Below are positions 1 through 64,000 of a stretch of DNA of 64,000 nucleotides, in pieces. Under the pieces are notes generated by a model that was not told the origin of the DNA, made no database searches, and saw nothing but the letters and a program-made list of their open reading frames with translations. The translations under genes and the position numbers were made by a program. How positions within the stretch are numbered: position 1 is the stretch's first letter; every line of letters starts with the position of its first letter. Source of the DNA: a virus; IMG/VR virus record IMGVR_UViG_3300034104_003795, positions 152,370-216,369 of that record; one strand, 5' to 3'.

Positions 1-497
1 TCAAACTTAAACACACTCTTAATTGGTTTCTACCAACTTCATCAAATTTAAGAGTATATAACCCACCCATTAGAGTTGTCATAAATTCTTTACTTGCCCA
101 AGTTCTAGAAGGTCCAGGTGATACCGTTCCATCTACACTCCAACGATTTGCTTGTTGAAAATGATTTGATGCATCATTTCCGGTATTTAATCTACGAATG
201 TATTGTGGTTTACCTTGAAAATCTAAAGAGTATCTAAAATCTGATGCCTTTCTTGGAAACCATTCACCTTCGGTAAATAATTCATTCCAACGAATACCTT
301 TTAATGCAAGATATTCTTTTCTAGCATCATCTTCACTTATTTCAGCAAAAGGCAATTCGTATGCCATACACACTTCTGCTAATGATTCTTTAACATCATT
401 AACATCAAATGTTTTTTTAATATAAGTCCATTCTTCTGAATTTATATATAGGTATGGCTGCATACCTTTAAATTTATCAAAATATTCTAAATACATA
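1..497 (-). CDS. Unidentified protein, 3' part outside the window
   Basis: An open frame starts at the ATG at 497 (MYLEYFDKFK...) and runs 165 codons without a stop to the window edge, so the C-terminus is missing. The start overlaps the last codons of the GNAT gene by 11 nt, which suggests translational coupling and makes it the third gene of the asparagine-synthase/acetyltransferase unit. The visible part is soluble, rich in aromatic and charged residues (for example YLYINSEEWTY, WFPRKASDFRY, NRWSVDGTVSPGPSRTW), with no signal peptide or membrane segment. I do not recognise the family. Its position suggests a role in the same small-molecule or modification pathway, but that is inference. 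Confidence 0.75.
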
Positions 498-1008
498 CTG
501 TTTCTATATTTTTGTTTGCAACCAATCTCAATCTGAATACTATACCATTTATAACTCCGTCTTTTTTACTAGTCCAAGTTATATCACTATCTTTTACAAA
601 ACCATATCTCTCATAAAATAATACGGCTCTATAATTGAATGCCCTAACGGTTAAGAATAGATTCTCTGCATGTTGTGATTTACAATATTCTACAAACTCA
701 TCTAATACTTCTTTTGAAGCATTTGTTTTAGAGTGATTTGTTGCAATTTGATGAAGAATATAATCTCCTTTCTTTTTATATGTAGTAGCATTTTTACTCA
801 TTCTACCATGAGATTTATATTTTCCAAAAGTGATAACAACACCGTCTTGCAGTATCATACCACCCTTTTCAATATACTTTTCCAACTTAAAGCCTTGCTT
901 ATATAAGTGTGGAAATATTTCAGGATACAAATCAATAATAGTTGAAGCCTGATTTACAGCTTCAATCATTTCAGTTGTACCTTTTTCAGCTTTTACAAAA
1001 TTAAGCAT
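487..1008 (-). CDS. GNAT-family N-acetyltransferase
   Basis: This 173-aa protein has the length and late-domain pattern of GNAT acetyltransferases, which move an acetyl group from acetyl-CoA to an amine. The clearest signature is the C-terminal half: a hydrophobic strand (NLFLTVRAFN), then NYRAVLFYERYGFV, the usual 'N..A..FYE..GF' helix-strand near the acceptor site. The upstream CoA-binding loop (normally Q/R-x-x-G-x-G/A) is not obvious after ILHQIATNHS, so the fold is better supported than the activity. The ATG overlaps the TAA of the asparagine-synthase-like gene, so the two are probably co-translated. The substrate is unknown. Confidence 0.7.
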   Translation of the reverse strand: MLNFVKAEKGTTEMIEAVNQASTIIDLYPEIFPHLYKQGFKLEKYIEKGGMILQDGVVITFGKYKSHGRMSKNATTYKKKGDYILHQIATNHSKTNASKEVLDEFVEYCKSQHAENLFLTVRAFNYRAVLFYERYGFVKDSDITWTSKKDGVINGIVFRLRLVANKNIETVCI

Positions 1009-2458
1009 ATTGAAAGAATTTATTTAAGTTTAGTTCGTCTTTATACAAATATAAGGATTTTAATTGAGATTTCAAAATATCTTTTTTAGCTTCCATCATA
1101 TCACCTGTCCTACATCCTTTTGCGAAGTAAACTTTAGGTCTATATAATAGTTCATCGGAAATCTCACCTTTGAATGCAGCTCTTAATAGTGGTTTCATAT
1201 GTCCACCTTCTTTTTGATATAATGGTGGAATATTTAAAGTATATTCAACAAACGGTCTCCAACTATACGGAGTTCTTACCTCAACGGTTCCACCCCACAT
1301 AATAGATTGGTTTGTTGTTAAGAAGTTTGTCTTATGTACATCTTCTACTAATTTTCTTCTGGCCTTATCGTAATCTTCGGGTTTGTAATGGAACGCTTGA
1401 ATGTGCCCATAACTACCCCATATCTCATCGGATAGGTCACCACTAAATACAACTTTGAATCCTAACTCATTTATCTTTTTAGATAGTGCTATTTGTGCAA
1501 TTGCACTACCAACGTTTTGCCATCTACCTTGCTCAATAACATAAAGAGTTTCTTTAACCGCATCTTCAACATCCTGTTCGGTTAAAATAATTTCATGCAA
1601 TTTTACTCCAAATTCTTTTGCAGCAATTCTAGCATATTTTATATCATCATTTTTAGTATCACCATCACCCATTGATACAACGAATGCTTCAATATCAGGT
1701 TTAATTTTAGAAAGAATATATGTAGTGATAACGGAATCAATACCACCGCTAAGAATAGTACAAATAGGAACATCTGATACCATCTTAACTTTTACAGCTT
1801 CTTCCAACATTGTTCTAATATTCGTAACGATAGTTTCTCTATCATCATTTATTATTTCATTTGGAAGTTTATAATAAGTTTGCGTTGAATGTTCTAATGT
1901 TTTATAGTTGTATTCTAAATAAGTTCCTGGATAAATTGCCTTTACTTGCTTTTCATAAAGTTCTGATATTGGTAATCCTTTCTTTTCAGAACAAAATACC
2001 ATCTTACCATCGTTATCAATTGCATACCATAAAGGTAACTCACCAACGTAATCTCTAACTACAAATATTTTATTAATTTTGGTATCAACTATTGCAAATG
2101 AAAACATCCCATCCAAATCTTTGAATGAATCAGTTCCAAATTCACAATAAGCATTAAGAATTATTTCAGTATCAGATTTTGTTTTAAATGGAATTGTAAT
2201 TTTATCTTTTAATTCTTTTGTGTAATTACTATCCCATAACTCTCCATTATATACAATACATACAGTCTTATCGCCATTCCACATTGGTTGGTTTGCTGTT
2301 GAAGATAAATCTTGAATTGAAAGACGATTGTGTCCAACAAAGACACTGTCTATCTCGTCTACAATAGAAGCATCTCTACCTCTATGAATTATTTTTTGTA
2401 AATGGGTATGGGTCTGCTTACTAGAAGTAAACCAATTACCGCCTATTATTCCACACAT
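1001..2458 (-). CDS. asnB: Asparagine synthase (glutamine-hydrolysing)-like amidotransferase
   Basis: This 485-aa protein has the two-domain plan of AsnB. The class II glutamine amidotransferase domain starts with the processed-type Cys2 nucleophile (MCGIIGG) and carries HRGRD and NGELWD motifs. The ATP-pyrophosphatase synthetase domain has the PP-loop SGGIDS at residues 237-242 and a later FSGDLSDEIWG segment. The family releases ammonia from glutamine and amidates an adenylated carboxylate, classically aspartate. It is shorter than the roughly 550-aa bacterial AsnB. In phages such enzymes may serve host metabolism or modify another carboxylate. A host-type promoter ends five bases before the ATG. 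The downstream GNAT gene overlaps its stop. Confidence 0.9.
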   Translation of the reverse strand: MCGIIGGNWFTSSKQTHTHLQKIIHRGRDASIVDEIDSVFVGHNRLSIQDLSSTANQPMWNGDKTVCIVYNGELWDSNYTKELKDKITIPFKTKSDTEIILNAYCEFGTDSFKDLDGMFSFAIVDTKINKIFVVRDYVGELPLWYAIDNDGKMVFCSEKKGLPISELYEKQVKAIYPGTYLEYNYKTLEHSTQTYYKLPNEIINDDRETIVTNIRTMLEEAVKVKMVSDVPICTILSGGIDSVITTYILSKIKPDIEAFVVSMGDGDTKNDDIKYARIAAKEFGVKLHEIILTEQDVEDAVKETLYVIEQGRWQNVGSAIAQIALSKKINELGFKVVFSGDLSDEIWGSYGHIQAFHYKPEDYDKARRKLVEDVHKTNFLTTNQSIMWGGTVEVRTPYSWRPFVEYTLNIPPLYQKEGGHMKPLLRAAFKGEISDELLYRPKVYFAKGCRTGDMMEAKKDILKSQLKSLYLYKDELNLNKFFQYA

Positions 2459-2462
2459 ATAA

Positions 2463-2494
2463 CAAATTTACGAAACTTTTTGGATATTACCAAA
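2463..2494 (-). promoter_or_regulatory. Host-type (Bacteroidetes) promoter for the asnB-like operon
   Basis: On the coding strand TTTGG (2494-2490), 19 nt, then TAAATTTG (2470-2463) matches the Bacteroidetes -33/-7 consensus (TTTG and TAnnTTTG). The -7 element ends only 4 nt before the ATG at 2458, so the transcript would be leaderless or nearly so. The -33 element begins one base after the TAA of the thioredoxin gene. Confidence 0.75.
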
Positions 2495-2495
2495 T

Positions 2496-2765
2496 TTATT
2501 TTATAGCATCATTAATAGCATTTGTATATGCTACTTTAGCTGCTAAACCTTGAAATCTTTCTAAAACTACACCATCTTTTTCAATTATTACTAATGGAAT
2601 AGATGTAACATTATATTGTACCGATTCTTCTGGAGAATTATCAACATCATATTCAACGAATGTTGCTTTACCTTCAAACTCTTTTTTAATTCCCTCTAAT
2701 ACAGGTGCCAATGCTCTACAAGGACCACACCACGCTGCCCCAAATTTTTTAACTACTACACTCAT
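2496..2765 (-). CDS. Thioredoxin
   Basis: This 89-aa protein is a compact thioredoxin with the redox motif WCGPC at residues 12-16 and the conserved cis-proline region (TSIPLVII). It reduces disulfides by thiol exchange. The neighbouring class II ribonucleotide reductase ends in a Cys pair that needs such a reductant each cycle, so it probably serves that enzyme. It is shorter than the usual 105-110 aa because the first strand and helix are trimmed. The start overlaps the DUF5522-like gene by 17 nt, so the two are co-translated. Confidence 0.95.
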   Translation of the reverse strand: MSVVVKKFGAAWCGPCRALAPVLEGIKKEFEGKATFVEYDVDNSPEESVQYNVTSIPLVIIEKDGVVLERFQGLAAKVAYTNAINDAIK

Positions 2766-2949
2766 CGTTTTCTTTTTTATATATTTTTTCTAATTCTATA
2801 TTTCCCTTTATATGTTTAGGTTCGTAAGGACAGTGTCTACACCCATTCCCACAACAATATCCACGTTCTATGTGGTATTCCGGTGTAAACACTACCCTAC
2901 TACCTTCAAAGTAATATAGGTTCTTATCGGTTTCCGCGAATCGAGCCAT
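2749..2949 (-). CDS. DUF5522-like small cysteine-rich protein
   Basis: This 66-aa protein contains the compact motif GYCCGNGCRHCPY around residues 30-42, typical of small Bacteroidetes and Proteobacteria proteins annotated as DUF5522. The four clustered cysteines look like a metal or Fe-S site, but function is not established. It lies between the ribonucleotide reductase and thioredoxin genes and overlaps the latter. A link to redox or metal supply for nucleotide reduction is inference from position. Confidence 0.75.
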   Translation of the reverse strand: MARFAETDKNLYYFEGSRVVFTPEYHIERGYCCGNGCRHCPYEPKHIKGNIELEKIYKKENDECSS

Positions 2950-2990
2950 ATATTCCGTTTACTATATTTTGTACCAAGTTATCGTGCATC

Positions 2991-4847
2991 TTACTTAACT
3001 TCACACGCACCACCCGCACATGCCAACTCACCACTTAAGTCAGTTGTATCTTCTAACTCTATAACTTTACTTAAATCAACATCGTGCAATGTTTTCATAA
3101 GTTCTTCGTATTTTTCTTTTGTACAATCTTCAAATGGAGCCTGGATATAAGTTCCACCATCGTACGGTAATACTGAAAGACCATTATAGAATTCTTTGTT
3201 TTCCCACATCCACTCACCAACTGCTTTCCACTCATGCTCTCTAATAGAAACAGTTGCAGATACATTGTGTGTATTGTTACCGCTTCTATGACCAGGCTTA
3301 ACCCACTCGCTATGTACTCTCTTAACTCTCTCTAATAATTGAATTGGAGATTCAGTTCTAAAGATTGCATCTGCTGGTGCCTTTTGTGGAATACCAATTA
3401 CGGCAGTATCATGTGGTCTGAAATATTCATCTTCAACCAATTCAGGATGATGTAATACTAAATGAGAATAAATTGATTCATTCTTACCAACTCTTACTCT
3501 ACGAATGTAGTAATCATTGTGCCAAGCGTGAATTCCAGAAGATGTACCCAAAGTTAATGATGTTGTTCCGGCAGGCTTTACGGTTGTACATCTTGCCGAA
3601 GCGTTGATTCCCATTAAATCAGCTACTCTTTTATTTTCTTCTTTAACAATTTTAGCCGCTGCCTTCATATCATGCTTTAAAATAGCACCACTTCCGATAC
3701 CAGTCATAGATATTCCAATCAACGCATCCTTTTCGGTTGTTCTTTGCCAAATTGGTCTTAAATAATGGAAGTCAGTATATCCAGCTTGCAATGTTCCAAT
3801 GAACGATGCTGCTTTAACTCTTTCTTCCAAATCAGTTTGGTCTATAATATCACTTACGTTTACTTCACATAAGTTACAGAATTGATAAGGTCTTAATGCA
3901 ATTTCACAACAAGGATTAGTTCCCCAATCTTTATCATTACTTAAATAGATACCAGGTTCACCGGCTCCACTTGCTTCAATTCTTTTCCATAAGTCCATAA
4001 AATAATCTTTTGTGATTTTATGTCTCATTAATACCGCAGAGTTATTTGCTCTACCTCTTTGCGGATTTGTTTCCCACCATGCACCACTCTTACAACTAAT
4101 CATTTTTTCATCGGTTGCTGAAAATAATGAAATAAGTGCTGCTCTACGAATACCACCTGCCAATACTGCATCTGCAATATGACAAATAATATCATGTACT
4201 TCAATTGGTTCTAATTTATCACCGTCTTTGTGTGCATCTAATATACCTTCTACTTTAATCAAACACTCTTTAAGTGGTTGAGGTCCAGGTGCTTTACCAC
4301 CCGAAGTAATTAATCTTGCACCCTTTGGTCTAATATCTCTAAAATCAAACTGCGGTTTACTTCCGCCAAAGAAGTATGCTTTCATTAATACTAACACAGC
4401 ATCTGCCCATCCTTCAATAGAATCACCAATAAGAAATCTTCTTGTCTTATCTGCATTTGGTTTTCTAATTTCAGGTAAAGCATCAACGTGATGTTTTTGA
4501 ACAGAGTAACCTACACCCGTTCCACCTAATAAAAGAAACATAATTTCTGAAAACACTCTCCAATCATCTGCTGGTGCGAATGCACAATTGTAAATTCTAT
4601 TTGGTGAAATTTCAATTGGTTTACCAGCAAACTGCATTGAACGCATTGATGGTAATACCTTTTTATCATACACGAATTTGTAGTTCTCTCTAATTTCGTT
4701 TTCTAATTTTGGGAACTTCTTAATATGCATATCCATATTACGAGTAACTAATTCTTCCCATGTTTCTCTTCTGTTTAATTCCGGTACATACTTCGCATAT
4801 TTCATATATACTGTAATGTCCGATAAAATTCGTGTTGAAATGTCCAT
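2991..4847 (-). CDS. nrdJ: Class II (adenosylcobalamin-dependent) ribonucleotide reductase
   Basis: This 618-aa protein resembles the monomeric, B12-dependent ribonucleoside-triphosphate reductase family (Lactobacillus leichmannii RTPR type). It makes deoxynucleotides for phage DNA synthesis without oxygen or a radical-storing small subunit. The expected cysteines are present: one half of the active-site redox pair at Cys88 (RIYNCAF), the thiyl-radical region NPCCEIALRP at 311-320 with the partner Cys324, and the C-terminal shuttle pair Cys610/Cys615 (CAGGAC). It is about 120 aa shorter than RTPR, so an allosteric insertion may be reduced. The adjacent thioredoxin is the likely reductant. A 190-nt leader precedes it, in which I see no convincing cobalamin riboswitch. 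Confidence 0.9.
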   Translation of the reverse strand: MDISTRILSDITVYMKYAKYVPELNRRETWEELVTRNMDMHIKKFPKLENEIRENYKFVYDKKVLPSMRSMQFAGKPIEISPNRIYNCAFAPADDWRVFSEIMFLLLGGTGVGYSVQKHHVDALPEIRKPNADKTRRFLIGDSIEGWADAVLVLMKAYFFGGSKPQFDFRDIRPKGARLITSGGKAPGPQPLKECLIKVEGILDAHKDGDKLEPIEVHDIICHIADAVLAGGIRRAALISLFSATDEKMISCKSGAWWETNPQRGRANNSAVLMRHKITKDYFMDLWKRIEASGAGEPGIYLSNDKDWGTNPCCEIALRPYQFCNLCEVNVSDIIDQTDLEERVKAASFIGTLQAGYTDFHYLRPIWQRTTEKDALIGISMTGIGSGAILKHDMKAAAKIVKEENKRVADLMGINASARCTTVKPAGTTSLTLGTSSGIHAWHNDYYIRRVRVGKNESIYSHLVLHHPELVEDEYFRPHDTAVIGIPQKAPADAIFRTESPIQLLERVKRVHSEWVKPGHRSGNNTHNVSATVSIREHEWKAVGEWMWENKEFYNGLSVLPYDGGTYIQAPFEDCTKEKYEELMKTLHDVDLSKVIELEDTTDLSGELACAGGACEVK

Positions 4848-4904
4848 AATTTTTTGTGATTTGATTGTTTAATAATTTTTTTCAGGAAAACCCCAAAATG
4901 AAAA

Positions 4905-4913
4905 TATAAATAT
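4905..4913 (-). promoter_or_regulatory. Late-promoter-like motif ATATTTATA
   Basis: ATATTTATA on the coding strand, 57 nt before the ribonucleotide reductase ATG. It sits in the loop of a small hairpin (CCCCA/TGGGG). It is the same motif found before many structural genes here. Confidence 0.35.
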
Positions 4914-4941
4914 GGGGTGTCTGACTAAACAATACACGTTT

Positions 4942-4965
4942 GTGGATAAAAAATCCACTTTTTTT
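4942..4965 (+). terminator. Plus-strand-oriented intrinsic terminator
   Basis: GTGGAT, loop AAAAA, ATCCAC followed directly by seven T on the plus strand. It has classical intrinsic terminator form but points against all genes in the window, so it would stop antisense transcription. It lies within the ribonucleotide reductase leader. Confidence 0.5.
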
Positions 4966-5011
4966 AAAATATTTTTATTTGTTAAAATAGGTGTCTATTA
5001 TAACATATAAG

Positions 5012-5031
5012 AGGGGAGCCGTAGCCCCCCT
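5012..5031 (-). terminator. Strong hairpin with UACG tetraloop after the H1-like gene
   Basis: On the coding strand AGGGGGGC, TACG, GCTCCCCT forms an 8-bp GC-rich stem with one G-U pair, closed by a UNCG-type tetraloop. It starts 7 nt after the H1-like stop codon. No strong U-tract follows, so it may act as a terminator or as an RNA 3'-end stabiliser. Confidence 0.6.
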
Positions 5032-5037
5032 ATCATA

Positions 5038-5211
5038 TTACGCTTTTCCTTCTTCTGTTGAAGCTTTCTTATAAGCAGTTACTAATTTCTTCAACTCACC
5101 AATTGCTTTTCTAGCTCTTGATTTGTTTACTTTTTTAGTACCATTGTGTTCTGTTTCAAAGGTTGTAAAATGTCCTTTGATTTGCTCAAATAATTCTTGA
5201 CTTGTTGCCAT
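5038..5211 (-). CDS. Histone H1-like (Hc1-type) nucleoid protein
   Basis: A 57-aa protein starting MATSQELFEQ and ending TEEGKA. It has the shape of the short histone H1-like proteins of Bacteroidetes: an N-terminal helix with spaced Phe residues, a basic KKVNKSRARKA core, then a helix ending in KKLVTAYKKAS-EE-K. Thirteen of its 57 residues are Lys or Arg. Such proteins bind DNA without sequence specificity. The gene follows the replicative helicase gene and precedes a strong hairpin, so it closes the replication transcription unit. It may compact phage DNA or displace host nucleoid protein. The family assignment is by pattern only. Confidence 0.8.
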   Translation of the reverse strand: MATSQELFEQIKGHFTTFETEHNGTKKVNKSRARKAIGELKKLVTAYKKASTEEGKA

Positions 5212-5230
5212 AGTTTTTGTTTTTTAATTG

Positions 5231-6625
5231 TTATCCTAATCCCGTAACCAGTTGCGGTTTGTTTCCAACCGGCATACTTTCAACATATTTCTTATGTAAT
5301 AGTTGTCTTTCTATTTCATTCCCATTTGCACTAGCCTTTTGTGCTAATACCCCATCGGTTGATGATGCTGTATATACTTCCAATGTACCATCGGTTGTAT
5401 TCATTTTAGCTGGGAATGTTATACCATCTTGTCCAAATCGGTTTTTCATAACATGCACTCTTGCAGTGTTACTCAACTTATCTTTAGCTTTTCTACTCAA
5501 ACTCATAATAAAGTCAGCGTTCATTACTTTAGCGTATGAATCTGCAATTTTATCAGCTTCAATAACCTCACTATCAATTGCTGAACGATTTGTTTGTGAT
5601 GCTGTCCAAATTGGTATTCCTAACTCACCACTCATTCCTCTTAAATCAATGTACACTCCACCTTGTTCAGCGTATGTACTATCGGTTTTGTTTGAATGTG
5701 ATAATAACAAATCGGCATAATCCACAATAACTAAATCGGGCTTATTACCGGCTGCTATCATCTTTTCTAAGTGAGCTTGAATTGTTTTTGAAGATGCACC
5801 TTTTGGTGGGAAGTATTTAATTTTAAGTTTACCTCTTAATTTTTTCAGAGATGTTAATACTTTTTCTTTCTTATCAACCAATTCATGTGATGGTATGTGT
5901 GAAAATACAGTATCATATCGTAAACCAACATATTCTTGTGATAATTCCAATGAATAATGTGCAACGGTCTTTCCAGCTCTTACAGCTGCAGCTCCCAAAG
6001 CACATAATACCCAAGTCTTACCAACACCGGATGGTGCAACTACAACCCCCAATTCGCCAGGTCCTAATCCACCATTCATAAGTTCATTGATACATTCCCA
6101 ATCAGTACCAACAGTATCTCTTTTTGTTTCATCATACCTTTTTTCAAAATCAATAAGGTAATCCATACCCAAATCGGCATCAACACCAACCTTCATTGCC
6201 TTATCAACCAAGTCTTTGATTTTATCATAGTTACCTGATTTCAACAAGTCAATAGATTGTACAATTACATTTTTTAAATTTTGATTAATACAAAATGAAG
6301 TAAACTCATCTTTGATATATTCAAAATCAGTATTACCGATTTGTCCATATATTTCTTTAAGTTGTCCTACAATTGTTTTTTGTAAAGATTGATTATCAAT
6401 TTTAGATACCTGAACTTTAAATACGTCCAACGAAGGCACTTTATTGTAATCTTTATGATGCGATACAATCTCATCCACTATCCACTTATTCGCTTCCGAT
6501 TCAAAGAATTTTTTATGAATAACATCGGATAATGTATTCATCATTCTATCATCGGTAAGCAAAGCAGATATTACTTTGGTTTGAAATGATTGTCCGTATT
6601 TTGAAAGTGTGTCTTCGCTCTGCAT
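5231..6625 (-). CDS. 41: Replicative DNA helicase, DnaB/T4 gp41-like
   Basis: This 464-aa protein is a RecA-fold hexameric helicase that unwinds DNA 5'-3' at the fork. Residues 1-150 are helical and resemble the N-terminal primase-interaction domain. The motor domain has Walker A APSGVGKT at 197-204 and Walker B DLVIVDYADLL with Asp302. Later TASQTNRSAID is the usual DnaB motif with the sensor glutamine. The N-terminal domain and length match gp41 and DnaB. A host-type promoter lies 18 nt upstream of the ATG, so helicase and the H1-like gene form a unit. No primase gene is visible in the window. Confidence 0.92.
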   Translation of the reverse strand: MQSEDTLSKYGQSFQTKVISALLTDDRMMNTLSDVIHKKFFESEANKWIVDEIVSHHKDYNKVPSLDVFKVQVSKIDNQSLQKTIVGQLKEIYGQIGNTDFEYIKDEFTSFCINQNLKNVIVQSIDLLKSGNYDKIKDLVDKAMKVGVDADLGMDYLIDFEKRYDETKRDTVGTDWECINELMNGGLGPGELGVVVAPSGVGKTWVLCALGAAAVRAGKTVAHYSLELSQEYVGLRYDTVFSHIPSHELVDKKEKVLTSLKKLRGKLKIKYFPPKGASSKTIQAHLEKMIAAGNKPDLVIVDYADLLLSHSNKTDSTYAEQGGVYIDLRGMSGELGIPIWTASQTNRSAIDSEVIEADKIADSYAKVMNADFIMSLSRKAKDKLSNTARVHVMKNRFGQDGITFPAKMNTTDGTLEVYTASSTDGVLAQKASANGNEIERQLLHKKYVESMPVGNKPQLVTGLG

Positions 6626-6642
6626 TTATCTTTATTGGTTTA

Positions 6643-6674
6643 CAAATATACAACAATTTAGTGATACCACCAAA
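6643..6674 (-). promoter_or_regulatory. Host-type promoter for helicase and H1-like genes
   Basis: TTTGG (6674-6670), 19 nt, TATATTTG (6650-6643): a perfect match to the Bacteroidetes TAnnTTTG -7 element. The -33 element begins on the base after the exonuclease TAA. The expected leader is about 12 nt. Confidence 0.8.
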
Positions 6675-7733
6675 TTATTTTACTATAATATTCGTGTATG
6701 TTGATTTTAGCCAATCGTTTATATCTTTCCAGTTTTGAAGAATTTTATACTTCATAGCTGCTCTGATAAATTCCATCTTATCAAACTTTTTGTTTGGTTC
6801 GGCAAAACGGTCATTTATTTTCAACTTTGTATTTGTATTGATATGTGGTTCTTGCAATTGCATGATTTGTCTATTTCTCAAAACATCATCTTTGGCCGCA
6901 AGTATATCTTCATAGATTTTAGCTTCTTTCCTTCTATCTTCGCATATTTGAAAGAACTCATCAAAAGTTATTTCTCTATCTTCCGATAATTCAGGAAATC
7001 TTTTAAGAACAGTCTTTAATCCACATCCTTTAACACCAGGCACATTATCAGAATTATCTCCATCCAATGTTCTGAATAGTAAAAGATTTTGCGGATACAT
7101 TCCCCATTCTGATTTAACTAATTCTCTATCGTAAAGTTTCTTTTTAGTTGGTGAAAATACTTTTGTTTTTTCATCTACTAGTTGTAAAAAATCTTTATCA
7201 GTAGAAACGATGTAACATTCTTCATCTTCACCAAGCACATGCCTAGCTATGTGTCCTATTACATCATCCGCTTCAATACCATCATATATCATTGTAGTAA
7301 TTGGTAAACTATCTAACAAGTCTACTAACCATACAAATTGTCTTTTCATTGAAATTTGTTCATCTTCTTGAGTCATCATTTCAGGATACTGACGATTTAC
7401 TCTAAAACGATTCTTACCTCTATCAGCTTTATATCCTTCAAATAATTCTTTCCTGCCTTTTGAACCACCCTTACCATCAAAGGTTAAGATAACTCTGGTT
7501 GGATTGAATTGACGAATTTGATATCCGATTGAATTTAATGAACCAATAACTCCACCCGTATGTTCACCATCCTCATTCATAATGGGATTAGTAGTCCAAC
7601 TACGGATGAAGGTATTGAGTCCATCTATGATAAGAACTCTACCATTCCTTACCCTTTGGGCATTAGATTCATGTTCAGATTCTACTTCATTGAGTAATTT
7701 TTTGTATAAGTCTTTCATATTTTTTTGTAACAT
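6675..7733 (-). CDS. 5'-3' exonuclease / RNase H (T4 Rnh-like flap nuclease)
   Basis: This 352-aa protein belongs to the PIN/FEN-like 5' nuclease family that removes RNA primers and flaps from lagging-strand DNA. The acidic metal-binding residues are visible in order: LIIDGLN with Asp37, VILTFDGKGG with Asp86, GIEADDVIG with Glu154, Asp156 and Asp157, VSTDKDFLQL with Asp179 and Asp181, and DGDNSDNVPGVKGCG with Asp226 and Asp229. The last is the helix-hairpin-helix DNA-binding region. It starts 4 nt after the UvsX stop. Its TAA runs directly into the promoter of the helicase gene. Confidence 0.92.
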   Translation of the reverse strand: MLQKNMKDLYKKLLNEVESEHESNAQRVRNGRVLIIDGLNTFIRSWTTNPIMNEDGEHTGGVIGSLNSIGYQIRQFNPTRVILTFDGKGGSKGRKELFEGYKADRGKNRFRVNRQYPEMMTQEDEQISMKRQFVWLVDLLDSLPITTMIYDGIEADDVIGHIARHVLGEDEECYIVSTDKDFLQLVDEKTKVFSPTKKKLYDRELVKSEWGMYPQNLLLFRTLDGDNSDNVPGVKGCGLKTVLKRFPELSEDREITFDEFFQICEDRRKEAKIYEDILAAKDDVLRNRQIMQLQEPHINTNTKLKINDRFAEPNKKFDKMEFIRAAMKYKILQNWKDINDWLKSTYTNIIVK

Positions 7734-7737
7734 TTAA

Positions 7738-8859
7738 TTAATCACCGATTACTTCTGAGTCTGTCACCAAACTATCAGTATCCAATGAATCTTTTTTGTA
7801 TTGTGAAATTGTTGCTTCACAAATCCTTTTATAGATTTGTTCTTTTATTTCCTGATTAGATTCTAATGTTGTTGGAAAATCTTTGGATTGAAATTTAATC
7901 ACTTCGCCTGAATCAATATCAATATATTCATACCAAGCTCCTGATTGTTTTACAATACCATTATCCTTCATTAATCCTAACCAAGCACCATAGTTATCAA
8001 TGCCTCTGTCAAAGAAGATATCAAAATCAGCGGAACGTAACGGTGGTCCCATACGATTTTTTACTACTTGACAACGAACTTTAATACCTACGATTCTTTC
8101 GTTACCATTTTCTTTAGCCTTAATCGTTCCCATACTCTTTAATCTCAAACGAACTGATGCGTGGAAAGCAATTGCTTTACCACCAGAAGTTGTCCAAGGG
8201 TCAGAGAATGGCATTGCGTTCATCTTCTGTCTTAATTGATTTGTGAAAACCAAAGTGATTTTCTGTCTACCAATTAAGTTAGTAATTTTACGCATTGCTT
8301 TGGAAATGATAATTGCTTTATCGGTAGCGTAACCATCTTTACCATAATCAGCTTCCATCTCCTTTTCAGTTGATGCCGCTGCTACTGAATCCACAACGAT
8401 TGTTACATACTTATCTTTTGAGTTAGTTCTCACTTTCTCAATAATGGTTTCGGTATATTCAAAACATTGTTCAACAGTTTCAGCTGCTACATAAAGTAAT
8501 TTGGTTGTATCTACTCCAATGGCTTCCAAGAACTCTCTACTTACGGCGTTTTCAGTATCAATCAACACAGCGATACCACCTAACTTTTGTGTTTCGGCAA
8601 GTAAGTGTGCTGAAAGTAATGATTTGCCGCTTTGTTCCAATCCTGTCACTTCGGTAATTCTACCAACAGGCAAACCACCATACGGGCGATTTGAGATAGC
8701 CACATCTAACATTGATGCTCCGGTTGAAATCCATCCCTCTACATTTGTGGGAGCTTCATCCGAGTCCAAAAAGAATGCTACCTTTTGGTCTTTTGATTGT
8801 TTGTTAAGGGACTCAGCAAGTACTGCTGCCAAGTCTATTTCCTTAGTTGCTTTAGCCAT
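7738..8859 (-). CDS. uvsX: UvsX/RecA-like recombinase
   Basis: This 373-aa protein is a RecA-family strand-exchange ATPase used for recombination-dependent replication and repair. Walker A is GLEQSGKS at 73-80. The Walker B segment is KYVTIVVDSVAA, followed by the DNA-binding loop L1 region and TLVFTNQLRQK, the standard RecA sensor motif. The C-terminus is acidic (DTDSLVTDSEVIGD), as in RecA proteins. It lies 13 nt after the SSB gene and just before the exonuclease, matching the usual phage recombination-replication cluster. Confidence 0.93.
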   Translation of the reverse strand: MAKATKEIDLAAVLAESLNKQSKDQKVAFFLDSDEAPTNVEGWISTGASMLDVAISNRPYGGLPVGRITEVTGLEQSGKSLLSAHLLAETQKLGGIAVLIDTENAVSREFLEAIGVDTTKLLYVAAETVEQCFEYTETIIEKVRTNSKDKYVTIVVDSVAAASTEKEMEADYGKDGYATDKAIIISKAMRKITNLIGRQKITLVFTNQLRQKMNAMPFSDPWTTSGGKAIAFHASVRLRLKSMGTIKAKENGNERIVGIKVRCQVVKNRMGPPLRSADFDIFFDRGIDNYGAWLGLMKDNGIVKQSGAWYEYIDIDSGEVIKFQSKDFPTTLESNQEIKEQIYKRICEATISQYKKDSLDTDSLVTDSEVIGD

Positions 8860-8872
8860 ATATTAACTTATT

Positions 8873-9694
8873 TTATGAATTGAAAAGGTCATCAAATGCC
8901 GCTGCCACATCATCTAATTTTTTAGCTGGCGCTGCCGCTGGTTTTGATGGAGTTGTATCAAATGGTGCTTCATCATCATCATTTTTAGCAGTTGATGAAA
9001 GTGTTTCAGCTGATGCTGATTTTTCATCTTCCGATGTTGCTGATGGATTTAACCAACCTTCTAATACATTTTTCAATTCTGCATAAGTTAATTCTGAATA
9101 AAGTTCAGTAATTTCTTTTTGAGAAGTTAAATACTTGTCCGTATCTTCTTTAGATGTTGCCAATGGAGTTTCCTTTGGTTTAACACGGATTGTTGTTACA
9201 GGGTAAGATGTACCACTGTCTTCAGCTGATACTACTTCAACAGTAATATCTCTACCTTCATTTGGGTCAGTAATATCACCGTAATCAGGATCTGCCATAT
9301 AACCAAGAATCTCTTGATATACAGTTTTTCCAAAGCCCCAAAATTTTACACCTTCACCTTCTTCACCTCTTACCAATACTGGTACAAAAGTTCTAAGTTT
9401 CGGCTCCATTTTTTTAGCAGCTTTCCAATCTTCCTTATCACCCATTCTTTTAAGTTTGTCAGCAAACTCAACAATTGGGTCAGGTCTACCGAATGACATC
9501 GGAGATAGATAAGTTTTGTTGTTAATGTTGTAGTGAAAGTACAATTCAATGAAAGGATTCTCTTTGTTGAATTTGTAAGGGACTAAACGAATAGTGTGTT
9601 TTCCCGGTGCTGGTTTCCAAAGTTCTACAGTTGTTCTTTGGGTGTTTTGCAGTTTGTTAAGTCTGCTCTTAATTGCGTCTAAATTAATAGCCAT
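8873..9694 (-). CDS. 32: Single-stranded DNA-binding protein, T4 gp32-like
   Basis: This 273-aa protein fits gp32: a basic N-terminus (INLDAIKSRLNKLQNTQ), an OB-fold core with KFWGFGKTVYQEI, close to the gp32 'FGK' segment, and an acidic, Ala-rich C-terminal tail ending DDVAAAFDDLFNS that in this family contacts replication partners. It coats single-stranded DNA and loads UvsX and helicase. The zinc-binding cysteines of T4 gp32 are absent. Two host-type promoters lie upstream in a 250-nt gap, which fits the need for large amounts of SSB. It heads the SSB-UvsX-exonuclease unit. Confidence 0.88.
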   Translation of the reverse strand: MAINLDAIKSRLNKLQNTQRTTVELWKPAPGKHTIRLVPYKFNKENPFIELYFHYNINNKTYLSPMSFGRPDPIVEFADKLKRMGDKEDWKAAKKMEPKLRTFVPVLVRGEEGEGVKFWGFGKTVYQEILGYMADPDYGDITDPNEGRDITVEVVSAEDSGTSYPVTTIRVKPKETPLATSKEDTDKYLTSQKEITELYSELTYAELKNVLEGWLNPSATSEDEKSASAETLSSTAKNDDDEAPFDTTPSKPAAAPAKKLDDVAAAFDDLFNS

Positions 9695-9800
9695 TTTCTT
9701 TTAAGTTTTAAGAGTTTAAGGTTTAAAACGTTTATGTTTTAAGGTTGGATTATAGTGTCTTTCCTACACTTCCGTTACATTAATAAATATAATAGAAATA

Positions 9801-9832
9801 CAAATATACAACAATTTTCCGATATTTCCAAA
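9801..9832 (-). promoter_or_regulatory. Proximal host-type promoter of the SSB operon
   Basis: TTTGG (9832-9828), 19 nt, TATATTTG (9808-9801). It leaves a leader of about 100 nt before the SSB ATG, long enough for a translational control site like the autogenous one of T4 gene 32. No specific fold is obvious. Confidence 0.78.
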
Positions 9833-9879
9833 TCTTTTTTTGTAATAAATTTCCATCTATTTTCTTATCAAATGTGTAA

Positions 9880-9911
9880 CAAATATACGATAAATTTGTG
9901 ACAATACCAAA
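9880..9911 (-). promoter_or_regulatory. Distal host-type promoter of the SSB operon
   Basis: TTTGG (9911-9907), 19 nt, TATATTTG (9887-9880). Its -33 element directly abuts the terminator of the upstream 297-aa gene, so one unit ends where the next begins. Together with 9801-9832 it makes a tandem promoter 79 nt apart. Confidence 0.78.
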
Positions 9912-9914
9912 TAA

Positions 9915-9944
9915 AAAAGGGAGAATTTTTAGTTTCTCCCTTTT
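9915..9944 (-). terminator. Intrinsic terminator after the 297-aa gene
   Basis: AAAAGGGAGAA, 8-nt loop, TTCTCCCTTTT followed by TTATTT on the coding strand: an 11-bp stem with a U-rich tail, 2 nt after the stop codon. Confidence 0.85.
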
Positions 9945-9946
9945 GT

Positions 9947-10840
9947 TTATTTTTTAATCATTGATGTTAGTTTCGTTGAACTTTCTTTTACATTATCTCT
10001 ATGATTCCATACTTTATTTTTGTCATCATATCGGTAACCTAAATTTATCGCTGCATCAGCAAATCCTTTTTCATCAAAATTCTTACTACCAAATTTTCCA
10101 AAATCATATCCCATATCAGATAAAGCGTTATATAATTCCTCATCATCTTGTCCATCTACATCAGAATCATCATTATCATCCATGTCATCTCTATGATTCC
10201 ATACTTTATTTTTGTCATCATATCGGTAACCTAAATTTATTGCTGCATCGGCGAATCCTTCTTCATCAAAATCATCACTGCCAAGTTCTCCGAAATCATA
10301 TCCCATATCATACAAAGCATCGTATAATTCATCATCAGTTTGTCCATCAATATCTTGTTTAACTGATTGTGAATATTTCGTATTAGAATCAGATTGTGAA
10401 TATTTAGCAATTACATCTTTAGCGTATTTGTTACCATCAATACCACTAACTGCCGTTCTAAAATCAAATACATCTAACTCACCTGAATTTAAAGCATCGG
10501 ATACTTTGGAAAGGTCTACACCATTCTTATCTGCCCAACCTGCTAACTGTTTTGGGACCATTTGAGCTCTAGATGCTACTGCAATAACAGGATCAGCTTT
10601 TGGAGCTTCTCCGCCTCTATCTTTTGCATAATCTCCACCAAACATATCATTTGGTTTTGCAGATGCTTTAGGAGTTTTATCTTTTTTATCTTTAGGGTCT
10701 AAATGAGAACCAGCTTTCAATGCTGCATCTTTAGCTTGTGGTGTTTTGAAATAAACAAGTTTTCCACTTTCTTTACTTCTTGCTACCAATTTAGGGTCTA
10801 TATTAGCTTCCAGTAATTCTTTTAATCTGATATTTGCCAT
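9947..10840 (-). CDS. Unidentified acidic protein with a duplicated 52-aa module
   Basis: This 297-aa protein has a basic N-terminal third (IRLKELLEANIDPKLVARS, then a Lys/Pro-rich linker), a helical middle (about 90-150) and two tandem 52-residue acidic modules with the pattern Q-DDELY-AL-DMGYDFG--GS--FDE-GFADAAINLGYRYDDKNKVWNHRD. A duplication this clean suggests recent amplification. I do not recognise the family. The N-terminal 'SGKLVYFKTPQAKDAALKAG' phrase is the kind of short basic domain seen in phage internal or scaffold-like proteins, but that is only an impression. It has its own promoter and terminator. Confidence 0.8.
   Translation of the reverse strand: MANIRLKELLEANIDPKLVARSKESGKLVYFKTPQAKDAALKAGSHLDPKDKKDKTPKASAKPNDMFGGDYAKDRGGEAPKADPVIAVASRAQMVPKQLAGWADKNGVDLSKVSDALNSGELDVFDFRTAVSGIDGNKYAKDVIAKYSQSDSNTKYSQSVKQDIDGQTDDELYDALYDMGYDFGELGSDDFDEEGFADAAINLGYRYDDKNKVWNHRDDMDDNDDSDVDGQDDEELYNALSDMGYDFGKFGSKNFDEKGFADAAINLGYRYDDKNKVWNHRDNVKESSTKLTSMIKK
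9995..10150 (-). repeat. Tandem module copy B of the 297-aa gene
   Basis: A 156-nt unit coding for 52 residues, in frame with copy A at 10187-10342. The last 18 codons (AINLGYRYDDKNKVWNHRD end) are almost identical between copies, and the first half is more divergent. Confidence 0.85.
10187..10342 (-). repeat. Tandem module copy A of the 297-aa gene
   Basis: A 156-nt unit, the partner of copy B, separated from it by a 36-nt acidic spacer (DDNDDSDVDG). Confidence 0.85.
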
Positions 10841-10857
10841 TTTTTTACTTTATAATA

Positions 10858-10889
10858 TAAATATACGATTTTTTTATAAATCTACCAAA
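10858..10889 (-). promoter_or_regulatory. Host-type promoter of the 297-aa gene
   Basis: TTTGG (10889-10885), 19 nt, TATATTTA (10865-10858). The -7 element overlaps a copy of the ATATTTATA motif (10856-10864), so it could serve both promoter classes. The -33 follows the endolysin stop (TAATAATTTGG). Confidence 0.7.
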
Positions 10890-10892
10890 TTA

Positions 10893-11726
10893 TTATGCTA
10901 GTAAATGATAATATTCTTTAAAGTGTTTGATACGGTCTGGTAAACCAATTGTACCACCATTTACTCTTTTAGTAATAGATGTTACCACAGTATCATTTGC
11001 ACCACCATCTGCCAACTTATTCAATCCATTTTTAGACCAGAACCAAGCTGCTGATAATAATGCGTATTGTCCACTAACTGCATCTGGATTATTTGCAATA
11101 TCTTCACCAATTGCTTTACCGAATTGAGTGTAGTTATCTCTACCTGTTAATTGGATATATCCTCTACCTCTGAATTTGTAGCCATCACCACTTGCTTCAG
11201 AACCATTAGCCATACGATTTGCATATACTTTGTTTGCAATCTTTTGTGGTTGTCTAGCATATGGAGTTGCCGCTGCTTCAGTTGGGAAATATTTCTTAAA
11301 GATACCAGCCAATCCTTTAGCCGAATAGTTTAGGTTTTCTTGTGTTACTCTAAATCCACCACTCTCATGTCCACATTGTGCTAAGAAGTGTGCTAATCTT
11401 AATGGAGTATTAATTTGGAACTTAGCTGCCGTATCAGGAATCATAGCGATTACTGCATCAGGAATGTGTCCTTTTAATTTATCCAATTTTAACCCACCTA
11501 CTGGTGCTATTGGTGCTGCTGGTGCCGGTGGTGGAGTTCCCTCTCCCATAATTTTAGCCCAAGTTGCATCACCTACAATACCATCTGCAGGAAGTCCATG
11601 TTTAGATTGGAATTCTTTTACTGCTGCTTCGGTTTTAGGACCAAAGTTAGTAACTGCCGGAGAGATACCTAATTTCTCCTGCATCAATTTTACGTTTTCG
11701 TTGTTATCACCTTTTTTTAATAACAT
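10893..11726 (-). CDS. Endolysin: peptidoglycan-binding domain plus GH19 chitinase/lysozyme-like domain
   Basis: This 277-aa protein degrades the host cell wall. Residues 1-60 are a PG_binding_1 domain (GDNNENVKLMQEKLG ... GPKTEAAVKEFQ ... DGIVGDATWAKI). A Pro/Ala linker (about 63-77) joins it to a GH19-type catalytic domain (about 80-277) with the acid residue Glu121 in CGHESGGFR and the FRGRGYIQLTGRDNY segment typical of GH19 phage endolysins. No signal peptide is present, so export would need a holin. No holin is recognisable next to it. It lies 7 nt after the 142-aa gene, in one unit with it. Confidence 0.93.
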   Translation of the reverse strand: MLLKKGDNNENVKLMQEKLGISPAVTNFGPKTEAAVKEFQSKHGLPADGIVGDATWAKIMGEGTPPPAPAAPIAPVGGLKLDKLKGHIPDAVIAMIPDTAAKFQINTPLRLAHFLAQCGHESGGFRVTQENLNYSAKGLAGIFKKYFPTEAAATPYARQPQKIANKVYANRMANGSEASGDGYKFRGRGYIQLTGRDNYTQFGKAIGEDIANNPDAVSGQYALLSAAWFWSKNGLNKLADGGANDTVVTSITKRVNGGTIGLPDRIKHFKEYYHLLA

Positions 11727-11733
11727 AATAATA

Positions 11734-12162
11734 TTATTTGCGTTCTTCAGTTATAACCTCTTTTCCTTCACCAAAGTCAATTACTTCAAAAACTCTTGTT
11801 TGAATTTTTTTAGTACCTTCGGCGTTGGTTAATATGATTGAATTTTTAAACTTCTGCCAATTGATGACAAAAGAAGTATCTAACACTCCACCATTTTCCT
11901 CTTTAACTAATTCGTTAAGAGCATTAATAGTATAAAGTGAGTTAGACTCTTTTTTTCTATGTATTAAAATTGTATTTTCCAACGGAGTATCCGGTTGGAA
12001 TGCTGTATCAATATTGTACGTGATAAATAATTCATCTAAATTCGCCTTATTTTGGAGAATATAAATGTAATTATAAACGATGTGGTAAGTTTCTCTAATT
12101 AATTGTAATGTATTCTGTAACTCACCCTTCGTTGTAAACGTACATAGTAACTGTGTTTTCAT
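11734..12162 (-). CDS. Conserved-looking hypothetical protein upstream of the endolysin
   Basis: A 142-aa soluble protein with no signal peptide or membrane segment. It alternates hydrophobic strands and charged loops (KTQLLCTFTT, NTILIHRKKE, NSIILTNAEGTKKIQTRVFEVIDFGEG), suggesting a small mixed alpha/beta fold. I do not recognise the family. It is spaced 7 nt from the endolysin and preceded by a late-type motif. A role in lysis or virion completion is possible from position only. Confidence 0.75.
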   Translation of the reverse strand: MKTQLLCTFTTKGELQNTLQLIRETYHIVYNYIYILQNKANLDELFITYNIDTAFQPDTPLENTILIHRKKESNSLYTINALNELVKEENGGVLDTSFVINWQKFKNSIILTNAEGTKKIQTRVFEVIDFGEGKEVITEERK

Positions 12163-12190
12163 CCGCTTTTCCCTTTTCTTTTATATCATC

Positions 12191-12199
12191 TATAAATAT
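12191..12199 (-). promoter_or_regulatory. Late-promoter-like motif ATATTTATA
   Basis: ATATTTATA on the coding strand 28 nt before the ATG of the 142-aa gene and just after the hairpin at 12213-12236. The endolysin would be the second gene of this unit. Confidence 0.5.
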
Positions 12200-12212
12200 G
12201 AAAAAACGGATG

Positions 12213-12236
12213 AAAGGGTATTTTTACATACCCTTT
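12213..12236 (-). terminator. Hairpin at the end of the 1412-aa gene
   Basis: AAAGGGTA, 8-nt loop, TACCCTTT on the coding strand. The stem overlaps the last codons and stop of the 1412-aa gene. A run of six T follows 6 nt after the stem, so termination is plausible but not textbook. Confidence 0.55.
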
Positions 12237-15200
12237 GCTCGTTTATCAGCTTGTCTTTTATCAATTCTGTTAGTAATACAACTTCTTAAACCACCACCAA
12301 GTTTCTTTTCTACTTTTTGAGATGTACCGGCAGTTCTCCAAGTATCTTCTGCCAAAACACTAGTACCTTCTTCATTTGTAATTTCAATAGCTCTTGTTTG
12401 TGGATTTAGTTTACATCTTTGTAATAAGTGTTTATTTAGTAAATCTCTTCCTTCTTTTGTTTTGATTTCACCTTTAAATCCACTTAATTTCGTTAAACAC
12501 TCTCTAAAGTCTGATGGAACTGAACCTCGTATACCTGTGATAGCTCCTAAATTACCATCAAAGTTTTCAACCATCAAATCAAAGTGCATTGAATGCATTA
12601 CAGTTGTAAGATATGCTTGTGTATGCGGACCATTTACACCATCCTTTTTAGGATATCCAGCTACTTTATCTGCTTCCGCTATTGAATCTACTACATCTCT
12701 ATGCACCGCTGCAGTTAATTCTTTTTCATCGTTTTTATTCTGAACTGCTTTTTTAACTGCAGAAGATTCAAAATTAATTTCAGTATGTTTTCTTACAAAC
12801 GGTCCAACTTGCGCCAACTCACCAACTTTATGTACAAATTTTCCAAATGGTTCGTATGGAGCATCATCGTTTTCTTTTGCATATTTTTGTGCAAGAACCA
12901 ACCACTCTTTTGTTTCGGTTGGATTATATTTTTTATCAGATAACCATTGATTGAATTTTTTATGAGATTTCAATTGTCCCATATATTTTTTCATTTGTGG
13001 TGTATCACATACAGCAACAAAATCATCATTTAATTTCATTGTAGAAAACAGTCTTGTTGTTGCTTTTTTACTATTTGAAACTTTAAGTATTCCATCTTCA
13101 ATAACACTTACAACCGTACCAGATACTTTAGGTCCAAAAGAATCTTTAATTAAATTTAAAGCATATTCAGGAGTTGTATTACCCCATATATCTTGTAAGT
13201 CATCTTGTTTTTTATTTGTAATACTGAACACAGTTGTTCTTCCTTTCTTATCAAATCCAACTGCCATAGTATCATGGAATCCTAATTTGGTAAACGCATA
13301 CACCTCGGCTTGATAATGTGCGATATCATCCTTATTACCTTTTGCTTTCGCTTGTTCTAATTTAGAATTCAAATGGTTTATAATACCATCATCATGTCCA
13401 CCCTTCTTTGGGTCTGATTGTATAACAATATAATCTTTGCTTGTATCAATTTTAGATTGTTCTTGAATTAATATTCTAGTTGATATTGCTCCATCAAAAT
13501 CCGCTCTAGCCCATGCTCTAAACGCATCTTCATCTTGTCCAAATCCTTGTTTTCCGGTTTTATACCATAATGAATTTTTATCTTTTTTCAATCTAGCCAA
13601 TTCATTATCACCAAATACGATTCTTGCACCAATATATTCTAAAACTTTAGCTTCATCCTTTGGTAAAACAAATCCCAATTGTCTAGCTACGGTTTCTATT
13701 GAACTTTTAAATGCTTTTCTATTTTTGCTAATTTCACCAACTTTTTTAGCAACTGCGTTTTTATTTCCCGCTACATATCCTTCAAACCCACCAACTTCTT
13801 GTAATTTGTTTGCAAATGTAGTAAGTGCAGCTTCTCCATATGATGCAACAGGACCACCCGCTCCAGCTATTCCCTTATCTCTATCTGAAATCAATTTTGC
13901 ATTTACACTTCTCAATGATTGTAAACTACCATTATTTAATCCATTAGAAACTACCGATGGAGTTGAATTATCCGTAGTTACCGGTTTTGGTTCTGCCTTT
14001 GGAGTTGATTTTTTTAAATCTTTGGTTTGTCTAAATCCACTTGGAGCAATTGTTTTACCAACTTGTGCTTTTGGTTTAGGAGCTGCTGTTTTATTCTTAT
14101 CTGCTTTTTCTTTTGCTGTTAATTTTCTTAAAGCACCACCATCGGTTTTATGTGTAATATCACCATCAGCTTGTTTAGAATAATACCCACCCCCTCTATG
14201 ATAATATCCAGGATGTGTTTGAGATGGTTTCGGATTAGCTTCTTCAATAAATCCTTCAATAATTTGACCAATCATTTTATCAACTAATGGTAATAATTCT
14301 TCTTTCATTTGAATTTGTTCGTTTTTGTTTTTTTGTCTCCATATATCATCAACTAAATCAGCATGTCCCTCACCTGCAACTACAACCGGTATTTTACCTT
14401 GTGCAGATAATTCTTTTTGTTTTTTAATAATATTAAGGTCTCTTGCTTTATTAAATGCAACCTGAATATCATTTACTCCGGTTTCTCTATCGCCATTGTC
14501 TTCTGGAAATGATAATCTATATAGTGTATCTTTATCTTGTTCAGATGGATTATCCCAATTTCGTATTGGTGGGAATCCAGCTTCTTTAGCTGCATCTTGT
14601 AAGAATTGTTTACCTTCATTATCTAAAAATTTAGATGTCTCCATTGTATCAGTACCCTCACCTTGTCCAATCATACTAGCCCAATTACCAGCTTTGATTT
14701 TACTTTGTGAAAGGCCAGTTTGTTTCTCTTGTGATTTATATAATTCAGATTCGGGTTTGTGTACATCTAATGCATCTCCATCAAAACTATCCACACCCGC
14801 ACCCATTTCTTTAAATTTTTCTTGTGCAGGTATCATTTCATCATTGAACTCCAATTCACCACTATTACCGGTTGCACCACCTTCACCAACAAATACAATA
14901 TCTTTCCACTTTTCTTTTGGTACGGTTGCTTTTACCTGATTTACAATATCATCAACCATTTTTTCGTCTCTATGAACGGTTCCAAAAAGGTATCCACCAC
15001 CTTCAAATTCAATTGTTTTTATTTCTTTACCAGATGATTCACCTTTAAATGTTTTTACATTTGATTCAGGATCAGTTTCATTTGGTTTTACTTCTGCAGC
15101 TTTTGGTTCGGTTGGCGTTTCCTTATTAGCATCTGCTTTTTTAGCTGCTATACCCATATCTTCTGCAAATTTATTACACATTGGGATAGCATCTTTAATA

Positions 15201-16462
15201 TCCATATCAATTACCTGAACTTTCATTTGTATTTGAGAATCTGAATGTGCTGCGTTATATGCCGCTATAGCTGCCCATCTATGATGACCATCAATTACAT
15301 ATCCATCTCTACTCACATAAATTGGTGCAGTAATTTTTTCATGTTCTGGATTTTCTTCCAATGCTCCCATCATTCCCACCACTTTAGCACCAACCAATTC
15401 AGATTGAGTTGCTTTTAATTTATCAGCGGGAACTTCGGTTTGTGAAACGGTAATTCCTTTTTCTTTCAACATTTCTTTGAATACAGGTTCAGTATCTACT
15501 TCACCACTCGCATCAACTGGCATATTAGCCGCTCTACTACCCTCAATTGCTTTACCTTTAAATTGTGGCATCTCTGCTCTTGGAATACCTAAATTATCAT
15601 CACAATATAAGTTAGTACCAGGCACTGTTATTTGACAAAGGTTAATGTTTGGTGCTTTTTCACCTTTAGCCTTTGCATCGGCGACAATATCTTTTACTTT
15701 CTTTATATCAGTATTAAATTGTTCTAATTCTTTTTCGCCAATTCCATCTGGTATATCAGATTCACCACCAAATGTGTCAGGATCGGCTTCTGGTATTTCA
15801 CTTTGAACATCTACAGCTGCTATTGGATTAAATTCAGTTTCCTCTTTTGGTTTAACTTCTTTTTCAGCTTCCGCATCCTTTTCTTCATCATCTTTTGCCA
15901 ATTGAGCAAGAGTTTCTTTTTCTTTATCTAAACGTACTCCCATAGCAGGGTCTAATTTAGGGTCAAACATTGGAGCCGCTTTTTGAATTGGGTCTTCTTT
16001 TGGTTGTTGTTCCCCACCACCCTTATCATCAGTTGGTGTTTCTGGTTTTTCTGGTTGGTTTTCACCACCTAAATCTTTATTAATTGTATCTCTTTCCTCT
16101 GACCCTTCCGGTGGTAACATTCTTTCCGCTGCTTTTCTACCAGGATGTTCAGCCGGTAATCTCAAAAGGTTACCAACCAATCCTTCGGTATCTTCTCCTT
16201 TAGTATTTTTGTATTTTATACTTTTATTTAAAATAGGATTTTTAAATTGCTTATCCGCTTCTACCACATGCTTTTCTGGAGTTTTTCCTTTTTCAGTTAA
16301 TAGATTTTCAACCAATTGGTTTTTGATATGAGATAGACCCATTTCAGAAAGCACAATACCCAACTCTTTTATATGGGTTGGGTTTTTTGGATTTGGCATT
16401 CCATCATCTACTCGGTATGCCCATTCGGTAAGAATTTCATTAATTAATTGAGATACGTTCAT
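12224..16462 (-). CDS. Giant multidomain protein with ParB-like and TraB/ChaN-like segments
   Basis: This 1412-aa protein has several parts. Residues 1-70 are a helical N-terminus (VSQLINEILTEWAYRVDDGM). Residues about 80-250 are a charged, Pro/Glu/Lys-rich linker. Around 375-400 lies YVIDGHHRWAAIAAYNAA, the signature of ParB/Srx-like domains. Residues about 485-700 run from LFGTVHRDEKMVDDI to VVVAGEGHADLVDDIW, spaced like the GxxH ... GxGHA elements of TraB/ChaN-type proteins. Residues about 735-850 are a second low-complexity linker. The 560-residue C-terminal part is unrecognised. Many phages inject such multi-enzyme virion proteins, but I cannot show that this one is in the particle. It lies 6 nt after the secreted nuclease gene. 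Confidence 0.75.
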   Translation of the reverse strand: MNVSQLINEILTEWAYRVDDGMPNPKNPTHIKELGIVLSEMGLSHIKNQLVENLLTEKGKTPEKHVVEADKQFKNPILNKSIKYKNTKGEDTEGLVGNLLRLPAEHPGRKAAERMLPPEGSEERDTINKDLGGENQPEKPETPTDDKGGGEQQPKEDPIQKAAPMFDPKLDPAMGVRLDKEKETLAQLAKDDEEKDAEAEKEVKPKEETEFNPIAAVDVQSEIPEADPDTFGGESDIPDGIGEKELEQFNTDIKKVKDIVADAKAKGEKAPNINLCQITVPGTNLYCDDNLGIPRAEMPQFKGKAIEGSRAANMPVDASGEVDTEPVFKEMLKEKGITVSQTEVPADKLKATQSELVGAKVVGMMGALEENPEHEKITAPIYVSRDGYVIDGHHRWAAIAAYNAAHSDSQIQMKVQVIDMDIKDAIPMCNKFAEDMGIAAKKADANKETPTEPKAAEVKPNETDPESNVKTFKGESSGKEIKTIEFEGGGYLFGTVHRDEKMVDDIVNQVKATVPKEKWKDIVFVGEGGATGNSGELEFNDEMIPAQEKFKEMGAGVDSFDGDALDVHKPESELYKSQEKQTGLSQSKIKAGNWASMIGQGEGTDTMETSKFLDNEGKQFLQDAAKEAGFPPIRNWDNPSEQDKDTLYRLSFPEDNGDRETGVNDIQVAFNKARDLNIIKKQKELSAQGKIPVVVAGEGHADLVDDIWRQKNKNEQIQMKEELLPLVDKMIGQIIEGFIEEANPKPSQTHPGYYHRGGGYYSKQADGDITHKTDGGALRKLTAKEKADKNKTAAPKPKAQVGKTIAPSGFRQTKDLKKSTPKAEPKPVTTDNSTPSVVSNGLNNGSLQSLRSVNAKLISDRDKGIAGAGGPVASYGEAALTTFANKLQEVGGFEGYVAGNKNAVAKKVGEISKNRKAFKSSIETVARQLGFVLPKDEAKVLEYIGARIVFGDNELARLKKDKNSLWYKTGKQGFGQDEDAFRAWARADFDGAISTRILIQEQSKIDTSKDYIVIQSDPKKGGHDDGIINHLNSKLEQAKAKGNKDDIAHYQAEVYAFTKLGFHDTMAVGFDKKGRTTVFSITNKKQDDLQDIWGNTTPEYALNLIKDSFGPKVSGTVVSVIEDGILKVSNSKKATTRLFSTMKLNDDFVAVCDTPQMKKYMGQLKSHKKFNQWLSDKKYNPTETKEWLVLAQKYAKENDDAPYEPFGKFVHKVGELAQVGPFVRKHTEINFESSAVKKAVQNKNDEKELTAAVHRDVVDSIAEADKVAGYPKKDGVNGPHTQAYLTTVMHSMHFDLMVENFDGNLGAITGIRGSVPSDFRECLTKLSGFKGEIKTKEGRDLLNKHLLQRCKLNPQTRAIEITNEEGTSVLAEDTWRTAGTSQKVEKKLGGGLRSCITNRIDKRQADKRAKGM

Positions 16463-16468
16463 AATTCA

Positions 16469-17074
16469 TTAAAATTTGTGGTCAGCCGGTTCACATATCA
16501 TTTCTAACTCGTCCCAATGAAATTTTGGTTTTTCATTTAGAAATACAAAACATTTCCATTTATTTGATTTTTCAAAGTAAACATGTTTTTGTAAATATGA
16601 TGGGATTGCTGCCCCAGTTGGTACTCTTTTAACAGGAGTATCAAAAAAAGTTTTTATTAAAACGGTGATTGGTTCTACATCATCCCACTTACGAATTTGT
16701 TCTTCTAACAATCTCCACTCACCTCTATTAAGATATTGATTTTGCATTATACAATTTAGATATGAAAAAGTTTGCTTCAAATTTTCCATATTATCAGAAA
16801 ATGATGCAGCAGGAGCTCCATGTCCTTTATCATAAACATTTGCTTTATAATCATCTCCATCTGATGTTTTGATTGTTGGTTCTTTGTAGAAATCCATAGC
16901 TCCTCTATTCACATTTGTAGGTCTATTAGTTGAACGATATTTAATCACTAGGGGTTGTTCTAATGATTGTGAATAAAGTACTTCAAACACTTCATTCTTA
17001 ATTCTCACATCCGCTTGTCCAATTGAAACCAAAGAAACGATTAAAAACGATAAAAGAAACATCAATTTTTTCAT
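16469..17074 (-). CDS. Exported DNA/RNA non-specific endonuclease (NUC, beta-beta-alpha metal type)
   Basis: I place the start at the ATG at 17074, not the upstream one at 17140 that would overlap the polymerase gene. This start gives a typical signal peptide (MKKLMFLLSFLIVSLVSIGQ-A) and lies 25 nt after a late-type motif. The mature part carries the family signature: YDKGHGAPAA at residues 81-90 (the DRGH motif, His85 as general base) and LNCIMQNQYLNRGEWRLLE (residues 106-124), with the metal-binding Asn and the N-x-G-x-W motif. The enzyme cleaves DNA and RNA without specificity. A secreted nuclease in a phage could degrade host or rival DNA in the periplasm, or act at lysis. Confidence 0.85.
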   Translation of the reverse strand: MKKLMFLLSFLIVSLVSIGQADVRIKNEVFEVLYSQSLEQPLVIKYRSTNRPTNVNRGAMDFYKEPTIKTSDGDDYKANVYDKGHGAPAASFSDNMENLKQTFSYLNCIMQNQYLNRGEWRLLEEQIRKWDDVEPITVLIKTFFDTPVKRVPTGAAIPSYLQKHVYFEKSNKWKCFVFLNEKPKFHWDELEMICEPADHKF

Positions 17075-17098
17075 ATTATAGCATATTTTTGTATATAA

Positions 17099-17107
17099 TA
17101 TAAATAT
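17099..17107 (-). promoter_or_regulatory. Late-promoter-like motif ATATTTATA
   Basis: ATATTTATA on the coding strand, 25 nt before the re-assigned nuclease ATG and just downstream of the polymerase stop. It supports the shorter nuclease start. Confidence 0.5.
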
Positions 17108-17112
17108 GACTG

Positions 17113-18396
17113 TTATAACTTTCCGTAATCTAAACCCCAACTTGCTTTTACAGGAAACCCACTACCTTCAATGATTTCCTTCAATCCTTTAACCAATTCT
17201 TTATCCACATCAGTAGGAACATCAAAAAGGAATGAATCGTATGTGTATAAACAAAACTTTATATCACTCCCCTTTATATAACCCAATACCTTTCCCATAA
17301 CATCTACGTTCATCTCAGTCTCAACCGCTTGTAGTAGATAGTTAAATACTTTTTGTGGGTTAGCCCCTTCAATCCACTCCAAAGGAATAATACGATGTGG
17401 TGTTTGTAAGTATCCCAGCTTTTGTGTTTCAATCCATAGGTTATCAATATAATCAGCTACGGCATTGAAATATGGAATTTGGCGGAAATCATCATCAATA
17501 CCACCATACAATAATTGGAACGTAACCCCTTTGGATTCATCAACACTACACCCATATTGGTCAGCTAACCATTGGTGTACGTTACCATCCGGCATTTCGA
17601 ACTTAATCAACTTACCGATAAGACGAGGGTGATACGCATTATAATCCATTTGTAAGAATATCCCATCCGATACAAACACATCTCTACTACCATCCGATTT
17701 ATTCAATGCCGCATAGTTCACACCGCCATGACGATTGGATGGACGACCGGTTACGGTGAATGGATTGTATTCGGTATATACCACATCTCCTTTTAAGTGT
17801 TTCTGGGCTTGTGGCCATCTATCAATAAATTTTTTCTCATCGACCCGAACCCCATATCCCTCAATCTCTGAAAGGATGGGTAAGAAGATATCGTTGTACC
17901 AATTATAAGTTTTAGATTTTTGTCTATAAGTTTTTCTCAATTCCGGTTCTATCGCTTCCGCAAGTTTAAGAATGGGAATAGATTGAATGACATCTTCTTT
18001 GTAACCTTTGTGTAATAAGGGAGCTACCAGGTGTTGTAGTGGTTGTTGGTAGTCTATCGTTTCACCTGTTTTTAAGAAATAAGCGGTATCAATGTCATTC
18101 AATCCTTCCCTTATATTTTGAAACGATTGTAGTAGCTTTTTCTTTTGGAATACCCACTTATCCCCTTTTGTATTTAAGATACCCTCTATTAGTGATTTAG
18201 AGAGTGATAGAGAGTCTGTATGTTGATGTGGTAGAATATATCGGTCTGTCAAAGTTCTTACGAAAATAAAGGATATATGTGTGTTTCGTGGATGTTTATC
18301 ATTATCCACCCACATAGGATACCAAACCGATGGTTCAGTTTCCAAAATCCTCTTTAATTCATCAATCTCACCAATATTTTCTACTATCCTTATCAT
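17113..18396 (-). CDS. Truncated family A DNA polymerase
   Basis: This 427-aa protein carries the polymerase domain of family A enzymes: TGRPSNRHGGVNYAALN (about 216-232), motif A FLQMDYNAYHPRLIG with Asp251, motif B KGVTFQLLYGG (289-299), and motif C LYTYDSFLFDV with Asp387. Both catalytic aspartates are kept. The usual His before the motif C Asp is Tyr, and the Arg four residues before the motif B Lys is missing. No intact 3'-5' exonuclease is seen in the first 190 residues, so it is much shorter than PolI or T7 polymerase. It may be the replicative enzyme of a phage lacking family B polymerase, or an accessory enzyme. It overlaps the small upstream gene by 29 nt. Confidence 0.85.
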   Translation of the reverse strand: MIRIVENIGEIDELKRILETEPSVWYPMWVDNDKHPRNTHISFIFVRTLTDRYILPHQHTDSLSLSKSLIEGILNTKGDKWVFQKKKLLQSFQNIREGLNDIDTAYFLKTGETIDYQQPLQHLVAPLLHKGYKEDVIQSIPILKLAEAIEPELRKTYRQKSKTYNWYNDIFLPILSEIEGYGVRVDEKKFIDRWPQAQKHLKGDVVYTEYNPFTVTGRPSNRHGGVNYAALNKSDGSRDVFVSDGIFLQMDYNAYHPRLIGKLIKFEMPDGNVHQWLADQYGCSVDESKGVTFQLLYGGIDDDFRQIPYFNAVADYIDNLWIETQKLGYLQTPHRIIPLEWIEGANPQKVFNYLLQAVETEMNVDVMGKVLGYIKGSDIKFCLYTYDSFLFDVPTDVDKELVKGLKEIIEGSGFPVKASWGLDYGKL

Positions 18397-18634
18397 TCTT
18401 ATTTGCAGCCTTTGCTTTTTCTAATGTTGATTGCTTTTTTGCCAATTTAGCTTCCTTTTGTTGTTTTTTCAACGCCTTCTCATAATGAGGCGGAAACTTA
18501 TTTGTAACCTCTATCGGTCCATTTGGAAATTTTTTCAAATCATATTTCCATACGGATTCACACCCATCATCATCTTTATAGGTTATTTCAAACTTTGTAG
18601 GCTTTTCTTTTGCCGGTTCTGGCCACCTTCCCAT
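18368..18634 (-). CDS. Small basic protein preceding the polymerase
   Basis: The start is set at the ATG at 18634 (MGRWPEPAKEK), giving 88 aa. A possible ATG at 18652 lies inside the promoter -7 element, so it cannot be on that transcript. The protein has a short beta-like first half (KFEITYKDDDGCESVWKYDL) and a highly charged, Lys-rich coiled second half (EKALKKQQKEAKLAKKQ...). I do not recognise it. Overlap with the polymerase start suggests coupled translation. A polymerase accessory role is inference. Confidence 0.75.
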   Translation of the reverse strand: MGRWPEPAKEKPTKFEITYKDDDGCESVWKYDLKKFPNGPIEVTNKFPPHYEKALKKQQKEAKLAKKQSTLEKAKAANKNDKDSRKYW

Positions 18635-18649
18635 ATAAACAAATTTATA

Positions 18650-18681
18650 CAAATATACGAAAAAATCCCCAAATTACCAAA
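18650..18681 (-). promoter_or_regulatory. Host-type promoter of the small-basic-protein and polymerase unit
   Basis: TTTGG (18681-18677), 19 nt, TATATTTG (18657-18650), located between the tmRNA 3' end and the 88-aa gene. It leaves a leader of about 10 nt. Confidence 0.78.
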
Positions 18682-18704
18682 TGTAAATTGAGGATTCAAA
18701 AAAA

Positions 18705-19091
18705 TGGTGGAGATGAGGGGAATCGAACCCCTGTCTTACGAAGTAATCATAATACCAGCATGTCACACGTTTAGGATAAAGTTTAATCTTATTTACTTTC
18801 CAAAATAATTGGGGCCGTATGGTTAGTACAGCTTTCCACCAACCTATCAGTTTTAGAGAGCCGATAGGTAGAGCTCCTTTTTGTTCACTTCTTTTTTAAA
18901 CCCCATGAGTGATACGGGAGGTGATTAGGCTGCTACAGCTAAATCAGCACCCATGAATGACATTACATCATCAAAGGTCCAAGTAGATAATTCTACGTCA
19001 GTTATTGTTTTGTACAGATTTAAAGACATCTAGCACTTCTGTCTACGTGTGGTACTACCATTCTCATCGCAATCAAATCCATGGCATCCCC
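18705..19091 (-). ncRNA. ssrA: tmRNA (transfer-messenger RNA)
   Basis: A complete 387-nt one-piece tmRNA. The 5' GGGGATG pairs with CATCTCC near the 3' end (7 bp, one G-U), followed by discriminator A and an encoded CCA. The T arm is AGGGG TTCGATT CCCCT. The D-loop-like region GGATTTGATT follows the 5' end. The tag reading frame (18999-18925) is in the middle and is followed by pseudoknot-forming segments such as ACCTATCGG ... CTGATAGGT. It rescues stalled ribosomes with SmpB and tags nascent chains for degradation. It has a host-type promoter ending 11 nt upstream. It sits between baseplate and polymerase genes, not in a tRNA cluster. Confidence 0.95.
18925..18999 (-). other. tmRNA tag-peptide reading frame (24 codons plus stop)
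   Basis: The proposed resume codon GAC at 18999 is preceded by AATAACT, similar to the E. coli context ATAGTC before its resume codon GCA. The encoded tag starts DVELSTWTFD, continues DVMSFM and ends GADLAVAA before TAA. The terminal Ala-Ala is the ClpXP-type degron end. Known Bacteroidetes tags are about 8-10 residues (for example GENNYALAA), so this is more than twice as long. The resume codon is an inference; the C-terminal frame is clear. Confidence 0.75.
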
Positions 19092-19102
19092 ATATAATTA
19101 TG

Positions 19103-19134
19103 TAAATATACGAATAATAATTTAGATTACCAAA
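19103..19134 (-). promoter_or_regulatory. Host-type promoter of the tmRNA gene
   Basis: TTTGG (19134-19130), 19 nt, TATATTTA (19110-19103). It begins on the base after the TAA of the 121-aa gene and lies 11 nt before the mature tmRNA 5' end, so little 5' trimming is needed. Confidence 0.75.
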
Positions 19135-19500
19135 TTATTTTATTTTTGCAAACTGCAAAAGATTTGGAAGATATAGTGAAAGTTTTGGCATGTTTTCTAA
19201 TGCTAAAGAAATTGATTTTTTATTAGAATCCATAATATCTTGTGGAGTTCCGATAATTCTCCATTTTATAGATTGAATTTTATATAGCCCATTCGATTGT
19301 ACTGCATCCTGAAAGTAATTACTTATTTCATATATAGTAGCGTCCGTATCGTTTACCTTTTGTAAAAAGTATCTAACAATATACCCTACTGCATAATCAT
19401 TTTCATCCGGAGTTGGGACATGTGTCTTTATATCTAATTGTGTAATTTCATCTTCATTTGTTGATTTAGCTCTAACATATGTAATAATATCTATTGCCAT
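19135..19500 (-). CDS. Unidentified baseplate-region protein
   Basis: The start is the ATG at 19500 (MAIDIITYVRAK), which overlaps the TAA of the 903-aa gene by one base (TAATG) and gives 121 aa. The upstream ATG at 19551 would add 17 poorly structured residues inside that gene. The sequence is a mixed alpha/beta protein (YAVGYIVRYFLQKVNDTDATIYEISNYFQ; YKIQSIKWRIIG). I do not recognise it. Tight coupling to the hub-like protein suggests a baseplate or tail-completion role. Confidence 0.75.
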   Translation of the reverse strand: MAIDIITYVRAKSTNEDEITQLDIKTHVPTPDENDYAVGYIVRYFLQKVNDTDATIYEISNYFQDAVQSNGLYKIQSIKWRIIGTPQDIMDSNKKSISLALENMPKLSLYLPNLLQFAKIK

Positions 19501-22211
19501 TATACTGATTTTAATTGCTGAAAATATTGTCCGATTACGGTTGTGTACCAACTGTTACCCTCAACGGTTTGTTCTACCTGTGTTATTTGGAAAAATCCAA
19601 AGTCTCTATATTTTTTAGGAATACCAATAACATTAAAAGTATCACCTCTTCTTAAACCGCTTTTTCCCAAAATTTTAAAAGTATATTTTATCGGTAGTGG
19701 GTGTGATGTTTTTTCAACACCACTATATGCTTCAAATGCATTATTTTTCATAATGTCAAATAATTGAGTATCATCGCAACAATATATTTTAAAGTTTTTA
19801 TTAAACTCCGTAAAACCTGCTGCGGGTTTCAATGCCATTGGTACAATTATATTTGTAATTGGATTTGGTATAACATCAATTTTATTCAAATTTGTACTCA
19901 AAGCCGTCTCTGCTACATCCTTTGCCGCGGCCGTTAGGGTAGCAAGTTCTTTTCGTAAATCTAATAATTTGTCCGCTTCCGATATACCACGATTATATTT
20001 ATTTGAACTCACTATACCACCAGTTCGTGTTTCGGTATAAACAAGATTACCTGCGGAATCTTTATATGTATCAGTTACAGTTGTAATCCCACTTCGTAAT
20101 CCCGATGTTTTACTAGTTTTAACTAAACTAGCTAATAATGTATCAATTTCTTTTTGTACATCTGCTGGAGCACGAGATGGTGTTGAAGCTTTTTTGGGAG
20201 ATGATGCTGTGGTTAGTGTGGTTTTTCTATAATCCACTTCATCAAAAAATCTATCTTTTGATTTGCCAAATAATCCTCCCATATCCAATCCATGTGAATC
20301 AGGATTACTTGAATAATCTTCTCTTTTTAAAACAATTTGGTTTGTCATTTCTTGTGGTATATCTATATCCAAAGTTGCTTCTAAAAAGATTGATTGCTCT
20401 CCTGAATGGAAAAATTCTTTTACAGTTTTTTTCTTATTGGCAAGATATCCTCTCCAGTTTTCATCAATTATTTGCAATTTAACACCGCCCTCCATTGGTA
20501 TTTCAATAACTTGTAAATTCCAAAATGAGTTTACAGCAGATGACATTTCGTTACACATTTCAACCAACACATCTCTCATTGATTTATTTGATGAGTTTTT
20601 TAATGCGTTTATAAATACATTAAAATTTATGTATAAATTTTCTAATTTTCCATAATACCCAGCTTTTTCATAAAATCCATTATAATAACCACCTGCGGTA
20701 ATAGTACCAGGTATGTCCACGTCTTGTACAAAAGATAATAGTGTGGGCACGTATTTGCCAGAACTCGCTTGAAACGCATATCCATCTATACGATTATCTA
20801 TAAAATTTTTTGTTAAAATATCCTGAATTGATACAGGAGTTGGATTGCAATAATATTGATAAAAATCCGGCATTTTTCCAGGTATTATTAATTTACTTGG
20901 TTTGGTAGAAAACATATTTGGAAATGCTCCAATCAATCCATAATTATTTACTCTACAAGTAACCGATTGAGTTCCCATTTTATATGCCCACAATCCATTA
21001 TTTGCATTAAGTATATCAAGTGCAGCCCCAAATCTTATGTATCGATTTTCAGAAATCAATTTATCTTTTGGAACGGTTAATCCACCAACACTAAATTCTT
21101 TTTGACCAAATAATTCTTTTATAGAAGTAATAAATGTATCAGCTAATGCATTAGCCACTTCTTGTGAAACTTTATAATCAAAATTTAGTAAATCCCACCA
21201 ACCATATTCGTCAGTATCATATACCTTTTGAATTATAGCTTTAACTTCAGCTGTTTGTCTATTTCCAGGTAGTTTGTTAAACATCCATTTATACCTTCTA
21301 CCACCCATTGTTTTAGCTCTACCTGCACCAGTTGCAACCTCATCAATATCATTTATTGAATACGTCTGTGTTGCTGGTATATTTTTAACCTGTTTCGTAC
21401 TTTTATCCAATTCTAAATAAGTGTGCTGCCCTTGTAAAAATATTGGTAATCCTGGTGCACCTCTTAAATTAATTGTTAAATTGAATATATCATTTTCCGA
21501 ACTCAAAGAACCACCCACTATAAATCCATAAAACGCATCATAATCACCGTATGAACTTATTCGTTTGTTTTGTAATAAATTATAATCCAATCCAACATCG
21601 GTTGCTTCAGATATGATTGTTCCAGGAGTGCCAGTATCTATACATTCCGCAATTGATGCATCGGTGTTCCATCCATATTCAACAAAGAGGGTATGCCCCG
21701 GTTCCATTAAATATTCTTGTAAAAGTTCGGCCTGCGCAAGTGAAAAACATTTAACAGTTAAAGTACAATGTCTTGATATTTGGTCTTTACCTTCCTTTAT
21801 ATCCATAGCAGTTACCAACGGTCCAGGTCTTAATACAAGGTCTCCTGTCCATGGGGTTAGATACGGATAAATAGCCTTTCCACTAAAATCCACACCAAGC
21901 ATACCACTTGTATATCTTCCCCCATATAAACTCGGTGTTTGGTTTACCGCAGTAATTTGATTACTTGCATTTTTTGTAAATGAAAGGTAGTCCGCAAACA
22001 TTGGTACATCTGGATTTGAAGAAAGTATCAATCCAAAAGAACCAGATTTTCCCGCTTGTAATCTATCGGTTGCTGATATAATACGAACCCACGGCACCAA
22101 TTCGGTTGAAGCCTGTGTTATATCTACACTTCCCCCGGTTGGTGCTTTACCTGATGTTTGTATGTTGTTATAGATATCGGTATCAATACTACCAAATACT
22201 GGATATGACAT
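19500..22211 (-). CDS. Baseplate hub-like structural protein
   Basis: This 903-aa protein lies after tube, tape measure and wedge genes. Its middle shows beta-rich, tube-like segments (HCTLTVKCFSLAQAELLQEYLMEPGHTLFVEYGWN; FNLTINLRG), and its end (LRRGDTFNVIGIPKKYRDFGFFQITQVEQTVEGNSWYTTVIGQY) resembles the closing beta domain of baseplate hub or tail-tip proteins. Residues about 680-770 are a charged coiled linker. I infer a gp27/VgrG-like hub role from these features and position; no catalytic lysozyme domain is visible. Confidence 0.6.
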   Translation of the reverse strand: MSYPVFGSIDTDIYNNIQTSGKAPTGGSVDITQASTELVPWVRIISATDRLQAGKSGSFGLILSSNPDVPMFADYLSFTKNASNQITAVNQTPSLYGGRYTSGMLGVDFSGKAIYPYLTPWTGDLVLRPGPLVTAMDIKEGKDQISRHCTLTVKCFSLAQAELLQEYLMEPGHTLFVEYGWNTDASIAECIDTGTPGTIISEATDVGLDYNLLQNKRISSYGDYDAFYGFIVGGSLSSENDIFNLTINLRGAPGLPIFLQGQHTYLELDKSTKQVKNIPATQTYSINDIDEVATGAGRAKTMGGRRYKWMFNKLPGNRQTAEVKAIIQKVYDTDEYGWWDLLNFDYKVSQEVANALADTFITSIKELFGQKEFSVGGLTVPKDKLISENRYIRFGAALDILNANNGLWAYKMGTQSVTCRVNNYGLIGAFPNMFSTKPSKLIIPGKMPDFYQYYCNPTPVSIQDILTKNFIDNRIDGYAFQASSGKYVPTLLSFVQDVDIPGTITAGGYYNGFYEKAGYYGKLENLYINFNVFINALKNSSNKSMRDVLVEMCNEMSSAVNSFWNLQVIEIPMEGGVKLQIIDENWRGYLANKKKTVKEFFHSGEQSIFLEATLDIDIPQEMTNQIVLKREDYSSNPDSHGLDMGGLFGKSKDRFFDEVDYRKTTLTTASSPKKASTPSRAPADVQKEIDTLLASLVKTSKTSGLRSGITTVTDTYKDSAGNLVYTETRTGGIVSSNKYNRGISEADKLLDLRKELATLTAAAKDVAETALSTNLNKIDVIPNPITNIIVPMALKPAAGFTEFNKNFKIYCCDDTQLFDIMKNNAFEAYSGVEKTSHPLPIKYTFKILGKSGLRRGDTFNVIGIPKKYRDFGFFQITQVEQTVEGNSWYTTVIGQYFQQLKSV

Positions 22212-22229
22212 ATTGTATATATTTTATTT

Positions 22230-22514
22230 TTAATAACCCATTTGAGAAAGTATGGCCTGATATGCTAACGGTATTCTTAATATTGTCCCATCAGGAAATC
22301 CAATAGGAGCATTATGAATTTTATTTGCCGCAGCTATAATCCACCATAAATTTGAATCTTTGTAAAAAGTGTATGCCAAAGAATCCAGTCTATCACCGGT
22401 TTCGGTTGCCACATATATATCGGTTGGTGATTCTGAAATATCTGGCAAAACTCTTGGTAAATAAACTTCTTTTCCGTCTATTGTTTTTTTTATTAAATTA
22501 TTTCTATATCTCAT
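22230..22514 (-). CDS. 53: Baseplate wedge protein with LysM-like domain (gp53-like)
   Basis: This 94-aa protein has the pattern GDRLDSLAYTFYKDSNLWWIIAAANKIHNAPIGFPDGTILRIP, which is a LysM-type fold as found in T4 gp53 and phage tail protein X. Such proteins sit in the baseplate and may contact peptidoglycan. The short gaps to the 903-aa gene (18 nt) and the 553-aa gene (24 nt) put it in the baseplate operon. Confidence 0.8.
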   Translation of the reverse strand: MRYRNNLIKKTIDGKEVYLPRVLPDISESPTDIYVATETGDRLDSLAYTFYKDSNLWWIIAAANKIHNAPIGFPDGTILRIPLAYQAILSQMGY

Positions 22515-22538
22515 ATAATTAAGTATTAAAAATCATAA

Positions 22539-24200
22539 TTATCTCTTCAAATCCGCACCTTGAAAAATCTTGTCACGTGCTGCATCACCGGAACGCAACC
22601 CCCTTTGACGATTGAATTCTTTTGGTGCATATTTTGGATTTGCTGTATAAAACAATGGAAGAATATCTTTATTCCATTTTCCTTTTACCAATTCTTTATT
22701 TTCATTTTTAAAATTGACATATGCTTCGGTCGCTGCTGTCCGATTAGCATCTTTTACAAGTTCTCTAATAGCGGCCTCGTTATTTTTTAAGTTAGTATAA
22801 TTAGCATAATTTATTGTAGTGATGGTTGAGCTAGTACCAGTTGTTCCGCTATTAGCACTTGTTGTTATAACAAGTTGGGTAGTAGTTAATTCTGCCTGTT
22901 GTTCCTTTTTCACAGGTGTTTTAACCATAAAATTTCCATTTGGTTCAATTATAAATTGACCACCTGCCGCTTCCAAATCGGTTTTATACTTTGCTAACTG
23001 ATTAATAACTGTATTGTTATAATCTATCCCGGAAGCTAATTTTTGTGATCCAGAATACCCCTTTCCAATCTTTGCTATTGATTTTACAATATCTTTTATA
23101 ACTACTTCATATACTAAATCTACAACTCCACTTGTTACTTTTTCAAAACCTGATTTTTTTTCTTTAGCCTTAAGTTGTTTTAATGCTGTTATCGCTTTAT
23201 CATAACTTGCATATGCTTCAGGTTGAAATATTCTATCTAATTTTTGAATCCATACATCTTTTGCCTTTTTAGTATCAAATTCCGCTATAAATCCTTCTAG
23301 TTGTTGTAGTTCACTTTTGGGTTTAGGTCCTAATAATCTCGGTGCTAAACGTACATTATCTACCAGATTTTTTTGTAATACCGTAGCTCTTTGTATTCCA
23401 AAATTTGTTGCAACATTATTCGTTGATGCGACATTTTCTGGATTTGTTGGATTATAGTTATTTGTTTCAATGTGAGATTGATTGAGCTCACCATGTCCAT
23501 TAGCCCATGGTTCGTAATGTTGTTTGTATCCAGGTACTATACTTTTTGCTATTTTTTTTGTACCACCTGCTTCAACTAATTGTAATCCCACAAACGGGTA
23601 AGTAATTTGCATCGGAACGTGACCTTTAACATCCGGTGTTCCAAACTTTATGGCCGGTAAATGGTGATATTTTTTATGTAGACCAACACCAAAATTTGTC
23701 CATCCTTGTATTGCTTCTCCTACAAGTCTTTCCGTGGGGTCAACGGAGCTTAAAAGTTTTTTAGATGTATTATCAAGTGCAGGATTTGTAAATTTATATG
23801 AAGCAAACGATGGTTTAAGTACGGTCGCAACTACACTTATTCCCAATGAACTTAAAACATTCACATCATCCGCTGCTAAACTAACTGTTGATGCAGTTAT
23901 TCTTCCGGCGTTTAAACTAATTTGAGCAACCTTTCCCTCAACCGTTATTAATAACAATGTATTATATACTACTCCTGCAGCTCCTGATATCATTTTTTTA
24001 TGAAAATCAGCAGCACTTAAATATTGTCCAGATTCTGAATCAAATAATTTACCTCTATTTTGATAATAAAAATCCGATACTACCCCGTATGGAATTTTTT
24101 GAGTGGTCGTCCCATTCGGATTGGTGGTGGTTGTGGTTTTATTTGCGGGCTTTTCACCACCTTTATCATTTTTTACAGGCGCTGTACTATATACACTCAT
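22539..24200 (-). CDS. Unidentified baseplate-region structural protein
   Basis: A 553-aa protein with a Thr/Asn-rich N-terminus (NKTTTTTNPNGTTTQ), a segment FDSESGQYLSAADFHKKMISGAAGVVY, and a His/Pro-rich middle (KKYHHLPAIKFGTPDVKGHVPMQITYPFVG). No transmembrane helix or known catalytic motif is seen. It lies 3 nt from the preceding putative tube-cap gene, so it is probably a baseplate or tail-completion protein. The exact role is unknown. Confidence 0.7.
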   Translation of the reverse strand: MSVYSTAPVKNDKGGEKPANKTTTTTNPNGTTTQKIPYGVVSDFYYQNRGKLFDSESGQYLSAADFHKKMISGAAGVVYNTLLLITVEGKVAQISLNAGRITASTVSLAADDVNVLSSLGISVVATVLKPSFASYKFTNPALDNTSKKLLSSVDPTERLVGEAIQGWTNFGVGLHKKYHHLPAIKFGTPDVKGHVPMQITYPFVGLQLVEAGGTKKIAKSIVPGYKQHYEPWANGHGELNQSHIETNNYNPTNPENVASTNNVATNFGIQRATVLQKNLVDNVRLAPRLLGPKPKSELQQLEGFIAEFDTKKAKDVWIQKLDRIFQPEAYASYDKAITALKQLKAKEKKSGFEKVTSGVVDLVYEVVIKDIVKSIAKIGKGYSGSQKLASGIDYNNTVINQLAKYKTDLEAAGGQFIIEPNGNFMVKTPVKKEQQAELTTTQLVITTSANSGTTGTSSTITTINYANYTNLKNNEAAIRELVKDANRTAATEAYVNFKNENKELVKGKWNKDILPLFYTANPKYAPKEFNRQRGLRSGDAARDKIFQGADLKR

Positions 24201-24203
24201 TTA

Positions 24204-26162
24204 TTAAACTTTTGTATAGTTAGGTGGAACCGGTTTACCTGTTTTTTGGTCTTTACTTTCGTATATTGCAGGTAATTCGTAACCATATAGATTTGAAGTT
24301 TCAATTGTCTGTCTTGATTCTAAGAATTTAAGCGATACTTCAATATCCATCATCATTGGAAGTTTATGATTTTTTGATGTCAATTGATTTTCAATAAAAG
24401 CAGCATATCCCCCAATATTTGGAATAGGTAACATTTGCGTACCATTTGCTATTTTTTCATTTAATCCGATTTCCCAAGGACTATCCTGATTAATTGCAAA
24501 AGAAAGGTTATCAATAATTGCCGGTTTTGCAACATACAAATCACCTAATGTAAATTTAATAATAGGTGGAACAACTGCTCCAGATGCTCCTTTGAATTCT
24601 TGTGGCATGGTTAGTTTTCCTAAAAAATCAAGTTTTTTCCAAACATTCATATGCTCAACTAAATTCAAAGAAAAAACTCTAAAACTAAAAGTACAAGTTC
24701 TTTCAATACTATCATAGGTATAAAATGGAAATGGATTTCCTATAAATTTATGAGTCTCCCAAGATGGTGTAAAAGTTTCAGTAAAATCGGTTACCGTACA
24801 TCTAAATTGAACCGTTTTATCCAATCCAACCGAATAAAATTTTAAAGGAATAAAATCAAAATCATCAAAAGAGTTATTGGTATTTGAATCAACAACTTCA
24901 ATACCACTATAAACCACATCATCCGATAAATTTATTACATCACCTTTTGTTGACATTCCTCTTTTAGCATCTCTTGAATTAGCAATAATAGTTTTGTCAC
25001 TGCTCTTTGATGCTGGTTCAGTATTTATAAAATTTAACAGGTCTTCATCCGCTTGTTTTTGAGGTGTAGCGGGTGAAGATGCTGGTAATTTTATATTTGG
25101 GTCTGCTTTTAATGCTTCAGCTACTCTTTGTAAAAAAATCGCTTTAAGTGTAGTTTGCTCACTTAATGGTCTAGTAGTTTCATAATCCGCGGATTTTCCA
25201 TATGGATTATAACTTGACCAAGGAGTATCTTCTCTTCCTAATGGTGTTTTGCCAGGAACACCACTGGCAGCTTGTAATTTATTTGCTGCAATTTTCTTTT
25301 TTGTTACAGCATTTACTCCTAAATTTATTAATGACCTTACACCGGATTTTACAAGTCCTGATGCGATTCCCGCTACCGTAGATTGAATAACTCCTCCAGT
25401 TTGAGATAATATGTTTTTATTTTCTTTTAAAAGATTTGCAAAGAATCCCGGAACTTTTGATGAATTTGCTAATGTTGTTATGGCCTTATCTCTATTATAT
25501 TCCCTATTAAAATTGGTTGCTTTATTGCCACTACCCGCCTTTCCTCTTGTTTGCAATTCTTCTGCAACTTTTGAAGGGACCATTGGCATTGGTAAAACCG
25601 AACCCAATAATCCACCGGCCACATTTACCGCTAATTGCGTTCCCAGTGCAGTTATATCCGGTGCAGGTGGTCTTGCATCTTTTCCTTTTTTACCAGCAAA
25701 TAAATTATTAATATAATCATTTGCCATATTACCCGCTGCATTTGCAATAGTATCGGTAATACCAGAAAGTCCATTGTTTAAATTTGCTTTTTGTTTAATA
25801 TAACTTAAACTTGTTGTTCTTTTATTTAGAATTCTAAAAATATCCCCACCATAAATTAAAGGTCTTGCAGTGATTGCAAATTGTTGTAAACCTACCTGTT
25901 CTTGCTCTACAAATGATTCACCTTCCGTAACACTAAACTTTTTTCTTCTTTCGTTTATTTTACCGATAAAATCAAAACTTTTAATAACACCACCCAAAAG
26001 ACTAGGATTTGTATTTTTATTAATTGCTCTTAATAAAAAATTTGAAGATTGTATAGGTAAATCTTTGCTGTTTCTAATAGCATATGCATCTTCCGCAGTT
26101 TTTCCTGTATTCGGTCCTTCGGTTATTACTTTATTTTTAAATAATTCTTCTAAAGTTGGCAT
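24204..26162 (-). CDS. Putative baseplate tail-tube cap/initiator (gp48/gp54-like)
   Basis: This 652-aa protein directly follows the tape measure gene, as T4 genes 48 and 54 do. The first 400 residues are Ala/Gly/Asn-rich and low in structure. The last 200 are beta-rich and tube-like: VQFRCTVTDFTETFTPSWETHKFIGNPFPFYTYDSIERTCTFSFRVFS, PPIIKFTLGDLYVAKPAIIDNLSFAI, and LPMMMDIEVSLKFLESR. I infer a tube-fold baseplate protein that nucleates or caps the tail tube. Assignment rests on gene order and fold pattern only. Confidence 0.6.
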   Translation of the reverse strand: MPTLEELFKNKVITEGPNTGKTAEDAYAIRNSKDLPIQSSNFLLRAINKNTNPSLLGGVIKSFDFIGKINERRKKFSVTEGESFVEQEQVGLQQFAITARPLIYGGDIFRILNKRTTSLSYIKQKANLNNGLSGITDTIANAAGNMANDYINNLFAGKKGKDARPPAPDITALGTQLAVNVAGGLLGSVLPMPMVPSKVAEELQTRGKAGSGNKATNFNREYNRDKAITTLANSSKVPGFFANLLKENKNILSQTGGVIQSTVAGIASGLVKSGVRSLINLGVNAVTKKKIAANKLQAASGVPGKTPLGREDTPWSSYNPYGKSADYETTRPLSEQTTLKAIFLQRVAEALKADPNIKLPASSPATPQKQADEDLLNFINTEPASKSSDKTIIANSRDAKRGMSTKGDVINLSDDVVYSGIEVVDSNTNNSFDDFDFIPLKFYSVGLDKTVQFRCTVTDFTETFTPSWETHKFIGNPFPFYTYDSIERTCTFSFRVFSLNLVEHMNVWKKLDFLGKLTMPQEFKGASGAVVPPIIKFTLGDLYVAKPAIIDNLSFAINQDSPWEIGLNEKIANGTQMLPIPNIGGYAAFIENQLTSKNHKLPMMMDIEVSLKFLESRQTIETSNLYGYELPAIYESKDQKTGKPVPPNYTKV

Positions 26163-26181
26163 TATTTCTATTTATTTTTTC

Positions 26182-28587
26182 TTATCGTTGTCCGTAACTA
26201 AAATTGTTTCTCGTAGAATTTTCAGATACATTTGTTATACCTGATGTGATTTTCATACCATCCAAGAATGCGTTTGCTTTAATCTTACCAGACCCCATAT
26301 CTTCTCTTAATTTTTTCACTTCATTTATTAAAAGTGTTACACCACTATTTGCATTCAGTCCACCAGTTTGTACTCCACCGGCATTTGCCATTCTATTTTG
26401 GCTTTCTAATCGGTTTAATACACCAGGTCCTACTGCAATTTGGTCATTTCCGGATGGTTCAAATATTCCACCTTCCGCTGTTGTGATTCTCGCTTTTCCA
26501 CCACTATTCCCAGCATCAATCGCCATATCACCAACTTGTTTCGCTTGATTTATTTTTGATAATAAGCCTGCTACAGCCAGTCCCGCTAAAGCAACTCCAA
26601 ATGGTCCCATAGCACCAAAGCCGGTAAAAATAGCTGCTATTGCACTAGCTATTGATTTTATATACAGTTTAGCTAAAACACCAACTAACACATATGCCGC
26701 AATACTACCTTGCTTTAAACCATCAACTACCATTTTAATACCTTCCGCTGCCCATGTTATCGGTGCAAGTACGGCCTGTAATACCGGTGCTAAAGCTTCT
26801 AATATTGGCATTAATGCACCACCCACTTGTGCAACTACACTTTGAAATGAATTTTCTAATTGTTTTACTTTATCAACAATTTCTTCTTGTTTTTCCAATT
26901 CTTTTACTTTGGAAGCAAGTTGGTCTTCATTAAGTGCAGTAATATCTAAACCTTTATCCATTGCTTCGGATACAAGTTTCTTTTGTTCGGCAGTTGCACT
27001 ATTTAATCTATCCTGTATAGTTAATTGCTTTGTAATTTCACCCACAGTCATATTCGTTGCATCTGCCAAAGCTTTTTGAGTGAACATATCTTTATCTCTA
27101 AAATCACCACTCCTTTGCAATTGTCTTAAAACTTCTTGTTGTGCTTCAATTTCTTTTCCTGAATATGCTAAAGCTCTAGCACGTGATAAATTAAACTGCC
27201 CACTAACAAATGTAGCTGCAACTAATTCTTTTTCTATACCGGTTTCAAAATCTAAAAGACCTTCTGCCGTTTTGAGAACACCTTTTAAATTTGTTCCTAA
27301 TCTTCTAGCTTCTATTGCCGATTTATAAAGAGCATTTACATCATCTCTAAAATATAGATTTGCTTCTTCGGCAGATTCAGCAATATCTGCAAATACCTGA
27401 GATGGTGCAACCCCTGCCATATTTGCAAGGTCAGCCAATTGCATTGAAACGTTTTGTGCAGTTTCAGCACTTAGCCCCGCCATACTCTGGAATACCATAT
27501 TTACGGCAGCAGCATCTTTTTGAGCAACTGAAAAGTTTTTGTTTAAAACTACAATCGATGCGACTGTTGCATTGGAAAATCTAGCTGTATCACCAAATTC
27601 TTCGGTTACTGCTTTAATTGTATCGTAATAATCTTCCGCGGTTACTCCTAATGCAGCAAAGTCAGCTCTAATAGTTTTTGCCTGTTCAGCTATTTCTTTT
27701 GTATTAGATTTTGTTAATCCAGTATCTTCTCTAAATTTACCGGCAGCTTCTTCAATTGCAGTAAATTCGCTTAATGCAGCGGCTAATACGGCCCCCAATA
27801 TAACAATAGGACCTAATCCGGCTGCAATTCCTTTTATTAAATCTTTTACAACGGTTAACGCCGATTGTAGTCCTTCTGGCAATGCACCTACTAATTGGTC
27901 TTGTTGCTTTTGTAGTTCAACTAATCGTTCCTGTTGTTTTAATAAATTTTCGTTTGATTCAAATATTTGTTCGGATAGTTTTCTATCTTCTTCATTCATT
28001 CCAAGAATAGATGCCTGAAATTCTTGTCTCCTTCTTTGTGAATCGGTTATACCAAATACGTTTTCTTTTTCAGTTGCCAAAGCTTCTGCCGCATCTATTT
28101 GAGTACTTCTTATACCTTCTAATGCTTTTCTTCTCTCTTGTATTGCTTCTAACTCATCGCCCTCTGCATTAATTTCTTGCTTTTTTAAACTTAAAATTCT
28201 AGCAGTGATTGCCGCAAATTGATTACCACCCGTATTAGAATCTGTTAGGTATTTTTTAACCTCTGGTGTCATTTTAGCAAACGCAGATGCAAAATCATTT
28301 GAGGTTTTCCAAAAATCTTCTTGTTTTTCTGCCGCTTCTTCCCAAAGGTCTGTATAATCTTTGGCTTTATCTTCAACTTCTTTTAAAGTTTTTAATTCTT
28401 CGTTTAAGTTTTTGGCATGAGTTTTATCTTCCTCATTTCTTTTTTTAAGGCGTTTAATTTCTTCTTGTCCAGCAACAGCTATTCTTTTATTTCGCTCTTC
28501 TATTCGCTGTTCAATTTGGTCTCGCTCTTTTAGTAGTTGATTTTGTCTTTCCAACTCTTGAGCCGATAAATTTCTTACATCTGCCAT
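26182..28587 (-). CDS. Tail tape measure protein
   Basis: This 801-aa protein has the tape measure layout. Residues 1-250 are strongly coiled-coil (LSAQELERQNQLLKERDQIEQRIEERNKR ...). A hydrophobic Gly/Ala stretch follows (GLGPIVILGAVLAAALSEF, about 255-275). There is a long helical Ala-rich middle and a second hydrophobic region near 630-700 (VLVGVLAKLYIKSIASAIAAIFTGFGAMGPFGVALAGLAVAGLL). It fills the tail tube and sets tail length. It lies between the chaperone-like small genes and the baseplate genes. Confidence 0.88.
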   Translation of the reverse strand: MADVRNLSAQELERQNQLLKERDQIEQRIEERNKRIAVAGQEEIKRLKKRNEEDKTHAKNLNEELKTLKEVEDKAKDYTDLWEEAAEKQEDFWKTSNDFASAFAKMTPEVKKYLTDSNTGGNQFAAITARILSLKKQEINAEGDELEAIQERRKALEGIRSTQIDAAEALATEKENVFGITDSQRRRQEFQASILGMNEEDRKLSEQIFESNENLLKQQERLVELQKQQDQLVGALPEGLQSALTVVKDLIKGIAAGLGPIVILGAVLAAALSEFTAIEEAAGKFREDTGLTKSNTKEIAEQAKTIRADFAALGVTAEDYYDTIKAVTEEFGDTARFSNATVASIVVLNKNFSVAQKDAAAVNMVFQSMAGLSAETAQNVSMQLADLANMAGVAPSQVFADIAESAEEANLYFRDDVNALYKSAIEARRLGTNLKGVLKTAEGLLDFETGIEKELVAATFVSGQFNLSRARALAYSGKEIEAQQEVLRQLQRSGDFRDKDMFTQKALADATNMTVGEITKQLTIQDRLNSATAEQKKLVSEAMDKGLDITALNEDQLASKVKELEKQEEIVDKVKQLENSFQSVVAQVGGALMPILEALAPVLQAVLAPITWAAEGIKMVVDGLKQGSIAAYVLVGVLAKLYIKSIASAIAAIFTGFGAMGPFGVALAGLAVAGLLSKINQAKQVGDMAIDAGNSGGKARITTAEGGIFEPSGNDQIAVGPGVLNRLESQNRMANAGGVQTGGLNANSGVTLLINEVKKLREDMGSGKIKANAFLDGMKITSGITNVSENSTRNNFSYGQR

Positions 28588-28597
28588 TTACAAACTT

Positions 28598-28831
28598 TTA
28601 TTTTATAAATCCGTTTTTTTGTAAATACTGATAAATTTCCGGTTCTTCTTTTTTTACTGTATCCAAATAATCGGTAGCTTTATCGTGTATATTTCTTAAA
28701 TCAGATTGAAGTTTTTTAAGAACTGGGTCATTATTAACAATTGCTTGTAATTTTTCCGGTGTTTTCTTATTAGTAAACAATCCCCAAAACTCTTGTAAGT
28801 TGTTTTCTGATATTTTGTATTTTTTTCCCAT
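28598..28831 (-). CDS. Small helical protein before the tape measure
   Basis: A 77-aa, highly charged, helical protein (QEFWGLFTNKKTPEKLQAIVNNDPVLKKLQSDLRNIHDKATDYLDTVKKEEPEIYQYLQKNG). I do not recognise it. Its place 10 nt before the tape measure and after a late-type motif suggests a tail assembly factor. Confidence 0.75.
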   Translation of the reverse strand: MGKKYKISENNLQEFWGLFTNKKTPEKLQAIVNNDPVLKKLQSDLRNIHDKATDYLDTVKKEEPEIYQYLQKNGFIK

Positions 28832-28858
28832 TTTACGTTTATTTACACTTATTCAAAC

Positions 28859-28867
28859 TATAAATAT
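28859..28867 (-). promoter_or_regulatory. Late-promoter-like motif ATATTTATA
   Basis: ATATTTATA on the coding strand 28 nt before the 77-aa gene and directly after the terminator at 28879-28911, so it probably starts the tape measure and baseplate unit. Confidence 0.55.
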
Positions 28868-28878
28868 CTACTAAAAGA

Positions 28879-28911
28879 AAAAGTTAGGACTATCTCTTAA
28901 TCCTAACTTTT
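28879..28911 (-). terminator. Intrinsic terminator after the 55-aa gene
   Basis: AAAAGTTAGGA, 11-nt loop, TCCTAACTTTT then TCTTTT on the coding strand: an 11-bp stem. The stop codon of the 55-aa gene lies in the loop. Confidence 0.8.
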
Positions 28912-29057
28912 GAAGATGTATTACCTTTTTGTGCTTGTTTAGCATCTTCTGCTTCTTTTTTCTTGGATTCTACCAACTTATCGTAATAAAACATTCTTAA
29001 ATAAGTTGGCATTTTATAAAGTTCCATCATCGTAAACCCATTACTATACTCAACCAT
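28890..29057 (-). CDS. 55-aa protein, possible frameshift extension of the gp26-like protein
   Basis: From the ATG at 29057 this frame gives 55 residues (MVEYSNGFTMMELYKMPTYLRMFYYDKLVESKKKE...). The same frame stays open upstream into the end of the gp26-like gene, as far as a seven-T run (29112-29106). It is +1 (or -2) relative to that gene. Size, charge and position between tube and tape measure match the T part of tail assembly chaperones (G/GT) or T4 gp51. It could be a separate gene, starting 28 nt after the previous stop, or be made as a fusion by ribosomal frameshifting. The terminator hairpin covers its end. Confidence 0.7.
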   Translation of the reverse strand: MVEYSNGFTMMELYKMPTYLRMFYYDKLVESKKKEAEDAKQAQKGNTSSKVRIKR

Positions 29058-29085
29058 TTCAAAAATTTGAGTATGTAGGTGTACA

Positions 29086-29850
29086 CTATGATTCCTCGGA
29101 AGGCCAAAAAAACCCTACTCCCATTGGAATAGGCGCCTCCTCCACCTCACCATCTTCGTGGATATATTTAAATACCATATTCATATCTGGTGAAATCTTC
29201 TTAACATAATCTCTAAATGCTTTACTATCTCTAGCTAAAAATTCATTATTGATGAATTTATTAATTCTACCAATATCCGAATTACCATCAACCGATTTAA
29301 TCATATAACGTAATCTCGTTGTAATTTCAAAAGATGTATCCTTATTTAGTTTTTCTAATGCCTGAATATCTTTATCAATCGCTCTTTCATCACCATGTGT
29401 AAGTAATTTAAATGTTAATTTATTTTTACCAATAGGTGTTGTAAATTCAAATTCATTGATATTTTGAACATCTGATACATCAATATCCTTTGTTCTAATT
29501 TCCGATATATCTACGGTTGTTTCAACTGTTTTATTAAGTTTATTAGAATAAAATGATATTTTATAATTAGGTCCATAACCTAAAAGTCTTGTTGCAAGAA
29601 CAATTGCGTTTTTATCACCAATTAGAATATCATCAATATTAACGTTATCTACTATAATTGATTCAAAAAGTTTATCTAAAACAATACCTTTTTTAATTAA
29701 ATTTGCAGATGAAAGAATATCCTCTTCCTTCGCTGTCATATACTTTATTGTAATATTACCAGAGGATAATGGGTTTGTTTTTGGGTAAAGTTTTCCTTTA
29801 GACGGAAGTTCAATTACCTGTGTTGGAAAATCAAATTGCTTTTCACTCAT
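29086..29850 (-). CDS. 26: Baseplate hub assembly / tail chaperone protein, T4 gp26-like
   Basis: This 254-aa protein begins FDFPTQVIELPSKGKLYPKTNPLSSGNITIKYMTAKEEDIL, the hallmark opening of the gp26-like family of T4-type phages (LPS-GKLY ... I-VKYMT--DED-L). The rest is a mixed domain with Lys-rich C-terminal helices. In the transcription order sheath, tube, this gene, tape measure, it occupies the tail-chaperone slot. The final codons hold a homopolymeric run of seven T just before the stop, discussed as a possible frameshift site. A variant late motif lies 28 nt upstream. Confidence 0.85.
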   Translation of the reverse strand: MSEKQFDFPTQVIELPSKGKLYPKTNPLSSGNITIKYMTAKEEDILSSANLIKKGIVLDKLFESIIVDNVNIDDILIGDKNAIVLATRLLGYGPNYKISFYSNKLNKTVETTVDISEIRTKDIDVSDVQNINEFEFTTPIGKNKLTFKLLTHGDERAIDKDIQALEKLNKDTSFEITTRLRYMIKSVDGNSDIGRINKFINNEFLARDSKAFRDYVKKISPDMNMVFKYIHEDGEVEEAPIPMGVGFFWPSEES

Positions 29851-29877
29851 AACTTTGTGTTTTATTTTGTTTGTATA

Positions 29878-29886
29878 TATAAATAC
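29878..29886 (-). promoter_or_regulatory. Late-promoter-like motif, variant GTATTTATA
   Basis: One mismatch to ATATTTATA, 27 nt before the gp26-like ATG and just downstream of the terminator at 29913-29939. Confidence 0.4.
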
Positions 29887-29912
29887 ATAAATTTAAAAAA
29901 TTTGAAATAAAA

Positions 29913-29939
29913 AAAGGGATACCTTTTGAGTATCCCTTT
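29913..29939 (-). terminator. Intrinsic terminator after the tail tube gene
   Basis: AAAGGGATAC, loop TCAAAAG, GTATCCCTTT followed by TTTTATTT on the coding strand: a 10-bp perfect stem plus U-tract. It would separate abundant sheath/tube mRNA from the downstream chaperone gene. Confidence 0.88.
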
Positions 29940-29958
29940 ATTATATCTAAATTGATTA

Positions 29959-30462
29959 TTAGTATTCTAATATAGCGTAATCATATGTAAGAGTTAATTC
30001 AATTGTTGCAGGTTCGTTTTCGCTTGAGAAATCAAGTTCACCAAATGCCGCTCTTGAAATAAATGCACCCATAATAGTCCATTTTTCAATCTTATCACCA
30101 ACAGGTCCTAACATATAGAAGTTAAGATTTTTCTTATAGAATTCAGCGTATCCATCTCTACCGGTAATAGATTCATGTGATAAACGTACCCACTCCATTA
30201 CATATTGTGCCGCTGATGGTACAATTGGGTCATAAAGTGTGATAGTTAAATCTTGCCACTCACCTTTACCTTTAAGTTTTCTATAAACGTTAATGTGGTC
30301 AATCTTTACAGTTTGAAACTGAATTTCTGGTCTATTTGCCGCCTTTACCATATATGCTGGAATGCCAGTATCTGCCATTTCCATATAGTAACGATTCTTC
30401 ATCTTTGGCTCAAACTGAGCGAAAGTCATTTTATCATACGATAATATTAAATCATCTGCCAT
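29959..30462 (-). CDS. 19: Tail tube protein (gp19-like)
   Basis: This 167-aa protein matches the T4 gp19-type tube: N-terminal FAQFEPKMKNRYYMEMADTGIPAYMVKAANRPE, then KIDHINVYRKLKGKGEWQDLTITLYDPIVPSAAQYVMEWVRLSHES, and a closing beta hairpin (ATIELTLTYDYAIL). It forms the inner tube through which DNA passes. It lies directly downstream of the sheath gene and upstream of a strong terminator. Confidence 0.92.
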   Translation of the reverse strand: MADDLILSYDKMTFAQFEPKMKNRYYMEMADTGIPAYMVKAANRPEIQFQTVKIDHINVYRKLKGKGEWQDLTITLYDPIVPSAAQYVMEWVRLSHESITGRDGYAEFYKKNLNFYMLGPVGDKIEKWTIMGAFISRAAFGELDFSSENEPATIELTLTYDYAILEY

Positions 30463-30486
30463 TTTTCTTTCCTTTTAATTTATATT

Positions 30487-30495
30487 AATAAATAT
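30487..30495 (-). promoter_or_regulatory. Late-promoter-like motif, variant ATATTTATT
   Basis: One mismatch to ATATTTATA, 24 nt before the tube ATG in the 54-nt sheath-tube gap. Confidence 0.4.
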
Positions 30496-30516
30496 TCAAT
30501 TTACTGCTTTCCAATA

Positions 30517-32853
30517 TTATGCTGAGAAACTTGCTCCAGTTGGTAAGATGTTGAAATCAATTACGATGAATTCCGCGGTCTTAGTTGGTTGAAGGAAGAT
30601 AGCTCCTGCTAATATGTTTCTATCAATTACATCCGGTGTGTTATTTGTGTCATCCATTACAACGTTGAAAGCGTATAAGCCTTGTCTTTGTTGAATTGAT
30701 TCCAAATAAGGAGTTACAGTATTGATAAATCTGCTTCTCGTTTCAGAAGTATTTTGTTCAAATACTAAATATCTAGATGTAGATGCAATAAATTTCTTCA
30801 CAGCAATCAATAATCTTCTTACGTTGATTCTATCTAATGCCGATGCTTTATCTTGCAATGTTTTTTGTCCGAATGCTACAATACCTTGTCCAGGGAATGA
30901 AGCGATTGGGTTTACTTTGTTCTCATATAGAGTATCTCTTTCAGCGTGTGTAAGTCTATTCAATACACTCACAGCACCGATAATACCACCTCTATTTAAA
31001 CCAGCAGGTGCAAACCATTCTGCAGATAATCTATCACTACTTGCAAATACTGCAGGTAATAATACTGATGGTGGAACAGTTGTCATTTTATTGGTATTAA
31101 CATCAATTGTTTTTAACCAAGGATAGTAACAAGCTGCGTAGTTTGAATCAACTGCGTTTGCTTGTTCAGTTGCGGTTGTTATTGATGAATCATAATCAGT
31201 AAAATCAGCAATATAGAAACAATCTTGTCTGTCTTCACACATATCAATTATTCTTTGTGTGATTGCAGGATGTAATTCTCTATTGATACCAGGTGCCGCA
31301 ACTAAATTAATATCATATTCATCAGGATTAGATAAAGCGTTGATTGCTTTAGTATATCCGATTGAACCAGATGTAGTTGATGCTCCACAATTGAAGCCTT
31401 GGTTATTAGATGCACCCCATATATCATTACCATTTAGGTCTTTATCACCAGCTTTAGCGATAGGAATTGTTGGATTAACACCATCAAATCCACCCTGGAA
31501 TGCTACTAAAAATTGTCTTTTAACCATATCAACAGCTGCTGAACCGGTCATCTTATAAGTTAATTGCGAATCAAATGCAAACAATGTATTTGCACCATTT
31601 GTTGCATTTTTAGGAATTGGTTTTAAATATTGAGTGTTATCGATAACAACACCAGTTGTTTCATAATCAAATCCAGAGAAATAAACTGGAGATGATGATG
31701 TGTTATTAGCAGAACCAGTCTGATATGTAACTGCAGGGATTAAACTATCACTTGCAGTAGTTTTGATTGGTAATTCATATGCTCCATGTCCAAATGGTGC
31801 TGCTGAAATAGGGAATGAACCCTCTTTAGCAACTTCAACTCTTATATGAAGTGATTTGTTTGTGTAATCACCAAATTCAGTAATTTTACCATTTGCATCA
31901 GTTTCAAAATATCTGTCACCGATTACTCTAGCAATATATCTAGGAGATGATGGGTCTAAATTTACATTATTCCATGTTTCACTTACACTCTTTCTCTTAT
32001 CAGTATCACCATATGTTCTAAGCGTTACAGAGAATACAGCATAATCAGTTGAACCATCTTCACCAGCTGCTCTTACATTTGAAATACCAATTTTGTATTT
32101 CTTATTATAAACATTACCATGTCCAATTGTATGGAAACGGAAAAGGTCATATCTTATATCGTTATTATCTTTTTGTGATACAATCCAAGGAGTAGATGCT
32201 ACAGTTGCATCGTTAGTAAAATCTTGTGTTGGTAATTGTACTACACTAATTACAACACCTTGTGCACCACCACCATCGGTATCATATTCACTTGCTACAT
32301 TTTCAAAATAAGTGTATGAATATGCATGTTTAGAACCAAATGCAGATTCACCAAATACATCTCTAATATCATTTTGAGATGATGGTAATACAGATGCAGA
32401 AACCAAACCAATACCAGAGCCAGATAGTAAGAAAGAACCAGAAAACGCCGCTCTACCATCATTTGTTAGAACTGAACTTGGGAAACCCACAGTCTCATCT
32501 CCAACTCTTGTTGAATGTAGAGTTGCAACGATTTTTTCTCCAAATGAACCAGATGCTTTAATTGCAATTGGTGATGTTTGGAAATAACCACCGATTCCAC
32601 CAACTCTTACAATTGTTGCTGAACCCGCTTCTCTTAAATAATTTTGTACTGCGTATTCAGTATAATAAGTTCCATCAGGTGTTCCAAAAATAGTTTCAAA
32701 CTCTGATTGAGTTCTTACTACAGTTGGTACATATACAGGTCCTTGTTTGAAAGGTCCTATAAATGCGCCACCAATTTCACCTACTCCCTGTGCTAAGAAG
32801 GACAGGTCATTTTCTCTTGTGAATACACCAGGTGATACAATTCTTTCTGCCAT
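30517..32853 (-). CDS. 18: Tail sheath protein (gp18-like)
   Basis: This 778-aa protein starts AERIVSPGVFTRENDLSFLAQGVGEIGGAFIGPFKQGPVYVPTVV, the classic sheath N-terminus. Its C-terminal domain has FPGQGIVAFGQKTLQDKASALDRINVRRLLIAVKKFI and ends in the strand-exchange tail (AEFIVIDFNILPTGASF) that links subunits. The central part (about 100-480) is an insertion domain probably exposed on the tail surface. It contracts to drive the tube through the envelope. A clear GGAG ribosome-binding site lies 7 nt before the ATG (32864-32861), one of the few in the window, fitting high expression. Confidence 0.95.
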   Translation of the reverse strand: MAERIVSPGVFTRENDLSFLAQGVGEIGGAFIGPFKQGPVYVPTVVRTQSEFETIFGTPDGTYYTEYAVQNYLREAGSATIVRVGGIGGYFQTSPIAIKASGSFGEKIVATLHSTRVGDETVGFPSSVLTNDGRAAFSGSFLLSGSGIGLVSASVLPSSQNDIRDVFGESAFGSKHAYSYTYFENVASEYDTDGGGAQGVVISVVQLPTQDFTNDATVASTPWIVSQKDNNDIRYDLFRFHTIGHGNVYNKKYKIGISNVRAAGEDGSTDYAVFSVTLRTYGDTDKRKSVSETWNNVNLDPSSPRYIARVIGDRYFETDANGKITEFGDYTNKSLHIRVEVAKEGSFPISAAPFGHGAYELPIKTTASDSLIPAVTYQTGSANNTSSSPVYFSGFDYETTGVVIDNTQYLKPIPKNATNGANTLFAFDSQLTYKMTGSAAVDMVKRQFLVAFQGGFDGVNPTIPIAKAGDKDLNGNDIWGASNNQGFNCGASTTSGSIGYTKAINALSNPDEYDINLVAAPGINRELHPAITQRIIDMCEDRQDCFYIADFTDYDSSITTATEQANAVDSNYAACYYPWLKTIDVNTNKMTTVPPSVLLPAVFASSDRLSAEWFAPAGLNRGGIIGAVSVLNRLTHAERDTLYENKVNPIASFPGQGIVAFGQKTLQDKASALDRINVRRLLIAVKKFIASTSRYLVFEQNTSETRSRFINTVTPYLESIQQRQGLYAFNVVMDDTNNTPDVIDRNILAGAIFLQPTKTAEFIVIDFNILPTGASFSA

Positions 32854-32909
32854 TTTATTTCTCCGATTTGATTTTGATTGTTGGTATTATTTTTTTATAA
32901 CAATACACA

Positions 32910-32918
32910 TATAAATAT
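32910..32918 (-). promoter_or_regulatory. Late-promoter-like motif ATATTTATA
   Basis: ATATTTATA on the coding strand 56 nt before the sheath ATG and directly after the terminator at 32926-32967. Confidence 0.5.
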
Positions 32919-32925
32919 AATGAAA

Positions 32926-32967
32926 ATACCCAAAACACAATTTTATTAGTTAAAGTGCTTTGGGTAT
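32926..32967 (-). terminator. Hairpin terminator after the 141-aa gene
   Basis: ATACCCAA and TTGGGTAT pair, extended by GCAC/GTGT, around a long loop, followed by TTTTC on the coding strand. It lies just after the 141-aa gene. Confidence 0.6.
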
Positions 32968-32989
32968 ATACTATTTTTAAATTAATCTA

Positions 32990-33415
32990 CTAATCAGCTT
33001 GAGCTGCGTATAATGCTTGTCCAGATAATGGGTCTGGAGTTACTGAACCAGATAATGAACCTGAATACCAAGGTAATTCGGTTTCATTAACGATTTGTAC
33101 AACATTTCGTTGACCATCTATATCTTTTTGGATTCTACCAATTATATGGTCCCAATAATTTGTTGCTGTATTTGAACCACTAACGTGATTTTTTATCCAT
33201 CCTAATACTTGCTCTTCTGTCAATTCATTATATGCCGTAAAAGTACTTACATTAACTTCCGCTGCTTTAAATGGAGTTGCTCCAGTGAATTTTGCACTAT
33301 ATCCGTCATCATCGGTAACTACTACTTCCCAGTTAGTTCCAATAATAACGCCTTCAAGACCTTCGTGATTTTGTTTTCTTAGGCCCTTTAATGACCAACT
33401 TTGTGTATATCCCAT
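32990..33415 (-). CDS. Unidentified small structural-region protein
   Basis: A 141-aa protein (MGYTQSWSLKGLRKQNHEGLEGVIIGTNWEVVVTDDDGYSAKFTGATPF ... EEQVLGWIKNHV). The Trp-rich, beta-like first half and acidic 'VTDDDGYSA' turn resemble short proteins conserved in marine T4-like phages, but I cannot name the family. It sits between the S74 fibre gene and the sheath gene with its own late-type motif and terminator. A virion or assembly role is inference. Confidence 0.75.
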   Translation of the reverse strand: MGYTQSWSLKGLRKQNHEGLEGVIIGTNWEVVVTDDDGYSAKFTGATPFKAAEVNVSTFTAYNELTEEQVLGWIKNHVSGSNTATNYWDHIIGRIQKDIDGQRNVVQIVNETELPWYSGSLSGSVTPDPLSGQALYAAQAD

Positions 33416-33431
33416 AGCTTACTATTTTATC

Positions 33432-33440
33432 TATAAATAT
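33432..33440 (-). promoter_or_regulatory. Late-promoter-like motif ATATTTATA
   Basis: ATATTTATA on the coding strand 16 nt before the ATG of the 141-aa gene. A TTGG lies about 20 nt upstream, so it may also resemble a weak host-type promoter. Confidence 0.5.
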
Positions 33441-33466
33441 ATGTGTTTTTAAAAAAAGTAACCAAT

Positions 33467-36400
33467 TTAGTTTTTATTTAAAATTTTATAAACTATTGTT
33501 TTCAGTTCTTCAATTTGTTTATTTTGATTTTCTATAATTTCTTGTTGTTCTTTAACCGATTGTATAAGTACAGGAACAATCTTTTCTAATTGAACTGTCT
33601 TATAGTGTTCTCCACTTATAGATTTACCATCTCCTAACGCATCAAATGGTGCCGGTTTAATTGCTTGTGGTATTACCTTTTCAACTTCTTGCGCAATTAC
33701 TCCAATATCATGTCTATCAATTGGATTAAACCCTAACGAATCAACCATCTCTTTCCAATCAAAATAAACACCTCTTAATTGCTTCAACATTCCCAATGCA
33801 TCACTAATTGTAGTAATATTTTCTTTCAATCTTTCATCCGATGAATATGCAACAACGTTACCAGCTGCATACATGTCACCGCTAGCGTTTAACTGCCATC
33901 TGTTATTTGACATTGACCAGCCACCAATACGAATCCAGTTATCACCATCCAATCCCATATTAGTTGCAAATACACCGGTCTTATGCCAAGATAAGAATGC
34001 AGAGTTATTACCTTCCGAATATGCCTGTAAGTTGGCAGTATCGTTCATATAATAACCTCTATTTACATTAAATTGGAATTGGTTATTTGACTGAGAGAAT
34101 CCACCATTAGTATTTGTGTATCTAAATCTACCATCACCTGCACTAGAACCAAAGTAGTATCCAGTATCATCTAAATCATAGTAAATTCTTGCTTGTATAT
34201 CGGAATTTACTAAAACAGTATTACCGGTGTGCCAGTTAAGGTACATTGGATATCCTGGTCTAGCATCAATATGTAAGTTACCGTTTGATGTGAACATTTG
34301 TGCCCAATCACCTATATGGTTGTTAGCACCAACTCTTAAATAAGCTCCCCACCACCAGTTAGGTCCGTGAAGTGTACCACCTCTGATTCTTAAACCTTGG
34401 TTATCGGTATTGTGTTGGTCTAAATAGTATCCAGTATCTTGGTTATCATAGAAAATTGGTGCTCTCAATGAACCACCTGCTTCCAAATATTGGTCTACAT
34501 ATACACCCCATCCGGTTGTTACCATTCTTCTGGAACCTGCATAGTACATATTCAATTCAGCACCACTCATATACCAAATCCAACCTCTAGCACTATCATG
34601 TAAACCGATATTATCACCCAGTGTACTCATTAGAGTATATCTACTACCCACACCATATCCATACCAACCATTTCTGCCACCACCATAAGTTGCAATATGT
34701 CCATAAGGGTTACCCTCACACTCCGGTGACCAAATACCTCTACCATACGATTCCCAATATACACCGGTACATCCTTGTGGTCTGAACCAGTTATTTGCTA
34801 ATACATAGTGAAGTTGAGATGTACCATTAGGGTCTAATCTATATCCAGAATCATTTCTATCATAATAGATATTAGAATAAATTTCACCAAATCCATACCC
34901 ACCATATCCATTCATTTCAATATATCCATAATATCTGGTTGGTCTATTGGTGTAATACTGCATATAAATGTCATATCCACAATATGAATCTATGTGTAAA
35001 TTTCCAGGTAAGTAAATTCTACCACAACCATTTCTAGATATAATTTCAGAATCTACAGTAATTCTACTTAATGCAGAAGTACCATTAGGGTCTGAATAGA
35101 ATCCTGTATTATTACTATCATATACGATTGTAGCGTAGAAATCATTAGAATATTCATTTAGGCCATACATTGCTATTTTTCTCCAACCAGAAGGTGAAGA
35201 CCAAACATTTCTAAACCATAATCCACTAATAGGTCCACCAACCATTTGCCAACCATATCCACAACCATATCCACAAGTGTAGTGAGCCGTTTGAATACCA
35301 GTCCAGTGAGATGTACCCGCTGGTTGGTTACCAGGGTTACCCCAGCTATCAAAGAATCCACTACCCCAGTTCCAAACGGAGTTAAGGTCAGTTGTACCCC
35401 AACCCATTGAACCAACCCAATAGTTACTATCACCAGTGAAATCCCAACGAGGTGAATTATATTTTGCGGTATTACCCATAGAAGCTTTTGTTCTATCGGT
35501 AAATCTATTCATATTGGATGTACCATTACCATCAAAATAGTATCCAGTATCGTGGTCATAGAATATAGAAGCTCTAGCATCTGCATCAAAGTAAACACCA
35601 TGCGATTCAGTTACCATTCTACGGTTTCCAGCCCAATGCATTTGAAGCCTTCCACCTTCCATATACCAAACCCAACCTCTAGCAGTGTCATGCATACCAA
35701 CGTTATCACCACCGGTACTCATTAAGGTATAACGGCTAAATATACCATATCCACCCCATCCGTTTCTACCACCGCCGTTTGTTGCTACGTGTCCATAAGG
35801 ATTACCCTCACACTCTGGTGACCATAATCCACGTCCATACGATTGGAAATAGAATCCGGCACATCCTTGTGCTCTAAACCAGTTATCTGAATAAACCGCA
35901 CTCATTTGCGAAGAACCATTCGGGTCTATATAATATCCAGTGTTGTTTCCATCATACCAATAACCGGCATAAAGGTCACCACCACCAACGTTTCTTCCAT
36001 ATAATACAATTTCATACCAAGGATATGTTGTACCACCCCACTTACCTCTTAACCACCAACGGCTTCCAGCATCGTGTGCTCCTACCATCATCCAACCATA
36101 AGCAGTACCACCACCACCGGTTGCATAGTGTTGTCCGGATACGATACCTTGAGCGTGAACATATCCACCACCTTGCGGGTGGTCAGTGCCACCACCCCAA
36201 ATATCCCAACCACTAAATCCACCTTCCCAAGCACTTGCCCAAGTTCCATAAGATGTTCCCCATCCATTTGTACCAGTCCAGTGGTTTGTATCACTTGTAA
36301 TATCTCTACGATTTCCTCTTTCTCTACCTAAATTAAATGCCGCTCTACGAGTATAATCTGTAACTGCGTATAAATTAGATGTACCATCCATATTAAGATA

Positions 36401-39400
36401 GTATCCTGCATTATTATAATCGTAAATAATTACAGGTCTTATACCACCACTACCCGGTACTTGAATTGTATTACTACCCTCACCCATATACATTGTCATA
36501 GATGAGTTGTTACCATACCAGTGTTGTGCTTCAACTACATATGCTGAGAAGTCCCAACGAGGGTCATTATTTACGTTGTTTACTAATTTAATTCTATTAC
36601 CAACAATATAGTTTGTACGAGATGTCGATGCAAAGTCACCATAATAACCACCATCGTTTGAATCATAGTAAATAGGTGCATACATTGCTCCACCAACGGA
36701 TACAGTACCACCTATAAATGCACCACCGGCAAATCCGAAACGAGAGTAAGTTGCACCATTATCTCTTAATGCTAAATGATGGCCATATCCACTTCCATAA
36801 TCATACGCCAAACCATACATATTTCCTAATGGCCAGCTTTCGCCAATTGTCCAAATTACTTTATCAGCGGTACCAGTAGAATTGTAATCACCCATCATAC
36901 CACCTCTATTACGGCTTACTAAATAGTTGCTATACCACATTCTACCATTTTGCTCCGTTTGATTGAAGTTATTAGTAGATGCAGGGTCTGCATAATATCC
37001 ACTATTATTTTGGTCATAATATATCGTACCATAAACGGCTCCCAATGATTGAATATAATCATATCCTATAATCCAACCATCAACTCTAAGGTTTAAGTTA
37101 CCACTATCCGAACTCATACGGAATTCTCCAGCTACACCTATCAAATCGATACCAGAAACAGAATCCCAATGTGTATTCGTTCTGAATCTCATTGTACCAC
37201 CATTGTAGTAAGGCATTCTTATCTCCGAACTGAAATCTCCAAAGTATGTAGAGTTTGTATCATAGAATATTGGAGCTTGAACGTAATCAACACCATAAAT
37301 GTATCTACTTCTTAATATTTGAAGGTCTCCTGAAATCCAAGAATAAGAATCCGATTCAATATTTGCACTATATCCTTCCGCAACATCCATCACCCCATCG
37401 TAATATGCACCATTTTGTATTTTACGAAGAACAACTTGTCCATAAGACCATGATGATGAACCATTACCAATTACAATACAATATCTACCATCTTTAAAAC
37501 CAACCCTTACAGGCTTATCAGTATAACCAACTACGTTTGCGTTATAGTTATACCAAGCACCATTCCAGTTATGTCCACCAACAATTACAGTTGCTGCAGC
37601 ATTTCCATTATATTCATAAATGTCAATAACTGCGTGAATCATACCATAGTTACCACTTCCACCAGGGAATTTAATAATTACAGCACCAGTTGCACCACCA
37701 CCTGCACCCCATACCGCATATGGTCTACCAACTAAGTTTCTTTGTTTAATACCACCTTGAATTCTTAAAGATGTTGCAGTTGAAGCTGGGTTTAAGAAAT
37801 ATCCAGTATCATCGTAATCATAAAATATACTTGCTCTTACATCACTAAAATTTGTAGCAGAATTACCACCGCCATTTATACCACCATACAACCAGTTATA
37901 TCCGGCTGAATAGATACCATTTGGATGCCAAGATGCATTACCCGTTCCACCAACGTTACCATTACCTCTATAAGAATAAGCGTAAACTTCATTCAGATTA
38001 GATGTAGATGCCGGGTCTAAATAATATGCAGTAGATGTGTAATCATAATAAATTGGAGAACGAACTGAGCCAAAGGAGTATAGGTTAGACGAACTATCCA
38101 TATATCCTTTTTGTGAGTTTCCAATTCTGAACTCAACATAACTTTCAGCACCCAACATTAAGTATGTAGATGAGTAAACACCAGGTGCTCCCCAAGCAGC
38201 TCCCAATCTCACATCACTAACACCATTACCTTCTGCATTTTGAACTCTAAATCCACTATCATTTGTATAAAACTTAACTCTATTAGATGAACCACCTTGT
38301 AGTACAAATCCACCATTTGCAGGATTCATATAATATGTTGAATCATCTAAATCATAATAAATTGGTGCGTACATTGAGTTATACGAAATAGTAGCATCCG
38401 GTTGTAATCTAAAATCTTCACTGTTATTATACGCAAATCTTAAATAATCACTTGCTCCATTATCAACTAATAAATTCCATCTATTACTTTCATCTGATGA
38501 ATAAAGATTTAACCCATCATCCCAACTCGTACCACTTGCCACTAAATTAGTTCTTCTAATTCTTGATGTACTATTTGGGTCAATATAATAGTTTCTATCA
38601 TCATAATCATACATAATACCATGCATCGCATATGTAGATGTAGTTTGATTATAAGTTGTATTGTTACCAATTACACCAGAACCTAATGGAACTCTTGGAA
38701 CTCCACCCGGATCAGCTACACTATATTCAATTGAACCAATATTATCGTTATTAAAGTTCATGTCCGCAGATACAGACATTCTATATCGTACACCATCTAA
38801 TAATAACATATAGAACCAATATCCACCACTTGCTAAATCTCTTGGACCAGCTTGATAGATATAATATCCATAAGGATTTTGGTTAGCGTTGTAAGAACCA
38901 TGTTCAGTATAAAAATACCACATATTCTCTTGTCCACTATGCCATTCTCTTGAATTGATTACAAATTCTGCAGTACAACCACCATACGGGTTTGAACTAT
39001 TATCAGTAATTGCACGAGATATCGAAAGTCTGACAGGAGAACCACCACTATTAAATCTACTAATACTAAATCTTACCCATCTTCTATTACCATTAAATGT
39101 ACCAGGTACATCAATAAATTGTTCGTTTTGGTAAGTTTTATTTACCTGTAATGCGTTATATCTAGAAGTTGATAGCGGGTTTGTGTAATATGATGTATTA
39201 TCTGAATCATAAAATATTGGTGCTCTAAAATCAGATGATGCAAATGCTGTACCACTTTCGTTTACAGAGAATAATTCATTTGTTGATTTAATTGCATTAT
39301 TACCAACTATAAATCTTACACCGGTATCATTATTATTAGAGTCAATACTTACACGAACATCACCGGCACTTGCTAAGTTTAATATATTACCAGATGAATT

Positions 39401-42400
39401 ATTTTGTATAACGGTTACATCATAGGTGTTATCTCTATAAATACCAGCTGCAGTATCCGATAAATAAAATGCCCCACCATTACCGGCTGCATTTGAATAT
39501 ACCGAACTCTTTGCCCAAACAATACCATCGTTTCTAACTTCTAATGCAGCTCCACCAGTACCAACTCCACTTACGGCAAATCCTTCATTAGTACCCCCAC
39601 CTGTCCAAATAATATTTTTAAGTTGTGCTCCTAAATTCGTAGTAGAAGTGGTTGTTCTAAATCTTGCTCCCCAAGTGTTTGGTTCATTATTTACAGATAA
39701 TAATCCGTCATTTGGTATATTAATTGAACCACCAACATTTAATCTATATGAGTTATTTGGTGCAGTACCTATACCAGTGTTACCTGCTATGTAAGCCTGT
39801 TTTGTACCCAAGCTTTGGTCAGTTCCAGAGAATAAATAAAAATCAACTATATTATTTTCATCTTCAATATAAACTGGATAAACACTATCACCGGCATCAT
39901 TTGAATATCCTTCAATATACAACATCACGGAATTACCACTATTCCACGCACTATTGTAAGTTCCACCGCCTAATGAGAAGTTTTTAATATGACTAGCTAC
40001 AGTACTACCAGCAGTACCACCCGTTATACTTCTATGAGTTAAAAGGCCTGTATTTGATATTGTAAATCTATTTGCATTATTTGTTACATCATAAAGAACA
40101 AACGAACCATCTGCATTTATAATAGAATAATCGGAATCATTATTAGTATCCGTTAAATTAATTCGTGGATATGTGTAAGATAAAGTTAAATCACCATTAA
40201 GTGTAAGTCCAGCAAAAGTTGGAGAATCAGTTGTTCTTATATTCTGATTCATTAAATAAACTTCGGTTGCACCTTGTCCAGTATCAATTGTACCAGTAAG
40301 AACTACGTTTCCACTTACCGATAAAGTATTATCAGCTGTCCATCTATCATTTGATTCATCCCAATAGAATGATACAGTTGATGATGAACCTCTTCTAACT
40401 TCAATACCCGCATTTTCAGTTGGTGTACCCGTTGTGAAGTTTGAATTAAGAGTTATAATATTATCCGCTAATAGGATTGTTTCAGTATTAATCGTAGTTG
40501 TTGTACCACTAACTGTCAAATCACCAGTAATAATTGCATTACCAGTAACGGTTAATAAAGTTCCATTAAAAGTTAGATTACTTTCAACAGTTCCGTTTGG
40601 TGCAGTACCATTTAATGTAATTACACCATTATCAGTTGTACCAGTTAATGCCAATAAACCAGAAGAACCCGAAGTACCTTGTGTACCAGAGCTTCCAGAT
40701 GTTCCAGATGACCCACTACTTCCAGATGAACCACTACTTCCACTACTTCCAGATGTGCCACTACTTCCACTACTTCCAGATGTGCCACTACTTCCACTAC
40801 TTCCACTACTTCCAGATACGCCAGATGAACCAGAACTTCCAGATGTTCCACTACTTCCAGATGAACCACCACTGCCTCTTGTTCCAGATGAACCAGAGGT
40901 ACCAGAGCTACCACTTGTACCGGATACTCCAGATGAACCACTACTTCCAGAACTTCCACTTGAACCACTTTGTCCAGATGAACCAGAAGAGCCTGATGTA
41001 CCAGATGAACCTGAAGAACCAGATGTTCCAACTGCGCCATCTTTACCACTACTTCCTGAACTTCCACTTGAACCACTTTGTCCAGAACTACCAGAACTTC
41101 CCGAAGAACCAGATGTACCACTACTTCCAGATGTACCAGCCGTTCCACCACTTGAACTTGTTCCAGATGAACCAGAAGTTCCCGATGAACCAGATGAACC
41201 AGATGTGCCACTGCTTCCAGATGAACCACTACTTCCACTAGCTCCACCCAATCCACTAGAACCAGAACTTCCAGATGTTCCACTACTTCCTGATGAACCA
41301 GAAGAACCAGATGAGCCACTACTTCCTGATGAACCAGATGAACCACTTCCACCACCGGCTCCAGTTAAACCAGATGAACCCCCACTTCCCGATGTTCCAG
41401 ATGAACCCGATGAACCAGATGTACCATCTTTACCAGATGTACCAGATGTACCAGAAGAACCTGATGTACCAGGTGTTCCCGTTCCTCCAGATATACCAGA
41501 ACTTCCCGATGAACCGGCTGAACCTCCACTTCCTGAAGTTCCGGAAGTACCAGAACTACCCGATGAGCCACTTATACCAGATGTACCATCTTTACCAGAT
41601 GTACCAGAAGAACCATCTTTACCGGATACTCCACTACTTCCAGATGAACCGGATGTACCAGAAGAACCCGATGTGCCACTGCTTCCAGATGAACCAGAAC
41701 TTCCCGATGAGCCTCCACTACCAGATGTACCAGAAGAACCAGAAGAACCACCACTTCCCGATGTTCCAGAAGAACCTGATGAACCACTACTTCCGCTACT
41801 TCCACTACTTCCAGATGAGCCAGATGAGCCAGATGTGCCACTACTACCCGAAGTTCCAGAAGAACCAGATGTGCCACTGCTTCCAGATGAACCACTGCTT
41901 CCAGATGAACCTGAAGTTCCCGATGAACCTGCTGAACCAGTTGAACCAGAGCTACCACTTGTACCAGAAGTACCTGAAGTACCTGATGTTGCTGCTGCAA
42001 ATCTTCTACTAATTCTACCAGTAGTTGTGTTTAATACCAACACCTCATTTGTTGTGTTATCGGTTGGTATTGTATCAGGAGTTCCAACAAATATAGAACC
42101 ACTAATTGCTACACTTCCAGTAAATTCATGCTTATCAGAAGTTGCATCACCAAATTTATTTGAACCAGATGAATATATTACAGAAGATGAAATTAATGTT
42201 GTGCTTATTTCAGTTGATGTGATTTTACCACTAACATTAATATTACCAATTATATTAGCATTTCCGGTTACATTTGCATTTCCAGTTAAAGTTAATCCAC
42301 CACTTATATTTGTTGGTACATTTACTACCAATCCGTTATTAGGTGAAATTTGTGCAATTGCAGAACCTGATTTTATTCTATTGATATCGCCAATTGAATC

Positions 42401-42676
42401 GGCTTGTATATTAAATAACCCACTACCATCACCTCTAAATATTGATGCTGATATTGAGCCTGTTATTAATGTATTTGCATTAATTGTAAGTGATTCCGAA
42501 GATGGAGTATCAATTATTAATGTTTCAATTTTAGAAGCAGAAAAAGGTATCCCATTTATGATACTAATTGAATTTGGAGAAGCATTTATAACAGGGCTTC
42601 CACTAACATAAAGTGATATTACGCTAGAACTTACTTGATTTAATCCATTTGGGTCAATACCTATAAAACTACTCAT
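33467..42676 (-). CDS. Giant tail fibre (3069 aa) with collagen-like region and C-terminal peptidase S74 chaperone
   Basis: Residues 1-225 hold fibre repeats such as FRGDGSGLFNIQADSIGDI. Residues about 229-670 are a Gly-X-Y collagen-like region made almost only of Gly, Ser and Thr. Residues about 700-2930 contain some 15 copies of a YD--DTGYY-DP--TS motif between beta-rich, Trp/Tyr/Gly-rich segments, probably the receptor-contacting shaft. The C-terminus (from about 2940) is a peptidase S74 intramolecular chaperone: SSDERLKENITTI with the self-cleaving Ser, DIGVIAQEVEKVIPQAI, then a coiled coil (QEQQEIIENQNKQIEELK). Such chaperones trimerise the fibre and cut themselves off. A 285-nt module is duplicated inside (34515-34800 and 35605-35893). 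Confidence 0.93.
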   Translation of the reverse strand: MSSFIGIDPNGLNQVSSSVISLYVSGSPVINASPNSISIINGIPFSASKIETLIIDTPSSESLTINANTLITGSISASIFRGDGSGLFNIQADSIGDINRIKSGSAIAQISPNNGLVVNVPTNISGGLTLTGNANVTGNANIIGNINVSGKITSTEISTTLISSSVIYSSGSNKFGDATSDKHEFTGSVAISGSIFVGTPDTIPTDNTTNEVLVLNTTTGRISRRFAAATSGTSGTSGTSGSSGSTGSAGSSGTSGSSGSSGSSGSSGTSGSSGTSGSSGTSGSSGSSGSSGSSGSSGSSGSSGTSGSGGSSGSSGTSGSGGSSGSSGSSGSSGTSGSSGTSGSSGSSGVSGKDGSSGTSGKDGTSGISGSSGSSGTSGTSGSGGSAGSSGSSGISGGTGTPGTSGSSGTSGTSGKDGTSGSSGSSGTSGSGGSSGLTGAGGGSGSSGSSGSSGSSGSSGSSGSSGTSGSSGSSGLGGASGSSGSSGSSGTSGSSGSSGTSGSSGTSSSGGTAGTSGSSGTSGSSGSSGSSGQSGSSGSSGSSGKDGAVGTSGSSGSSGTSGSSGSSGQSGSSGSSGSSGSSGVSGTSGSSGTSGSSGTRGSGGSSGSSGTSGSSGSSGVSGSSGSSGSSGTSGSSGSSGTSGSSGSSGSSGSSGSSGTSGSSGTQGTSGSSGLLALTGTTDNGVITLNGTAPNGTVESNLTFNGTLLTVTGNAIITGDLTVSGTTTTINTETILLADNIITLNSNFTTGTPTENAGIEVRRGSSSTVSFYWDESNDRWTADNTLSVSGNVVLTGTIDTGQGATEVYLMNQNIRTTDSPTFAGLTLNGDLTLSYTYPRINLTDTNNDSDYSIINADGSFVLYDVTNNANRFTISNTGLLTHRSITGGTAGSTVASHIKNFSLGGGTYNSAWNSGNSVMLYIEGYSNDAGDSVYPVYIEDENNIVDFYLFSGTDQSLGTKQAYIAGNTGIGTAPNNSYRLNVGGSINIPNDGLLSVNNEPNTWGARFRTTTSTTNLGAQLKNIIWTGGGTNEGFAVSGVGTGGAALEVRNDGIVWAKSSVYSNAAGNGGAFYLSDTAAGIYRDNTYDVTVIQNNSSGNILNLASAGDVRVSIDSNNNDTGVRFIVGNNAIKSTNELFSVNESGTAFASSDFRAPIFYDSDNTSYYTNPLSTSRYNALQVNKTYQNEQFIDVPGTFNGNRRWVRFSISRFNSGGSPVRLSISRAITDNSSNPYGGCTAEFVINSREWHSGQENMWYFYTEHGSYNANQNPYGYYIYQAGPRDLASGGYWFYMLLLDGVRYRMSVSADMNFNNDNIGSIEYSVADPGGVPRVPLGSGVIGNNTTYNQTTSTYAMHGIMYDYDDRNYYIDPNSTSRIRRTNLVASGTSWDDGLNLYSSDESNRWNLLVDNGASDYLRFAYNNSEDFRLQPDATISYNSMYAPIYYDLDDSTYYMNPANGGFVLQGGSSNRVKFYTNDSGFRVQNAEGNGVSDVRLGAAWGAPGVYSSTYLMLGAESYVEFRIGNSQKGYMDSSSNLYSFGSVRSPIYYDYTSTAYYLDPASTSNLNEVYAYSYRGNGNVGGTGNASWHPNGIYSAGYNWLYGGINGGGNSATNFSDVRASIFYDYDDTGYFLNPASTATSLRIQGGIKQRNLVGRPYAVWGAGGGATGAVIIKFPGGSGNYGMIHAVIDIYEYNGNAAATVIVGGHNWNGAWYNYNANVVGYTDKPVRVGFKDGRYCIVIGNGSSSWSYGQVVLRKIQNGAYYDGVMDVAEGYSANIESDSYSWISGDLQILRSRYIYGVDYVQAPIFYDTNSTYFGDFSSEIRMPYYNGGTMRFRTNTHWDSVSGIDLIGVAGEFRMSSDSGNLNLRVDGWIIGYDYIQSLGAVYGTIYYDQNNSGYYADPASTNNFNQTEQNGRMWYSNYLVSRNRGGMMGDYNSTGTADKVIWTIGESWPLGNMYGLAYDYGSGYGHHLALRDNGATYSRFGFAGGAFIGGTVSVGGAMYAPIYYDSNDGGYYGDFASTSRTNYIVGNRIKLVNNVNNDPRWDFSAYVVEAQHWYGNNSSMTMYMGEGSNTIQVPGSGGIRPVIIYDYNNAGYYLNMDGTSNLYAVTDYTRRAAFNLGRERGNRRDITSDTNHWTGTNGWGTSYGTWASAWEGGFSGWDIWGGGTDHPQGGGYVHAQGIVSGQHYATGGGGTAYGWMMVGAHDAGSRWWLRGKWGGTTYPWYEIVLYGRNVGGGDLYAGYWYDGNNTGYYIDPNGSSQMSAVYSDNWFRAQGCAGFYFQSYGRGLWSPECEGNPYGHVATNGGGRNGWGGYGIFSRYTLMSTGGDNVGMHDTARGWVWYMEGGRLQMHWAGNRRMVTESHGVYFDADARASIFYDHDTGYYFDGNGTSNMNRFTDRTKASMGNTAKYNSPRWDFTGDSNYWVGSMGWGTTDLNSVWNWGSGFFDSWGNPGNQPAGTSHWTGIQTAHYTCGYGCGYGWQMVGGPISGLWFRNVWSSPSGWRKIAMYGLNEYSNDFYATIVYDSNNTGFYSDPNGTSALSRITVDSEIISRNGCGRIYLPGNLHIDSYCGYDIYMQYYTNRPTRYYGYIEMNGYGGYGFGEIYSNIYYDRNDSGYRLDPNGTSQLHYVLANNWFRPQGCTGVYWESYGRGIWSPECEGNPYGHIATYGGGRNGWYGYGVGSRYTLMSTLGDNIGLHDSARGWIWYMSGAELNMYYAGSRRMVTTGWGVYVDQYLEAGGSLRAPIFYDNQDTGYYLDQHNTDNQGLRIRGGTLHGPNWWWGAYLRVGANNHIGDWAQMFTSNGNLHIDARPGYPMYLNWHTGNTVLVNSDIQARIYYDLDDTGYYFGSSAGDGRFRYTNTNGGFSQSNNQFQFNVNRGYYMNDTANLQAYSEGNNSAFLSWHKTGVFATNMGLDGDNWIRIGGWSMSNNRWQLNASGDMYAAGNVVAYSSDERLKENITTISDALGMLKQLRGVYFDWKEMVDSLGFNPIDRHDIGVIAQEVEKVIPQAIKPAPFDALGDGKSISGEHYKTVQLEKIVPVLIQSVKEQQEIIENQNKQIEELKTIVYKILNKN
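34515..34800 (-). repeat. Fibre internal duplication, downstream copy
   Basis: Encodes NWFRPQGCTGVYWESYGRG, SPECEGNPYGHIATYGGGRNGW and SRYTLMSTLGDNIGLHDSARG, matching the copy at 35605-35893 at most positions. Confidence 0.8.
35605..35893 (-). repeat. Fibre internal duplication, upstream copy
   Basis: Encodes NWFRAQGCAGFYFQSYGRG, SPECEGNPYGHVATNGGGRNGW and SRYTLMSTGGDNVGMHDTARG. The partner copy is at 34515-34800. Confidence 0.8.
40665..41990 (-). repeat. Collagen-like Gly-Ser/Thr coding repeat of the 3069-aa fibre
   Basis: About 440 codons of imperfect 9-nt units encoding GSS, GTS, GSG and occasional GKD, GQS or GVS triplets. Proline is nearly absent, unlike animal collagen. Strong third-position variation shows that the amino-acid pattern, not the DNA, is under selection. 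Confidence 0.9.
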
Positions 42677-42693
42677 CTACCTAATTTACTTTT

Positions 42694-43026
42694 TTATGAT
42701 AACTCTAACGCCGAAATAATTACATCCGCAGATGACGCTGCCGATGATACTACTGCTAAAGTATCTGTTGATTCCATAACTATTTTTTGTTCGCCACCTA
42801 CAAGAACTACCGATGAACCTTGTGTAATTAGTGCATCTTTTACTAAATATACAGTTTTGGTTGCAGAAGTATCTGTCAATCTTACACTTACTGATATATT
42901 TTGTGCTGCCACATTTGCAACATTTACTCCGATAATAGTAGTAGTGGTTGCTACTGGAACTGAATACACCGTTGTATTGGTTGTTCCAATTGAACCTGTA
43001 ATACTATTTTTAAATACGTTTGCCAT
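42694..43026 (-). CDS. Small beta-rich structural protein
   Basis: A 110-aa protein of Val/Thr/Ser-rich strands (TTNTTVYSVPVATTTTIIGVNVANVAAQNISVSVRLTDTSATKTVYLVKDALI...), consistent with a small beta-sandwich as in phage decoration or fibre-attachment proteins. It has no signal peptide. It lies 17 nt upstream of the 3069-aa fibre gene and is probably co-transcribed with it. Function is not known. Confidence 0.7.
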   Translation of the reverse strand: MANVFKNSITGSIGTTNTTVYSVPVATTTTIIGVNVANVAAQNISVSVRLTDTSATKTVYLVKDALITQGSSVVLVGGEQKIVMESTDTLAVVSSAASSADVIISALELS

Positions 43027-43038
43027 CTATATTTTATT

Positions 43039-43320
43039 TTATCCTAAAGCAATAGCATATGCTAAAGATGTATCTAGTACATTTACTCCATCTACTAAAT
43101 ATCCACCCGCAGTTAGGTTCATAGAACCCGTCATAATTACCGAGCCGCTTATAGATAATCGGTTATTTACAATTAAGTTATCAAATGATGCCTGTTGTAC
43201 ATCAATAGTTCCTTTAAAAGAACCTGTCAATGAACCTGTAAACGAACCGCTTAAATCCGCAAAAGCGAAATTTCTATCTTGTGAAATTGAACCCGAAAAT
43301 ATGGGATTGTGTATTACCAT
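43039..43320 (-). CDS. Small fibre-repeat protein
   Basis: A 93-aa protein built from the same elements as the giant fibres (FSGSISQDRNFAFADLSGSFTGSLTGSFKGTIDVQQASFDNLIVNNRLSISGSVIMTGS). It looks like a stand-alone copy of a fibre N-terminal repeat unit and may be a short fibre or adaptor. It lies 12 nt before the 110-aa gene. Confidence 0.75.
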   Translation of the reverse strand: MVIHNPIFSGSISQDRNFAFADLSGSFTGSLTGSFKGTIDVQQASFDNLIVNNRLSISGSVIMTGSMNLTAGGYLVDGVNVLDTSLAYAIALG

Positions 43321-43345
43321 TTTACCTGCTTACTTTTGTTATAGG

Positions 43346-43354
43346 TATAAATAT
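43346..43354 (-). promoter_or_regulatory. Late-promoter-like motif ATATTTATA
   Basis: ATATTTATA on the coding strand 25 nt before the 93-aa gene, which heads the unit leading to the 3069-aa fibre. Confidence 0.5.
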
Positions 43355-43369
43355 AAACGAATCCGTCTT

Positions 43370-43813
43370 TTAAGGTTTAATTGGCCATTCAATATTAAAC
43401 GGGTCTATTTGGGTTGATATATCTCTTAAATTTTGTCTGTATTCTGTCCAAACTGATTTGATTTCAGTTGGTATGTCCGATAATTGAGTCCAATCACACT
43501 CTAATAATAGTTGATTTCTAATATCTCTAACTTCAGCCCATTTTTCTTCTATTCTCGTATTGATTAATTCCTGGCTTGCATCGGTTGCTACCCAATTTTG
43601 ATAATAAACTCCTTCAATTAATATAGGAGTTTCTTCGGACACTATTTTTGTGTAGTTATTTGGTTTAGGAGTCTGTCTTACTTCGTACATATCCCATGAT
43701 AATAAATCATTTTCAGTAAGTTCCGATGGGAACGTTACATTTTTATTATCCGTTTTTAAATTTTCAATAGAATACGGATATTGAATTTCGCTATTTATAA
43801 TTCTTAAATACAT
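43370..43813 (-). CDS. Tail fibre assembly chaperone-like protein
   Basis: This 147-aa protein ends with the signature of phage tail fibre assembly chaperones: EEKWAEVRDIRNQLLLECDWTQLSDIP ... VWTEYRQNLRDISTQIDPFNIEWPIKP (the R-x-x-L-x-x-x-DW ... YR--LRDI pattern). The N-terminal part is a beta-like fibre-related domain. It helps fold or oligomerise a fibre. It lies one base after the BspA-like gene and precedes the second fibre cluster, so its client could be either giant fibre. Confidence 0.85.
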   Translation of the reverse strand: MYLRIINSEIQYPYSIENLKTDNKNVTFPSELTENDLLSWDMYEVRQTPKPNNYTKIVSEETPILIEGVYYQNWVATDASQELINTRIEEKWAEVRDIRNQLLLECDWTQLSDIPTEIKSVWTEYRQNLRDISTQIDPFNIEWPIKP

Positions 43814-43814
43814 A

Positions 43815-44714
43815 TTATTTCCAAATTGTAGGTATTGAAGCGTAATTTGATAAGTTTATACAATTTCTAAAAGCATCAGTTCCAAATGGAGTAGGAACTC
43901 TATTCCATAATTCCGGCGCAGTTCCTGTCATTGCATTAGCCGTTGTTGCCATATTATATACGTTTACAAAAGTACTAACCGAAGTATTATAAGTAAATTG
44001 TAAAGGTTGAGTTATAGCATAACAGTTTCTAAAAGTTGAAGCAAAACTAATTGCATTTACATTCAAATCAAAAAGAGTTGATGGTACCGTGCTCAATGAA
44101 GTACATGTACTAAAACATGCTGCAAAGTTTGTAGCTGATGTATTTTCGTCAAATAATCCAGTAGGTATTGATGTAATTGGTGTATTTGTAAAAGTATCGG
44201 TAAAAGTAGTTGCATTTGGAGAATACGCAAATAAATCAGAAGGTATTGATGTCAATCCTGTATTTCTCATAAAACTGGCAAATGTAATAACCTCTGCCAA
44301 TCCGGTATAACCACCTACTCCACTTAATGAAGCACTACCAGGTATTGTAGTTAAATTAGAACAACCATAAAAATCTATCGCTCTCAGTCCAACCGTACCC
44401 CATTGAATCAATGCAACAATAAGAGGACGAATTGAAGTGTTATTATTAACTTTAAAAGATGGCATAAACCCATTTATACTAATATCATATGTACCGGCAC
44501 TAACGTATGTATGCGTTTTATCCACATCAGTAGAAGATGTTATTGTATTAGAATTTCCATCTCCCCAATTTACATTAAAGGTAGGAGTGAATCCAGCATA
44601 ATCGGCAATAGGTAAAGTAAAAACGGTATTAGCAGATGTTGTAGTAATTCTGATAATGAATGGGAACTCTTGTCCCCCTTCCGCTGATGTTATCAATCTT
44701 CTAAAAATTCCCAT
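43815..44714 (-). CDS. PKD-like plus BspA-type leucine-rich repeat protein
   Basis: This 299-aa protein starts with a PKD-like domain (PTFNVNWGDGNS, Trp50-Gly-Asp-Gly, then HTYVSAGTYDISI at 68-80). It continues with six or so BspA/DUF285-type repeats (ITFASFMRNTGLTSIPSDLFAYSPNATTFTDTFTNTPITSIPTGLF...). This is the architecture of Bacteroidetes and Mycoplasma surface adhesins. There is no signal peptide, so it is more likely a virion adhesin at a fibre tip than a secreted protein. It lies 5 nt after the 3729-aa fibre gene. Confidence 0.85.
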   Translation of the reverse strand: MGIFRRLITSAEGGQEFPFIIRITTTSANTVFTLPIADYAGFTPTFNVNWGDGNSNTITSSTDVDKTHTYVSAGTYDISINGFMPSFKVNNNTSIRPLIVALIQWGTVGLRAIDFYGCSNLTTIPGSASLSGVGGYTGLAEVITFASFMRNTGLTSIPSDLFAYSPNATTFTDTFTNTPITSIPTGLFDENTSATNFAACFSTCTSLSTVPSTLFDLNVNAISFASTFRNCYAITQPLQFTYNTSVSTFVNVYNMATTANAMTGTAPELWNRVPTPFGTDAFRNCINLSNYASIPTIWK

Positions 44715-44719
44715 AACTA

Positions 44720-47700
44720 TTAACTAAAATTTTTACCACTTACAAATCCATAATATGTAGTACCACCATCATAAGTATAGAATACTAAAATATCAGTTCC
44801 AACAGAAGTTAGTGTTGGTGCACTTCCACCCGCCCAATCAACATTTACTGGCCAAGTTATTGTGTATGCTCCCGCATTTACAGTAACTAATGTAAATCCA
44901 AATGCGTTTGAAGCAGGTGCGTTACTAAATGCAACACTCGCATTACCATTAAATTGTCTTCTGAAGTTGTTACCAGTTGAAAGGTCTAATGTTACACTTC
45001 CACCGGTTCCTTGGTCAGAATATGTTTCTCTAAATGTATTTGCCGCAATAGATGTTGTTGATATTACATTACCAGTTACAGTTAATGTACTACCATTAAA
45101 TGTTAAATTTGATTCAACATTTGCTCCAAATGCAACAGCGTTGTAAGTTAATATACCATCTTCGGTATTACCAGATAATGGGAAACCAGATGTACCAGAT
45201 GTACCCGATGTAAATCCAGGTGCAGATGTACCAGATGTACCACTTTGTCCGGATGTACCAGATGTAAATCCTGGAGGTGTTGTACCAGATGTACCGGCTG
45301 TGCCACTTATTCCAGAAGTTCCTGATGTTCCAGATGTGAAGCCAGGAGGAGTTGTACCCGATGTACCAGCAGTACCACTTTCTCCAGAACTACCCGATGT
45401 ACCGGATGTGAAGCCCGGAGGCGTTGTACCCGATGTACCAGATGTACCAGTTTCACCAGATGTTCCCGATGTAAAGCCCGGAGGTGTTGTACCCGATGTA
45501 CCAGATGTTCCTGCTTCACCGGTTGCGTTTGTACCATCTTTACCAGATGTACCACTACTACCAAAATATGTTCCATCAAATCCAGAAGTTCCAGATGTAC
45601 CATTCGTACCTAATCCAGAAGTTCCAGATGAGCCACTCACACCAGATGTACCAGATACTCCAGAAGTACCACTACTTCCAAATAACGTACCATCTTTACC
45701 AGATGAACCAGATGTACCCGTAGTTCCACTCACACCAGATGTGCCGCTTTCTCCAGATGTACCAGAAGTACCACTTATACCCGATGTTCCAGATGAACCG
45801 AAATAAGTTCCATCAAATCCGGAAGAACCAGATGTACCAGATGACCCGGATGTACCCGATGTGCCACTTTGTCCAGATGTACCTGCAGTTCCACTTTCTC
45901 CAGAAGTTCCTGATGAACCAAAGAATGTTCCATCTTTACCAGAAGTTCCAGATGAACCAGAAGAACCCGCGCTACCGTCAGTTCCACTTATTCCAGAACT
46001 ACCCGATGTGCCGCTTTCTCCAGATGAACCAGAAGTTCCAGATGAACCAAAGTATGTTCCATCTTTACCAGAACTACCCGATGTACCACTTACACCAGAA
46101 GTACCACCCGTTCCTGCACTTCCCGATGAGCCAGTTGAACCAGATGAACCCGATGTGCCACTACTACCTGATGTTCCAGAAGAACCAAAGAAAGTTCCAT
46201 CTTTACCAGATGTACCACTTTCACCAGATGTACCAGAAGAACCAGATGTACCATCGGAACCTGATGTACCCGATGTGCCACTTTCTCCAGAAGTACCAGA
46301 AGAACCAGATGAACCTTCTGCCGAAGTACCAGATGAACCAGATGAGCCTCCGGTGCCACTAGTACCACTTTCACCAGAAGTACCACTACTTCCAGAACTT
46401 CCTGCTGAACCACTTTCTCCAGATGTACCTGATGTACCATGAGAACCAAAGAATGTTCCGTCTAAACCAGATGTACCCGAAGTACCATCTTGTCCAGATG
46501 AGCCAGATGAACCACTACTTCCTGATGTACCCGAAGTGCCATCTTGTCCAGATGTACCAGAAGAACCAAAGAATGTTCCATCTTTTCCACTTGTTCCAGA
46601 AGTACCATCGGTACCCGATATACCAGATGAACCAGATGAGCCGCTACTTCCTGATGTACCCGTTGTACCAGAACTTCCAAAGAATGTTCCATCCAATCCG
46701 CTTGTACCGGATGTGCCGCTTTCACCAGATGTTCCAGATGTTCCTGTTTCACCGGATGTACCATCGGTACCAGATGTGCCAGTTGAACCCGAACTACCAC
46801 TACTTCCAAAGAATGTTCCATCTACACCACTTGTTCCAGAAGAACCAGAAGTGCCAGATGTTGCTGATGTTCCAGAACTACCAGATGACCCGGATGTTCC
46901 CGAACTTCCAAAATATGTTCCATCTAAACCAGAACTTCCTGATGTACCAGATGAGCCACTGCTTCCAGAACTACCAGATGAACCACTACTTCCACTGCTT
47001 CCAGAAGTTGCAGATGTACCGGATGAACCAGAACTTCCAGATGTACCAAATGAACCATCGGTACCAGAACTACCCGATGAACCTGCAGTACCAGTTGAAC
47101 CAGATGTACCTGAAGTGCCATCTGCTCCTGAACTTCCACTACTTCCACTGCTTCCAGATGAACCAGATGAGCCAGTTGTACCAGATGAACCACTACTTCC
47201 ACTTGAACCACTACTTCCAGATGTGCCATCAGTACCAGATGTACCAGATGAGCCACTACTTCCAGATGTTCCATCAGAACCAGTTGTACCAGATGAGCCA
47301 CTGCTTCCAGATGAACCAGATGAACCGGCACTACCACTACTTCCTGAACTTCCACTTGAACCAGAGCTACCAGATGTACCTGCAGAGCCGTTCGTACCAG
47401 AAGTTCCTGCCGAACCAGATGAACCACTACTTCCAGAAGTTCCTGATGAACCATCTTCTCCGGATGTACCAGAGCTTCCCGATGTACCAGATGAACCTGC
47501 TGAACCAGTTGTACCAGAACTACCAGAAGTACCAGTTGTACCAGATGAACCACCACTACCATCGGAACCAGATGACCCGGATGTTCCAGAGCTTCCCGAT
47601 GTTCCTGCTGAACCAGCACTACCAGATGAGCCAGAGGTTCCTGATGTACCAGATGAACCCGCAGTACCACCAGTACCAGAAGATGCCGATGTACCACTAC

Positions 47701-50700
47701 TTCCCGATGTGCCTCCACTACCAGATGAACCAGAAGTTCCAGATGTGCCGCTTGTGCCAGAGGTTCCAGAACTTCCTGATGTGCCGGCAGTACCGCCACT
47801 ACCAGATGATGCGGATGTACCACTACTACCCGATGTACCAGAGGTTCCAGAGCTACCAGATGTTCCCGATGACCCGGATGTTCCAGATGAACCAGAACTT
47901 CCAGATGAACCAGATGTACCAGAAGTACCAGAAGTTCCTGCAGAACCAGTTGAACCAGAGCTACCAGATGAACCACCACTTCCAGATGAACCGGATGTAC
48001 CACTACTACCAGATGTTCCTGAACTACCCGATGAACCAGATGTGCCAGATGTGCCACTGCTTCCCGAAGTTCCCGATGAACCAGATGAACCGGATGTTCC
48101 AGATGAACCAGAACTACCATCTGAACCGGAAGTACCAGATGTGCCGCTCGTGCCGCTACTACCCGATGTTCCAGAAGAACCAGATGAACCAGATGTTCCA
48201 CTACTTCCAGAACTACCAGATGAGCCTGAACTTCCAGATGAACCAGAACTTCCAGATGTTCCTGTTGTTCCAGAACTTCCACTGCTTCCTGAACTACCAG
48301 ATGAACCAGATGAACCATCTATACCAGAACTTCCACTACTTCCCGAACTACCAGATGAACCGGAACTTCCAGATGTACCAGATGTTCCCGTTAATCCGGA
48401 TGAACCAGAAGAACCAGATGAACCACCTGTTCCAGATGAACCAACCGCAGCTGCTACGTTTCTATATCCTAATTTTTTAGTTATTGGGTCCCACGTTACA
48501 ACCTCATCATATGATGCCGATACGATTCCACCAAGCATTATACTACCACTAACACCTAAACTTCCACTAATTGTAAGTGATGCGTTTATTGTTTGATTTG
48601 TATTGATGTTTAAGAATGAAGATGTGTCAGTATTTGCAGAATTAAGTGCAAATGAAGCAGTTAATGCGTTTACAGAATAAGAAATACTATCCATTCCTAA
48701 CGGCCCATCTACACCGGTTGATAATATATAAGATGCCGTAAGTGAAGTTTGAGCCGCTCCACCGTTGATTGTTACTAATACGCCATCAGAACCAGATGAA
48801 ATCACATCTACCCCAGAACCACTAAAGTTTATCTTTGCAGTTTGAGATTTTACCAACGAACTGGTATGATAAATAAATAATTCAGTTCCACCACCACCAC
48901 CGTTTAATGCAAAAGATGCGGTTAATGCGTAAGAAGAACTTACAGCACTAAACACTGCCATTGATGATGTTTGATTGTTTCTCACATATTGTGATGAATC
49001 TCCCAATGAAGCCGATAATGATGCAAGTGATGCTGAATCAAATCCTTGAACGGATACAGCAACTTCAGCTCTACGTGCATATGATGCAGAAAGAACTTCA
49101 CCAAATACTCTATCACCAGGAATTGTACCATTAATCAATGAGCCACCACTACCAATCACAACATGTCCGGAAGTTAATCCAGCAAATTTAATTTGGATTG
49201 TATCTTCATCAATTGATTTAACAGTGCCAGGTATAATTTGGTCTTCCGAACCAGTTGCGTACACTTGAACCATAGGATATAAAATTCCTAAGTTGTGTAC
49301 AATTGTCAAATCGCTTACATTACTAAACGATACAGTTTCAGTTAATGATGTTTCAGGTTGAGGTACAAAATATCCTCTATCTTCATCATATCGTAAAATA
49401 TCGTATTCAGCACTTGCAGTAGGTCCTACTCCTTGAAAATTATATGTACCCAAGAACGAACCACTAATAGTTGGTGCAAATATTGTACCACTTGCAGATA
49501 TGTTATGTGCAGTTATATCATATACAACATCCAAATCACCATCTATTGATGCCGATGTACTTACTCTGAATCCTAAATCAGGAGATATTTCAGCGAATAC
49601 AGATCCGGATTTTAATATAGCCGTTTCAAATGCTAAATTAGCAATATTGATATTTCTTAATCCACTACCATCACCAACATATCTACTACCGGATTGAAGT
49701 ACAACATCAGAACCAGTTACAAATATTCCACCACTCACTGCTAATGAACCAGAGAATATTCTAACGGATGTATTTATTTCCAATCCTTTGTTTGGAGAAA
49801 TTACAGCTTCAACAGATCCAGATATAATTCTATCTAATTGTAAATCTTCTAATGCTTCGGCAGGGATATTAAATAATCCACTACCATCACCATCGTATCT
49901 TGCTGCCGTAATTGGTACGTTTACATCTAATTTAGTTGGGTCAATAATTGCTACACCAGAACCAGAGTTAATTTTAGCCAACTCTAAGTTTTCAATCGCA
50001 TCAGGTGGGATGTTAAATAATCCACCACCATCTCCAATAAATAAAGATGCAGTTAATGAACCGGTAATTGATACCGAACCGGTGAATTGTGAACCACTAC
50101 TAGCATTTACTATAAACTTATCACCACTAGCTACCGATGCCGTTGCCGAACCACTTGCTATCAATGGAGCTGCGGCTGCTTGTACATTTGTTAAAAATCT
50201 ACCATCACCAAATACAAATCCTCTTGCAGTTAAATCATCTGCGGTCAATGAACCACTAATAGAAACACTACCAGTAAATTGAGAACCAATGTCAGAACCA
50301 GTTGCAGCGGTTCTTACAATAAAATTATTACCACTTTGTACCGATGCAGTTGCAGAACCACTTGCTATTAAAGGTGCAGCTGTTGCTACTACATTGGTAA
50401 TAAATCTACCGTCCCCAAACAAGAAATCCGTTGCTCTGATGCTTCCACTAACTTCAATTGAACCGGTGAATTGAGAACCAATTTGAGAACCGGTTGCCGC
50501 CGTTGTTATTATAAATACATTACCACTTTGTACCGATGCAGTTGCAGAACCACTTGCTATCAATGGAGCTGCGGCCGCTACTACGTTTGTAATAAATCTA
50601 CCATCTCCAAATAAGAATTCAGTTGCTCTGATACTTCCACTAACTTCAACCGAGCCAGTGAATTGAGAACCAACTAGCCCACCGGTAAATGGAGTTATTA

Positions 50701-53700
50701 CTCTAAATCCATCAACTGGACTTACTGATGCGGTTACTGAACCGGATTTGATTTCGGTAGATATTAATGCATCTTCGGTTAATGCGGAACGAGGGATATT
50801 TCGTAGATAAGTACCTTCTCCATAATATGAAGAACCGGAACTTAAAAATAAACCACCACTTGCAATCTCATTAATATATAAACTTCCACTTATATCTACC
50901 GAACCAGTAAACCTAGACCCAATTTGTGTATCAAATATCAAATTTGGATTACCATCTACTATATTTATAACACCCGCCATTGATGAATGGAATTGGCAAT
51001 TATAATATAACGTATTTGGTGCACTTCCAGAAACCAAGAATGTTATTTGTCCAACATCTTCACCATTATTAGTAACCCAACTATTATAAAAATTAGTATC
51101 ACCAGTACCAGATGTTTCATTAATCCAAAATGGATGCCCACTTGCATTTATATTAAAAATATATTCATAATTTCTATGCAATGTAATTGTGGGATTTGAA
51201 CCACTTGCTGCTCCGCTAAATACATACTCACCACTTCCATTATTTATTACATTAAATACGTTATCAAATACTAAAGAAGATGTAAATGGTGTTTTAACTT
51301 TAAAACCATCAACTGGACTTACCGAAGCCGTTACTGAACCAGATTTAATTTCTGCAGATATTAATGCATCTTCAGTTAATGCAGAACGTGGTATATCAAA
51401 TAACAATCTACCAGATGAACTGATAAATGAACCACTCGCCATAAAGATGCTTCCACTAAATGTAGAACCACTACTTACCGATTGAACTAAAAATCCAAAT
51501 TCAGGAGTTACCGATGCAGTGATACTACCAGTTGCAATACGGAATACTTCTTCCGATAATGCGGAACGAGGTATATCAAATAATCCTTTACCACTACCAC
51601 TAAACATTGAAGATGAAACAGGTCCAGATGTATTTAAACTACCTGTAATTTGTGTATTTCCTATGAATGTTATTTCAGGTGCTATTTCTAAAAAATCAAC
51701 TATATTAAGTTGCCCTACCATTGATGAATGCAATTGGCAATTGTAATATAGAATATTAGGTGAACCAGAATACGGAGTGAATACAATATCCCCACTATCA
51801 TCACCATTATTCGTAATACTTTGACTTACATTATTAGATGTACCGGTTGAATTTATAAATTTAATCCATAAAGGATGTCCTACTGCATTAACATTAAATG
51901 TATATTCTACACCTCTTACCAATGTTAATGTTGGATTTGAACCGGATATTAATCCATTACTTACAACATATGCACTACTCCCATCGTTTGTTACATATAT
52001 TGTGTTATCTATTAATTCGGTAGGCAATGGTCTTGCCGAAGATGATACTACAAAACTACCATCAATTCTAGAATGAACATTTACTTCAAATCCGTTGTTA
52101 GGTGAAATAGATGCCGTTGCACTACCACTAAAGATTTTTGTTGAATCAATTGCTAAATTAGCTAATGTAATATTATTAAGGAATCTACCATCACCAATAA
52201 AATAAGAACCACTTGTTGAAGTTACATCACCTCTTACTAAAAGGCTTCCAGTTATATCAACGCTTCCGGTAAATTCAGAACCACTATCCGCAGATTGTAC
52301 TCTAAAACCAAATACAGGTGAAACTGATGCAGTTACACTACCACTTGCTATTTTATTTGGAGCAAATGATAAAGCCGATTCAGGTATATCAAATAAATTT
52401 CTACCAGAACCACTAAACGATGAACCACTTTGTAGTTCTATATTTCCATGTGCAAATACACTACCACTTATATTAATTGAGCCGGTAAATTGAGAACCCA
52501 ACAAAGTAGATTCAACAATAAATCCAAAATCAGGCAATGCCGAAGCGGTTACCGAACCAGATGCAATTCTAAATATTTCTTGAGATAATGCTGAGAATGG
52601 TATATCGGTTAATCCAGCACCACTACCACTAAATACCGATGCAGAAACACCTGATTTAAATAATGATGATTGATTTACTTTTAAAGAACCAGTTACAACT
52701 AAATTAGATTTTATATCAGTTGAACCCGTTACAATTAAATAATCTCTAACGGTTACACCGGTATTTACTAAAAACCCTTTATCAGGAGAAATAGATGCTG
52801 TTGCTGAGCCACTAAAGATTTTAGAAGTATCTAAATCAGATAATGCCGCTACAGGTATATCAAATAATTTTTTACCACTACCACTAAAAGACGAACCAGT
52901 TATTACTCTTACCTCTCCATAAAATGTAGAACCACTTTCTATTGAAGTTACTACGAATCCTTGATTTGGAGCCACCGAAGCGGTTACACTACCACTAACA
53001 ATTTTCTCACTAAATAATGCATCAGGAGCAAGTGCTGTTCTCGGTATATTAAATAATCTTTCTCCACTACCACTAAAAGATGAGCCAGATGATATTTCTA
53101 CACTTCCACTTACTAATATTGATGATGAAAATTCTGCTCTATTAGCCCCTTCTAATCTAAATCCATATACAGGAGAAACAGATGCAGTTACAGATCCAGA
53201 TACAATTCTCGTTCCTTCTATTGATGGTACATTTCTTAATCTACTACCATCACCTTCAAAAGAACCGCTAAATTCAGGTGAAAATATTCTTTCCGCAGTA
53301 AGTGAACCAGATACTCTAACACTACCGGTTATATCACTACCTCTTTGTAAAGATTCAACTCTAAATCCATAATCAGGAGAAACCGATGCAGTTACACTAC
53401 CACTTGCAATTCTATATGCATCACCGGTAAATGCCGATTGCGGAATATCAAATAATCCTCTACCACTACCAGAGAAGAATGAACCACTTCCTAAAAATAC
53501 GCTACCACTTACCCCTAAACTTCCTGTTATATTAGTTTTTCCAATAAATGTAATTTCGGCAGGTATTTCAATTGCATTCACAACATTGATAGCCCCTTGC
53601 ATTGCACTATGAAACTGACAAGTGTAGTATAAATTACTAGGTGTTAATTCATCTAAACTAAATATAATAGTTCCACTATCAGTTCCATTATTCGTAACAC

Positions 53701-55909
53701 CAGTGTTGTATGCACCATCCGTTCCGGTTTGAATACTTCCAGATTTTATCCAAAACGGATGCCCACTTGCATTTATATTAAAGGTATATGTAACACCTCT
53801 TACTAATGTTAATGTTGGATTTGATGCACTTATTGCGTTACTAAACACATATGCACTAAATCCATTATTTGTTACATCAAATACGGTGTTTAACGATTGA
53901 CTTGGAATTGCATAGTTTGAAGATGAAACAATCATACTTCCACTAAACTTACTATAAACGTTTACATTAAATCCCTTTACCGGGTCAATAGATGCGGTTG
54001 CAGAACCAGAGAAAATTAAATTAACATCTAAATTAGAAATAGCTGAACGAGGAATATTAAATAACTTCTCACCACTACCACTAAAGAATGAACCAGATGA
54101 TAAGAAAACACTACCACTAAAAGTAGAACCACTTGCAACTGATTTTACAACGAATCCATCCACATCGGTTACAGATGCAGTTACACTACCACTTGCAATT
54201 AAATTTGAAATCAATGCATCGGGTGCTAAAGCTGTTCTAGGGATGTTAAATAATCTTTCACCACTACCACTAAACGATGAACCAGAAGTTAGTGATATAT
54301 TACCACTTACAATTAAAGAACCGGTAAATTGAGAACCACTATCCGGTGATATTACTCTAAATCCTTCATCAGGACTAACAGATGCGGTTACACTACCACT
54401 TGCTATACGAAATACTTCTTCAGATAACGCAGAACGAGGAATATCAAATAACCCTCTACCACTACCACTAAATTGAGATGCCGAAACCGAACCAGTTACT
54501 ACTAAATAACCCGCTATTGTAGCAGATGTATTAACTTCTAATCCCTTATCAGGTGATATTGATGCGGTTGCAGAACCACTTGCAATTCTAGGTGCAACAA
54601 GAGATGGTACGTTTGTTAATTTACTACCATCGCCCACAAAGAAAGATGCGGTTACGGCACCATTGACGTTTACCGAACCACTTATATCAACACTTCCGGT
54701 AAATTGTGAACCCCTATCTACAGATTCTACTCTAAATCCAAAATTAGGTGAAACAGATGCAGTTACACTACCACTTGCAATTCTAAAAGGTGCAAAAGAA
54801 AGTGCGGATTCTGGAATATCAAATAGAAATCTACCAGAACCACTAAAGAATGAACCGGATGCTAATTTTATACTACCAGTAAATTCAGAACCATTTGCTT
54901 CCGATTCAACCCTAAATCCAAATACAGGAGAAACGGATGCCGTTACCGAACCGCTTGCTAATTTTGTAGCTTCGGGTAAATTAAATAGGCCTTTACCATC
55001 TCCAGAGAATGAACCAGTAAATGAGCCTGTTGCAGAAGATGCAGTAAATTGATTTATAGTGGCCGTTAATGAAAATATAGAACCAGATTCTACTATAACG
55101 GATCCAGTAGTTAAACGTAAACTACCTGTAATTTGCACACCACCTAAAAATGATGCACTTTGTGCGTTTATTATTAAAATATCACCAAGAACCGATGCTG
55201 TCACCGAGCCACTTGCTAATATTGCAGATTCAATTGCAGATTGTACATTTCTTAAATCTCTACCGTCTCCAAAAAATGAGCCCGTAAATGATGAAGATAT
55301 TGAAGAACCGGTTGCTTCATTAAATCTTAAATAATTTCCAATTTCAACCGAACCTGTAAATTCTTGTTTATCACTTAATTCATCACCAAATTTATTTGAA
55401 CCAGATGAATATATTACAGATGATGAAATTATACTAACAACTAATTGTTCAGCATATATTGATTTTGATACATATAAATTTTCTGCAATTGTTGTATCAA
55501 CATTTATTTGTAATCCAAAATTAGGAGAAATTGATGCAGTTGCAGAACCACTAGCTAAACGTATTGTGTCAGGTAAATTAAATAAACCAGCACCATCGCC
55601 AAAATAAGAACCAGAGAATGAACCAGTATAAGAACCCGTAAAACTACCACTTAATGATTCAGCACTACCAGTAAAAGAACCTGTAAATTGTCCCGTTACT
55701 CTATCTAAATCTAAACTTCTTACGAATCCTCTATTACCTTGGTCATCTGAAACTACAATAGCTGGTGAACCAGAAAGTGAAGCACTAAAATTTGGAACAC
55801 CCAAATTTGGTTCAACTTGAGATAAATCAATAAATTGATACCTGTCTTGTGTTACGTTTTTTGGGGATACTACCCTTACCCTACCTGATAATAGATTACT
55901 AATTGCCAT
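44720..55909 (-). CDS. Giant tail fibre (3729 aa) with cupredoxin-like domains and collagen-like region
   Basis: Residues 1-2150 carry some 30 repeats of the form RIASGSVTASVSP--GF-V ... GSQFTGS ... SGSGRGLFDIPRSAL, probably a beta-helical shaft. Three cupredoxin-like domains interrupt it around residues 670-785, 1300-1410 and 1550-1660. Residues about 2490-3580 are a Gly-Ser/Thr collagen-like region, interspersed with DGT-FFGSSGTSG units and, near its end, five TPPGFTSGTSG-type units. The last 150 residues are a small beta domain (GYYGFVSGKNFS type end) with no S74 chaperone. At nearly 11.2 kb it is the largest gene in the window. Two late-type motifs precede it. Confidence 0.92.
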   Translation of the reverse strand: MAISNLLSGRVRVVSPKNVTQDRYQFIDLSQVEPNLGVPNFSASLSGSPAIVVSDDQGNRGFVRSLDLDRVTGQFTGSFTGSAESLSGSFTGSYTGSFSGSYFGDGAGLFNLPDTIRLASGSATASISPNFGLQINVDTTIAENLYVSKSIYAEQLVVSIISSSVIYSSGSNKFGDELSDKQEFTGSVEIGNYLRFNEATGSSISSSFTGSFFGDGRDLRNVQSAIESAILASGSVTASVLGDILIINAQSASFLGGVQITGSLRLTTGSVIVESGSIFSLTATINQFTASSATGSFTGSFSGDGKGLFNLPEATKLASGSVTASVSPVFGFRVESEANGSEFTGSIKLASGSFFSGSGRFLFDIPESALSFAPFRIASGSVTASVSPNFGFRVESVDRGSQFTGSVDISGSVNVNGAVTASFFVGDGSKLTNVPSLVAPRIASGSATASISPDKGLEVNTSATIAGYLVVTGSVSASQFSGSGRGLFDIPRSALSEEVFRIASGSVTASVSPDEGFRVISPDSGSQFTGSLIVSGNISLTSGSSFSGSGERLFNIPRTALAPDALISNLIASGSVTASVTDVDGFVVKSVASGSTFSGSVFLSSGSFFSGSGEKLFNIPRSAISNLDVNLIFSGSATASIDPVKGFNVNVYSKFSGSMIVSSSNYAIPSQSLNTVFDVTNNGFSAYVFSNAISASNPTLTLVRGVTYTFNINASGHPFWIKSGSIQTGTDGAYNTGVTNNGTDSGTIIFSLDELTPSNLYYTCQFHSAMQGAINVVNAIEIPAEITFIGKTNITGSLGVSGSVFLGSGSFFSGSGRGLFDIPQSAFTGDAYRIASGSVTASVSPDYGFRVESLQRGSDITGSVRVSGSLTAERIFSPEFSGSFEGDGSRLRNVPSIEGTRIVSGSVTASVSPVYGFRLEGANRAEFSSSILVSGSVEISSGSSFSGSGERLFNIPRTALAPDALFSEKIVSGSVTASVAPNQGFVVTSIESGSTFYGEVRVITGSSFSGSGKKLFDIPVAALSDLDTSKIFSGSATASISPDKGFLVNTGVTVRDYLIVTGSTDIKSNLVVTGSLKVNQSSLFKSGVSASVFSGSGAGLTDIPFSALSQEIFRIASGSVTASALPDFGFIVESTLLGSQFTGSINISGSVFAHGNIELQSGSSFSGSGRNLFDIPESALSFAPNKIASGSVTASVSPVFGFRVQSADSGSEFTGSVDITGSLLVRGDVTSTSGSYFIGDGRFLNNITLANLAIDSTKIFSGSATASISPNNGFEVNVHSRIDGSFVVSSSARPLPTELIDNTIYVTNDGSSAYVVSNGLISGSNPTLTLVRGVEYTFNVNAVGHPLWIKFINSTGTSNNVSQSITNNGDDSGDIVFTPYSGSPNILYYNCQLHSSMVGQLNIVDFLEIAPEITFIGNTQITGSLNTSGPVSSSMFSGSGKGLFDIPRSALSEEVFRIATGSITASVTPEFGFLVQSVSSGSTFSGSIFMASGSFISSSGRLLFDIPRSALTEDALISAEIKSGSVTASVSPVDGFKVKTPFTSSLVFDNVFNVINNGSGEYVFSGAASGSNPTITLHRNYEYIFNINASGHPFWINETSGTGDTNFYNSWVTNNGEDVGQITFLVSGSAPNTLYYNCQFHSSMAGVINIVDGNPNLIFDTQIGSRFTGSVDISGSLYINEIASGGLFLSSGSSYYGEGTYLRNIPRSALTEDALISTEIKSGSVTASVSPVDGFRVITPFTGGLVGSQFTGSVEVSGSIRATEFLFGDGRFITNVVAAAAPLIASGSATASVQSGNVFIITTAATGSQIGSQFTGSIEVSGSIRATDFLFGDGRFITNVVATAAPLIASGSATASVQSGNNFIVRTAATGSDIGSQFTGSVSISGSLTADDLTARGFVFGDGRFLTNVQAAAAPLIASGSATASVASGDKFIVNASSGSQFTGSVSITGSLTASLFIGDGGGLFNIPPDAIENLELAKINSGSGVAIIDPTKLDVNVPITAARYDGDGSGLFNIPAEALEDLQLDRIISGSVEAVISPNKGLEINTSVRIFSGSLAVSGGIFVTGSDVVLQSGSRYVGDGSGLRNINIANLAFETAILKSGSVFAEISPDLGFRVSTSASIDGDLDVVYDITAHNISASGTIFAPTISGSFLGTYNFQGVGPTASAEYDILRYDEDRGYFVPQPETSLTETVSFSNVSDLTIVHNLGILYPMVQVYATGSEDQIIPGTVKSIDEDTIQIKFAGLTSGHVVIGSGGSLINGTIPGDRVFGEVLSASYARRAEVAVSVQGFDSASLASLSASLGDSSQYVRNNQTSSMAVFSAVSSSYALTASFALNGGGGGTELFIYHTSSLVKSQTAKINFSGSGVDVISSGSDGVLVTINGGAAQTSLTASYILSTGVDGPLGMDSISYSVNALTASFALNSANTDTSSFLNINTNQTINASLTISGSLGVSGSIMLGGIVSASYDEVVTWDPITKKLGYRNVAAAVGSSGTGGSSGSSGSSGLTGTSGTSGSSGSSGSSGSSGSSGIDGSSGSSGSSGSSGSSGTTGTSGSSGSSGSSGSSGSSGSSGTSGSSGSSGTSGSSGTSGTSGTSGSDGSSGSSGTSGSSGSSGTSGSSGTSGTSGSSGSSGTSGSSGTSGSSGSGGSSGSSGSTGSAGTSGTSGTSGSSGSSGSSGTSGSSGTSGSSGTSGTSGSSGTSASSGSGGTAGTSGSSGTSGTSGTSGTSGSSGSGGTSGSSGTSASSGTGGTAGSSGTSGTSGSSGSAGSAGTSGSSGTSGSSGSDGSGGSSGTTGTSGSSGTTGSAGSSGTSGSSGTSGEDGSSGTSGSSGSSGSAGTSGTNGSAGTSGSSGSSGSSGSSGSAGSSGSSGSSGSSGTTGSDGTSGSSGSSGTSGTDGTSGSSGSSGSSGSSGTTGSSGSSGSSGSSGSSGADGTSGTSGSTGTAGSSGSSGTDGSFGTSGSSGSSGTSATSGSSGSSGSSGSSGSSGSSGTSGSSGLDGTYFGSSGTSGSSGSSGTSATSGTSGSSGTSGVDGTFFGSSGSSGSTGTSGTDGTSGETGTSGTSGESGTSGTSGLDGTFFGSSGTTGTSGSSGSSGSSGISGTDGTSGTSGKDGTFFGSSGTSGQDGTSGTSGSSGSSGSSGQDGTSGTSGLDGTFFGSHGTSGTSGESGSAGSSGSSGTSGESGTSGTGGSSGSSGTSAEGSSGSSGTSGESGTSGTSGSDGTSGSSGTSGESGTSGKDGTFFGSSGTSGSSGTSGSSGSTGSSGSAGTGGTSGVSGTSGSSGKDGTYFGSSGTSGSSGESGTSGSSGISGTDGSAGSSGSSGTSGKDGTFFGSSGTSGESGTAGTSGQSGTSGTSGSSGTSGSSGFDGTYFGSSGTSGISGTSGTSGESGTSGVSGTTGTSGSSGKDGTLFGSSGTSGVSGTSGVSGSSGTSGLGTNGTSGTSGFDGTYFGSSGTSGKDGTNATGEAGTSGTSGTTPPGFTSGTSGETGTSGTSGTTPPGFTSGTSGSSGESGTAGTSGTTPPGFTSGTSGTSGISGTAGTSGTTPPGFTSGTSGQSGTSGTSAPGFTSGTSGTSGFPLSGNTEDGILTYNAVAFGANVESNLTFNGSTLTVTGNVISTTSIAANTFRETYSDQGTGGSVTLDLSTGNNFRRQFNGNASVAFSNAPASNAFGFTLVTVNAGAYTITWPVNVDWAGGSAPTLTSVGTDILVFYTYDGGTTYYGFVSGKNFS
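45170..48450 (-). repeat. Collagen-like Gly-Ser/Thr coding repeat of the 3729-aa fibre
   Basis: About 1090 codons of imperfect 9-nt units encoding G-S-S, G-T-S and related triplets. The first half is nearly pure. The second half has periodic GTFFGSSGTSG-type insertions, then Pro-containing GTTPPGFTSG units. Confidence 0.9.
50945..51255 (-). other. Cupredoxin-like domain 3 of the giant fibre
   Basis: Beta-rich domain FNVINNGSGEYVFSG... The complete type 1 copper ligand set is visible: His1592 (ASGHPFWIN), Cys1638, His1641 and Met1644 (NCQFHSSMAG). Confidence 0.75.
51690..52010 (-). other. Cupredoxin-like domain 2 of the giant fibre
   Basis: Beta-rich domain with His1345 (AVGHPLWIK), Cys1391, His1394 and Met1397 (NCQLHSSMVG), the same ligand spacing as domains 1 and 3. 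Confidence 0.75.
53575..53890 (-). other. Cupredoxin-like domain 1 of the giant fibre
   Basis: Beta-rich domain FDVTNNGFSAYVFS... with His717 (ASGHPFWIK), Cys764, His767 and Met770 (TCQFHSAMQG). Confidence 0.75.
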
Positions 55910-55928
55910 TCGTACTTTCCAGCTTTAT

Positions 55929-55937
55929 TATAAATAT
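55929..55937 (-). promoter_or_regulatory. Late-promoter-like motif ATATTTATA (proximal)
   Basis: ATATTTATA on the coding strand 19 nt before the 3729-aa fibre ATG. Confidence 0.5.
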
Positions 55938-55950
55938 CAAAAAAATCACC

Positions 55951-55959
55951 TATAAATAT
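55951..55959 (-). promoter_or_regulatory. Late-promoter-like motif ATATTTATA (distal)
   Basis: A second exact copy 22 nt upstream of the proximal one, in the 68-nt gap between the 305-aa and 3729-aa genes. Confidence 0.45.
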
Positions 55960-55977
55960 TAATAGATAATATTATCG

Positions 55978-56895
55978 TTATTCATTAGCAGATTCAAGTA
56001 GAGATAGAACTACTGATAGCTTAGTTGAGCCGGAAACTATAAATCCATAACCTTCTTCTAATACTAATTTACCAGAAACTACCGGTGAAAGTGAATCTGC
56101 TACTGGTATTGTCACATTTGTTACCAATTCAACAGGTGGTTGTTCGGTAAATACTGGATTTTCAATGGTTGCTTTAATAACGTCCACTAAACTATTAACC
56201 AAATATATAGATGCCGAAATTCCCGCTTCAGTTCCATTTGTAAATCCACTTAATATAGATTGAGTAACTGCATTTTGAAATAATAATGGAGAATCAGCCG
56301 AACCGGTTGTTGATTGGTTTTTTATAATTTGATTAGATAATACTTTTAAATAATCTAAAGCAAATATAGATGCAGAATATTCAGTTGTTGCAATCGCAGA
56401 TACTCCATTTTTATCAAAATATGCTTTTGCTGCTTTATTTGTTCTGATTGTTGTGTTATTAACTATATCATATTTTATCGCATCTACATCATCTAAAGTA
56501 TTTTGTTCAAAGTATGATGATATAAAAGTAAATGGTGTTTCTGATAAACTATTTTGATTAGAAGTATATGCCGCTATTTCCTTTCTTAAAAATTGTCTAT
56601 TAGCATTTAATAACAAAGATGCACTGGCAAAACTACCACTATATTCTGATAATGAAACAGAAGCACTAATAAACGCACTACCACTATATATGTCAACAAA
56701 TTGTGGAACAGGCAATTCTCTATTAGATGTTACTAATATAGTAACGGGTTGTGTTACTAAACTATTGTTTGTAATTTGACAAGATAGTACAATAGATGAT
56801 ACCCCAAGAGGAGTTGCATATATTTCATCTTGTTCTCCGGTCAATCCCGATACTACTGACTGAAACCGATTTAAGGGTACAAAAACTTCTGCCAT
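55978..56895 (-). CDS. Structural protein related to the Cys-module virion protein
   Basis: This 305-aa protein begins AEVFVPLNRFQSVVSGLTGEQDEIYATPLGVSSIVLSCQITNNS, a compact beta domain that may bind the virion. It continues with a helical part whose FLRKEIAAYTSNQ and DDVDAIKYDIVNNT segments resemble a degraded copy of the modules in the upstream giant protein (FIQSESIAYLSSSW, CKRDIGYIIDAV). It has no signal peptide. I infer a virion protein of the baseplate or fibre-attachment region. Confidence 0.75.
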   Translation of the reverse strand: MAEVFVPLNRFQSVVSGLTGEQDEIYATPLGVSSIVLSCQITNNSLVTQPVTILVTSNRELPVPQFVDIYSGSAFISASVSLSEYSGSFASASLLLNANRQFLRKEIAAYTSNQNSLSETPFTFISSYFEQNTLDDVDAIKYDIVNNTTIRTNKAAKAYFDKNGVSAIATTEYSASIFALDYLKVLSNQIIKNQSTTGSADSPLLFQNAVTQSILSGFTNGTEAGISASIYLVNSLVDVIKATIENPVFTEQPPVELVTNVTIPVADSLSPVVSGKLVLEEGYGFIVSGSTKLSVVLSLLESANE

Positions 56896-56919
56896 TTCTT
56901 TTTATTTTTTATTTTCTTT

Positions 56920-59900
56920 TTATATTTGTAGTGCCAATGAGAACGGAGTTACTAATGAGAATAGAGATTTACTAAATGTTCTACCCACAAGAGTACCAGT
57001 TGCTTGATTAATACTTAGGCCAGTACCAATTCTAAAGTCACCATCTTGGTTACCGGAAGTGAAGAATATTCTACCACCACCCAATTCGGTAATTTCAAAC
57101 GCCGGATTTGCCACACCACTACCACCCTGATTTGGAGGAAGTGCTTTAAACGTCACACCACTACCATTATAAGAGTAGTCAATACCAGTTGCCACAATCA
57201 ATGAACCAAATGCTTCTAATGGTGCACCCGCTGCTATAAACTCTGCTCTTGTTCTTAAATATCTATTAGTTTCAAGAGTTTCTAATAACTGGTCTCTAGT
57301 CACTGCAATTGCACTTCCATATTGACCATCGTAGTATGAAGATGCTGCTCTAATTCCTCTCTCATTTCCACCATATAATAAGTCAGTAACACACGCATCT
57401 ACAATAAATCCAGTATCACGTGAACAACTAGCCTCATTATATACTAAATATGGAAATGCTCCATTTGTATATCCAATTGCTCGTTGTTTTAATTCTTCCT
57501 TACCAAGTTTTAATCTTTCTGCCGCCTGTCTTCTTTTAGTTGATGGTGCTAAATAACTTAATAAAGTATTTGCAACTATCTTTTCAGAAAGTCCTCTTGC
57601 GAAGTTAATACCATCTACCGTTTGTTTCTTTTGTCCATTATTATCACCATAACTATCCACTATTGCTACTGATGGGAATTTATAATAGTAAGAACCCGCT
57701 TCAATACTTCTTTCATTACCACCATACACTAAGTCAGTTCTAATTGCATCTATAATAAACCCTAAATCTCTAGAACAACTTACTTCGTTATATTTCAAAT
57801 TACTCCAAGAAGAACTTAAGAATGTTATAGTTTCCTTTTGTATCAATTCTTTATTATCTGTCAACAATTTAGCGGTTGTTAGTAAAGATGCCGAAGGTAC
57901 TAAATATGTTGGATTGGTTATTACCTTTTTAGATACCTTTCCAGCGTATCTGATACCAGTAAGCGTTGGGTCTAATTGGTTTTTAGTTGATGGAACACCT
58001 GCGTTAATAGCGTTAGAAGGATATAAGTAATAATACTGTCCTGCTATCAAACTTCTTTCTTGTCCACCATAAAGTACATCAGTTGCCGCTGCATCTATTA
58101 GGTATCCAACATCTCTCTTACAAGTAGTTTCATTGTAATATACACTACTCCAAGATGAAGATACATATTTAATTGTTTCTTCTGCTACAAATGCTTTATT
58201 CTTTCTTAATAGGTCAAATGATGCAGATGCCTCTAATGATGCAGTTACAAATACTATGTTTTGCGCAACTTTTTGTGCCAATCTACTTGCGTAGTTTATA
58301 CCATCAACTGTTTGTCCTAATTGACCAAGTCCATCACCATCTCCTTCAACAATTGCTAAAGATGGATATAGATAATAGAACTCTCCATTCAATACAGTTC
58401 TCTCATTACCACCATATAATAAATCGGTAGTAACACCATCTAATATATAGCCAACATCTCTCTTACATTTATCTTTATCATACTCAAATGTACTCCAGCT
58501 AGCAGTTAAGTAAGCTAGGGTTTCATTTTGTATAAACTCTCTGTTATTTCTTAACAAATTAACCGATGCTGATATTATTTGTGATGCAGTTACATAAGTT
58601 AATGATGTAGCTACATTTTTAGAAGTTTGTCCTGCGTAATTAACACCAGTTAATGTTGGTTGTAATTGTGAACCTTGTGCTTGAGATGGATATAAGTAAT
58701 AGAACACCCCAGCATTTGTACTTCTTTCATTACCACCATATAATAAATCGGTAGAAACTGCATCTATGATATGTCCAACATCTCTCTTACAAGTTACCTC
58801 ATCATAAGATGCTGTGCTCCAAGAAGAAGATATGTACGCGATAGTTTCGTTTTGAATAAACTCTCTATTGTTTCGTATCAATTCGTATGATGCTGATACA
58901 TTTGCCGATGCGGTTACATAAGTTACATTTTGTACTATATTTTGTGCCAAACGGCTAGCATAGTTAATACCATCCAATGTTTGGTTTAGTTGTGCACCTT
59001 GTGCTTGAGATGGATATAAGTAATAGAACACTCCATTGAATATTGATGCGGAATTTGCATTAAATAATAAGTCTTCGGCAGAACCACTCAATATAAACCC
59101 TAAATCACGTCTACATTTACTCTCGTCATAAGATGCGGTTGACCAAGATGAACTCAAATATGCAATACTTTCCGATACTATGAATCCAATATTTGCTTTT
59201 AATAAATTATATGCGTATATTACATTAGTATCAACGGATGCAGTTGTATATGGAATTAAAGTTGGTAATGAACCAGTACCATTTCTTACTATATCTGTTA
59301 CAATAGAAATAGATGCCGATATTGCATTAGCTTCGGTAATAGTTCCAAATAACGATGATGTTATAAATTGTTGAGCGTTGGTTACTTTAATATTTGCTAA
59401 CGTATTAGGTATAACAGAAGGTGTCCCTATCAATATACTACTAATAGATGCCGTTGTTATTCTAGCTGCGTACTTAATTGCCTCTACCGTTTCTACAACT
59501 TGCGAACCAGACCCATTAGCTTGAGATGGGAATTCATAATAGTAATCTGCATTCTTTCTACTTCTTTCATTTCCACCATAAAGTAAATCAGTTGCCACAC
59601 CATCGATAATATATCCTAAATCTCTATAACATTTACTTTCACTATAATCTAAATTAGGGTATTTAACATTTACAAATGCGATACTTTCACTTTGTATGAA
59701 TCGTTTGTTAGCCTTTATTAAATCATAAGTATATTGAACTTCTAATGATGATGTAAATATCTCTTTATTAACAACTACATTCATAGCTGTTCCTTTTGCG
59801 TATCTTACACCAGTTAATGTTGGTTCTAATTGTGAATCGGTAGCTTGTGATGGGAAATCATAATAATATCTTCCAGCTACAACACTTCTTTCGTTTCCGC

Positions 59901-62900
59901 CATATAAAAGGTCAGTTGCTACTGCATCTATAATGTATCCAATATCTCTTTTACAAGTTATTTCATTATAATCAAAATCACCCCAAGAAGAAGATAGATA
60001 CGCAATTGATTCACTTTGTATAAATCCTTTGTTAGCTCTTAATGAATTCCAAGATGCTGATGTTGGTTGGTTAATTGATGCCGATATGTGTGTAAACGGA
60101 ATGTTCAACACCACCTTCTCTGCCAATCCACTTGCGTATTTAATTGCAGTGATTGTTTGGTCTAATTGTGAACCAGTTGCTTGTGATGGGAAATCAAAAT
60201 AGAACTTACCATTAAACAATGATGCCGAATTACCACCATATAAAAGGTCAAATGCAGAACCACTAAGGATTCCAGTCAAATCTCTTTCACATTTACTTTG
60301 TGTATATTCAAACCCACTCCAAGATGAACTCATATACGCAATAGTTTCATCAACTATAAATTTAGAGTTACTTACTAATAAGTTATATGCTGAATTTATC
60401 TTTGCATTTGTATTTGCTATCGGGAATGTTGATGGTCTATATGCAATTGAGCTCGTACCATTATTTAATAACACATCGATTACTAATGATAATGATGCTG
60501 ATATCAATTTACCTTGCAATCTTCCTGCCGCACTTCCACTTATTAATTGTGGAGTATCAGTTACTTTAATACTTGCAGATGTATTTGATACAATTGTTGG
60601 CAGAACTGATGTTCCATTTTCAATTACATTTAGTATCAAATCAAATCCACTTGCAATCTTATTAGTATCAAACGATGATGCGGATATGTCTTGTCTTATA
60701 GGATTTGCATTTGTTACTTTTAATGATGAAGATGTACTTGCTACTAATGTAGGTAATACACTTACTCCATTTTTAAGAACGTCTACAACAGTACCATAAG
60801 AAGAACTTACATTTGTAATTTGAATTGCCAAATCATATGAACCAGTTCCAATTATTTGTTCTTGTGAACTTATATGTAATAAAGTTGGTGTAGATAATTC
60901 AAATCCATAATTATAGTTTCTTGCCAATGAATCCGGTACAAATGCAACACCATTTTCAATAATATCAGCCACATGCTTAAATGATGATGTGATAATATCC
61001 AATTCAGCTCCACTTGCCGATATTGATGATGAGTATTGAGTAGTATTAGTTATTTTGATTAAACCATTGCCATTTTCAACGATAGTTGGTATTGTAGATA
61101 ATCCATTTTCAATAATATTAGTAACTAACGCAAATGATGAACTAATTTGATTTACTTCGTTTATACTTGCACTCAACGGTGTTGTATATTGTGTTGTATC
61201 AGTTACTTTAATATTTCCATCGGTATTTGTTGTTAATGCCGGTGAATTTAATTTAATATTTTGTGCTATTGCTTTAGCTAATACTTTAGCGTATTCAACA
61301 CCTTCCACAGTTTCTCTAACTTGCGTACTCTTTGTTGCTAAAGATGGATATAAATAATAATATTGTCCAGCTATAACACTTCTTTGATTTCCACCGTAGA
61401 AAGTATCAGTTATAACTGCATCTAAAATATATCCTACATCACGTCTACATTTTTCTCTTAAATAAACTAAATTAGGGAAGAATGCATCTATGTATTGTAC
61501 AGTTTCGTTTTGTATAAATCTTTTGTTCTGTCTTAATAAATTAACCGATGATGTTACAAATCCAGTTGGTGCTATCAATACTTTATTTGATATTACATTT
61601 TGTGCAGTACCAGCTACATATTGTATTCCATCAAGTGTAGGTCCTTTTTGAGTTTCGGTAGTTGGTGAAATAGAACCAGTCAGAATTGCTGCAGATGGGT
61701 ATAGATAATAGTACTCACCTGCTTTAGAACTTCTTTCGTTTCCACCATATAAAAGGTCAGTTCTTACTGCATCTATAATATATCCAATATCTCTCTTACA
61801 AGTAGTTTCGTTATAAGAGAATCCATCATCACCACTCCAAGACGAAGATAAGTAAGCGATTGATTCACTTTGTATAAACTTCTTATTATCCGTTAATAAA
61901 TTAAATCCAGTTAATTCAGATGTTGTTGGAGATTGTAATAATATATTTGCTACAATCTTTTCAGTAATTCCTTTAGCGTATTTAATACCATCTAAAGTTT
62001 GATTCAATTGTCCACCGGTATCACCATCGTTACCTACGGTTGCCAATGAAGGATATAAGTAATAATACTCTCCTGCCTCAGCCACTCTTTCGTTTCCACC
62101 GTAAAGAATATCAGTTGCTACTGCGTCTAATATATAACCAATATCTCTCTTACAAGTAGTTTGGTTATAAGGGAATGTACTCCAAGAAGAAGATAGATAT
62201 GCAATAGTTTCATCTTGTATAAATGATTTATTATTGAATATCAATTCGTATGCTGAAAGATTTGAATTAGATGCTGATGCAAATGTTGAATTCTTTAATA
62301 TCTTATCAGTTAAACCTTTCGCATGTTTGATTCCACTTAATGTTGCCCCTAATTGAGATGTTGTTGCTTGTGATGGATATTCATAATAGAATACACCGGC
62401 ATTTATACTTCTCTGATTACCGCCATAAACTATATCGGTTGTTACCGCGTCTAAAATATGGCCCACATCTCTCTTACAAGTTAATTCATTGTAAGATGTT
62501 GTACTCCAACTAGCAGATACATAACTTATAACTTCGTTTTGTATAAATTCTCTATTATTATAAATTAATTCTTTTGCTTGTAATTTATTTTGAGATACTT
62601 TAGTAAATGTATTTCCTCTTAAAATTTTGAATGCAATATCTCTAGCATATTCAATACCAGTAACAGTCTCTTGTATTTGTGAACCAGTTGCTTCAGATGG
62701 GTATTTATAATAGAATACTCCAGCATTTATTGTTCTTTCATTTCCACCATATAATAAGTCAGTAGAAACTGCATCTATAATATGTACTATATCTCTTTTA
62801 CAAGTTGATTCAACGTATTGATGTGTACTCCAAGATGAACTTATGTAAGGTATTACTTCATTCTTAATAAGTTCTTTATTATTAACTAATAAACTATACG

Positions 62901-64000
62901 CATCTTTAATTTGCGCCGATTGAGTTACAAATAAAGTATTTAATACTATTTTTTGTGCTAAACGGCTTGCGTAGTTGATACCATCCAATGTTTGGTTTAA
63001 TTGTGCACCCTGCGCTTGAGATGGGAATTGATAATAATAAACACCATTGAATACCGATGCTGAATTTGCATTAAATAATAAGTCTTCAGCTGAACCACTC
63101 AATATAAATCCTAAGTCACGTTTACATTTACTTTCATCGTAAGATGCAGTTGACCAAGAAGAACTTAAATATGCAATACTTTCCGATACTATGAAATCTA
63201 AATTATTTTTTAGAATAGTATAAGCCGCTATTACATTTGAAGATGATATTGATGATGTATATAAAGTTACAATCGGTAATGAACCCGTTCCATTTGCTAT
63301 TATATTTGTTACAATAGAAATTGATGCAGATATTGCATTAGCTTGCGTTTGTGTTGCCGGTGTTCCTCCTAAATATTGAGTAGCATCGGTTACTTTAATA
63401 TTATTTACATTTGAAGTAATAGTAGGTAATGAACCAGTACCATTTTCTAATATGTTTATAATTGTATCAAAACTTGCAGATATATTTCTTGCCAACGAAG
63501 ATGATATAATTACCGAAGATGTATATTGATTTGTATCTGTTATTTTTACTAACCCGTCAACATTTTTTATCAACGTAGGTAAAGAACCAGTTCCATTTTC
63601 AACAATATCCAAAACAATATTAAAATTATTATTTGAAGATGTAAGATATGTGGATGATATTGATGCGGTTGTTATGTAACTATTTGTAGTAGTTCGTTTA
63701 ATTAAAGAATTTACATTTGTTACAATAGTTGGAATTGAACCTGTGCCATTTTCTACAATATCAAGTACGATATCAAATCCAGTAGTTACTTTTGCCTTTT
63801 CAGAATTAGAAGGAGTTATTGATGATGTTATTTGTGTACCACCAATAAAGTTTATACCTCTATTTGTATTTTTAACAATAGTTGTTGGTATTGAACCAGT
63901 TCCGTTTGATACGATATTAAGTATATTACCAAATGAAGCTGATACAATAGATTTATCGTTTGTTACTACTGATATAGATGATGTAATTTGTTGAGCGTTA
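56920..64000 (-). CDS. Very long repeat virion protein with about 15 Cys modules, 5' end outside the window
   Basis: The frame is open from the window edge to the stop at 56920 (at least 2360 codons). There is no stop codon between 63612 and 64000, so an internal TTG at 63612 is not the real start. The protein has about 15 modules of 75-130 residues with the core N--FIQ-ETIAYLSSSW ... C-RD-GYIIDAV-TDLLYGGNERS--AG-YYYLYPS. Between clusters lie shorter units ending NGTGSLPTLI. Similar modules occur in marine T4-like phage structural proteins. Each module keeps one Cys in C-RD. The C-terminal 120 residues form a beta domain (FKALPPNQGGSGVANPAFEITELGGGRIFFTSGNQDGDFRIG). Confidence 0.88.
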   Translation of the reverse strand, partial: NAQQITSSISVVTNDKSIVSASFGNILNIVSNGTGSIPTTIVKNTNRGINFIGGTQITSSITPSNSEKAKVTTGFDIVLDIVENGTGSIPTIVTNVNSLIKRTTTNSYITTASISSTYLTSSNNNFNIVLDIVENGTGSLPTLIKNVDGLVKITDTNQYTSSVIISSSLARNISASFDTIINILENGTGSLPTITSNVNNIKVTDATQYLGGTPATQTQANAISASISIVTNIIANGTGSLPIVTLYTSSISSSNVIAAYTILKNNLDFIVSESIAYLSSSWSTASYDESKCKRDLGFILSGSAEDLLFNANSASVFNGVYYYQFPSQAQGAQLNQTLDGINYASRLAQKIVLNTLFVTQSAQIKDAYSLLVNNKELIKNEVIPYISSSWSTHQYVESTCKRDIVHIIDAVSTDLLYGGNERTINAGVFYYKYPSEATGSQIQETVTGIEYARDIAFKILRGNTFTKVSQNKLQAKELIYNNREFIQNEVISYVSASWSTTSYNELTCKRDVGHILDAVTTDIVYGGNQRSINAGVFYYEYPSQATTSQLGATLSGIKHAKGLTDKILKNSTFASASNSNLSAYELIFNNKSFIQDETIAYLSSSWSTFPYNQTTCKRDIGYILDAVATDILYGGNERVAEAGEYYYLYPSLATVGNDGDTGGQLNQTLDGIKYAKGITEKIVANILLQSPTTSELTGFNLLTDNKKFIQSESIAYLSSSWSGDDGFSYNETTCKRDIGYIIDAVRTDLLYGGNERSSKAGEYYYLYPSAAILTGSISPTTETQKGPTLDGIQYVAGTAQNVISNKVLIAPTGFVTSSVNLLRQNKRFIQNETVQYIDAFFPNLVYLREKCRRDVGYILDAVITDTFYGGNQRSVIAGQYYYLYPSLATKSTQVRETVEGVEYAKVLAKAIAQNIKLNSPALTTNTDGNIKVTDTTQYTTPLSASINEVNQISSSFALVTNIIENGLSTIPTIVENGNGLIKITNTTQYSSSISASGAELDIITSSFKHVADIIENGVAFVPDSLARNYNYGFELSTPTLLHISSQEQIIGTGSYDLAIQITNVSSSYGTVVDVLKNGVSVLPTLVASTSSSLKVTNANPIRQDISASSFDTNKIASGFDLILNVIENGTSVLPTIVSNTSASIKVTDTPQLISGSAAGRLQGKLISASLSLVIDVLLNNGTSSIAYRPSTFPIANTNAKINSAYNLLVSNSKFIVDETIAYMSSSWSGFEYTQSKCERDLTGILSGSAFDLLYGGNSASLFNGKFYFDFPSQATGSQLDQTITAIKYASGLAEKVVLNIPFTHISASINQPTSASWNSLRANKGFIQSESIAYLSSSWGDFDYNEITCKRDIGYIIDAVATDLLYGGNERSVVAGRYYYDFPSQATDSQLEPTLTGVRYAKGTAMNVVVNKEIFTSSLEVQYTYDLIKANKRFIQSESIAFVNVKYPNLDYSESKCYRDLGYIIDGVATDLLYGGNERSRKNADYYYEFPSQANGSGSQVVETVEAIKYAARITTASISSILIGTPSVIPNTLANIKVTNAQQFITSSLFGTITEANAISASISIVTDIVRNGTGSLPTLIPYTTASVDTNVIYAYNLLKANIGFIVSESIAYLSSSWSTASYDESKCRRDLGFILSGSAEDLLFNANSASIFNGVFYYLYPSQAQGAQLNQTLDGINYASRLAQNIVQNVTYVTASANVSASYELIRNNREFIQNETIAYISSSWSTASYDEVTCKRDVGHIIDAVSTDLLYGGNERSTNAGVFYYLYPSQAQGSQLQPTLTGVNYAGQTSKNVATSLTYVTASQIISASVNLLRNNREFIQNETLAYLTASWSTFEYDKDKCKRDVGYILDGVTTDLLYGGNERTVLNGEFYYLYPSLAIVEGDGDGLGQLGQTVDGINYASRLAQKVAQNIVFVTASLEASASFDLLRKNKAFVAEETIKYVSSSWSSVYYNETTCKRDVGYLIDAAATDVLYGGQERSLIAGQYYYLYPSNAINAGVPSTKNQLDPTLTGIRYAGKVSKKVITNPTYLVPSASLLTTAKLLTDNKELIQKETITFLSSSWSNLKYNEVSCSRDLGFIIDAIRTDLVYGGNERSIEAGSYYYKFPSVAIVDSYGDNNGQKKQTVDGINFARGLSEKIVANTLLSYLAPSTKRRQAAERLKLGKEELKQRAIGYTNGAFPYLVYNEASCSRDTGFIVDACVTDLLYGGNERGIRAASSYYDGQYGSAIAVTRDQLLETLETNRYLRTRAEFIAAGAPLEAFGSLIVATGIDYSYNGSGVTFKALPPNQGGSGVANPAFEITELGGGRIFFTSGNQDGDFRIGTGLSINQATGTLVGRTFSKSLFSLVTPFSLALQI

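Follow-up and report, generated by a model that had tools for sequence, protein, structure and literature searches.

The 64-kb window analyzed here, part of a 273,997-base virus record, carries what its sequence indicates to be an intact phage tmRNA gene under selection, with a long tag that is itself selected and found only in viruses. We consider it probable that the gene yields a functional tmRNA, which rescues ribosomes and adds a tag of 24 residues made up of a host-readable degron and a selected, virus-specific module. Phage tmRNAs are usually treated as spare host parts, and neither a phage tmRNA nor a long tag is without precedent (the Mesoplasma tag has 27 residues); what is new is the virus-specific module that precedes the degron, whose conservation implies a reader.

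The identity of the gene rests on two calls. ARAGORN placed a tmRNA at exactly positions 18705 to 19091 on the minus strand, which the original prediction had not specified and which is the strand of all window features given with coordinates below, with the coding part at positions 93 to 167 of the gene and the tag DVELSTWTFDDVMSFMGADLAVAA followed by a stop. Using cmscan against Rfam, we obtained a match to RF00023 at the same coordinates and over the full length of the model (positions 1 to 374 of 374), with 83.1 bits and an E value of 9.5e-31 against a gathering score of 47; it is the sole Rfam match at gathering score in the window. The original prediction had described a complete one-piece tmRNA with acceptor stem, T arm, and encoded CCA and had proposed a covariance model as a check, and both programs agree with it down to the coordinates. 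In this ssrA gene of 387 nucleotides, the 5′ strand of the acceptor stem (GGGGAUG, 19085 to 19091) pairs with the 3′ strand (CAUCUCC, 18709 to 18715), which is followed by an A and the encoded CCA (18705 to 18708), and the T arm (GGGGUUCGAUUCCCC) lies at 18717 to 18731. The acceptor stem contains a G3.U70 wobble, a pair that marks tmRNAs for charging with alanine.

Comparison with relatives supports these structures. Among 41 dereplicated tmRNAs, all acceptor and T-stem pairs are formed with the exception of a single cell in the alignment (locus L099, whose 5′ end was misset by ARAGORN). The T stem is paired in all 41, compensatory changes occur at acceptor pairs 4 to 7 and T-stem pairs 1 to 4, and the G3.U70 pair is present in the window and in 40 of the 41, the exception again being the sequence with the misset 5′ end. 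The tRNA-like domain (TLD) is thus documented both by the full-length model match and by stems that remain paired while covarying. Pseudoknot prediction had also been proposed as a check, and a pseudoknot, PK1 (19012 to 19044), is found upstream of the resume codon. Its stem S1 is formed by 19040 to 19044 with 19024 to 19028 and its stem S2 by 19033 to 19036 with 19012 to 19015, with additional pairing of AGA (19029 to 19031) and UCU (19016 to 19018). Both stems show compensatory changes in the relatives (S1, AGACA/UGUCU, AGUGG/CCACU, AGGAUU/AAUCCU, CGGGUU/AAUCCG, CGAGUU/AACUCG, AAGGUU/AACCUU, and others; S2, GGUUCU/GGAAUC, GAUGG/CUAUC, GUAAG/CUUGC, and others), and it is this covariation that supports PK1, since single-sequence scores were weak relative to those of shuffled sequences.

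The resume-codon context ACAAUAACU (19000 to 19008), recognized from the RF00023 match and from the relatives, ranks with the best-conserved nucleotides in the gene (identity, 0.84 to 0.88) and is directly followed by GAC GUA GAA UUA UCU, where ARAGORN sets the start of the tag. From there, an open frame of 24 codons (18928 to 18999) runs to a TAA stop (18925 to 18927). A tag of this length lies outside the class of short tags of about 8 to 15 residues that is common to cellular tmRNAs. The original prediction had named a resume codon nearer to the stop as the outcome that would count against a long tag; the codon following the AAUAA-type context is, however, GAC, and in relatives the frame is kept from GAC to the stop, with changes in length by whole codons only, so that the prediction of a 24-codon tag ending in Ala-Ala holds.

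To collect relatives independently of the tag, we used the neighboring gene, which encodes a 427-amino-acid protein resembling DNA polymerase family A (17113 to 18396), as bait and obtained 80 loci. The tag family was present a short way upstream of the bait in 72 of them, and locus L100 holds a further member with one more variation (VELSTMTWEDAMAFVGADYAIAA). Four of the 80 contigs stop before the tmRNA site, leaving 76 informative loci, of which 73 carry a family tag of 23 to 28 residues (lengths observed in the family: 23, 24, 25, 26, and 28); at the other three (L065, L134, and L137), no tmRNA was found at the syntenic site. These loci also bear on the reading that the true tag is short and that the long frame is an artefact or is conserved because of RNA structure. 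Such misreading does occur in the software output, as ARAGORN called a different, short frame (VNKPEHYLSAP and similar) in several relatives, but the long frame is intact in these relatives too, and the codon-position pattern and frame controls given below exclude a pure effect of RNA structure. We therefore assign this reading next to no probability and regard it as refuted by the comparative evidence, as far as sequence allows.

We then asked where the tag occurs, scanning sequence collections with a single nine-residue pattern taken from the tag alignment; the counts accordingly cover tags that match this pattern. IMG/VR viral contigs contained 293 pattern stretches, of which 230 encode the tag, and in the best 80 of these 230 contigs, the tag frame was present in all, with ARAGORN tmRNA calls within the fetched stretch in most. 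In the bacterial and archaeal genomes (84,980 species), by comparison, none of the 58 pattern stretches encodes the tag. A tblastn search of isolate phages (50,697 records) gave no match to the tag, a query of 24 residues being a weak probe, and our literature search found no description of this tag family. As far as the searched collections show, the tag is thus specific to viruses.

Tags of other kinds were also seen. Scanning the viral contigs for the canonical tmRNA start returned only short bacterial-type tags of 11 to 12 amino acids, and the tag attributed to Bxz1 had no tblastn match among the isolate phages. Long tags of unrelated sequence were noted in other viral contigs, with 27 amino acids in L006 and L050, 20 in L040, L057, and L060, 28 in L053, and 21 in L055, so that long private tags may be common in phage tmRNAs. 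In the tmRNA at LR756508.1:92434-92880 (L251), for which ARAGORN misplaces the frame and gives the tag GRRKPLSW, the frame after GTAAACAAC reads ADYESAGFTAEDFAQMDGESLYHGSERKPAAV up to a stop and likely comprises about 32 amino acids.

To assess whether the tag is conserved as a peptide, we compared 57 distinct nucleotide versions from 162 places, corresponding to 50 distinct cores. Pairwise differences at codon positions 1, 2, and 3 numbered 2,884, 2,186, and 6,872, and dN/dS (Nei-Gojobori) was 0.285 in the tag frame, compared with 1.23 and 2.28 in the other frames; within the core's first eleven codons, the value was 0.22. Many loci in this full set had been gathered by tag similarity, which favors amino acid conservation, and we therefore repeated the test on the loci obtained with the polymerase bait only (24 distinct versions). 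Here, the differences were 354, 444, and 1,012, and dN/dS came to 1.3 and 2.1 in the two alternative frames but 0.34 in that of the tag. The low in-frame ratio, also seen in the loci fetched without the tag, shows that selection keeps the tag peptide itself. We do not claim that the gene is most conserved in its tag: the tag's conservation of 0.80 in the full set, compared with 0.49 to 0.69 elsewhere outside the resume context, comes from a set partly gathered by the tag, and in the synteny-only set, conservation of the tag (0.81) matches that of the TLD (0.83 to 0.84), although it exceeds that of PK1 and of the sequence following the tag.

The tag divides into two parts, a module of the form (V)E[LM]ST[WM]TF[ED]DxM(A/S)F and a degron-like end, (A)DYAVAA. 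The N-terminal module of the window is VELSTWTFDDVMSFMG (18949 to 18996) and, with 230 viral and no cellular encoding loci, is virus specific. Among the 50 cores, Glu and Ser are invariant, and Asp and Met (48 each), Phe (47), and Thr (46) are nearly so. The C-terminal part (18928 to 18948) reads ADLAVAA in the window and ADYAVAA in most relatives; the last Ala is present in all 50 cores and the penultimate one in 49, and AVAA is the kind of small, nonpolar end that ClpXP-type proteases would be expected to accept. Describing the tag as acidic, as had been done originally, suits the conserved core, a stretch of acidic and aromatic residues and Met, but not the hydrophobic end that follows. An amphipathic helix in the module received no statistical support (P = 0.07 to 0.19 for the core), and no tag motifs were found in the other phage proteins of the record, outside the window.

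Partners for the tmRNA were sought in the whole record. Neither SmpB nor ClpP was found in these 274 kb, and Lon, ClpX, ClpS, SspB, and FtsH were absent among the Pfam matches listed for 159 of the larger proteins encoded outside the window. To qualify as a tmRNA, a phage RNA does not need SmpB encoded in cis. Given the lack of SmpB and ClpP, and of Lon, ClpX, and FtsH among the listed matches, the module, if it is read, would be read by a host protein or by a phage protein that went unrecognized. The family does include a phage-borne smpB: in viral contig G011 (L048), smpB lies directly upstream of a tmRNA whose tag of 28 amino acids, ANNVVELSTMTFEDVMALVSNEEMAVAA, belongs to the family of the window, and the setting includes nucleotide and pterin genes matching phage families. 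The smpB gene is likewise directly upstream of the tmRNA in contig G007 (L040), and this arrangement distinguishes both modules from the record of the window, in which none was found. Both contigs thus carry smpB as well as tmRNA (L271 and L256 in G007; L273 and L259 in G011); the SmpB of G011 matches PHROG 6791, which is listed as of unknown function.

The genomic setting is that of a T4-like phage, with the major capsid protein Gp23, portal gp20, a T4-type terminase, and tail sheath, tail tube, and baseplate genes. The tmRNA was expected between structural and replication genes, and it is indeed flanked by the baseplate and tail region on one side and on the other by the polymerase-like gene, a nuclease, a helicase, UvsX, and SSB. 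Its 5′ end is preceded by a putative promoter (19104 to 19134), composed of TTTG (19131 to 19134), a spacer of 20 nucleotides, and TATATTT (19104 to 19110), the end of which is 12 nucleotides from the tmRNA. We take this to be the kind of promoter used by Bacteroidota, and since it is conserved across syntenic relatives, the sequence agrees with the proposal that the gene would be expressed from its own host-type promoter. Between the tmRNA and the next gene lies a terminator-like inverted repeat, AAUCCUCAAUU ... AAUUUGGGGAUU with a U-run (18660 to 18704), which was identified by eye, as were similar repeats in relatives; an automatic scan allowing loops of at most 8 did not list the repeat of the window. 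The tag is also kept in other branches, where the tmRNA is part of tRNA arrays or sits behind different genes. Among isolates, the polymerase-like gene has its nearest relatives (26 to 32% identity) in a 484-kb uncultured phage, Microcystis phage Mel-JY01, and Flavobacterium phage immuto; when genomes were scanned with this polymerase, neither a cellular nor a binned copy turned up. A Bacteroidota host is likely, judging from the promoter type and from the relative in the Flavobacterium phage.

Taken together, we propose the following mechanism. The phage tmRNA would be transcribed from its own promoter, after which the host alanyl-tRNA synthetase (AlaRS) would load it with alanine, and host SmpB would bind it and, together with EF-Tu, deliver it to ribosomes that have stalled on broken mRNA or that are starved of tRNA during infection. 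Having switched to the GAC codon, such a ribosome would add the 24 residues to the unfinished protein and be freed. Trans-translation with host SmpB is the most likely mode of action, and we infer from the gene itself the activity of the tmRNA, its use of host SmpB and AlaRS, the degradation of tagged proteins, and the recognition of the N-terminal module. The C-terminal ADLAVAA or ADYAVAA would act as a host-readable degron like the ordinary ssrA degron, in front of which the virus-specific module VELSTxTFDDxMAFVG would have been gained. Selection on the module argues that something binds or reads it, and its most likely effect in infected cells would be to hand tagged proteins over to a particular adaptor or protease. 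That the tag might alter the choice of protease or adaptor had been part of the original prediction; purifying selection on the tag and its absence from cellular genomes strengthen this possibility. In its most novel form, it states that a large group of T4-like giant phages reprograms protein quality control through its own tmRNA, with a specific adaptor or protease, of host or phage, binding to the virus-only module, and this we put forward tentatively, as a real possibility short of an even chance. If so, proteins from stalled ribosomes would be handled unlike host-tagged ones, for instance by faster degradation to obtain amino acids, or phage-tagged proteins would instead be kept away from a host route. 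The record also encodes 26 tRNAs covering all 20 amino acids, in an array on the minus strand at L145:5230-12009 (about 85.2 to 92.0 kb of the record). Such a complete complement of tRNAs points to a broader strategy in which the phage provides RNAs for translation, and the tmRNA and the tRNAs are probably a kit that keeps translation going when host RNAs fail. In line with such a strategy, phage tRNAs have been proposed to offset host defenses that target tRNAs (PMC10264068).

The same gene could be an ordinary supplementary tmRNA, an extra ssrA that sustains ribosome rescue and feeds host ClpXP through its degron, with the additional residues serving generically as a linker, for reach, or for unstructured initiation. 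The nearly invariant C-terminal Ala-Ala would fit, as would the variation in tag length from 23 to 28 residues, the long tags found elsewhere without a known special role, and a record with no SmpB or ClpP found and with no phage protease or adaptor among the Pfam matches listed. A mere linker, however, should drift, whereas purifying selection acts on the module and E, S, F, D, and M are nearly invariant there, and we hold this account to be unlikely while granting it appreciable weight. Less probable still is a protease switch as in Mesoplasma, in which the longer tag would steer tagged proteins away from ClpXP and toward Lon or some other protease of the host. In Mesoplasma florum, the one well-studied case of a protease switch through a longer tag, the organism's own Lon specifically recognizes the 27-residue tag AANKNEENTNEVPTFMLNAGQANYAFA (PMC9097571). 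In both this tag and that of the phage, a stretch containing TF precedes an end of the [ND]YA type, a resemblance seen by eye only that is short and may be due to chance, and the Ala-Ala end lost in M. florum is kept in the phage.

We regard it as very improbable that the RNA is a decoy or inhibitor, sequestering host SmpB or blocking trans-translation in the host, a role that has been proposed for the TLD-only RNA of mycobacteriophage DS6A. TLD-only phage RNAs have been described (PMC4131195), and a similar element exists in the related 484-kb huge phage LR756508, where an RNA of 112 nucleotides (LR756508.1:414804-414915, L253) matches both ends of the tmRNA model with 58 bits and has no room for a tag, much like the DS6A element. 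The family of the window has, in contrast, maintained the tag frame, the resume context, and PK1, none of which a decoy would need.

Compared with known systems, the window's gene shares with bacterial one-piece tmRNAs (RF00023) the TLD with G3.U70, the T arm, PK1, the resume codon, the Ala-Ala end of the tag, and a downstream structured region, and it differs from them in its 24-residue tag with a virus-specific module, its location in a phage, and the lack of smpB in the record. tmRNAs are known from mycobacteriophages and phage G (PMC4131195), and one survey that covered 18,146 phage genomes found them in 402 (PMC9004378); huge phages carry both tmRNA and SmpB (PMC7162821), and the tmRNA of Wildcat is very highly expressed (PMC7474061). 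Like the window's gene, those of Bxz1, Catera, Wildcat, Bacillus phage G, Melnitz, and the huge phages of Al-Shayeb 2020 are complete ssrA genes, often accompanied by many tRNAs. The tag of Bacillus phage G, however, has 13 residues (AKLNITNNELQVA), and the Melnitz tmRNA is a two-piece molecule of the alphaproteobacterial type, unlike the one-piece tmRNA of the window. The M. florum tag resembles that of the window in its length, in the extra residues before its end, and in having a particular protease as reader (PMC9097571), but it is cellular and ends in YAFA instead of AVAA, and no shared ancestry is shown. Hundreds of phage contigs thus share a tag that selection preserves residue by residue and that occurs in no searched cellular genome. 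Conservation of this tag of 23 to 28 residues by selection, together with its absence from the searched cellular genomes, suggests that these viruses may have rewritten the label placed on unfinished proteins, and it raises the question of who reads the extra module and what a phage gains by labeling failed proteins differently from its host. If the reader is real, viruses would control the proteolysis branch of trans-translation, and the module might provide a new orthogonal degradation tag.

Other genes in the record were noted in passing. A protein of 396 amino acids encoded on the minus strand at positions 128335 to 129525 of the record (L147:8335-9525) contains a RuBisCO large-chain catalytic domain (PF00016; E, 6e-33); among solved structures, RuBisCO chains and RuBisCO-like enolases come nearest to it, and its gene is adjoined by glycan-synthesis genes. 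The first 120 kb of the record (L141 to L146) encode a heme oxygenase, a ferredoxin-dependent bilin reductase, an S-AdoMet lyase, and an S-AdoMet decarboxylase, as well as NifU-like, TerC, and SPFH/Band 7 proteins, a cyclophilin, and a peptide deformylase.

Follow-up and report, generated by a model that had tools for sequence, protein, structure and literature searches.

Cupredoxin-like domains with a predicted type 1 copper ligand set in a giant phage tail fibre and in related virion proteins

A giant tail fibre encoded in the window (the whole stretch of DNA analysed, 64,000 nucleotides of a 274 kb virus record) carries three cupredoxin-like domains, D1 to D3, of about 107 aa each. Structure prediction, fold searches and profile alignments support the conclusion that these domains are genuine cupredoxins with an intact His-Cys-His-Met set of the type 1 style, forming a predicted metal site. 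We give about an even chance to the reading that they are copper-clamped, decorative or adhesive beta-sandwiches with metal sites at fixed points on the shaft of the giant fibre. An earlier note on this DNA had proposed that the fibre may bind copper for stability, for redox chemistry at the host surface, or for exploiting host metal-uptake receptors, and its interpretation overall is partly supported by the results described below.

The fibre and its three domains

The fibre has beta-rich shaft repeats (aa ~80-2480) and, starting at aa ~2490, a collagen-like GXX region (Pfam Collagen, E 1.6e-99); its C-terminal domain is virion-structural, and its ORF matches PHROG tail fibre families, with phrog_19200 at the C-terminus. 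The gene sits in a contractile-tail (myovirus) block that includes a sheath, a tube-like gp19, a T4-type baseplate protein and a tail assembly chaperone. The nearest match of the sheath is to a Microcystis phage; psbA is absent from this phage, so that a cyanobacterial host is no more than a possibility for it. The coordinates of these and other features of the window are listed in Table 1.

Table 1. Features of the window, all on the minus strand
Feature	Position	Strand	Description
Giant tail fibre gene	44720..55909	-	3729 aa; ORF call
Cupredoxin-like domain D1	53564..53887	-	aa 675-782; AlphaFold2 pLDDT 95.7 and Foldseek
D1 putative ligand His717 codon	53759..53761	-	invariant in 54-copy alignment
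D1 putative ligand Cys764 codon	53618..53620	-	invariant in 54-copy alignment
D1 putative ligand His767 codon	53609..53611	-	invariant in 54-copy alignment
D1 putative ligand Met770 codon	53600..53602	-	invariant in 54-copy alignment
Cupredoxin-like domain D2	51683..52003	-	aa 1303-1409; putative ligands H1345, C1391, H1394, M1397; common family profile
Cupredoxin-like domain D3	50942..51262	-	aa 1550-1656; putative ligands H1592, C1638, H1641, M1644; common family profile
Neighbouring tail protein	56920..63999	-	open frame of 4187 aa, continuing past the window; holds a fourth copy
Phage tail assembly chaperone-like protein	43370..43813	-	two genes downstream of the fibre; Pfam PF16778, E 2.1e-15
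Contractile tail sheath	30517..32853	-	PF04984 and PF17482; phrog_23, E 3e-74
Second giant fibre	33467..42676	-	3069 aa; collagen repeats and C-terminal S74 chaperone domain; no cupredoxin copy
Complete phage tmRNA	18705..19091	-	ARAGORN; Rfam RF00023 full length, 83 bits; predicted tag DVELSTWTFDDVMSFMGADLAVAA, unusually long
Asparagine synthase (glutamine-hydrolysing type)	1001..2458	-	phage-borne; adjoins an acetyltransferase

The three copies reported in the earlier note were found again, with coordinates agreeing to within about 15 bases, and the motifs (GHPFW...CQFHSAM in D1, GHPLW...CQLHSSM in D2 and GHPFW...CQFHSSM in D3) bear out its statement that His, Cys, His and Met are all kept in all three. 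The spacing, which had been described as constant, is identical for the Cys-x2-His-x2-Met part and varies slightly between the first His and the Cys (47, 46 and 46 residues). The whole fibre of 3729 aa contains three Cys, each a putative ligand of D1, D2 or D3, and a chance origin of the motifs is excluded because these sole three Cys fall on ligand positions. Similarly, 36 of 53 distinct fibre ORFs have no Cys beyond the ligand Cys. D1 and D2 lie about 600-630 aa apart in related fibres, and D2 and D3 about 242 aa. Copies at the same position are 73% identical across phages, compared with 59% between positions, indicating that the duplications are older than these phages; sequence comparison thus suggests old duplications in which the metal-ligand set has been kept. 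Ligand losses in other fibres were found at the first position (loci L075, L081, L149 and L151), with the later copies intact.

The AlphaFold2 model of D1, obtained with 54 aligned relatives, showed eight strands at the pLDDT given in Table 1, and among the matches listed by Foldseek against the PDB, all 50 were cupredoxin-fold copper proteins, including rusticyanin, the cupredoxin domain of NirK, AcoP, plastocyanin, multicopper oxidases and a pseudoazurin with the amicyanin ligand loop, at moderate global TM scores of about 0.5-0.6. The prediction and the fold search, therefore, agree on a Greek-key beta-sandwich like that of known cupredoxins, as the earlier note had expected. In the D1 model, strands 33-39 and 45-48 are joined by a loop in which His43 is predicted; Cys90 is the last residue of strand 85-90, and His93 and Met96 are in the loop preceding strand 97-103. 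This would be the canonical cupredoxin topology. Hence, as judged by the predicted topology, the fold does not set the four residues far apart, which is the arrangement that the earlier note had named as a refutation of its proposal.

The ligand register was supported by a broad family profile, in which the four residues fall on H37/C84/H87/M92 of plastocyanin and which ranked NirK, amicyanin (checked as 1aac) and plastocyanin (1plc) above all 900 shuffled sequences. Together with the strand positions in the model, this places His-Cys-His-Met at the predicted canonical positions. The 54-copy alignment compared with a single plastocyanin by hhalign gave a low probability and the wrong register, whereas the broader profile gave the right one. 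The best sequence match in the PDB was NirK (9cck, E 0.055), with the C-H-M loop aligned, and the PDB search with a single sequence returned noise only. Pfam matches were below the curated cut-offs, both for PF00127 Copper-bind (12.9 bits for D1 compared with 21.2, E 0.15; no match for D2 and D3) and for PF25489, the At5g54830-like domain (22.3-24 bits compared with 27), and no model for the domain was found in NCBIfam. Plastocyanin-type sites usually have Asn after the first His, where the phage domain has Pro.

Joint retention and loss of the ligands

We compared 327 distinct copies from 287 loci in which all four ligand columns were readable. The complete His-Cys-His-Met set was present in 296 of the 327, a frequency inflated by pattern searches that partly used ligand-containing peptides. 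The Cys and the second His were both present in 299 copies, both absent in 28 (19 safely aligned and 9 remote with unsure alignment) and never found one alone, in a set whose copies share kinship and in which some ligand-less ones were sought on purpose. This coupling is not explained by the bias of the ligand-peptide searches. Apart from these paired losses, the variants differ at one ligand each: the axial Met, kept in 297 of the 299 copies having the Cys and the second His, is replaced by Gln or Ser in the other two, and the first His can be replaced by Asn. The Gln variant, at locus L085, is as in stellacyanin. All four ligands were invariant in 54 diverse copies with a mean column identity of 63%, and their codons vary synonymously while the residue stays fixed (TGT 158/TGC 138; CAT/CAC about 70/30). 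In a tree built without the ligand columns, from a short alignment and with weak support, the intact state changes at least 9 times, about six of these being multi-ligand losses. Furthermore, among 14 close relatives that lack the ligands, conservation at or above 93% persists at 18 of the 22 other conserved positions, and the Cys and the second His are at 0%. Judged from these sequences, the ligands are retained together or lost together, the behaviour to be expected for a metal site, which along with the alignment to the plastocyanin ligands upholds the assignment of a type 1 ligand set in the earlier note. The pattern is what a selected metal site should look like if it is lost whole once no longer needed.

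A fourth cupredoxin-like copy lies at 219669-219992 of the record, 3.3 kb past the window edge, in the neighbouring tail protein of 4187 aa. It has Tyr, Ser, Arg and Met at the four positions, so that three of the four ligands are lost, and it is still predicted to be folded (pLDDT 93.3, determined with an identical copy from a related contig) and still matches cupredoxins. The predicted structure thus indicates that the cupredoxin fold is independent of the ligands, so that something else must account for their being retained in D1 to D3; by the same token, the metal would be unneeded for folding, which makes it less likely that its role is purely structural. The earlier note had argued that full retention speaks against a structural relic, and this argument is upheld, the ligand-less fourth copy being what a relic looks like. 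The same neighbouring protein, in locus L177 (record 215000-224500), is built of numerous ~110-aa repeats, each having one Cys and a motif that resembles YNE-TCKRDVGYIIDAV-TDLLYGGNER.

These results bear on the possibility that there is no metal at all and that the conserved residues are structural, or that the lone Cys cross-link fibre chains. Such a reading would fit the single Cys of each domain, in a fibre that is presumably a trimer, and the predicted folding of the ligand-less copies, but we consider it very unlikely, since a Cys without the second His, or the reverse, was never seen in the 327 copies, since the loss is specific to the ligand columns and spares other conserved residues, and since three Cys in a trimer cannot fully pair. 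Cross-linking by the lone Cys and a pure relic were both rejected on the all-or-none ligand pattern.

If the site is a metal site, its occupant in vivo could be zinc or a different metal, taken up in the host cytoplasm at assembly and serving purely for stability. Virion assembly takes place in the cytoplasm, which has zinc available but very little copper, and cupredoxin sites can take zinc in vitro; the co-conservation itself points to a metal site and not to which metal. Nevertheless, copper is the metal for which this ligand set, axial Met included, is used, Met is a poor zinc ligand, and the near-complete retention of the Met beside the Cys and the second His makes this alternative unlikely.

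Distribution and possible role of the metal

The module was found in 325-338 annotated phage records, nearly all of them Synechococcus and Prochlorococcus phages, along with one lake Actinomycetia phage and a few marine viruses; in contrast, the sheath of this phage matches 2626 records, including hundreds of enteric phages. In cyanophages, the module is often fused to a baseplate gp9/gp10-like protein: in syn9 and its relatives it forms the C-terminal domain of a protein whose N-terminus matches T4 gp9/gp10, with all four ligands present in syn9. Further contexts are a virion-region protein of a T7-like cyanophage and an S8 protease, in which the module comes last. Most of the cellular relatives, from 58 loci, are secreted or anchored (including lipid-anchored) proteins of Bacteroidota, Myxococcota, Acidobacteria and marine Alphaproteobacteria, in which the module stands alone or follows CHRD, DUF7282 or starch-binding domains; nearly all of the relatives have the four ligands. 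Thus, all contexts of the module are extracellular or on the virion surface. No copper or respiratory genes were found among the gene neighbours of the small cellular versions, and a plasmid search found the domain on none. In the BFVD, protein structures predicted for giant eukaryotic viruses match the cupredoxin fold; these matches (A0A481Z7Q7, A0A481YVH3 and others) are small stand-alone Pithovirus/Marseillevirus proteins. The baseplate wedge subunit adjoining the gp9 fusion in syn9 and relatives (L162:3325-6315, L170, L171) bears a YHYH domain and holds further, very divergent cupredoxin-like copies (GHPMQF ... YYFCRYHRHMSG).

The fold, the ligand register and the co-conservation and co-loss of the ligands were computed, and from them we infer copper binding and a role for the metal. 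The predicted site would most likely bind copper, which would probably be acquired after virion release from the cytoplasm, a compartment with little free copper. The metal may then tie the loop of the first His to the Cys-His-Met loop at one pole of the beta-sandwich, and the tied loops could, with less certainty than the copper binding itself, make a rigid and robust knob. Such knobs might decorate the fibre or the baseplate and make weak contact with the host surface or with glycans, by analogy with the Ig-like domains of other phages. In this scheme, the metal would mainly serve structure or adhesion, rather than carry electrons over a long range.

A redox copper centre is less supported; as the phage adsorbs or enters, such a centre would exchange electrons at the host surface, for instance with host cupredoxins, cytochromes or reactive oxygen. 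The ligand set and the short Cys-x2-His-x2-Met loop match amicyanin, an electron carrier, the relatives are concentrated in phages of photosynthetic hosts, a stellacyanin-like variant of the axial Met exists, and there is weak similarity to a domain of the plant protein At5g54830. However, the fibre shows no redox partner or electron route, the three sites are hundreds of residues apart on the shaft, the module is elsewhere placed after CHRD domains, starch-binding domains and a protease with no redox theme, and the cellular neighbours described above offer no link to copper or respiration, so that we hold this role to be improbable. Still more doubtful, and likewise less supported than a structural or adhesive role, is the use of host metal-uptake receptors, which would extend to copper the Ferrojan (Trojan) horse hypothesis put forward for iron in phage tails. 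Presenting or releasing the metal would be difficult for a buried type 1 site, the domains are in the shaft or at the baseplate (gp9) and not at the fibre tip, and receptor evidence was not found, even though the hosts are aquatic, each fibre has several sites, and HxH iron sites in T4 gp37 and an Alteromonas phage fibre provide a precedent (PMC11705849).

The preferred reading of copper-clamped knobs can be extended, at somewhat less than an even chance, to tailed phages of aquatic bacteria and above all to cyanophages, which may carry true blue-copper domains as parts of the virion; each fibre would then have several coppers, and each gp9 chain of the baseplate probably one. Loading with copper once the host has lysed could tune virion stability or adsorption, and the copper strongly bound in virions could form a pool in water that has gone unrecognised. 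Iron, zinc and calcium are the best-known metals of phage tails. A cupredoxin whose type 1 site is under selection, present in tails and baseplates across hundreds of cyanophages, would, if true, be a new kind of virion metal site as far as the literature was searched. Cyanophages with the module are among the most abundant viruses of lakes and oceans, and the natural ligand-less paralogues are ready-made controls for metal tests.

Comparison with known systems

In a literature search with most subscription papers and all bioRxiv preprints outside its scope, nothing was found on cupredoxins with phage baseplates or tails, nor on plastocyanin-like domains with phage tails and copper. The present case is apparently a new context for a known fold, with the metal apparently undescribed for the cyanophage module. 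The nearest annotated family is PHROG 677 ('baseplate wedge tail fiber protein connector', cyanophages), which D1 to D3 match over its last ~105 positions (E 7e-24). As this match covers only positions 307-411 of 412, the domain is shared and not the protein: the gp9/gp10 part is absent from this fibre, and the database entry mentions no metal or cupredoxin.

Other predicted or proposed metal sites of phage tails differ in kind. HxH iron sites have been described in T4 gp37 and, as six proposed sites, in the fibre of Alteromonas phage R22Y (PMC11705849). These fibres have repeated metal sites, as this fibre putatively does, but their iron is held by the fibre trimer, whereas the phage cupredoxin is a self-contained domain with Cys-His2-Met. 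The YHYH domain (Pfam PF14240) of jumbo-phage tails is predicted to bind zinc (PMC7824862); it likewise represents a predicted metal site in tail and baseplate proteins and shares proteins with cupredoxin-like copies, but it is a different family from the cupredoxin module and a predicted zinc hydrolase.

Among cellular proteins, rusticyanin, AcoP and the cupredoxin domain of three-domain NirK are the best fold matches; they are respiratory periplasmic proteins, whereas the phage domain is in a tail fibre. Amicyanin, plastocyanin and pseudoazurin have in common with the phage domain the cupredoxin fold and the four ligands in register, and the Cys-x2-His-x2-Met loop of amicyanin is identical in spacing. 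They differ in being single-domain blue copper proteins, whereas the phage domain, with its predicted metal site, belongs to a separate sequence family and is repeated within a virion protein.
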